A DNA stretch of 33,038 bases from a virus, in the IMG/VR virus record IMGVR_UViG_3300010370_000130, positions 1 through 33,038 of that record. One strand, given 5' to 3'. Position 1 is the first letter of the stretch. Each line of letters starts with the position of its first letter. This document shows, one piece after another, positions 1 to 33,038 of this stretch. The notes below the pieces were generated by a model that saw only the letters and a program-made list of their open reading frames with translations, was not told the DNA's origin and ran no database searches. The position numbers and the translations under genes were made by a program.

Positions 1-99
1 ACTAACTATGCTTTACCGTTTGATGCTTCAAAGTTGAAGAACTTCGATCGCTTCCACGACAAGTATGGCAAGTATATTATCCAAGCAATGGAAGGTTAA
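1..99 (+). CDS. C-terminal fragment of an upstream gene, function unknown (possibly an AAA+ ATPase)
   Basis: An open frame enters from the left window edge and ends at TAA 97-99, giving 32 residues beginning TNYALPFDASKLKNFDRFHD and ending IIQAMEG. The fragment is too short to identify. The next gene encodes a metallopeptidase/VWA-like protein, and such proteins are commonly encoded right after a MoxR-type AAA+ ATPase, so this may be the tail of that ATPase. That is inference from context only; no Walker motif or other diagnostic residue lies in the visible part. The stop codon touches the stem of the terminator that follows, so this gene ends its own transcription unit. Confidence 0.6.
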   Translation, partial: TNYALPFDASKLKNFDRFHDKYGKYIIQAMEG

Positions 100-123
100 A
101 AAAGGCCCGCAAGGGCCTTTTTT
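98..123 (+). terminator. Intrinsic (rho-independent) terminator
   Basis: A perfect 11-bp stem (AAAAAAGGCCC at 98-108 paired with GGGCCTTTTTT at 113-123) closes on a GCAA loop, which is a stable GNRA tetraloop, and ends in a run of six T. It begins inside the stop codon of the upstream partial gene. It separates that gene from the promoter and five-gene unit that follow. Confidence 0.93.
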
Positions 124-125
124 AG

Positions 126-154
126 TTGCATTTTTTATCTAATGAATATATAAT
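126..154 (+). promoter_or_regulatory. Sigma70-like promoter
   Basis: TTGCAT at 126-131 matches the -35 consensus TTGACA at four of six positions. TATAAT at 149-154 is a perfect -10 box. The spacer is exactly 17 bases. It lies right after the terminator and about 30 bases before the start of the metallopeptidase gene at 184. It therefore looks like a host-polymerase (early-type) promoter for the plus-strand unit. No transcript data can be seen here. Confidence 0.75.
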
Positions 155-183
155 ATGTGTATAGTTAAACAACGGAGAAACAA

Positions 184-1446
184 ATGACCTCAGTAATGAA
201 AAGTGAAAAGATGAAAAAACAGAAATGGGCAGACAAGGTCTTCACTCCTTCGGAAAAGGCAAAAGTTCTTGAAAAGTTGGTAACTGCTCGTGTGGGTTTA
301 CTACTACGGCATCCATTTTTTGGCAACTTAGCCACTCGCTTAAAATTAATAGATGCTAGCGAGTGGTGTCAAACCTTAGCCACTGACGGTCGTAACTTCT
401 ACTACAATGTAGGATTCGTAAACGAGCTAAGTGCCAAAGAATGTGAATTTGGATTCGCCCACGAAGTTCTACATAATGTTTTTGATCATATGGGTCGTAG
501 AGAAGGGCGTGATCCAATGCTTTCAAACATTGCCGCGGACTATGCTGCCAATCAAATACTTAAAGATGAGCGTATTGGTATTTCCCCAAGTTGGATTAAG
601 ATTTTCCAAGATGACAAGTATCGTGGCAAATCTTATGAAGAAATCTATGCTATCCTATACGCTGGGGCGGAAAAAATCCATCCAGAAGAACTAGGTGAAT
701 TGTTGGATGAGCATCTCGACGATGATGACGGTGATGATGGTGGTGATTGTGAGGACAGTGATAAGCCTGGTAAGGGCAAGCGTCCACGTTTAAGCAAAGA
801 AGAACGACAAAAGATCCGTGACGAGATCAAAGAGGCTATGATTGCTGCGGCGCAGAGTGCCGGCGCAGGAAAAGTTCCGGCAGGAATTCAGCGTATGATC
901 AAAGACTTAACTGAGCCTAAAATGGACTGGCGTCAACTGCTACGTATGAATATTCAAAGCCTTATCAAAAGTGACTTTAGTTTTAATCGTCCAAATCGTC
1001 GCACCCAGCACACCGGTGCTATATTGCCCGGACTGATGAATGAGGAAACTATTGATATCAGTGTTGGAATCGATATGAGCGGCTCAATCGGTGATCACCA
1101 AGCTAAAGACTTCATTAGCGAAATCAAGGGTATTATGGATGAATACAAAGACTTCAAAGTTAACCTTTGGTGTTTTGATACTGAGGTTTACAATTATGCC
1201 GAGTTTACTGGCGATACCAAAGACGATCTATTAGATTACAAAATTAAAGGTGGAGGTGGCACTGATTTTGAAGCTAATTGGGAATTTATGAAGGAGGAAG
1301 GTATTACTCCAAAACGATTCATCATGTTTACAGACGGATACCCTTGCGGTGGTTGGGGAGACGAAGACTACTGTGACACTCTGTTTGTTATACATGGAAG
1401 TGAAAATATTCAACCACCATTTGGGCAAGTTGCCTACTACAAATGA
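184..1446 (+). CDS. VWA-like domain metallopeptidase-type protein
   Basis: This 420-residue protein has two recognisable parts. Residues 30-165 hold a zinc-peptidase-like helix with HEVLH at 93-97, in the context FAHEVLHNVFDH. Residues 285-405 form a von Willebrand A-like domain with a MIDAS motif: D297-M-S-G-S301, then GGGGTD (356-361) and a third acidic loop FTDGYP (382-387). Between them is a very acidic stretch (about 179-192, mostly Asp) and a charged helix. Known relatives (putative metallopeptidase plus VWA-like domain, ViaA-like) often work with a MoxR-type AAA+ ATPase, with metal-dependent partner binding by the MIDAS site. Whether this one cleaves protein is not known. The start has a good ribosome site (GGAG at 174-177, 6 bases before ATG). 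The gene follows the promoter at 126-154 and overlaps the next gene by 4 bases. It occurs in T4-like aquatic phages, where its job is unclear; assembly or host takeover are possibilities only. Confidence 0.85.
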   Translation: MTSVMKSEKMKKQKWADKVFTPSEKAKVLEKLVTARVGLLLRHPFFGNLATRLKLIDASEWCQTLATDGRNFYYNVGFVNELSAKECEFGFAHEVLHNVFDHMGRREGRDPMLSNIAADYAANQILKDERIGISPSWIKIFQDDKYRGKSYEEIYAILYAGAEKIHPEELGELLDEHLDDDDGDDGGDCEDSDKPGKGKRPRLSKEERQKIRDEIKEAMIAAAQSAGAGKVPAGIQRMIKDLTEPKMDWRQLLRMNIQSLIKSDFSFNRPNRRTQHTGAILPGLMNEETIDISVGIDMSGSIGDHQAKDFISEIKGIMDEYKDFKVNLWCFDTEVYNYAEFTGDTKDDLLDYKIKGGGGTDFEANWEFMKEEGITPKRFIMFTDGYPCGGWGDEDYCDTLFVIHGSENIQPPFGQVAYYK

Positions 1447-1727
1447 GTCTAAATAGAGGAGAGTTAAATCCACTAAGTGTTTTGGGATTAAGAAAGTTAA
1501 ATTTTATCCCAGAGCACTTTTCCTGCATTAGTTTTGAAAGTGGATTCAGCGATATCAGAAAAATAGAGCAGTGGATTGAATACAACTTAAATAGTAGATA
1601 TGCTATTGAGCACACTGTTAATATAAATGAAAGTAAAAAAATAACTCAGCTAACTGTAATTGGATTAGAAGATCCAAAAGAGATTACAATGCTGAATTTA
1701 GGATGCGTTCATTTACACAAACTTTAA
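1443..1727 (+). CDS. Conserved-looking small protein, function unknown
   Basis: This encodes 94 residues starting MSLNRGELNPLSVLGL. I do not recognise a family. The sequence is mixed alpha/beta, has one Cys in CISFES near residue 28, and shows no signal peptide or membrane segment. The ATG overlaps the stop of the metallopeptidase gene in ATGA (1443-1446), and no clear Shine-Dalgarno precedes it, so translation is probably coupled to the upstream gene. That coupling, and the clean fit between its neighbours, support it as a real gene. Context suggests an accessory partner of the upstream VWA-like protein, but that is inference. Confidence 0.7.
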   Translation: MSLNRGELNPLSVLGLRKLNFIPEHFSCISFESGFSDIRKIEQWIEYNLNSRYAIEHTVNINESKKITQLTVIGLEDPKEITMLNLGCVHLHKL

Positions 1728-1737
1728 AGGATAAAAA

Positions 1738-1959
1738 ATGGAAAACCAAGAATTAGTAATGCCAGAACAAACCCAACCACCAGTTCAACCCGATTTGACT
1801 GTTAGCGATTTAAATAACATTCGCCAAATTATCGATGCGGCTGTCCGTAGAGGCACTTTTAGTGCATCTGAAATTTCAGGTGTCGGTGCTGCCTATGACA
1901 AACTTGACAAATTTCTAAACTCATTAAACGCTCAACAGCAAACAAATCCAAAACAATAA
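1738..1959 (+). CDS. Small phage protein, function unknown
   Basis: The product is 73 residues. It has a Pro/Gln-rich N-terminal tail (about residues 1-18), a helical core containing LNNIRQIIDAAVRRGTF and a second helix AAYDKLDKFLNSL, then a Gln/Asn-rich end. The pattern of a disordered head plus a helical hairpin resembles small uncharacterised proteins seen in T4-like aquatic phages, but I cannot name a family. AAAGG (1726-1730) lies 7 bases before the ATG, a good ribosome site. It sits 10 bases after the previous stop and 9 bases before the next start, so it belongs to the same operon. Confidence 0.75.
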   Translation: MENQELVMPEQTQPPVQPDLTVSDLNNIRQIIDAAVRRGTFSASEISGVGAAYDKLDKFLNSLNAQQQTNPKQ

Positions 1960-1968
1960 GGAGTTCCC

Positions 1969-2643
1969 ATGAAACATGTGGGTAAAATGAAAAATAACTC
2001 TGCTAGAGTAGCAGTAGTGTATCGAGTTCTTCCAGGCGAACCTAATAGTGCTTTAGTGGTAGGAACTACAGGTTTGCCAGACAGCCACCATGACTCATTA
2101 ATGAGTCTAATAGAAAGTGATTCAGGACAACAGGCATATGAACTTGCAGAAATCTTAGCAGTCAGGCGCTTTCCTGACGGCAATGTCATGCTTTCATATC
2201 TACATAGTAACGGGCATCTTAAAAAAGTTCCAACAAGCATGGTATTAATGACTCCAAATTCGGTCACTCAAATGCCGTTAGATCAGCTTAACGAATTAAT
2301 TGCCAAAGATAAAGGTCTTACTGTTGAAGAACTAGCTCTAAAAGAGGAAGGTGCAGAGCCTAAAAAAGCAGCACAATCTAAACCAGCCTTAACAGTTCCG
2401 CCGGCTGATTCTCAAGAAAATAAGAAATTAGTTGAAGAAGCACCATATCATCCAGGATATGAAGGAGCAGTTGTAGAACCTACAAATCAGTCCGAGCATA
2501 TAACTGCAAGTGATTTAAGGTCTATGGCAGACAAACTTTTTAAAGAGGCACAAGCTCTTCGTAGAAAAGCAGACGAGATCGAACCCCCAAAGGCTAAAGA
2601 AGCAAAACCAAAAAAAACTGTAGCAAAATCTGATGCATCCTGA
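1969..2643 (+). CDS. Phage protein with a charged, low-complexity C-terminal tail, function unknown
   Basis: This 224-residue protein has a folded-looking N-terminal part (about 10-100) with beta-strand patterns around VAVVYRVLPGEPNSALVVGT and RRFPDGNVMLSYLH. A helical segment follows (about 103-125). The tail (about 126-224) is rich in Lys, Ala, Glu and Pro, includes a helix near SDLRSMADKLFKEAQALRRK, and ends in KAKEAKPKKTVAKSD. A Lys/Ala tail like this is often disordered and can bind nucleic acid or a partner, but no function is recognised. The ribosome site AAGGAG sits 5 bases before the ATG at 1969 and is the strongest in the unit. The 3' end overlaps thyA by 11 bases. Confidence 0.78.
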   Translation: MKHVGKMKNNSARVAVVYRVLPGEPNSALVVGTTGLPDSHHDSLMSLIESDSGQQAYELAEILAVRRFPDGNVMLSYLHSNGHLKKVPTSMVLMTPNSVTQMPLDQLNELIAKDKGLTVEELALKEEGAEPKKAAQSKPALTVPPADSQENKKLVEEAPYHPGYEGAVVEPTNQSEHITASDLRSMADKLFKEAQALRRKADEIEPPKAKEAKPKKTVAKSDAS

Positions 2644-3517
2644 ACAAACATATCTTAAATCGCTTGAAGACATTTTAAACCACGGCGAAGAGAGAAACGA
2701 CCGAACAGGTGTAGGAACAATAAGTATGTTCGGTCAAAGTCTACGGTTTGATTTGTCCAAGGGTTTTCCGGCAATAACTACAAAAAAGCTAGCATGGAAA
2801 AGTGTAGTTAGTGAGTTGCTTTGGTTTATTGAAGGAAGTGGTGATGAGTTTCGGCTTAGAGAAATACTTCACGGTAATAGATATAGTGATAAAACTACCA
2901 TCTGGACTGAGAATGCTCAAGCACCTTACTGGGTCAATAAAAAAACGCAACGACATCCAGGTGACCTCGGAAGAGTGTATGGGGTCCAATGGCGTAGATG
3001 GCGTAAACCTTTAATAAGAATTAATAAAGTTGTATTGGCCAACCACGATCAGCTCTTAGAGCTAGTTGACGGATTAAAAAAGGATCCATTTAGTCGTCGT
3101 CATATTATCACTGCTTGGAATCCAGGTGAGCTAGATATTATGGCATTACCTCCATGCCATATGATGGCACAGTTTTACGTTAGTAAAGATAAAAAGTTAA
3201 GTTGTCAAATGTATCAACGTTCAGCTGACATGTTTCTTGGAGTGCCATTTAACATTGCAAGCTATGCCTTATTCACCCATATGGTGGCTCAGGTATGCGG
3301 ATTAGGTGTTGGTAATTTAATTATTGTATTAGGTGATGCTCATATCTATAAAAATCATATAGAGCAAGTAAAAGAACAACTTTCAAGAAAGCCTTTGCCT
3401 TTACCGAAACTTTCACTCAATGCAGAGATAAACGATATTACCAAATTCAATATGAACGATATTGAATTAATCGACTACCAAAGCCACGGAATAATCAAGG
3501 CTCCAATGGCTGTTTAA
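2633..3517 (+). CDS. thyA: Thymidylate synthase (ThyA type)
   Basis: This enzyme converts dUMP to dTMP using methylene-tetrahydrofolate, supplying thymidine for phage DNA synthesis in the cytoplasm. The 294-residue chain keeps the family landmarks: the phosphate-binding loop ERNDRTGVGT (20-29) with Arg21; the arginine pair in SRRHIITAWNP (154-164); the nucleophile Cys175 in LPPCHMMAQFYV; CQMYQRSADMFLGVPFN with Asn207; HIYKNH (237-242); and the C-terminal KAPMAV, like the usual ending that closes over the active site. It is longer than the E. coli enzyme (264), partly through inserts around 70-130. The start at 2633 fits the family N-terminus (YLKSLEDILNHG). No Shine-Dalgarno is visible, and the gene overlaps the previous one by 11 bases, which points to translational coupling. 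It looks intact, with no intron as in T4 td. Its stop overlaps that of the convergent fibre gene. Confidence 0.97.
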   Translation: MHPEQTYLKSLEDILNHGEERNDRTGVGTISMFGQSLRFDLSKGFPAITTKKLAWKSVVSELLWFIEGSGDEFRLREILHGNRYSDKTTIWTENAQAPYWVNKKTQRHPGDLGRVYGVQWRRWRKPLIRINKVVLANHDQLLELVDGLKKDPFSRRHIITAWNPGELDIMALPPCHMMAQFYVSKDKKLSCQMYQRSADMFLGVPFNIASYALFTHMVAQVCGLGVGNLIIVLGDAHIYKNHIEQVKEQLSRKPLPLPKLSLNAEINDITKFNMNDIELIDYQSHGIIKAPMAV

Positions 3518-4785
3518 GCAACCATTACCTCAATCATTCCTAACTCTCCTCTATGATCTTCTAATGCCTTTGCTATTACAGCATTAGGGTCATCTCCTGC
3601 TTTCCATGCTCTAGCTCTTCCAAAAATTGCGCTAGATACAAGAAGATCACCCTTATTAATATTCCCCGAAACTTTGCAAGGAACACGGCCTTTCAATGCT
3701 ATAAAAGGATGAGTAGAATCATCTCCTGCTGCTTCATTCATTCTATAAGCAGGTTTTTTACTAACGATTCCTGCTACGGCTGTATCTGCATCTTTAACAC
3801 AGATTGTTACCTCATATAACCCACCTATTGTTAATACAGTCCCCTCATCATAGTCTTGATCTGCATGATACCTTTCTGCTAGATCACTGAACAATGCAGC
3901 TGATGCTGTTCCATGAAGAATATTAGTAGATGGATTATAATATAAACCTGTTGTTGAAGTGTCAACGAATGCCTGTGTAGAGTTAGTAGCAGTAGAAATA
4001 AAAGGAACATAAAACAATTGATTAGAATTAGTTCCAGAAAAACTCAATCCTGTGGCGCTATCAGCAGTTGTAGCTCTATCAGCTCTTAACGCTTCTGCTG
4101 CTGTTCCCCAAAAATAAAATCCAGTCTCTTTAGTGCTACCTGTAGTAGGATGAGCACCATACAATGTTATTCCTTTTTGAACAACAAAATAATTTGGATT
4201 CAACTGATCTCTTGATGACGAGACAGGATTATCTTGACTTGCTGGACTTTTAGATGCTTGATAAGACCTATCGCTTACTATAGCTACAACTTGATCTTCT
4301 CTTCCAACAACTGCTTTAATATTATATTGCTCTTCAACAGTGCTTGTTGAATACTCATAAGAGCCCTTCCATGATGCGATTACATCTGCACCGCTTTGAG
4401 GTCCAACTAATATAAATGATGATCCATTAAAGACATAAAGTTGTTCGCTTACATTATTATACCAAAAATCACCTTCTTTGTATGCCTTAGCAGATGAAGG
4501 ATCAGTTTCACTAACATCTAAATTTGAAATGCTTTTCCAATTAAGACCATCATAAACATTTAGCTTATCATTAGTGCTATCATACCATAACTGGCCTTCA
4601 ATGGGCTTAGTTGGTTCAGTGGAATTTGAAAAATTTTCTAATAGTTTTAAAAAATTCTCATTTGTCAACTCACCGTATCCGGCATAGTTTCTACCTAAAA
4701 AGGTTAGATCTGTTGAAGTATCAATAGCTGCATCTTGAACTGTTGTTAAGATACTACCATTGGTTCTATTCAAAATGTATGCCAT
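3514..4785 (-). CDS. Tail fibre/collar-like structural protein with WYD repeats and a C-terminal LAERY-type domain
   Basis: This 423-residue protein is the last gene of the minus-strand tail operon. Residues 1-130 share a module with the two genes upstream of it: an opening like NRTNGSILTTVQDAAIDTST, then YGELTNENFLKLLENF, then two WYD-type repeats, GQLWYDSTNDKLNVYDG and GDFWYNNVSEQLYVFNG. The middle is Ser/Thr-rich and beta-prone. The C-terminal part (about 298-423) starts DLAERYHADQDYDEGTV and includes GIVSKKPAYRMN, KGRVPCKVSG and NKGDLLVSS. I know this pattern as a C-terminal domain of phage tail fibre-like proteins. A role in a fibre or host-contacting appendage is inferred. AGGGG lies 8 bases before the ATG. 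The gene lies 3 bases after the previous gene and shares TTAA at its stop with convergent thyA. Confidence 0.82.
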   Translation of the reverse strand: MAYILNRTNGSILTTVQDAAIDTSTDLTFLGRNYAGYGELTNENFLKLLENFSNSTEPTKPIEGQLWYDSTNDKLNVYDGLNWKSISNLDVSETDPSSAKAYKEGDFWYNNVSEQLYVFNGSSFILVGPQSGADVIASWKGSYEYSTSTVEEQYNIKAVVGREDQVVAIVSDRSYQASKSPASQDNPVSSSRDQLNPNYFVVQKGITLYGAHPTTGSTKETGFYFWGTAAEALRADRATTADSATGLSFSGTNSNQLFYVPFISTATNSTQAFVDTSTTGLYYNPSTNILHGTASAALFSDLAERYHADQDYDEGTVLTIGGLYEVTICVKDADTAVAGIVSKKPAYRMNEAAGDDSTHPFIALKGRVPCKVSGNINKGDLLVSSAIFGRARAWKAGDDPNAVIAKALEDHRGELGMIEVMVA

Positions 4786-4788
4786 GTA

Positions 4789-5805
4789 TTATGCCCCTAA
4801 CTTAACTACATTTGTATTGGTGTTACCTAAATGGAAAACTCCCCAGTATTGTGTTCCAGTAGAACCGTATATCTCATAAGCCTCCCATGCTCTAACACCG
4901 GGAACGTTTTCTTGTAGAATAAAGTGTCTAACTTCAGTTTGTGTGTTGTATGAAGCAAGAACCTTAACTTCTGAATTTATTACTGTAGCTGTTGTTCCTG
5001 TAGAAAACAAATAAGGTAATATCTCTAACCTAATCCAATTATTGGTAGCTGTATATTGATCAGTTATAGCAGACCCAATCCATGTTCTATTATAACTTGC
5101 TGTCAATCTTCTATTAGGAGATAGATACACTTCTCCCTTCAAATAAAGATCTCCCTCAACATATAAGTTATTTCTAGCTGTAATGTTTTTTAGAATAGTT
5201 GTTCCTGCGTAGACTTGAGTAGCTGTTTGACTATTAAAATAATATACACTAGTTGTTGTATTGGCCGTAAATGTAGAGGATGAATGTATACCAATAATCG
5301 ATCCGTAAGAATAAATTACTGCACAATTCTTAGTAGCATTAGTAATATCCTCTCTCACAGGAGTTTGTGGAACTTCTAAGCCAATCTTACCATGAAAATA
5401 AGGATTAGTTGGACCTATTGTTCTCCATTCGCTTGTTCCTGCATCATTTACAAAGACCTTAAACTGTCTATTGACAGAATCATACCAAAAATCACCGTCA
5501 CTAGAAGGAAAGGGAGATGTTCCGCTAACTTGACTTTGATAAACTGGCCTAAACTCAGTTCCGTTAAAAACTCTTAATTTTCCGCCGCCATTGGTATCAT
5601 ACCAAACTTGACCTGTTAATGGATTAGCAGGCGGAGCAGAATTAGAAAAGGATGTTAACAATTTTACCAAATTATTGTTAACATATTCACCATAGTTATT
5701 AATATTTTTGCCAATTAAATCAAGACTAGTGGTAATGTTATCAACTTCGCCATCGGCTATGTTAACTAATATAGTTCCGTTGTTGTTATATATGGTATAA
5801 GGCAT
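4789..5805 (-). CDS. Tail fibre-like structural protein, paralogue of its neighbours
   Basis: This 338-residue product has the same N-terminal module as the flanking 423- and 590-residue proteins. It shows YNNNGTILVNIADGEVDNIT, YGEYVNNNLVKLLTSF, then GQVWYDTNGGGKLRVFNG and GDFWYDSVNRQFKVF, ending in TIGPTNPYF. The rest (about 145-338) is beta-rich, with NNLYVEGDLYLKGEVYLSPN, a short pattern typical of shaft segments in phage fibres. There is no collar or LAERY domain, so the C-terminus is unlike both paralogues. Its role is probably a fibre or fibre-attachment protein. It lies 4 bases after the 590-residue gene and 3 bases before the 423-residue gene. The ribosome site is weak. Confidence 0.78.
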   Translation of the reverse strand: MPYTIYNNNGTILVNIADGEVDNITTSLDLIGKNINNYGEYVNNNLVKLLTSFSNSAPPANPLTGQVWYDTNGGGKLRVFNGTEFRPVYQSQVSGTSPFPSSDGDFWYDSVNRQFKVFVNDAGTSEWRTIGPTNPYFHGKIGLEVPQTPVREDITNATKNCAVIYSYGSIIGIHSSSTFTANTTTSVYYFNSQTATQVYAGTTILKNITARNNLYVEGDLYLKGEVYLSPNRRLTASYNRTWIGSAITDQYTATNNWIRLEILPYLFSTGTTATVINSEVKVLASYNTQTEVRHFILQENVPGVRAWEAYEIYGSTGTQYWGVFHLGNTNTNVVKLGA

Positions 5806-5809
5806 TATC

Positions 5810-7582
5810 TTAGGTCTTTATGATATATTTTACATAAGTTCCTGTATTTGTGCCAGTAGAAACAAATGTAGAGGTAGACATATTAGGAACCTTAAAGTTT
5901 GCCCCACTTCCTCCATAAGTGTATCCTAATATTCCAAATAACTGCGTATACCAAGTAGATGTATGATTAGCACCGTCACACATTAAATATCCGCTCGGGG
6001 CTGAAGATCCGGCGTAAGCAGATATAGACCCTGTAACAACTGTCTTAGCATATACATCTTGCAGGAAATCCTGTTTAGAGATTTTAAACAGTCCGGTATC
6101 TGATATTAAAATATTACCACCACTGCTAGCCGATAACAACGTATTTTGACTTGTAATTAAGCTTTCAGTTATAGTTGCTGTCAAAGTAACATTTGCACTT
6201 CCATCGAAATCAACATAATCAGTTGTAGTAACAACACCTACAATTTGAAACCTTCTTTTAGATGCTAAGTTTGTAGCAGTTCCAATTAAATTTCCATAAA
6301 AAACAGTTGAATTAGTAATTGTATTGCCAAATTTAGCAGCATGTATATGTCTAAATCTCTTACTTGCTGACCCGATATCGTATACATCATGCTTACCTGG
6401 ATCTAATATTAACCCAGATCCAGTTGGTGTTCCTAAAACTAATCTACTAGAAACAGTTGTTAAGCCGGAAATCAATACACTACCAACTAGATTAGACTTG
6501 CCAGCTACTGATAAATTACCGGAACTCAATGTTACAGAAGTAGCAGTTATAGCTCCACTAAAGCTAGCACCTCCATTTACATCTAAAGCAGGACTTGAAT
6601 TAGAGGGTGCTTTATTAATTCCTATGCTTTGATAGTTAGGATCAATTTTAATAAAAGAACTATCAGTAATTTTTATTGTGATACTCTTTGTTGCATCAGT
6701 CGAATTGAATAAAACATTTCCGTCAGTTCCGCTAGCAAGTTGAATTGTCTGTCCTGGAAAATTTGGATTTCTTATCTGTAGTCCACTGCTATCGTTTACT
6801 ACAAATGTTCCTGTGTGAACACTTATTGTAGCCCTATTTCTTAAAATTTCACTGGCAACTAAAACTGTGTTTCCGCCCACTACCAATGAGTTAGATTTTT
6901 CTGTGACTCCGTTATATTTTGCACTTACTTTATTTGTTAAATTGGTTCCTGTGTTGATAGAAGAAAATCCATCTATCACCACTCTTGGAATAAATGCATG
7001 GTAACTTATTATTTCTACAACTTTACCGTTAACCCAATTTTTAATTACTGGATAACTAATTGGATTACCGTTTTCGTCATTGCGATTGCTCTGTAACAAA
7101 ACAGATTCTGAACCCGTTCTATCTATTCCAGAACTTAACTGAGGCCCGACTACTGTCCATTCAGTTCCATATCTAATTTTTAGCTGATTATTATAAGTAT
7201 CTACCCATATATCACCTTCTGCGATCGTTTCAGCATATTGCAAAAATGGATCATTCGATTGCTGATATATTCCATTAGCAGAAGGCCACCTACTACTAGT
7301 ATCACTTCCATTATTAACTCTTAAAACTTTTCTAGTGGGATCACTGGTATCATACCAAAGCTGACCTTCAATTGAATTTTCAGGAGGATAAGGACTTGCA
7401 AAGTTTTCTAAAAGTTTTAAAAAATTTTGAGCAAATGCTTGACCATAGGCCGGATATCCTGTTCCTACAAGCTCTAGGCTAGTGTTATAATCATTCTTCC
7501 CCGAACCTCCAGTAGCTGTAGGAACAATTACTGTATCCGTTTTAAAAGGATCTGAAAATTTTAGAGTATAGTTGCCAGACAT
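5810..7582 (-). CDS. Tail fibre protein with C-terminal phage tail collar domain
   Basis: This 590-residue protein opens with the shared fibre module: YNTSLELVGTGYPAYGQAF, NFLKLLENFASPYPP, GQLWYDTSDPTRKVLRVNNG and GDIWVDTYNNQLKIRYG. A long beta-rich shaft follows, with segments such as GASFSGAITATSVTLSSG and the fibre-like motif YDIGSASKRFRHIHA. Near the end (about 515-575) is a phage tail collar domain (microcystin-dependent-protein type) with APSGYLMCDGANHTS, YTQLFGILGYTYGG and FKVPNMS. This domain is common in short tail fibre/collar proteins such as T4 gp12 and may contribute to receptor binding or trimer folding. AGGA lies 10 bases before the ATG. It sits 3 bases after the 203-residue gene. 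Confidence 0.88.
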   Translation of the reverse strand: MSGNYTLKFSDPFKTDTVIVPTATGGSGKNDYNTSLELVGTGYPAYGQAFAQNFLKLLENFASPYPPENSIEGQLWYDTSDPTRKVLRVNNGSDTSSRWPSANGIYQQSNDPFLQYAETIAEGDIWVDTYNNQLKIRYGTEWTVVGPQLSSGIDRTGSESVLLQSNRNDENGNPISYPVIKNWVNGKVVEIISYHAFIPRVVIDGFSSINTGTNLTNKVSAKYNGVTEKSNSLVVGGNTVLVASEILRNRATISVHTGTFVVNDSSGLQIRNPNFPGQTIQLASGTDGNVLFNSTDATKSITIKITDSSFIKIDPNYQSIGINKAPSNSSPALDVNGGASFSGAITATSVTLSSGNLSVAGKSNLVGSVLISGLTTVSSRLVLGTPTGSGLILDPGKHDVYDIGSASKRFRHIHAAKFGNTITNSTVFYGNLIGTATNLASKRRFQIVGVVTTTDYVDFDGSANVTLTATITESLITSQNTLLSASSGGNILISDTGLFKISKQDFLQDVYAKTVVTGSISAYAGSSAPSGYLMCDGANHTSTWYTQLFGILGYTYGGSGANFKVPNMSTSTFVSTGTNTGTYVKYIIKT

Positions 7583-7585
7583 GGG

Positions 7586-8197
7586 TTAAGTTCCTGAGCT
7601 CAAACTTTGAATTCTAACAGTATAATCAATTTGAATCATTCTATTAAGAGACTTTTGAACCGGATGAAAAATTACATGAGTTAATAAAAGACCAGTTGAT
7701 AAACCAAGAGGAGAATGTCCTCTCAATCCTAATTCATCAAATACATACCTCCCGTCCGAATCAGTAGAATTATCAAATACAGTCTGATCTGATGGTTCAC
7801 CGAAATCAAGTAAACAACTGACTAGAATATCACTATAGTAGGCTCCGGCTAAATGCCTGACTTCCATATAGTTTCTAGCCGGATCAGGACTGCTAGGGTT
7901 CCTCGAATCTACATATTTTTCATAAGTTGGATTATACAGTTGAGCAGATGCTCCAACAGTGTTTGGTGTTCTATAAGTAATTATACCTGTAGGATCTATT
8001 CTAGTTCCACCATTACCAAAAACCATGCCAGAAATAAATCCAGAATTTTGATTACTCATAGCCTGAGCTAGCCCGTAACTGAAATTCTCGTAATGAATAG
8101 CATTACGCTTATTAACGAAAATCTCATTAGTGTGAGGATCATATATTTTAATATGACCTTCTATATTAACTAATCCATTATCTTTCGGTGAATACAT
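7586..8197 (-). CDS. Phage structural protein, function unknown
   Basis: The product is 203 residues beginning MYSPKDNGLVNIEGHIKIYD. It shows an N-terminal strand pattern (IEGHIKIYDPHTNEIFVNKR), a glycine-rich turn VFGNGGTRID, and YSDILVSCLLDFGEPSDQ in the second half. It ends in repeated amphipathic strands. No catalytic motif, signal peptide or membrane segment is seen. Proteins of this kind sit between fibre genes in T4-like aquatic phages, so a tail or baseplate role is likely but not shown. It is the first gene after the only sizeable gap among the fibre genes (8198-8252), which holds late-promoter-like octamers. Confidence 0.72.
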   Translation of the reverse strand: MYSPKDNGLVNIEGHIKIYDPHTNEIFVNKRNAIHYENFSYGLAQAMSNQNSGFISGMVFGNGGTRIDPTGIITYRTPNTVGASAQLYNPTYEKYVDSRNPSSPDPARNYMEVRHLAGAYYSDILVSCLLDFGEPSDQTVFDNSTDSDGRYVFDELGLRGHSPLGLSTGLLLTHVIFHPVQKSLNRMIQIDYTVRIQSLSSGT

Positions 8198-8252
8198 AGT
8201 TTATTATCCAATATCGATATTTATCAAATCAAAATGAGTAATTTTTATACTT
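8198..8252 (-). promoter_or_regulatory. Intergenic region with degenerate late-promoter-like octamers
   Basis: This is the longest gap within the fibre block. On the minus strand it contains GATAAATA (8218-8225) and TATAAAAA (8242-8249), each one base away from the T4 late octamer TATAAATA. The nearer one is 20 bases before the 203-residue gene. A 10-base palindrome ATATCGATAT lies at 8211-8220. AT-rich DNA gives such near matches by chance, so this is only a candidate for separate late expression of the distal fibre genes. Confidence 0.35.
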
Positions 8253-9938
8253 TTATTGCTCCATTTGTAAAAGCGTAAATCCCATTGTTATATCTCTAGA
8301 CAATACATCCTTATTAACTATAGATAGATACATTGTTGTAGAGCTGGGAGAATCATTATTAAACCCTATAACAGCAGGTGTAAACAACTTAATAGATCCC
8401 CCTACTGTAGTAATTATTTCAGCTATCATACCAGTTACTTGAACTGATGCTGTAGTTTCTGCTCTGGTAGCATCAGCTAATCTAGACGCACTATCTGAAT
8501 AAATGCGAATCCTTGCGGGATATGTAACAGTTAATTTAGAAAGAGCATAGGTTTTATAAGCAGATAATTGTATAGTTGATGTAGATCCTGGAGGTATTGT
8601 GCCTGTGCTTGTTGTTAGAGATACTCTATTAGGTAAAACACCATTAGGAAAAACTGCAGAAGTGTATACAGTAAAACTACCAGTGCTTAAAACTGCCAAA
8701 GTTTGTCCTGAATTAGACTTAAATGCATGATAATCACTACTGTAGATGTGTAAATTATTTTGTAATTCTAATCTATTAGATGCAGTTGTAGTTCCACTGT
8801 TAATTGTAGTTAAGACAAACTTAGATCCATTTGCAGAAGAAGAAAAATTATCAAGTGCCTTAACACTGATCTCACCGCCAATGTTTCCAATTGAAGCAAT
8901 GGTAGCAGAATTAGAAATTTGACCTCTAAATTCTATCCTTCCTAATGTATCACCATTCTCTATAGCATTTCGTCTACCAGAAGCAGCACCACCTCTATTG
9001 GCAACAAAGGTTAATGCATTAGAATCTAACAAACTAAGATTATCATAATATGATAATGATTCTCGAGGAACTCCGTCTATTCTAACTCTAGAATTAACAA
9101 AGGTAAATTTTGTAGCTCCGAACGAAGTGTAAACTGTGCCATCATTTCTTTTTAATATAGAAGAGCTGTCATTTCCTATACCGCTGCCCACTAACATGTC
9201 AGTTAATGGAATATTATTTTCTGTAACCCATCCTTGAATAATGTGAGACTTTATTTGATCGATAGTAGCTGTAGTAGCAGTGTGTCTAGGAGCGTTAGGA
9301 GGATATGATTTTAAGACAAAGCTAGTTCCTACATTGCTAGCAGTATTAATTACACCTGTTAATCCATTGTCTTGCCAAGTTCCTTGAGCATAAAAAGTCA
9401 ATTCGCCAGTAGGAGTATGCCATGAATTTCCACTGTATCCACCACTGCCTAAAACAAACAATTTATCCTGATCTGCGGCAGCAAATTTAACTCCTTGAGA
9501 CATATTAGCATAGCTACCAATTACTGTAGGACTGTTAGGAATAATTTCATTAGATATAGTAGATGGATAATTTGCTCCATATCCTCTAATACCAATAGCC
9601 GTCTCAAAGGGCGAAATTGTATTGTCTATGAATAAGCTATAGTTGGTCGAAGAAGATGGAGATCCACCTATACTGGCTGCTTGAGAAACATCCAAATATT
9701 TAGAAATAGAAGTTGTAGCAGAACTAGAATTCCATCTAACAGTGCTTGTAGTATATAATGCCTGATCAGATGAAACTACCTCAGCTCTAATTTGTTGTAA
9801 CAGACTTGGATACGAAATTCTTCTAGTTAAAAGTTGATCCGTGCCAGGAACAGGAGTAGTTGCCCCAGAATGCGTGACAATAAACGCACTATTAAATGTA
9901 GCACTGTTAATTATTTGAAGTTCATTAACTCTAGTCAT
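8253..9938 (-). CDS. Tail fibre-like structural protein, function unknown
   Basis: This 561-residue protein is rich in Ser, Thr, Asn and Gly and strongly beta-prone, as expected for a fibre shaft. The N-terminal part (about 1-55) reads NELQIINSATFNSAFIVTHS followed by a helical patch PSLLQQIRAEVV, and may attach it to the baseplate. Internal parts such as GDTLGRIEFRGQISN and GSKFVLTTINSG look like fibre repeats. The C-terminal portion (about 445-561) is an all-beta, Thr/Ser-rich domain ending in GFTLLQMEQ, possibly a tip or binding domain. No known enzyme or collar motif is seen. It lies 4 bases after the 856-residue gene, with AAGGT about 9 bases before the ATG. A baseplate-attached fibre is the best reading. 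Confidence 0.72.
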   Translation of the reverse strand: MTRVNELQIINSATFNSAFIVTHSGATTPVPGTDQLLTRRISYPSLLQQIRAEVVSSDQALYTTSTVRWNSSSATTSISKYLDVSQAASIGGSPSSSTNYSLFIDNTISPFETAIGIRGYGANYPSTISNEIIPNSPTVIGSYANMSQGVKFAAADQDKLFVLGSGGYSGNSWHTPTGELTFYAQGTWQDNGLTGVINTASNVGTSFVLKSYPPNAPRHTATTATIDQIKSHIIQGWVTENNIPLTDMLVGSGIGNDSSSILKRNDGTVYTSFGATKFTFVNSRVRIDGVPRESLSYYDNLSLLDSNALTFVANRGGAASGRRNAIENGDTLGRIEFRGQISNSATIASIGNIGGEISVKALDNFSSSANGSKFVLTTINSGTTTASNRLELQNNLHIYSSDYHAFKSNSGQTLAVLSTGSFTVYTSAVFPNGVLPNRVSLTTSTGTIPPGSTSTIQLSAYKTYALSKLTVTYPARIRIYSDSASRLADATRAETTASVQVTGMIAEIITTVGGSIKLFTPAVIGFNNDSPSSTTMYLSIVNKDVLSRDITMGFTLLQMEQ

Positions 9939-9942
9939 ATTC

Positions 9943-12513
9943 TTAATACCTTTTTAACGTAGAAAATAGGTTTGGATTTCTTTCATCTTGTGTTTCTAAT
10001 GGAACATAATTTCCATCGAGCAATCTTGGATCACCGCCATAATAATAAGAATCTGGAAGATCAGCTTCTTTTTGTCTTATAAATCTAGCCTGCCTCACAT
10101 CACTGGTTAAAATTGATTCTGTTCCTGTCCAGATTTGTCCCTTCTTTTGAGTTACAATAAGAGACACACCCTTTTCAATTCCACCAGATTTTCTAAATCT
10201 AAAAGACGCAGTATTTAATACTAACGTCTGAGTACCAGTTATATAAAATTCCGCAGGATCTAATATCGCAGAAGTGCTAGTAACCGCTTCGTAGATTAAT
10301 CTAGAACTTTTTAGCAATTGGCTTCCGCCATAAAAAACCTGAATTTGATCTTCACCTGGAATATTAGGATCTAATGTTATACCAGTATTCGTGATTGTTG
10401 AAAATTGTTGAATCCCATATGTAGAAGTATTCATTGTGCTGGTTGTAAAAGTATAAACTAAATCCCCGGCACCTGGAATGGTTTGTAAAATACCCTGATC
10501 AATAACCTTGGTATTTGCATCTACAATTAATGATGGGCTTGTTCCTAATGTTCCTCGACGTAGTTGTGATAACACATCCCCATCTCTGCCAAAAAATTCA
10601 ATTCTTTCTCTGTCAATCAACACAACCGCAGGAACATTTTTTGCAGCATTCATAGGAGATAAACGCTCTTCTTCATAGACACTGATTGTATTGTTAGTAA
10701 ATTCTAAATCTTGAGTTAAAAAGGTAGAATGAAATGCAGATAAACGCTTATAATGTGTTCTATCAAACATATCATTAAAAATTCTATACCCATAAACCTT
10801 ATTTGCAGTTTCTGGTTGTTGTATTGTAGTAACTAATATTTCTGAATTATTTTCTGCTTCGATATCTGAAGATAATTGAATTGTTCTAAAATCTTCTAAC
10901 ACTTCAAAATCGTATCTATGAACTAGTGGTCTTCCATCTAGATAGACCCAAACATAATTGTCATCTAATACAGGCCTACCTAATGTAAATCTTCTAGCAC
11001 TATTCCAATAAAATTTTTCTGTTTCCATACTCATCTTATCATGATTATTAAATGTTGTCACTCTAAGATTTGTGCTAGAAATCGAAGAATTAAATTTCAA
11101 TACATTTCCTACAATGATATAATCGTGGTCAAATTGAGTGCTAGTAATACTGATCTTAGTTCCATCTGGATACAGATTATTCAATAAAATAATACTGTTA
11201 TTAGCTGAGTCAAAATTAAAATCGTATCCAGATCTTATCCTTGTTCCATTGGCATAAACATAGATAGAATCTGCTGTAAAATAGTTGGCTGCATAGACAT
11301 TTCTATTATCTATTCGATAACTGAGCTGATTATTTGTTTTCACATAGTTACTAACATATGGTGGTTCTTGGCGTATTCTTTCTGAGCTAGTTGCTGATAA
11401 GGCTTTTTCAACTATGGCTTTATCACTATAGGGTTCCGCAGCTCCTGGAGGGTAACTCAAAGTAAAATTTTGCTGAGGAACCGTTACTGTAAACACTTCC
11501 TCATGCATTCTATTAAATTTTATGTAGGGTGTATCAAAAAACCAAGCCTCTATCATGTTAAGATCGCCCGGCAAATTATAGCAATGCACTGCTGCTCTAT
11601 AATTGTCATCCCAATTAGTCGTAACCATATAACCGACCTGTGAAGGAGATGTAACTTCATTAATCTCCTTTCCATTTACTAAAACATATACTGATCTTAC
11701 ATCAGATGCAGCAACAAGGCTAGTTACAATTGAAGTATTAGTTGACGTAGATACAACAATTGATTGACTGTCTATTAATCCTTGACCACCAATCTTAACC
11801 ATAGTATATCCTGCTCTACCGTTGCTCGATTGAGGAGGTAAAATTATCTGCTTGCCTTGAACAAAAAATTGAGTGGATGATGTAAACGTAGTTGAGGTAG
11901 ATCTATCAAATACAACACCATTAAAATAAACCCTAATTCCAGCGGCAGATGTTTCATATACGCTAATGGTTGCAGTTGTAATTTTATTTTTCTTTACTGC
12001 AAACGAACCAGAAACTACTGTGGCATAAGATTCTGCATCTTTAGTATAAACATTAATTCCTAAGCTATCAGATGTATGGCCGGCTACCAATTCTTCAGGT
12101 GCATACATAGCGTTCGGAGATATAAAAGTATCGCCATCTACAATAACATCAAACCCTGATTCTCCTAAGGCATTTATATTAACAGCATTCGTCCAAGATC
12201 CTCCTATTATTGCAGTATCAACGGCCGATGGTTCAAAATCATATTTCCAGAACTCTACCCCCGGATCCGTATAGGTTGTAGCAGAAAAAACATAGCATTC
12301 TCCCTGATTTAAATTATTAATCTTGATCCCTAGTCGCCCTGTTACAGAGGTATCAGTAAAAACTTGATACCATTGAGTTGTTGTATTGCCAGGATTTACG
12401 GAATTAATAACAACATCGTTGACAAAAACATCAGTTCTAGACACATCAGAAATAATATTATCTGTCAGTAATATAACAGCTCTTGCTGTTGAAATAATAT
12501 CTATAGTTTTCAT
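9943..12513 (-). CDS. Large baseplate/fibre structural protein with repeated VYxNG modules (T4 gp8 position)
   Basis: This 856-residue protein sits right after the giant gene, where T4 keeps gene 8. I see no residue-level proof that it is gp8. It repeats a small beta module of the form V-Y-x-N/D-G followed by a strand pair, at about 180-215, 270-310, 414-461 (IYVYANGTRIRSGYDF), 518-566 (VWVYLDGRPLVHRYDF) and 723-765. A segment around 620-665 reads DRERIEFFGRDGDVLSQLRR and TLGTSP, a motif I associate with T4-like aquatic phage baseplate proteins. The end is LPDSYYYGGDPRLLDG. The ATG directly abuts the giant gene's stop (TAAATG, zero gap) without a Shine-Dalgarno, so its synthesis is probably coupled to that gene. 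A structural role at the baseplate or fibre base is likely. Confidence 0.75.
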   Translation of the reverse strand: MKTIDIISTARAVILLTDNIISDVSRTDVFVNDVVINSVNPGNTTTQWYQVFTDTSVTGRLGIKINNLNQGECYVFSATTYTDPGVEFWKYDFEPSAVDTAIIGGSWTNAVNINALGESGFDVIVDGDTFISPNAMYAPEELVAGHTSDSLGINVYTKDAESYATVVSGSFAVKKNKITTATISVYETSAAGIRVYFNGVVFDRSTSTTFTSSTQFFVQGKQIILPPQSSNGRAGYTMVKIGGQGLIDSQSIVVSTSTNTSIVTSLVAASDVRSVYVLVNGKEINEVTSPSQVGYMVTTNWDDNYRAAVHCYNLPGDLNMIEAWFFDTPYIKFNRMHEEVFTVTVPQQNFTLSYPPGAAEPYSDKAIVEKALSATSSERIRQEPPYVSNYVKTNNQLSYRIDNRNVYAANYFTADSIYVYANGTRIRSGYDFNFDSANNSIILLNNLYPDGTKISITSTQFDHDYIIVGNVLKFNSSISSTNLRVTTFNNHDKMSMETEKFYWNSARRFTLGRPVLDDNYVWVYLDGRPLVHRYDFEVLEDFRTIQLSSDIEAENNSEILVTTIQQPETANKVYGYRIFNDMFDRTHYKRLSAFHSTFLTQDLEFTNNTISVYEEERLSPMNAAKNVPAVVLIDRERIEFFGRDGDVLSQLRRGTLGTSPSLIVDANTKVIDQGILQTIPGAGDLVYTFTTSTMNTSTYGIQQFSTITNTGITLDPNIPGEDQIQVFYGGSQLLKSSRLIYEAVTSTSAILDPAEFYITGTQTLVLNTASFRFRKSGGIEKGVSLIVTQKKGQIWTGTESILTSDVRQARFIRQKEADLPDSYYYGGDPRLLDGNYVPLETQDERNPNLFSTLKRY

Positions 12514-15500
12514 TTATTGTAAATCTGTAAAAAATTCTACATTAGAAAAATCTTCCAAATTAGGACCAGTTTCTAAACTTCCAGATCCCCCGCCAAATAC
12601 TGTATCAATAACGCCCCCTCCTCCTGTAGGAGTTATAGCAGTAGCTACAGAGCTTACATACATAGAATATGTTCCTACTGATAATACAGTGCTAGACCCT
12701 GAACTTTCTTTAATTTCTACTACTAAATTAAATGCTGCTGCTGCATTTACTCCAGAATATTGAGCACTAGCATACCAAGGGGTAGATGCTGCTGTGCTTA
12801 TTGCTACCCAATTTCCTTGCTGAGGAGCTGTTAAACTAGTCACAGTGCTAGCAAATCCCGGGCCTGTAAATTGAACATTGCCAGTCCATACACCTGTTGG
12901 ATCGATTCTTGCTCGAACATAATATCCACTAGTTCCTGATGCATCATCTGTCCAGTATTGGGGATCAGGAACAAGCTCAATAATACTCAGTGAATCAGCA
13001 TCAGGACCTTCTAGTTTAGCGAACTCAAATTCCCCATTGGTTAATATCTTAACACTAGCATATGCTGTAGCTGCATTATTGGCCAACGAATAAACCTTGC
13101 TTTGATATTGTCCATATGCATTGGTTATTTGGTCTGCTATAGTAACATCTACATAGGTTGATGTATGATTTGTTAACATCAACCTAAAGATTTCATTACC
13201 TTCATAAATGCCGTCCGGATTTATAGCGAATGTTGCTGTGCTTACTTGATATCCAGCAGCTCCTTGGACCATAACAAACGAGCCTGTATAAGAACTTGTT
13301 GTTAAATCTGCTAAACTAATTGTTCCTGAAACTGTAGAAATAGTAAACGGAACAACGGTTCCAACAGGAAGATTAGTTGTCGTTAATGTTATCTTAGTAG
13401 AAGTTCCTTCAGAGACCAGACTTGGACTTGCTGTTAATGAATATGTTACTGGAGGTGTTACAGAAGTGTCTATAATTTCTACCTGAGTGCTTGTAGTAAA
13501 TCCAGTATAGGTGTTTTCCAAAACATTTAGATAGGTTCCTAATCTAAAGATAATATTTTCTGTATATTCAGTTGTTAGATCTTCTGCTATACCAATATTA
13601 AAAATTAGAGGGAAGTCATCCTGACTATAGGCAAGGATGCCTTCAGTTACTATTTGTCCAGAAACAAGATCGGCAGAAGTAATATAACTGCCAGAACTTA
13701 CAACATGGAAGACTCTGCCATCTGAACCAAAATCAATATTGGTTCCTGTTATCTCCACTTTAATTACATCGCCCTCGCTTGCGGTAGAAATTAGAGTCCC
13801 GTCTTGATTATAAGTTCTTATATAATAAATTGGAGATCCAATTGGTCGATCTCTTACTACAAAGGAGGTAGATGCTACAACTTTATAGTTTGCTGTTGAA
13901 GTAGTAAGCCAGGATGCAATACTAATAATAGCCGTTTCTGTTGTTTCAACGGTAGAAGTAGTAGCTGTGGTAATAAAGGTTAGAGGTAAACTATTTGCTG
14001 TGGTTGTAATTACAGTCCAGCTCGATGTCGATCCAGAAGTAAAATCACTATCAGTTACCTGTCCGGATAATCTATAAGCAAATGTTCTTCCATTTCCATA
14101 AAACACATCAGTTCCACTTATGGTAAATGTCGCAGTATATCCCTCCATAATAGCTGGAGATCCAGTAATTGTAAATTTGGGGAATACGCAAGGTCCTACA
14201 AAGAAATTATAATCACCTATTAATCTTTGTCTAGGTTCAATAGTTTCTAAAAGACTATAAGCTCTAACCGAAGCACTAGAAACATTTGTAACAGTATTAT
14301 AAGGTATTACAGCATCAGTCGCAGCCAGTGTTTGTGTAGAAATGACAGTAAAAATGTTGTTAGTAGTCGAATTAATAACATATAACCCGTCAAAACCTGA
14401 TGTTGTGATTCCAGAAATTTCTATTAAATCTCCTTTTCTCAAAGTTCCATAAAAAGGAATACTTGTTTGAAATGTAATATTAGAACCTGTAACTGTAGAA
14501 GTAGCTATTGCTCTAACAATTTTATATAATGGAGAACTAATTTGAATAGAATTCAATGAAGGATTGACCGATACTACTACAGTGTCAGTTCTAACTTTTA
14601 GTCTGTCAGTGTTTAGGAAATTTAGAACTTGACCAGGAACTATTCCAGTAGTGGTGTTTAGATATAATGTTGTTGTGCTTATAGAGGCTGTTGATATTAT
14701 ACGAGCTCTGGCATAATCACTAATATAATCATTAAATCCGCCCATGTCATATATGTTACCACTTTTGCTACCATTAATTAACTCGTCAGCATACATGTAT
14801 CCATACTGCTCTAAGTATGGAAGAATCTCATCAAGCCCGCCATAATTTCTTAATACTGTCGGAGTAATATTGTTTAAATTAAACCAACCAACCTTTTGTT
14901 CAGCAGTATAATTATACCAATCTTCTGGCAAAGTAGATAGCTGACCAAATCCCATTATTGGAGTTGAATAGTTGAACGGTAATCCTTGAAGATGTGCCTT
15001 AGGATACTCTAAACCCTTAATTAACAATGGCAAATCTTTGCCTGGCATTACTGCCGTAGGATTGTAGTAGTTATTGATCCTATCTATGGCGTTAAATAGA
15101 TTTATGCTCTTTTGATAAATGACTCTTAATGTTTTACCGGCTTTAGGTAGATAATTAACAAAAACAAATTTACTAAAATTCTTTTTATATCCATTATCAT
15201 CTTTACTGAAATGAACAATTTTATAATCAGCAGATAACACAAGCTTCTTATCCAATGTAGCAGATGTTAATAATTCATCAGGATTGGCAAGATATGGTAA
15301 CTCATATTCAGCGTTGATTCCGTCTGTTACTGTAGAAAAATCAACAGTTAAATCCCCAATCTCGGATCTTCTACTATATCTATCAAACTTCATAGTAATA
15401 ATATTTTTTCTAGTAGTTTCGTTTTCCAATACCGCACTTGCTGTAGCTGATTGCCCAGTAGGTGATGGATTTATATAAATTGTAGGATATGTTAAATAAC

Positions 15501-18500
15501 CTCTTCCGGAATAGGTAACAACAATCTTATAAACTTTACCATTTCTTAAATATGCTTCTGCCTGTGCAGGGGATGCAGGGTTTCCGCCAAATACTTGAAC
15601 AGTAGGTCTTGAAGTATATCCTTCTCCTCCACTACTAACAATTATTTCTTTAACCGTATAGGTGTAATTGTCAAACCAAGACTTCCACGGATATTCTGAT
15701 AATTTAGGATTACTCAATGAAGAAACTGTATCAATCCTATCTAAACTATCATTATAATAAGGAATAAGATCAAAGTCGGTAGTCAAAATTTCTGCATTTT
15801 CTAAGTTACCGTATGATCCTACAAAATTACGTATGTTTGTATGATAAGGTTTGATTTCTCTTACATAATTTTCATAGAATTCATTATTATCAAGTTGATA
15901 AACCGGTTTTTGATCTAACCTTTGAGTATTATTTTTTACCTTAACAAAGCTAGTCTTAAATGCCCAATCTAACAATTTTTGTTCTGTGAGAGCATATTTT
16001 ACCGCTTTGAAGAATAAGGTATTCCAATACCCCTTTAATCCATTGATAAAAATATTATCCTTTAAGCTCAATAAAATGTTCTTTATTTCTGTATCAGGCA
16101 ACTGATCATAAAGAGTTTCATCTAATGAAGCTTGGTCATAGGCTGTCTTGTCTATTAAAGAATTCCATAACTTGTCGTTCAACTTTATAGTGCCATTTTG
16201 TTTGAAAACAAGATTATAATTTGATTTAAAGTCACCCAATAATCCATCTTCTATTTTTTCAACGATAGCTTGGTTACCGTCACCCGAGTTCAATATTCGT
16301 ACATAATCTCCAGTGTTCAGACCTTGTATAAAGTCTAACTCCAAGGATGAATCTATAATATAGGTAATTGGTCTAACCTGATCAAAAACTTGAGAGCTCC
16401 AGTCTATATAATCCCAATATAAGGTAGTATTAAAGATTTGTGTTCTAACTTTATACCACGAATCTAACTGATAATTATAAAGATATTGAGACCATCTATT
16501 ATTAGAATTTTTATCTATAGCAACTATAACAGAATGAGGCCTTACTGTTAGGGTAGGGATAGTAGAAAATGAATGTCCGGAATTTACAACCTGGGCAGAA
16601 ATTATCCTGCCGGTTGAGTCTATTTCTGTTTTAATTTCAGCACTATTATTTGGAACAATAGAAACTTTAGGAGCGGTCAAATATCCAAATCCAGGATTTA
16701 TTATAGTAACTCCTACTATTTTTCCGTTGTTGACTACACATGAAATCTGTGCCTGAACATAATCAAAAGTTACTACATCTAATAACTGTGAATAATTATC
16801 AACTATAGTATCATACTCACCCAGCGATTCATCTGGAATTCTTTCAAAAGAATTTAATTTTGAAAAGTCATTTATACCAGTTATCTGATTTTGAGACAAT
16901 ATTGTATTAGCATACTCTATAACATTCCGAAGAGCCTCAACTCTATCTTTAAATAAGGTTTGTTGCGGTCTAATTCCTAGCCCATATCTGTTTCTAAAAC
17001 TTAATAAAGGATCTGGCACTATTCTGCCTTCTTCATCTCTACCAATTAAGCTGTCAATTAACTTCTTATTCAACAGCTCATGAGGCATTGTTTGAGAATC
17101 ACCTTCATGAATAAGCATCCATTCTGTATGTTTAGGAATTTGATTTTTTATAGTATCAAATGCTATATTGGCAGAAACTCTATCGTCTACGAGCTGTCCT
17201 TGAACGTTAGCAAATGCTAATGCATTTTTACTTATAATTTCAACAAACTCTAATCCCTGACTTAGAGGATTGGCAATATATTTAGAGACTTCTGAAGCTG
17301 TTGTTCTTCTATTTTTAGCTTTAGGCAATGTGACTTTGTTCTTGACCCAGAAATAATAAACATTTTCAAAGGATCCAGTAACGGTATTAAGAACTTGTTT
17401 TACAGAAACTACACTATTATCAGGATACTTAGGTTGTCCGCTTATACCTTTTGATAATCCGTACGAAGTATCAGCTTGTATAGACCATTCGCTTGGGAGT
17501 AGATCAGACTTTACCCATTCATATATATCAATGCTTGCACCAGGAAATAATCTACCCCAATTATTTTTCCTAAATAATTCATTTCCTTGCTCATACCAAA
17601 CATATTTGGCTGTGCTAAGATCCCACCATAATTCGCCAACATGTTCATCTAACCAATTAGTTTCAGTATCAACAACTGTGCTAGGTATGCCAATTGAATA
17701 TATTGCGGGATCAGATACTACTCTATAATTTAATTCTTGCTCAACTATTCCAGGAAGCTTGTTCTTTAACGGATCAAAAATATCTAGATACTCAATGACT
17801 TGATCTTTAGATGTATCTATAAGGGCAATTCTATTAAAGGTAGTAACATCAATTAATGGCTCTTGATATCTCAATTTCTTCCAGGTTGAAATTGAGTTAT
17901 CTAATTTTTTAAATTGATAAAATCTAGAATTATTTTGTAGTGAAGAAGAAATAGTATTATAGGGAGCTCCTACAAAAATACTGTTATTAGTAACACTGAT
18001 ACTACTTCCATATTTTCCACCAATTATCAAATCTTCTGGTAGTAGTTCGTCGGCCGCAACAAATGTTCCATTAAAATTATTGTATGCATAAACAGCACCG
18101 CTATCTGCTATAGAAGTTACAAATCTAGTTTGGTTATTATCAAACGTTGTTTGACCGGATCTCAGAGTAGTGTTTTGAAAAAACTCAACTACTTCAGATC
18201 GATTGGTCCCTAATGAACTTATCGATAATGTTTTTTCATCAGGGCTTAAACTAATTTTTTCAGCAAATATTAAATCCGTATTTGATAACGGATTTACAAT
18301 TATTTGAGTTAACGAATATTGACCTGAATTTTGTTTAGTGTAAACAGCGACTTTACCTCTAGTTAAAGGTCCATTCAAAGATTTCTTACTGCCAACGAAA
18401 ATATGTTTCCCTGTTTCAGAAACTTCTAGACTATATCCGTATTCGTCATCGATATCAAAAGGTGAATTTAAATTTTGTTTCCAAGAAAGATCTTGATCAA

Positions 18501-21500
18501 ATAATTGCACAATCCCTGTTCTACCTGTTGTATTATATTTAGGAGCACTTATAGCTATAACATCTCCCAAAGCTGACCCAGCTATGGCATATCCCCATTG
18601 ACTTCCAGGATTGAGCGTAATTGTTGAAGTCCCGTTAACTGAGACCGAACTTGTGAAAAATGATGCTATAGATGTTAGTGTTCCTAAACCAGAAATCTTA
18701 TAAGCAAATACCGTTCCAGTTCCTTGAAAAGAAATATTACCAGGAGCGCCAACTAAAAGAGTTGAAGTAGAACTAGCAGAAACCTGGTTAATATATAAAC
18801 TATGACCAAATCTAGAATTAGTATTAAGAGAGGCGTTATAAGGTTGAGAAATGGTTAAGAGTGTCACTTCGCCGGTATTCTTGCTATTTCTAGTGCTTAT
18901 CTTTACTAGTCCTTCTTTTTTACTTGTTCTTCCAGGGAATTCGTTTCCTACTATAGGAACCAAAACACTGGTAGATGTAGTTGCTCTTAATAGGCTAGCA
19001 TCAGGAGCACCGGCTACAAATAAATCTTTATTAACATCATAGGCCAACGAATATCCGAAATCCGTTCCTGTATTAATTTGACAATAAATTTTTCCGTTAG
19101 AATTTAAAACATAATCAAATCTAGCTAAAATATTTTCGTTGGCAAATTTTCTGTAAACTTGTATTTTTCCAAAATTGGTCGACAACTGCTCATGATAATT
19201 AGGCAATGAAACTAGAACAACATTACCTTTAGCTAATACACAAGAACCTAATCCTTGGTTAATTGGCGAAACATACCCTGAATATTCTGTAGCTGTTGAA
19301 TAATTTTTAACTTTTTGAAACACTGCCCACTTATTATTCTCATCTCTATCTACCCATAACTTAGAATTATAAGGAACATTAAACAAGTCTGTGGCGTTAG
19401 ACAACTCTTGATAATTTGAAAATCGTGCTTGTTCAAATTTGAATAATGTTCCGTATGCCATTAGAGGTTCATTTACAATTGTAGACAAGGACGATGCTAC
19501 AGTAAATTGTGTTAGATCGGAAATAGACTGAACAATATAAACTCCGTTAACCTGATGATTAAATCTAACAATCGAAACAATATCGCCTACGGAAAGATTA
19601 TGATGCACATCGGTTACAAATGTGATTTCACTTCCAGGACTACTTACATAAACTCCAGTGATCTTTGCTCTTTGATCTAGGTATCTATAAACTGTCCAAT
19701 CACCGTTTTCTAAAAACCCAACCCATACAGTAGTATTATTTGGAATTAACCCATTATTTGCTATATCTAACAGACTGTTTTTATTATATGCTGTAGTATC
19801 TACATCGTCAGGTCTTACATACCCCGCAGTTAATAGCTTAGTAGCATTATCATTAAAAGTTCCGTCAACGGTTATAAATGATTGAATAGGATTAAAATCG
19901 TTAGGCGCTATTAATATATCTGTGGCACTGGTATAATGAACTAACGACAAACTTTCTGATAGGGTATCTTTTCCAAACTTAACAACATATGGGTTCTCTA
20001 AGAATATACCTTCATTTAGCTTGACTTCAATTTCTTTAAAAGTCTCGAAACTTCCGTATGAACCAACCCTAAATGCCCACTCCTCATAAAGCTCTATAGA
20101 ATTGTCAGGTCTGCTAGACGAGACTTTTAATATATTATCTAATGCTCGAGCAGTTCCTTTATTTTTGATAAATCCTTGATAAAATTTATATTCAGAAACA
20201 GGATTGCCAATTATTTTTTCTAGATAATTTCTAGAAGTATAACCGGTGAGCCGTTGAGCAAGAGTCTGCTGTATTTCATCAAAATTATCAATATCCAAAC
20301 TATAAAAATCTTCAAACTGATTAATTTTGTAATCGAAGTTAGGTAGTAATTGAGATACCGGTTTTTGAGTTAATTGATCCCATTTATTATAATCAAATGA
20401 AGAATCATTAAGAATAACTTGATTAGCTGTATAATATATACTATTATAGCGAACTAAGTCTCCTACTTTATATTTTCTAAATTGCTTCCACTCTGTTATG
20501 TTTACATTATCATAAACAAATCCAGGACTGTTAACATCACCATTCCAGTCTTTGGTTCTAAATCCTGTTAATTTAATTCTCTTTTGTCTATATCCAGAAG
20601 CAGGATCATAAATTGTATCGTTAAAAATTGTTGTGTTATTGAATATAATTCCGTGCTCTTTTTGCACAGAATTTAACACTGCAAAAAATAACCCCTCTTC
20701 TGTATCTTTAGTGGTTATTACACAATAGCCATCTTGTCTAGAAATATCAAAATTTTCTACTGGGAATGCCTTGCCATCTGCCTTTTGTAAACTATATTCG
20801 TATTCATTAGAAAGAACATTATCCACAACAGAGTTAGCATACGAATATTTTAAATAATCAACAAACGGGCTTAACACAATTAAATTACCTTCTGCCCAAT
20901 TTTGTGTGCTCCAATATAAGAATTCTTTAGCAGAAAAATACCAATCCATAGTTTCTACTAGATCGGAATTTTGTGTATCGAAAATAAATCCTTGAGTCTC
21001 CAACCAGGCACCGTAGCCAATTATAAAATCATAGACTTCCTGAACAGATGAAAAAATTGTACCGTAAGGAATCCTAGAAACCTGCTTACTAAATTTTTTA
21101 GTTGTTAATGCTCTAGCACCACCCCTAGTTGGTAAACCAGGCATTTGACTGAAATAATCTGAATTAAATAACTTTGTAGCACTATGTGAAACAGTTACCC
21201 TATAGTATTTGTTATTATAAAATACAACTTGTCCTTGTTTATAAAACTTTGTTGTATAAGTTTCAGCAACTGCTGTATCTATAGAACTTAATCCACTATT
21301 TCCATCACTATAATTTGGCTTCCATACAGTGTAAGGCTCTTCCTTACCTCCAATAACAATTGCCTGCGACATTGAATCCTTTATAGGTAAAAGGTAATGG
21401 AAATGAGGGAAACTTCTATCATACCCCTTGATCATGTATCCGTTTACTGACTTTTGAATAACAATACCGGAAATTCTAGCAGATTTAATAGGATTGCTAG

Positions 21501-24500
21501 TGTTTAAGATTAAGGAATAGTCTTCTATAGGTAAATTGAACCCGGGCTTTGTAGACTGGGGATCTACCGCATTAATACGTATTTGAAGTTTTTCCTTACT
21601 AGTAAACCCTCCCAATTTATGAAATAAGTTTATATCAAAATAACTTAAATCTTGAGCTAATTGTAATTGATAATCTTGATAATATTTCATACCCCTTTCA
21701 ATTACAAAATTGCCAAAACCAGCGATTTGATCTGTGTTATATCCTTCAACTAATAATTTTTTAGGATTCAAATATAAGTCATCGGAATATACAACTTGAT
21801 CTAGTATATTCAAATGAATACGGCTAACGTCATATAATTTAGAAAGATAATCACTAGGATTTAAAAGAACTGAAGCAATGTTTAGAGCAAATGGAAAGTA
21901 GCTGCTATTTCTCCATGCTATTTCTGCCGGGCTGTAATCACCAAAAACCCAATCTGCTTTTTGTGTTGCTACAGTTGATCCTGTAATTTGTAGAATAATA
22001 GATTCATTTAACGCACCAGTCGATGTTACTGGAAGAATGGTGCTCAAGTTAGGTCGTTTATACTCGTCCCAGACTCCGGCTAAAGGACCATATCGAATGT
22101 ATCCATTTTCAATATCATCCCACATAAATGTATTACCTGAAGTATAAGGAGCAGCTCCATAATAATCCTCCCACCAATCTGGTTTGTCAGAGAATCCTAA
22201 CATTTCCCAAGGATGAGAATGAGGACGATCAGTATCGTAAAGAAATTTAAATATTCCTCTCCAAGTTCCTGATAGCAATGTTTCATTGATTTGACCTTTC
22301 CAATTATAGGTTCTATAATTTCCAGGTTCGTATGTGTCATTTTTTGTAATATTAATATTATATATAGATGCCCATTTTCCATATTCAGTTAGTAAGATAT
22401 CATTAATCTCATCTTTAGAATATTGTGACTCTCTAAAATAACTAGGCTCTAATGATTTAATATCAAACAATCTACGATTATATTCAACCTTAATATTATT
22501 ATAAATTCTTTTTTCTAATTCTAAAATTATATCATCTCTATAATCACCATAGGCACGCATTAAACTACCGTCGTGCCCTCTGATCATTTGAACAGGATCA
22601 TCTGCATACCTATCATCCATTATGATCGCAGGTTCAAATTTGGGAAAAATGCCTAACTTAGACGGCGTAAAAGGTATAAAGCTTCCTAATGTGCTGTTAT
22701 ATACATGGAATTCTATTTTATCACCGGAATTTAATGATACCAAAAGTGTAACAGTTCCAGAAATACTAGAAAAAGTATAATCCTTATTATGCACTAATAA
22801 TTCTGAATTTTTGTATACGTATACTGCACGATAACTTAAAGATTCTAAATCGAAATCAATCCCAAGAGGATACTCTACAACATTAGTTGATGCAATTGTG
22901 TAAGACCTTACTATTTTAGAAGTTCCATAACCTATCATGTCTGATCTATAAAACGAACCTCTAACTGTGGAATTACGATTAAGTTCTGCTATAACTTCAT
23001 CTAAAGATCCAGATAAATCATTTTGGTTTACAACATTATCTACTTCTCTTAAAAAATTTAACTTCCATTGATTGTAATGATTGCAGACAAATCTCAACGA
23101 GTCTATGACATTATGATGTTTTTTTCCTAAAAAGATATTAGAAAAACATAAAGGATTCTCATTTAAAATTAATCTAGTTCCAAACTTAGCATAATCATAG
23201 ATGTCTCTCAGGTTACCTGATCCTGGAAATTCTCCTAAAAATCTAATATCCCTATCTACCATCGAGGAAACATGATCAGACAATTGGCTATATGTAATTT
23301 CAGAGATCGTTTCATTTAATGGATTATTTGTAGCGCCTATAGGGGCTTCGTAATAACCGTTATCATTCGGAGCTTGATCTGAAATAATTTTTAAAACAAT
23401 CGAATCATTGACATTTAATGGAGAATCGAAAGTTATTTTCAACACATCATTAACTAACGTAGCTGTAGAATTAGCAAACTTATAATTTACAGATGCAGAA
23501 TGAGAAATAATATTTGAAATAGGTCTATTGAAACAAGACACCTCCACAGTGTTAGTTGTCTTTGTAGCGACTAATGTTTCGATTATAGGAATCCTATAGT
23601 CCGCCTTGTCTCTCCAAACATTAACTAATTCAAATCCATCATTATTAAAATTGTTTTTTCTTAAAAATGTTGTGGCTGTTTTTTTCGCACTGCTTACATT
23701 ATTCTCAATAACATTAAATGAATCAGTTGAAAAATAATTTTTAAAAACATAACTACCTACACCTGCGCCACTAATTTCACTTGAAATTGGAAACCCTAAA
23801 ACACTATCGTTAGCTCCGGACCCTAACTTATAACCAAAAATCTTATTTCCAGAAAAGTCATTTTCAATAAAGCTATTTTTAAAACTATCACCCTGATTAT
23901 CGCAAAGGTCAAACAGTGGAGGTTGATTTAGTTGCTCATGCTGCTGCGATATGACCCATTGCTTCTCAATCTCCGAATAATAAAAGCTTTTACCTGTATA
24001 AGAATTACCATAATTTACAGAAACACTAGTAAGATCAGTAACTCCGCTATCATTCGCTTCTACTAAACTTATTAACCCTGTAACAGGAGCAAAGGAAACA
24101 ACATAAATTTTATTTCTGTTATTAATGTTATTATCATTGTTAAAAATTATGCGCCAACCTTGTTTAATCAGAACTCCATCAATATAATAACCAAGTTGAT
24201 TGTTTATAGTTTCTAACGGAAACTCAGTTGAATTGTCGATAACATCAACATTTTTAATAGAAATTCTTCCAAAGTTATAAAGCTGAATATTTGGCTTAAA
24301 TTCGATAATAGGTCTTTTCGCTCTAAAGTCATAATCAAAGGAGGCAGTAGTATTATTAATTTGTGCAGTTAGCTCTATAACATCTTTATGAAACCAACGA
24401 TTATATCTTGACCAAGGATTGAGGTCTTTACTAGATTTATTAATAGTAATATATTCAGGTGTTAATGCTAATCGAGCATCACTATCGAAACCATATTGAT

Positions 24501-25194
24501 CAAATCCATCACTATCAAATGTTTCATTATAAATCGAAGCCAATGCTCCGTTAGGTTCTAACAAAGAAAAGTCAACCAACCGTATGCTTGACCCAACTCC
24601 TTCTACAATATATTCCTTATCTTGACTAATTGTTTCAGATTCTGAAGTATAAGTTGCAGTAAAAACTACCTTCATACCATTACTAAGAGCATGGCCGTTT
24701 GGCATTATATAACTAGCTGCCCCTACAATATTTGTAAAAATATTTGTTGACGTAGAAATCGTTATAGAATCCGGACCTACAGGTAGCCAATAGTATTGAT
24801 CATAATTAATCAACTTATCCCAATCAATTAACGGGTCAAATGAATAAAACTGACTTCTAAAAATCCTATCGATATTAGAATTATTACCGCCCTGATTATA
24901 TATTTCATTGATTAAGTCATCTAATGCTACTACATCAGTAATATTAGAAATTGCATCTCTAAAAACAGCAGCAGGTTCTAATTGATAATGAGACCTAATA
25001 GAACTAGATTCAGAAATATATGTATCTGTTACAGGGTTATAATTAGGAGTTATCTTAGTCCCAACATAACCATCTATCCTTTCCAACTTAGGTGATTGAA
25101 TAAATTGGTCAATGGTGCTAGACAAAAACTTTTTGTTTTTATCAGTTTGAAGATAACTTGGTAAAAATTGAGCGGATTTCTTGTTATCAGACAT
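12514..25194 (-). CDS. Giant modular baseplate/tail structural protein (T4 gp7 position)
   Basis: One uninterrupted frame of 4226 codons. It follows gp6, where T4 has gene 7 (1032 residues), but is about four times longer. The N-terminus (SAQFLPSYLQTDKNKKFLSS, then DGYVGTKITPNYNPVTDTY) is of a kind I associate with giant structural proteins of T4-like aquatic phages. Parts seen by eye: IDWDKLINYDQYYWLPVGP near 120-140; two carbohydrate-binding-like segments (about 1310-1350 and 1562-1607); a seven-bladed FG-GAP-like propeller (about 1970-2430); a GELWWD segment (about 2505); GxGY repeats (about 2825-2880 and 3180-3245); three Calx-beta-like domains (about 3670-4020); and a Gly-rich tail after a beta domain. 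No signal peptide or membrane segment is evident. The start is one base after the gp6 stop (TAATATG) and lacks a Shine-Dalgarno. Likely a baseplate wedge scaffold that also carries adhesion modules; this is inferred from position and domains. Confidence 0.82.
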   Translation of the reverse strand: MSDNKKSAQFLPSYLQTDKNKKFLSSTIDQFIQSPKLERIDGYVGTKITPNYNPVTDTYISESSSIRSHYQLEPAAVFRDAISNITDVVALDDLINEIYNQGGNNSNIDRIFRSQFYSFDPLIDWDKLINYDQYYWLPVGPDSITISTSTNIFTNIVGAASYIMPNGHALSNGMKVVFTATYTSESETISQDKEYIVEGVGSSIRLVDFSLLEPNGALASIYNETFDSDGFDQYGFDSDARLALTPEYITINKSSKDLNPWSRYNRWFHKDVIELTAQINNTTASFDYDFRAKRPIIEFKPNIQLYNFGRISIKNVDVIDNSTEFPLETINNQLGYYIDGVLIKQGWRIIFNNDNNINNRNKIYVVSFAPVTGLISLVEANDSGVTDLTSVSVNYGNSYTGKSFYYSEIEKQWVISQQHEQLNQPPLFDLCDNQGDSFKNSFIENDFSGNKIFGYKLGSGANDSVLGFPISSEISGAGVGSYVFKNYFSTDSFNVIENNVSSAKKTATTFLRKNNFNNDGFELVNVWRDKADYRIPIIETLVATKTTNTVEVSCFNRPISNIISHSASVNYKFANSTATLVNDVLKITFDSPLNVNDSIVLKIISDQAPNDNGYYEAPIGATNNPLNETISEITYSQLSDHVSSMVDRDIRFLGEFPGSGNLRDIYDYAKFGTRLILNENPLCFSNIFLGKKHHNVIDSLRFVCNHYNQWKLNFLREVDNVVNQNDLSGSLDEVIAELNRNSTVRGSFYRSDMIGYGTSKIVRSYTIASTNVVEYPLGIDFDLESLSYRAVYVYKNSELLVHNKDYTFSSISGTVTLLVSLNSGDKIEFHVYNSTLGSFIPFTPSKLGIFPKFEPAIIMDDRYADDPVQMIRGHDGSLMRAYGDYRDDIILELEKRIYNNIKVEYNRRLFDIKSLEPSYFRESQYSKDEINDILLTEYGKWASIYNINITKNDTYEPGNYRTYNWKGQINETLLSGTWRGIFKFLYDTDRPHSHPWEMLGFSDKPDWWEDYYGAAPYTSGNTFMWDDIENGYIRYGPLAGVWDEYKRPNLSTILPVTSTGALNESIILQITGSTVATQKADWVFGDYSPAEIAWRNSSYFPFALNIASVLLNPSDYLSKLYDVSRIHLNILDQVVYSDDLYLNPKKLLVEGYNTDQIAGFGNFVIERGMKYYQDYQLQLAQDLSYFDINLFHKLGGFTSKEKLQIRINAVDPQSTKPGFNLPIEDYSLILNTSNPIKSARISGIVIQKSVNGYMIKGYDRSFPHFHYLLPIKDSMSQAIVIGGKEEPYTVWKPNYSDGNSGLSSIDTAVAETYTTKFYKQGQVVFYNNKYYRVTVSHSATKLFNSDYFSQMPGLPTRGGARALTTKKFSKQVSRIPYGTIFSSVQEVYDFIIGYGAWLETQGFIFDTQNSDLVETMDWYFSAKEFLYWSTQNWAEGNLIVLSPFVDYLKYSYANSVVDNVLSNEYEYSLQKADGKAFPVENFDISRQDGYCVITTKDTEEGLFFAVLNSVQKEHGIIFNNTTIFNDTIYDPASGYRQKRIKLTGFRTKDWNGDVNSPGFVYDNVNITEWKQFRKYKVGDLVRYNSIYYTANQVILNDSSFDYNKWDQLTQKPVSQLLPNFDYKINQFEDFYSLDIDNFDEIQQTLAQRLTGYTSRNYLEKIIGNPVSEYKFYQGFIKNKGTARALDNILKVSSSRPDNSIELYEEWAFRVGSYGSFETFKEIEVKLNEGIFLENPYVVKFGKDTLSESLSLVHYTSATDILIAPNDFNPIQSFITVDGTFNDNATKLLTAGYVRPDDVDTTAYNKNSLLDIANNGLIPNNTTVWVGFLENGDWTVYRYLDQRAKITGVYVSSPGSEITFVTDVHHNLSVGDIVSIVRFNHQVNGVYIVQSISDLTQFTVASSLSTIVNEPLMAYGTLFKFEQARFSNYQELSNATDLFNVPYNSKLWVDRDENNKWAVFQKVKNYSTATEYSGYVSPINQGLGSCVLAKGNVVLVSLPNYHEQLSTNFGKIQVYRKFANENILARFDYVLNSNGKIYCQINTGTDFGYSLAYDVNKDLFVAGAPDASLLRATTSTSVLVPIVGNEFPGRTSKKEGLVKISTRNSKNTGEVTLLTISQPYNASLNTNSRFGHSLYINQVSASSTSTLLVGAPGNISFQGTGTVFAYKISGLGTLTSIASFFTSSVSVNGTSTITLNPGSQWGYAIAGSALGDVIAISAPKYNTTGRTGIVQLFDQDLSWKQNLNSPFDIDDEYGYSLEVSETGKHIFVGSKKSLNGPLTRGKVAVYTKQNSGQYSLTQIIVNPLSNTDLIFAEKISLSPDEKTLSISSLGTNRSEVVEFFQNTTLRSGQTTFDNNQTRFVTSIADSGAVYAYNNFNGTFVAADELLPEDLIIGGKYGSSISVTNNSIFVGAPYNTISSSLQNNSRFYQFKKLDNSISTWKKLRYQEPLIDVTTFNRIALIDTSKDQVIEYLDIFDPLKNKLPGIVEQELNYRVVSDPAIYSIGIPSTVVDTETNWLDEHVGELWWDLSTAKYVWYEQGNELFRKNNWGRLFPGASIDIYEWVKSDLLPSEWSIQADTSYGLSKGISGQPKYPDNSVVSVKQVLNTVTGSFENVYYFWVKNKVTLPKAKNRRTTASEVSKYIANPLSQGLEFVEIISKNALAFANVQGQLVDDRVSANIAFDTIKNQIPKHTEWMLIHEGDSQTMPHELLNKKLIDSLIGRDEEGRIVPDPLLSFRNRYGLGIRPQQTLFKDRVEALRNVIEYANTILSQNQITGINDFSKLNSFERIPDESLGEYDTIVDNYSQLLDVVTFDYVQAQISCVVNNGKIVGVTIINPGFGYLTAPKVSIVPNNSAEIKTEIDSTGRIISAQVVNSGHSFSTIPTLTVRPHSVIVAIDKNSNNRWSQYLYNYQLDSWYKVRTQIFNTTLYWDYIDWSSQVFDQVRPITYIIDSSLELDFIQGLNTGDYVRILNSGDGNQAIVEKIEDGLLGDFKSNYNLVFKQNGTIKLNDKLWNSLIDKTAYDQASLDETLYDQLPDTEIKNILLSLKDNIFINGLKGYWNTLFFKAVKYALTEQKLLDWAFKTSFVKVKNNTQRLDQKPVYQLDNNEFYENYVREIKPYHTNIRNFVGSYGNLENAEILTTDFDLIPYYNDSLDRIDTVSSLSNPKLSEYPWKSWFDNYTYTVKEIIVSSGGEGYTSRPTVQVFGGNPASPAQAEAYLRNGKVYKIVVTYSGRGYLTYPTIYINPSPTGQSATASAVLENETTRKNIITMKFDRYSRRSEIGDLTVDFSTVTDGINAEYELPYLANPDELLTSATLDKKLVLSADYKIVHFSKDDNGYKKNFSKFVFVNYLPKAGKTLRVIYQKSINLFNAIDRINNYYNPTAVMPGKDLPLLIKGLEYPKAHLQGLPFNYSTPIMGFGQLSTLPEDWYNYTAEQKVGWFNLNNITPTVLRNYGGLDEILPYLEQYGYMYADELINGSKSGNIYDMGGFNDYISDYARARIISTASISTTTLYLNTTTGIVPGQVLNFLNTDRLKVRTDTVVVSVNPSLNSIQISSPLYKIVRAIATSTVTGSNITFQTSIPFYGTLRKGDLIEISGITTSGFDGLYVINSTTNNIFTVISTQTLAATDAVIPYNTVTNVSSASVRAYSLLETIEPRQRLIGDYNFFVGPCVFPKFTITGSPAIMEGYTATFTISGTDVFYGNGRTFAYRLSGQVTDSDFTSGSTSSWTVITTTANSLPLTFITTATTSTVETTETAIISIASWLTTSTANYKVVASTSFVVRDRPIGSPIYYIRTYNQDGTLISTASEGDVIKVEITGTNIDFGSDGRVFHVVSSGSYITSADLVSGQIVTEGILAYSQDDFPLIFNIGIAEDLTTEYTENIIFRLGTYLNVLENTYTGFTTSTQVEIIDTSVTPPVTYSLTASPSLVSEGTSTKITLTTTNLPVGTVVPFTISTVSGTISLADLTTSSYTGSFVMVQGAAGYQVSTATFAINPDGIYEGNEIFRLMLTNHTSTYVDVTIADQITNAYGQYQSKVYSLANNAATAYASVKILTNGEFEFAKLEGPDADSLSIIELVPDPQYWTDDASGTSGYYVRARIDPTGVWTGNVQFTGPGFASTVTSLTAPQQGNWVAISTAASTPWYASAQYSGVNAAAAFNLVVEIKESSGSSTVLSVGTYSMYVSSVATAITPTGGGGVIDTVFGGGSGSLETGPNLEDFSNVEFFTDLQ
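13140..14185 (-). repeat. Three Calx-beta-like Ig-fold domains in the giant protein
   Basis: Three tandem stretches of about 90-105 residues share a pattern of an SEG/MEG/SEG turn followed by a strand, a DLTSG/DFTSG-like step and a late TEN/EGNE strand. Examples are ITGSPAIMEGYTATFTISG, ISTASEGDVIKVEITGTN and SPSLVSEGTSTKITLTTTN, with ends ETTETAIISI, TTEYTENIIFRLG and GIYEGNEIFRLML. This matches the Calx-beta fold pattern, often found in extracellular adhesion proteins and able to bind calcium. Acidic calcium-binding residues are only partly evident. Confidence 0.6.
15460..15650 (-). repeat. GxGY-type beta repeats in the giant protein (second cluster)
   Basis: Two short units, IVSSGGEGYTSRPTVQVFGG and VTYSGRGYLTYPTIYINP, repeat the pattern hydrophobic-x-x-SG-x-GY-x-x-x-P-x-hydrophobic, joined by a segment rich in Ala and Lys. 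A related pair lies at 16560-16715. Such units are common in phage structural proteins, probably as small beta modules; a ligand is unknown. Confidence 0.6.
16560..16715 (-). repeat. GxGY-type beta repeats in the giant protein (first cluster)
   Basis: The units IINPGFGYLTAPKVSIVP and VVNSGHSFSTIPTLTVRP follow the same pattern as the cluster at 15460-15650. The second is degenerate, with SF in place of GY. The two clusters are about 300 residues apart. Confidence 0.55.
17905..19280 (-). repeat. Seven-bladed FG-GAP-like beta-propeller in the giant protein
   Basis: Seven successive units of about 55-70 residues repeat an (F/Y/W)G-x-S/A core and a later VGAP-like strand: GLGSCVLAKGNVVLVSLP, FGYSLAYDVNKDLFVAGAP, RFGHSLYINQ...LLVGAP, QWGYAIAGSALGDVIAISAP, EYGYSLEVSETGKHIFVGS, a weaker unit with ISLSPDEKTLSISSLG, and KYGSSISVTNNSIFVGAP. 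Each is followed by a G-x-V-x-V/F-Y-type strand. This is the integrin-alpha type FG-GAP pattern. The seven-unit count supports a closed propeller, a common protein- or glycan-binding platform. Confidence 0.7.
20374..20508 (-). other. Carbohydrate-binding-module-like segment (CBM5/12 style) in the giant protein
   Basis: The segment EWKQFRKYKVGDLVRYNSIY, then YTANQVILNDSSFDYNKW, follows the W-x-Y-x-x-GD-x-V-x-Y-x-x-x-x-Y-x-A ... W layout of small chitin/cellulose-binding modules. Aromatic positions are kept. It is short and the ligand is unknown, so the name is a pattern match only. Confidence 0.5.
21150..21265 (-). other. Second carbohydrate-binding-like segment in the giant protein
   Basis: TTKFYKQGQVVFYNNKYYRV repeats the Y-x-x-G-x-V-x-Y-x-x-x-Y-Y pattern of the segment at 20374-20508, followed by a short loop and SDYFSQM. 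The closing Trp is replaced by Tyr/Phe. It is about 250 residues upstream of its counterpart in the protein. Confidence 0.4.
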
Positions 25195-25195
25195 A

Positions 25196-28100
25196 TTATA
25201 GATCAGAAGTTACTATGTTCGAGGCCTTAAGTTGGCTAGCTGTAATAGCATCGATAATCTCTATATTATCAACGGTGGCGGCACTTATAAACAATTCATT
25301 TCCTAGACAACTTATCTCATATAAACTTCCAAAATCGCTATTATCAATTGGGACAATAATAAAATTAGTAATGTCAGGAGTGAGCAAATTCATTACATAT
25401 GTCGACAATTCACTAAAATAAAAAGTTTGCCCAAATTCCCAATTTTCGATCGCAAAAAATTCATTAATAGCTGTAAAAATTTTTGTCTTTAATTCGTTAT
25501 CATTGGTAATTCTATTTGGATTTCTAACAGCCTTAAATTTGGCTTTTAATGACGAATTTGCTTTATCTCCGAAAAGTATCTTATACTTTACTGGGTGGTA
25601 AACAAGCTCATCACTAATTGCTTTAATAGGATTTAAGTATTCACTATAATTTTGCTCTAAATCATTGCTTGTTGGAGCATTAGGTTCACTAGATGAGTTC
25701 CCTAATAGGTAACTTCTAAATGCAGTGTCATAACTTGTAGTTAAAACATAGATATCGATTAGGTTCGATTTGCTAGGATCAATCCTTCTTTGATTTCCAC
25801 TGTTATGAACATAGTGAAACTTAATATCGCTCCGACCCTTACGACCAAAATACATGTCTGTATAAACAAATGCACTTAAAGAAGATGACCAATACTTTAC
25901 AACTTGTAAATCAATATCAGTAAAGAAAAATAATTGATTATCTACCTTTTGAGCATTTGTCACTGATTGCTCATTTACAACAACAATAATATCTTCTCTG
26001 GTAATGCTGTAAGTAGATTTTGCGGTGTTATATTTAAAAAAGACCCAGGTGTCACCGACTGCATTAATAAAGGAATCAGGATTGGTTATTTTTAAGGAAT
26101 TATTATAGTCGTATAAACTAACCTTTACTCTAGTAGGCTGAGAAAAACCATCTGCTTCAACTACAGAATCGTTTATTTGCCAATTATTTCCAAAGCCAAT
26201 GGTTTCAGTTGTAAAAGTAGATGCGTTTGGAACAAGGTTAATAGGTAAAATTTCTATTTTATCTTTTACAATTGAGTTAGTTACATAGTCATAATTTATC
26301 GATGTTTTATCCACAAAGAACGCAGTTTCCTTTTCGCTTTCAAAAATATAATTTACTGTTCTTGCAGTAACTTTATAATTCTTTCCAGTCCAAACAAAAT
26401 TTATAATCCATGAAGAATCTAAAGCCTCATCCTCTAAATTTCCCTGATAATTTAATGAAAATATATCTAATAAATTTAAGTTTGAATTTGTAATTATTTC
26501 CCAGTCTCTTGTTTCTAGATTGATAGTTAATCCAAAATTCTTAAAAGTTGTTGATATGTTAGCTATTTCATTTTCAATAGGATAACCTAACACATTGGGA
26601 TATCTAGGAACTATCTCTACAGGTATAGCTCCATCCGGAACCTTTCCTGAGAAAATCAACGGACCTGTTCCATCATCTAACAAATCTGCACCATTTCCTA
26701 CAATCTTTGCAACAGCTACCCAAATATGATCTGTCCCTCCAGAGGGTATTTCGTTAGTATACGAAACCCTAGAAGAAAACCCGGATTGGTAAAGACTCTG
26801 ATATGCCTTAGAAGCTGTATTGCAACGAACAGTGTCATATTCCAATGCTGCTCTAAAGAAAGCCTCTCTAGCACTAATGTCATCTATACTTAGGTTATAA
26901 ATCAAGGATTGATCAACCCAAAATTTTAATCCATCAAAATCTGGATCTCTAAATAAACCGTATTTTGTCCCTAATGTTTGAGTAGTATATGCAGAATTGC
27001 TAGTGTAAAGAGGTAAAAATCTCACAGTGGCTATATAATAGGTATTATAATTGTAGTTTCCTCTAGCTTTTTCTACAAAATTTATTAGATCAAATCCTAA
27101 AACATCATTGGCTATAGCAGGTATATTCTTTAAAACGTTGTTTTCATCGAAATATTTTCCAATAGGGGCATTAAACCTTACTAGACTATCAACCGAGATG
27201 TATCTAAGTTCGCTTTCAGTATAATCATAACCGACTGCATATGATCCCATACTATCATAAAAATAACCTCTACTCTGTCCAGGAACAGCATTGACTTCTT
27301 TAAAGGTAAGCCCTAATCCAGATAAGTTAATTCTTGAATAATTTTCATTATAGAAAGATTTCATCTCCGGACTAGCAATCATTGTTGCAACTAGATTTTT
27401 AACAATCCCTAAAACTTGACTTCGATTTACATACTCAAACTCAAAATTAAGATCTTTATCTTCTTTATATAAAATTCCATCATTAGCAAAGATATTAGTC
27501 TTTCCATAATTTCCGCTGACATCACTGAAATCAAAATACTTACTAACACCGCTTGAGACTCTATTGATACTTTTAACCTTAAGTATGTCACTACCGGCAT
27601 TAAGAGGAGCAATATTATAGTCTTCCCCGGTAATCATTCTATTCTGTGTGTAATAAGTTTGAGGAGCTTTGGTTTGAATAGAAGAATTAGACTCAGATCC
27701 AGCACTGTTAGATACAGTATACTGAAGGCTTAGTGTTACTTGAAGTGTATGTTGCTGTCCAACTGCATTTTGATAAGGAACATTTATTATTATTCCGCTT
27801 AATTGTTCAGGTTTTATAGAATATGTTAGCCCATTACTTTGTCTATAAAATACCTGAAAATCTCCTTTAGGAAGGTCTCCAAAGATACCGTCTGCAAAGT
27901 TTAAATCAATTTGATCATCTACTCTTGATGTTACAGCGTATAATGTTCTAGTATTCTTATTAACACTATTATAAATTACATTATTTCCAACAACACTTGG
28001 AACTTGAGTCCATAATTTCTCATAGTTTCCTTGTAGCCCTAATTGCCATAACCATATATCTGTATTATTGATGTTACTAGCATTTAATCCGATGATTTCG

Positions 28101-28918
28101 TTTGGCACAGGATTTGAAATATTAAAGGAGCTAAACCCTAGAGTTCCTTGCCTAAAATGAAAGAAAAATCCAGTATTGATGCTAGACGATCCTTGATTAT
28201 CATTCTTGTATATAAACGACAGACTATTTCCGGGTGCAGGAGCTGCTTCGTAAACATAATCTTTGCCTTCAAACGTTGCTGACACAACTTCAAAGCTCAT
28301 ATTGGTTCCATTTATTGACTTTACAAAATTGTAAAGAGGAACGTCTTCATTTATACTGTTTAGGTTATATAACTCAGTTTCTATTCCACCAATGACTTTT
28401 TTAGAAATAGACTTTCCAAAATTAGTGGACATAGAGGAATTTAAAATTGTTATGAACTGCTGATACCAATTCTCATTAGTGGGATCATTCCAAATTATTG
28501 TTGTATCTGCAAGATTAGTTCCATTTACATCATAAACATTATCAGAAGTGTTTAATGCTGTAACTTTTAAAAACCCGTGAGCAGGAACGTTTCTGCTAGC
28601 ATTATATCCTATTAACTGTGCTAATTTTAAAACACTATCTCTACGCTGTGCAGTTTCTAAGAAATTTTCTCTAGCATTAAGATCAATTCTAAAACTTAGG
28701 TTTTGTCCTAAGAAAGCAATTACATCAATTAAGGCAATATATTCGCTTGATTCAATAAAATCATTAAAATCTTCAGGATAGTTTTCCTGAATATAAGCGA
28801 TCATGGTCCGTCTTAATGTTTCAAAATCATAGCTTTTGAAATCAGCATTTTTGAAAGATTGGTATATCTTGGTCCAATCTTCACTGGCTAGTAGTTTACT
28901 GGTAGTTGATGGAATCAT
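25196..28918 (-). CDS. gp6: Baseplate wedge protein gp6, enlarged
   Basis: Gp6 joins neighbouring wedges into the ring of the T4 baseplate. The N-terminus (DWTKIYQSFKNADFKSYDF; FIESSEYIALIDVIAFLGQN; ARENFLETAQRRDSVLKLAQ) and the C-terminus (AINEFFAIENWEFGQTFYFS; FGSLYEISCLGNELFISAAT) are of the gp6/baseplate-J type. At 1240 residues it is nearly twice T4 gp6 (660). The extra length lies in the middle, including a segment (about 640-715) that looks like DUF4214 (GLFRDPDFDGLKFWVDQ, then REAFFRAALEYD). A perfect late octamer TATAAATA lies at 28943-28950, 24 bases before the ATG. The leader has no clear Shine-Dalgarno. Its stop is one base from the giant gene's start. The gp6 identity is confident; the inserted parts are less well understood. 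Confidence 0.93.
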   Translation of the reverse strand: MIPSTTSKLLASEDWTKIYQSFKNADFKSYDFETLRRTMIAYIQENYPEDFNDFIESSEYIALIDVIAFLGQNLSFRIDLNARENFLETAQRRDSVLKLAQLIGYNASRNVPAHGFLKVTALNTSDNVYDVNGTNLADTTIIWNDPTNENWYQQFITILNSSMSTNFGKSISKKVIGGIETELYNLNSINEDVPLYNFVKSINGTNMSFEVVSATFEGKDYVYEAAPAPGNSLSFIYKNDNQGSSSINTGFFFHFRQGTLGFSSFNISNPVPNEIIGLNASNINNTDIWLWQLGLQGNYEKLWTQVPSVVGNNVIYNSVNKNTRTLYAVTSRVDDQIDLNFADGIFGDLPKGDFQVFYRQSNGLTYSIKPEQLSGIIINVPYQNAVGQQHTLQVTLSLQYTVSNSAGSESNSSIQTKAPQTYYTQNRMITGEDYNIAPLNAGSDILKVKSINRVSSGVSKYFDFSDVSGNYGKTNIFANDGILYKEDKDLNFEFEYVNRSQVLGIVKNLVATMIASPEMKSFYNENYSRINLSGLGLTFKEVNAVPGQSRGYFYDSMGSYAVGYDYTESELRYISVDSLVRFNAPIGKYFDENNVLKNIPAIANDVLGFDLINFVEKARGNYNYNTYYIATVRFLPLYTSNSAYTTQTLGTKYGLFRDPDFDGLKFWVDQSLIYNLSIDDISAREAFFRAALEYDTVRCNTASKAYQSLYQSGFSSRVSYTNEIPSGGTDHIWVAVAKIVGNGADLLDDGTGPLIFSGKVPDGAIPVEIVPRYPNVLGYPIENEIANISTTFKNFGLTINLETRDWEIITNSNLNLLDIFSLNYQGNLEDEALDSSWIINFVWTGKNYKVTARTVNYIFESEKETAFFVDKTSINYDYVTNSIVKDKIEILPINLVPNASTFTTETIGFGNNWQINDSVVEADGFSQPTRVKVSLYDYNNSLKITNPDSFINAVGDTWVFFKYNTAKSTYSITREDIIVVVNEQSVTNAQKVDNQLFFFTDIDLQVVKYWSSSLSAFVYTDMYFGRKGRSDIKFHYVHNSGNQRRIDPSKSNLIDIYVLTTSYDTAFRSYLLGNSSSEPNAPTSNDLEQNYSEYLNPIKAISDELVYHPVKYKILFGDKANSSLKAKFKAVRNPNRITNDNELKTKIFTAINEFFAIENWEFGQTFYFSELSTYVMNLLTPDITNFIIVPIDNSDFGSLYEISCLGNELFISAATVDNIEIIDAITASQLKASNIVTSDL
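26774..27001 (-). other. DUF4214-like insert within gp6
   Basis: Within the enlarged middle of gp6, GLFRDPDFDGLKFWVDQ, SIDDISAREAFFRAALEYD and SKAYQSLYQSGFSSRV follow the DUF4214 layout: an R-x-P-D-x-x-G-L-x-x-W core, a helix, and an F-x-x-S/A-x-E-Y helix, then a second Y-x-x-L-Y start. DUF4214 is usually found in secreted or adhesin-like bacterial proteins. Confidence 0.5.
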
Positions 28919-28942
28919 TGTCTTGATTGATATATGATTCTA

Positions 28943-28950
28943 TATTTATA
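28943..28950 (-). promoter_or_regulatory. T4-type late promoter octamer upstream of gp6
   Basis: The minus strand reads TATAAATA here, an exact match to the T4 late promoter box recognised by the phage sigma factor gp55 with the gp45 clamp. It lies in the 52-base gap between gp25 and gp6, 24 bases before the gp6 ATG, so a transcript would have a leader of less than 20 bases. This would give gp6, the giant gene and the distal fibre genes their own late start. Confidence 0.7.
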
Positions 28951-28970
28951 ACTAATATTATGTGTATATT

Positions 28971-29408
28971 TTATTGGATGCGTAATCCAATTTTTTGATC
29001 AAAAGCAAGTCTTAAGTTTGAAGTTTCGTCCGAATCTTTCATTAATAAAGTTACTTCAACAAGATACCCTTGCTCATATTCATTGATTTTTATCTCAATA
29101 GGGCTAACTCTAGGATCGAATTTACAAATTGTTGTTACATCAGAAGTAATTAAATCTCTAACTTGGTCAGTTAATGGTTCCATAATTAAATCCCAAATTA
29201 TTGTTCCAAACTCAGGACTCATAACTCGTTCACCTTTTCTAGTATTAAAATGATTTAAAATGTTCTGCTTAATCAGTTCGAAATCAAACAGTTTACCAGA
29301 GGTATTCATTGGATCAACTGTGCTGAATCCTTTATAAAGATGATACCTAGTCTGACGCTGAGTTTCAGTATACTTGGTGGGATTTAATTCTATATTTTTA
29401 AATGGCAT
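28971..29408 (-). CDS. gp25: Baseplate wedge protein gp25 (GPW/gp25 family)
   Basis: Gp25 is a small, conserved wedge protein that, in T4, sits at the base of the sheath and starts its assembly. This 145-residue version (T4: 132) has the family landmarks. They are FELIKQNILNHFNTRKGERV, the core SPEFGTIIWDLIMEPLTDQV with the E-P motif near residue 78, and a C-terminal strand-loop with VSPIEIKINEYEQGYLVEV. It lies between gp5 and gp6, an order also seen in aquatic T4-like phages. It starts 11 bases after the gp5 stop region and its ATG is preceded by AATACTGCC without a strong Shine-Dalgarno. The assignment is secure. Confidence 0.96.
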   Translation of the reverse strand: MPFKNIELNPTKYTETQRQTRYHLYKGFSTVDPMNTSGKLFDFELIKQNILNHFNTRKGERVMSPEFGTIIWDLIMEPLTDQVRDLITSDVTTICKFDPRVSPIEIKINEYEQGYLVEVTLLMKDSDETSNLRLAFDQKIGLRIQ

Positions 29409-29419
29409 GGCAGTATTTA

Positions 29420-31744
29420 TTAACCACCGCTACCGGTTTTTATAGGATTACCACTGCTATCAGTTACAATACCGCCACTACCCGAACCTAATACACCGCC
29501 GCTAAATTGGGCGTAAAAGCATTCATAAAACCCTTTTTTCTTAGCCTTAATATCAGGGGTATTGAATCCAACTGCCTTGCAGGCTGCTTCGAAATAATTG
29601 GAACTATTTTGATCAACTTTAACCCTGTCTAGCATATATTTTACACTAACTTCAGCAGCAATTGTAGGATCATTTAATAATTTAGGATTAGCAACTAGAT
29701 CCTGTCCTACCATGCCCCCGTATCTAGTATAATTTGATCTACCAGTTAGCTGAATATAACCCCTTCCTATAAACTTGGCTCCGTCGCCTTCTTGCGTATT
29801 GCCTAGCCCTTTGCCTTTAGAGGTTTGGTATCCATATAAAAATTCAGGTAAACTGTTATTAGGATTGCCTGCATATTTTTGTGCCAATGCTTGATCACCT
29901 TTAAACACACTAGGAAAGACTTGTAACAATCTCGGTGCGCTATAGTTAAAGCTTTCTTCGACTAATTTCCAACCGCACTCCCCGCCGGCTATCCCTAACA
30001 ATGCTGCTATAGCATAAGGGCTTGTTACACCATACTTTTTACAGGCTGCTTTAAGGGCATTAATTCCTGCTTGAGCAGCTGAATTATTAATCTGCTTGGC
30101 GTATTCTGGACTACATGTTCCCGGTTTAACTTGTGGGTCATTCGAAGATTGTTGCGCACCTTCGCCTGCACCCCCAGCAGCACTATTTGGATTTGGTGGG
30201 ATACCGCTGCTGGTCCTATCTGCTAGGCTGACATCTGTAGCAGAGGGACTAAATTTTTCAGGATTTATATTTTCATGTTGATCCCAAGGCTCATGAGTAG
30301 GAACACGTTGCATAATACTTACTATAGGGGATTCTTCTCTATAAAAAATATTATTTTCCCAACCATTTTCTTTTTTTCTATTAGGCAAATTAAATGTTGG
30401 TAAATCTGGTGGAGTCTCTGCTTTAGTGGCCATAGTAGGGGCTGCGGCAGAAGGCCCATTAAGATCTATTCTACTGCCACTAAGCAAAATATCATTATTA
30501 GCTCCAAGGTTTAGATTCGCTCCGCTACCTATGCTAACATGGCTTTCGCCGGAGAGATCAATACCGTCATTTCCACTAGCAATAAAGCTCTTGTTTGATA
30601 AAAACTCCATATTATTTTCTGAGGAAACCTTTAATCCATCGCTTACGTTGAGGTCTAAATCTTTCATGACAGAAATTTTAGAATGATCGTCTACTGTAAG
30701 ATAATAATATCCACTGACATTAGTTTCCATTTTACCGTTGGCTTTGATATTAATATCTCTACCTGCCTCAATATTAATATCTCTATCAGCTCTAAAATTA
30801 AAGTCATTTTCACTATGGATACTAACTGAATCTTTTGTATAGATATCTAGCTTACCATTGCTGGTCATTTCTATCCATGCCGTACCTTTGCTGTTTCCTA
30901 TGTAGATTAAATCGCTGCTATTATGCAACAAAATTTGATGTCCTGTCCTAGTCCTAATTCTTACTAATTCATTTAGCCCATCTTTGTCACCGTCATCCAT
31001 TACAAATGTTGTTCCACCTAAACGGCTTACATAAGCTTCTACACCATCACGCTGAAGTGTTTTATAACCGATCTTACCTGTCTTAGCATTTGGGCTTGAA
31101 TCTATAGGACCAGGAGTGCTTATACCAAAAACTGAACTAGGAACTTCTCTTCTAGCGCCGCTTGATGTTACTCCTCTTATATTATCTTTTAAAAGACCCT
31201 GGTCTAATAACCTATCAGCAAAAGGATGCACAGGTTTAGGCTTACCATCTGTGCTAGCTCCTTCTTTTAAACTTGCCTTATGTCTTTCTGCTATAGGAAG
31301 AATAGTTGTTTGATATCTCCTTGCTTGCTCCCCTGTCATTAATACTTCAGAGCTTGCAGCGATACCAGGAACCATGTGATTTTGAAAAGGTGCTTGAATA
31401 CATCCAAACCAATAACATTGATTCGGATCTCCTCCAATAAAAATCACCATGACCGTAGCGCCTACATCAGGAGGAATCATCCAAAATCCGTAGCTCTTCT
31501 GGACATCGTTAAACGATCCAGGATTCTTACCTTCAAATCTTTCTGAAGTATAGCCCATAAAAGGACTACAATAATTGGCTACATAAGTTTCGCTTTGAAA
31601 CTCAATATTACTAGGAATAGTTTTTATTAGAGCCACTTCTAACCTTCCCATATACATAGGATCGAGATGGTTAGTTACTTCAGCTAGAAACGGACCGGGT
31701 GAGGGTGGTGGGCTCCTTTTTCTTGATTCAAAATTTGCACTCAT
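29420..31744 (-). CDS. gp5: Baseplate hub needle gp5 with C-terminal GH19-type lytic domain
   Basis: T4 gp5 forms the membrane-piercing needle and carries a lysozyme. Here residues 15-130 are the OB-fold hub part (FLAEVTNHLDPMYMGRLEV, YGFWMIPPDVGATVMVIF, GDPNQCYWFGC). Residues about 255-430 form a VgrG-like beta-helix of short repeats such as RDINIEAGRDINIKANG and GANLNLGANNDILLSG. A linker with VPTHEPWDQHENINP follows. Residues about 545-750 resemble a GH19 chitinase/muramidase domain with AALLGIAGGECGWKLVEESF (first acid likely Glu589) and FIGRGYIQLTGRSNY (658-672). The His of the usual H-E pair is replaced by Gly588. In T4 the lysozyme is of another family (GH24) and lies between OB fold and helix, so this layout differs. 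The start is one base after the stop of the gene before it (TAATATG); GAGA lies about 10 bases upstream. No cleavage data can be inferred. Confidence 0.92.
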   Translation of the reverse strand: MSANFESRKRSPPPSPGPFLAEVTNHLDPMYMGRLEVALIKTIPSNIEFQSETYVANYCSPFMGYTSERFEGKNPGSFNDVQKSYGFWMIPPDVGATVMVIFIGGDPNQCYWFGCIQAPFQNHMVPGIAASSEVLMTGEQARRYQTTILPIAERHKASLKEGASTDGKPKPVHPFADRLLDQGLLKDNIRGVTSSGARREVPSSVFGISTPGPIDSSPNAKTGKIGYKTLQRDGVEAYVSRLGGTTFVMDDGDKDGLNELVRIRTRTGHQILLHNSSDLIYIGNSKGTAWIEMTSNGKLDIYTKDSVSIHSENDFNFRADRDINIEAGRDINIKANGKMETNVSGYYYLTVDDHSKISVMKDLDLNVSDGLKVSSENNMEFLSNKSFIASGNDGIDLSGESHVSIGSGANLNLGANNDILLSGSRIDLNGPSAAAPTMATKAETPPDLPTFNLPNRKKENGWENNIFYREESPIVSIMQRVPTHEPWDQHENINPEKFSPSATDVSLADRTSSGIPPNPNSAAGGAGEGAQQSSNDPQVKPGTCSPEYAKQINNSAAQAGINALKAACKKYGVTSPYAIAALLGIAGGECGWKLVEESFNYSAPRLLQVFPSVFKGDQALAQKYAGNPNNSLPEFLYGYQTSKGKGLGNTQEGDGAKFIGRGYIQLTGRSNYTRYGGMVGQDLVANPKLLNDPTIAAEVSVKYMLDRVKVDQNSSNYFEAACKAVGFNTPDIKAKKKGFYECFYAQFSGGVLGSGSGGIVTDSSGNPIKTGSGG
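29495..30112 (-). other. GH19-like muralytic domain of gp5
   Basis: This part of the needle protein matches the pattern of phage and bacterial GH19-type lysozymes/chitinases (predicted chitinase, COG3179-like): a helix with the catalytic Glu (GGECGW), a second Glu followed by FNYSA, and the signature GRGYIQLTGRSNYTRYG. It closes with SVKYMLDRVK and a Cys-containing end. It is likely to cut peptidoglycan during injection, but activity is not shown. Confidence 0.8.
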
Positions 31745-31745
31745 A

Positions 31746-33038
31746 TTATGTCTCTAGAGGGGGCATACCTAAATTTTTTCTTATAATAGGATTATCACCG
31801 GTATAGGGTGGATTATTCGAATTCTCAATATTGTTTACTAATTTATCCAAAGGACTTTTACCTGCACCCCTACTTCCGAAAACACTTGAAACAGTGCCAC
31901 TCAACGATTGATCTCTAATAAATGTATCTCCTGTTAGAGGAGTTAGCTGTGATCTAGCACTTTGTATTCTTCCTGAATATGATTCTATATCACTACTATT
32001 GCTAAAAACAGTATTATTCTTATAAGGGTTAAAATTTGCAGCACCGACATTTTTCATTGCAGAGCTTAAATCCATCTTAGATACCATTGAGCCAGATATT
32101 CGATCCACACTAGAAGCACCATACAAATTTGCTAAAGCTCTAATCCCACCACCAGCTACTACCTTATCCATATACTCTTTATTTGTAGAGGGTTGGGGTG
32201 CTGTAGTTCTAGGTTGAGATTTAGGAAGATTTTCTAGATCACTGGAATTCATAAATTCTAATAATGTTCCTTCCTTCACTGACTGTGTAAGATTTAAATC
32301 GTCAGGAGTATCTGAATAAGAAAGGATGTTTTTACTAACCTTACTTTGAAATAATGATCCTAGTCCAGAAACTTTACTAGCATCTAAACCTATATTAGAT
32401 GCAATAGCCATAGGATCGGCCTTTGACCCTAACCTAGATTTAATAAAACTGCCTGCATTATTGAGAATATTTGCCGATTGATAATCGTTTAGCCCCGTGA
32501 TTGATTCTACATTTAAATTAGATAGTGTTTTGGAATATGCGTTATTATAACTCACATCCCCAGTAAAGGTTTCAGATTGACTTAATAATATTTTAGCACC
32601 TTCTCCTATCCCAGATCCTTGATTTAAAACATTATTATTTTTTAATTGACTTCCTAGCACATTATCAGCTAGGCTTTTTACCTTATCTTTATCAGTATAA
32701 GACAACAATGATCCTATTGTTTGTTTTATCTTGGATGAGTTTTCCAAACTTGTTTGACTTAGCTCTGCAATACCTAGCTGACTTAGTCTAATGCTTCTAG
32801 AAACATCATTAGGTAAAGGTTTACCTATAGGACTGCTTCCGGCCTGCAAACTTCCTTCTAATGGATAATTTCCAAAAGATTGCACCTGTTGGTCTCCTCC
32901 TAGCCCTCCAACTGCTCCTGTAAAATTTGTATCTGGGCTAGGCAGTCCTCTTTCAACAACAGCAAGATCGGCTTCAAGTCGTTTACCGTAATCCTGTGCT
33001 TGTGTTTCTTCAGGTATGACTCTGTCTTTTGGATTGTC
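31746..33038 (-). CDS. Structural protein upstream of gp5, 5' end cut by the window
   Basis: The frame is open to the right window edge, giving at least 431 residues. Upstream of the GTG at 32883-32885 the frame continues without a stop through EETQAQDYGKRLEADLAVVE and GLPSPDTNFTGAVGGLGGDQ. The visible protein is Ser/Asn/Gly-rich with helical stretches (DKDKVKSLADNVLGSQL; GGGIRALANLYGASSVDRIS) and a Pro-rich end (NPPYTGDNPIIRKNLGMPPL). No known domain is recognised. Its place before gp5 suggests a hub- or tail-associated protein. The GTG has a strong GGAGGAG 8 bases before it and would give 379 residues, so an internal or true start there cannot be excluded. The stop is one base before gp5. 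Confidence 0.72.
   Translation of the reverse strand, partial: DNPKDRVIPEETQAQDYGKRLEADLAVVERGLPSPDTNFTGAVGGLGGDQQVQSFGNYPLEGSLQAGSSPIGKPLPNDVSRSIRLSQLGIAELSQTSLENSSKIKQTIGSLLSYTDKDKVKSLADNVLGSQLKNNNVLNQGSGIGEGAKILLSQSETFTGDVSYNNAYSKTLSNLNVESITGLNDYQSANILNNAGSFIKSRLGSKADPMAIASNIGLDASKVSGLGSLFQSKVSKNILSYSDTPDDLNLTQSVKEGTLLEFMNSSDLENLPKSQPRTTAPQPSTNKEYMDKVVAGGGIRALANLYGASSVDRISGSMVSKMDLSSAMKNVGAANFNPYKNNTVFSNSSDIESYSGRIQSARSQLTPLTGDTFIRDQSLSGTVSSVFGSRGAGKSPLDKLVNNIENSNNPPYTGDNPIIRKNLGMPPLET
32894..32900 (-). promoter_or_regulatory. Strong Shine-Dalgarno-like sequence before a possible internal GTG start
   Basis: GGAGGAG on the minus strand lies 8 bases before GTG 32883-32885. It is the best ribosome site in the whole minus-strand block, yet it also encodes Gly-Gly codons of the longer open frame. 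It decides between a 379-residue protein and a longer one cut by the window edge. Confidence 0.45.

Follow-up and report, generated by a model that had tools for sequence, protein, structure and literature searches.

A predicted tail needle with a C-terminal GH19 domain, and the variety of enzymes found behind its conserved core

The window analysed here is a 33,038-nucleotide stretch of viral DNA (IMG/VR record IMGVR_UViG_3300010370_000130, positions 1 to 33,038). On its minus strand lies a gene for a gp5-like needle protein, set among baseplate genes. The features of this locus are as follows.

31746-33038, minus strand: gene directly upstream of gp5, end part only, open at the window edge
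29420-31744, minus strand: gp5-like needle/spike gene, whole ORF of 774 aa (phrog_13211, E 7e-49; Foldseek)
31385-31690, minus strand: OB-fold domain, about residues 19-120 (Phage_base_V match and model strands)
30449-30883, minus strand: octad-repeat beta-helix, about residues 288-432 (DUF2345 match, lag-8 periodicity)
30269-30301, minus strand: PTHEPWDQHEN motif behind the helix, residues 482-492, almost unchanged across 37 aligned relatives
30110-30232, minus strand: flexible linker rich in S/G/P/A/N, residues 505-545 (about 41 aa), where the enzyme types of relatives diverge
29501-30109, minus strand: GH19 muramidase-type domain, residues 546-748 (Pfam, PHROGs, phmmer, model, Foldseek, VIA-align)
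29978-29980, minus strand: predicted catalytic glutamate E589, aligned with SPN1S E49 and PaGH19Lys E51, Glu in 51/51 sequences
29954-29956, minus strand: predicted catalytic glutamate E597, aligned with SPN1S E58 and PaGH19Lys E60, Glu in 51/51 sequences
29423-29482, minus strand: C-terminal tail peptide GSGGIVTDSSGNPIKTGSGG, residues 755-774, a conserved tail motif of low pLDDT
28971-29408, minus strand: gp25-like baseplate wedge, the next gene (GPW_gp25, E 3e-11)
25196-28918, minus strand: gp6-like baseplate wedge (phrog_10646, E 2e-275)

The initial annotation had ended the gp5 gene at 29495, at about residue 750 and 75 bases short of the true end at 29420, a boundary with which some 24 residues, including the conserved tail GSGGIVTDSSGNPIKTGSGG, are lost. 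Homologues of gp25 and gp6 follow directly downstream, the baseplate neighbourhood characteristic of the gp5/VgrG spike family. The gene upstream, which in relatives encodes a protein of about 1000-1300 aa, is possibly a gp27-like hub, judging from its place and size; the label is a positional one because the part inside the window has no family match in Pfam or PHROGs. Between the gp6-like gene and the tail-fibre genes lies an ORF of 4226 aa (12514-25194, minus strand) that has no Pfam match, and a similarly huge protein of PA5oct (about 3857 aa), encoded at the same place, is marked in its record as found in virions. Elsewhere in the window, on the plus strand, there is a thymidylate synthase gene (2633-3517; Pfam E 1.7e-105) and a gene at 184-1446 whose PHROG name, 'HNH endonuclease' (phrog_1314), clashes with its Pfam assignment as a DUF2201 metallopeptidase with a VWA-like domain (E 2.5e-42).

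The needle core is recognisable by several routes. The family phrog_13211, 'baseplate hub subunit and tail lysozyme', spans residues 19-417, and Phage_base_V matches residues 84-115 (E 1.4e-4) with 22.5 bits, just below the Pfam cut-off of 23.8. Strands run through the OB region of the AlphaFold model at residues 19-26, 34-39, 53-58, 97-102 and 110-115, although parts of this region are poor in a model built on 37 aligned sequences. Thus the N-terminus has the OB fold of the gp5/VgrG spike family. The beta-helix gives a DUF2345 match below the Pfam cut-off (E 2e-5) and a pronounced octad periodicity, with a hydropathy autocorrelation of 0.65 at lag 8 and 0.55 at lag 16, values reached in none of 2000 shuffles; across 110 relatives the mean at lag 8 is 0.47. 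It counts against this reading that the monomer model does not resolve the beta-helix as a helix. Foldseek matches the gp5 model to T4 gp5 (1k28) as well as to spikes of VgrG proteins and of contractile injection systems.

Behind the linker stands a GH19 domain. It scores 31.1 bits against Glyco_hydro_19 (Pfam cut-off 25.5), matches the endolysin family phrog_181 over residues 551-703 (E 1e-35), and by phmmer finds the GH19 endolysins 8p8e, 9ms6, 9eoi and 4ok7 in the PDB. The AlphaFold model of residues ~551-748 mostly has pLDDT values of 85-93, with dips near the end. Structure comparison with VIA-align, which bears directly on whether this is a GH19 fold at all, gives Z scores of 16.3-19.8 against the phage-type GH19 structures 7r6s (19.8), 9eoi (17.8), 8p8e (17.4), 4ok7 (16.9), 9ms6 and 9ms7, and only 10-13 against chitinases. 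Both the GH19 type and the order proposed in the initial annotation (OB fold, beta-helix, linker, GH19) are therefore borne out, the latter by Pfam, PHROGs and the octad periodicity.

The catalytic pair of this family has been assigned to E49/E58 in SPN1S and to E51/E60 in PaGH19Lys, an active muramidase (PMC8547705, PMC12329726). Besides E589 and E597, residues Y637, N649 and R661-G662 are kept in all 51 non-redundant sequences, and Q665 and T667 in nearly all. With the same catalytic residues retained across 51 non-redundant sequences, the observation is not a matter of chance. One position differs: Gly588, present in 51/51, stands where GH19 endolysins have His48 of the +1 subsite, which is 93% conserved among them (PMC8547705, PMC12329726). 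The fold and catalytic pair are thus shared with SPN1S (4ok7), PaGH19Lys (9eoi) and KTN6 gp46 (8p8e), but these are stand-alone lysis enzymes, whereas here the domain is fused to a needle and His48 is replaced by Gly.

Taken as a whole, the protein is very probably a gp5/VgrG-family needle at the centre of a contractile tail, with a tethered, predicted GH19 endolysin-type peptidoglycan muramidase. T4 gp5, which Foldseek matches at E 3e-3 (1k28), shares the OB fold, the octad beta-helix, a tail lysozyme and gp25/gp6 neighbours. Its GH24 domain, however, lies between OB fold and helix (quoted in PMC3622015), ahead of the latter, while the domain here is C-terminal and of GH19 type; no GH24 match was found in the gp5 of the window with Pfam or PHROGs. 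The initial annotation had presented the arrangement as a different solution from that of T4. The difference holds, but not its novelty, as C-terminal placement of the enzyme is already known from the genome papers of RaK2 (gp078, with beta-helix and C-terminal lysozyme, unlike T4; 2013, PMC3622015) and CBB (gp5, likewise ending in a lysozyme, with a possible M23 domain in the centre; 2017, PMC5259590). What lies at this locus is a real and well-supported GH19 variant of that published arrangement.

The gp5 cores of RaK2 (gp078), 121Q (gp587), CBB (CBB_240) and GAP32 (GAP32_234) are homologous to the present one over about residues 20-445, with 27-29% identity, and in both groups the enzyme stands behind the beta-helix. 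In the RaK2 type it is GH24 (RaK2 763-870, 121Q 765-882), possibly with an M23-like domain ahead of it, whereas here it is GH19. Other isolated jumbo phages with a homologous core differ again: XacN1 has SLT_3 behind the helix, Atu_ph07 a lysozyme-like stretch and a trypsin-like domain, and PA5oct and SCTP-2 no enzyme. C-terminal enzymes are common among the related jumbo phages examined. The gp5 of Agrobacterium phage Atu_ph07 (L003, 3905-6502) ends in the trypsin-like peptidase domain (E 6e-17), and that of Sinorhizobium phage Phosso (L088, 3414-6548) has a similar end behind a very long glycine-rich linker.

A GH19 domain is also found inside the gp5 of Synechococcus phage BUCT-ZZ01, with 37% identity to the one here, but in the T4 position, with the OB fold before it and the helix after it (261-315 by Pfam); this protein has in addition a weak C-terminal M15-like match. 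Tail proteins of Goslar, FLC9 and FishSpeaker carry GH19 domains related to that of the present gp5, and phiKZ gp181 is described in a review as a virion protein that resembles a needle and bears a peptidoglycan glycosidase; all of these are much larger tail proteins, in which no gp5-type core was seen here. Evolved VgrGs of type VI secretion, such as VgrG3, resemble the present protein in being needles with a C-terminal peptidoglycan hydrolase, which is pesticin-like or lysozyme-like and varies between strains (PMC9927483). They are bacterial weapons with immunity genes, however, rather than a phage entry device.

A scan of viral contigs gave 76 loci whose match extends into the GH19 part, and another four (L081-L084) that match the core only. 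The latter carry a lytic transglycosylase-type domain, which in L081 matches PDB 9udh (E 1.2e-33). When other cores were used in additional scans and the C-terminal parts were clustered, 110 cores of the lineage were obtained: 51 with GH19-A, 11 with GH19-B, 15 with a transglycosylase, 11 with a lambda-lysozyme-like domain (in L184 with hits to 1am7 and 3d3d at E about 1.7e-27), two with VanY/M15 by a weak Pfam match, one with another M15-like domain assigned by eye, and 19 with none. Some of the long C-terminal parts in distant marine relatives look like coiled domains or domains of no recognised kind, so that not all are enzymes. A possible SGNH/GDSL hydrolase domain lies beside the wall-cutting enzyme in L138 (weak Pfam match) and L149 (by eye).

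On the tree of the 110 cores, a quick one with SH-aLRT support only, the enzyme type changes 21 times, as counted on that one tree, against a possible minimum of six. The independent domain capture that had been suggested for this gene is thus borne out, and it has been repeated. Sister pairs display the exchange directly: in one, L153 (transglycosylase) and L234 (lambda type), the cores are 74% and the gp25 proteins 87% identical, while the tails are unrelated. The point of divergence is in the linker, shortly behind PTHEPWDQHENxNP...TD, and PTHEPWDQHEN itself is retained with any enzyme type behind it and also with none. At the far end, the tail motif TDSSGNPIxTG occurs in 47 of 51 GH19-A, some GH19-B and five of 15 transglycosylase-type relatives, and is absent from the lambda types. 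The position behind the helix probably serves as an exchange slot, in which the same core takes different wall-cutting enzymes or none. It is tempting, though somewhat less than an even bet, to suppose that in this lineage the needle end is a true slot of this kind, where recombination in the linker swaps several unrelated enzyme families behind a fixed core with its standard motif, and the enzyme adapts the phage to the wall of its host. The GH19 type in this position and the repeated exchange of enzymes appear to be new; no paper describing such exchange was found in the open-licence literature searched.

Two further ideas on origin were considered and set aside. That the phages' own endolysin gave rise to the GH19 of gp5 is disfavoured by an identity of about 31-37% and by separate tree groups, with the AU test borderline (p 0.058). 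GH19-A and GH19-B, as separate captures, do form separate starred groups, yet a single joint clade is not rejected (p 0.35).

GH19 domains are typically endolysins, as the phrog_181 and PDB matches illustrate, and here a flexible linker precedes the domain; T4 gp5, moreover, is nicked during maturation. The C-terminal domain might accordingly be freed by proteolysis, or be translated from an internal start, and act as the lysis endolysin, but this seems improbable. Relatives possess a separate GH19 endolysin, about 205-211 aa long, located elsewhere and about 31-37% identical to the gp5 GH19 of the window; it is known from the contigs of relatives, the window being a 33-kb fragment. In five contigs (G001, G006, G014, G015 and G019) it occurs together with a gp5-GH19. 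Where its surroundings were inspected (L329 and L331-L334), it adjoins small membrane and lipoprotein genes that resemble an Rz/Rz1 spanin pair and a holin, as judged by sequence appearance rather than by profile. The internal-start route was checked as well: in the window's gene the linker has no start with a Shine-Dalgarno-like site, ATG codons are absent from residue 478 up to the GH19 core, and only two of 90 relatives have candidate starts. Because the separate endolysin co-occurs in relatives and an internal start was not found, the gp5 GH19 most likely acts at entry, not lysis.

It is also conceivable, if rather unlikely, that the domain is catalytically weak and mainly binds peptidoglycan or guides the needle, a view prompted by the invariant Gly at the +1 subsite. 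Against it stand the conservation, full or nearly so, of the residues listed above and the filling of the same slot by several unrelated catalytic families. As the source is a metagenomic contig, the fusion might in principle be an assembly artefact, but dozens of independent contigs show the full-length architecture at 43-84% identity, and the alternative enzymes recur across several metagenomes; recurrence in independent samples excludes it in practice.

For an entry enzyme the following course can be envisaged. Three gp5 copies would trimerise, and on sheath contraction the beta-helix would pierce the outer membrane; the three tethered muramidases would then cut glycan strands at the puncture, and through the opened peptidoglycan the tail tube could reach the inner membrane. 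From the order of the chain only, it is reasonable to place the enzyme at or near the needle tip, as had been proposed, although a linker of ~41 flexible residues would also allow it to fold back along the needle. In the record of PA5oct, the gp5 homologue is marked as a virion protein detected by mass spectrometry. Counting against this reading, RaK2 gp5 went undetected by that method (PMC3622015).

With these relatives, the odd lysozyme position of RaK2 turns from a lone curiosity into a counted pattern of one core, many enzymes and repeated exchange. They form a natural series in which one can ask if the range of cell walls that a phage can cross is limited by its tail enzyme. They also advise caution, in that the label 'baseplate hub subunit and tail lysozyme' covers quite different enzymes.

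Genes for PAAR tip proteins were also sought. In the large relatives none matched PF05488 or PF13665. With a home-made PAAR profile, a gene beside gp5 was found in four of 24 enzyme-less relatives and in none of the 115 whose C-terminal part is long (Fisher p 7e-4, a value inflated by kinship of the sequences). In L259, L286, L303 and L316 the small PAAR-like gene lies directly behind the enzyme-less gp5.
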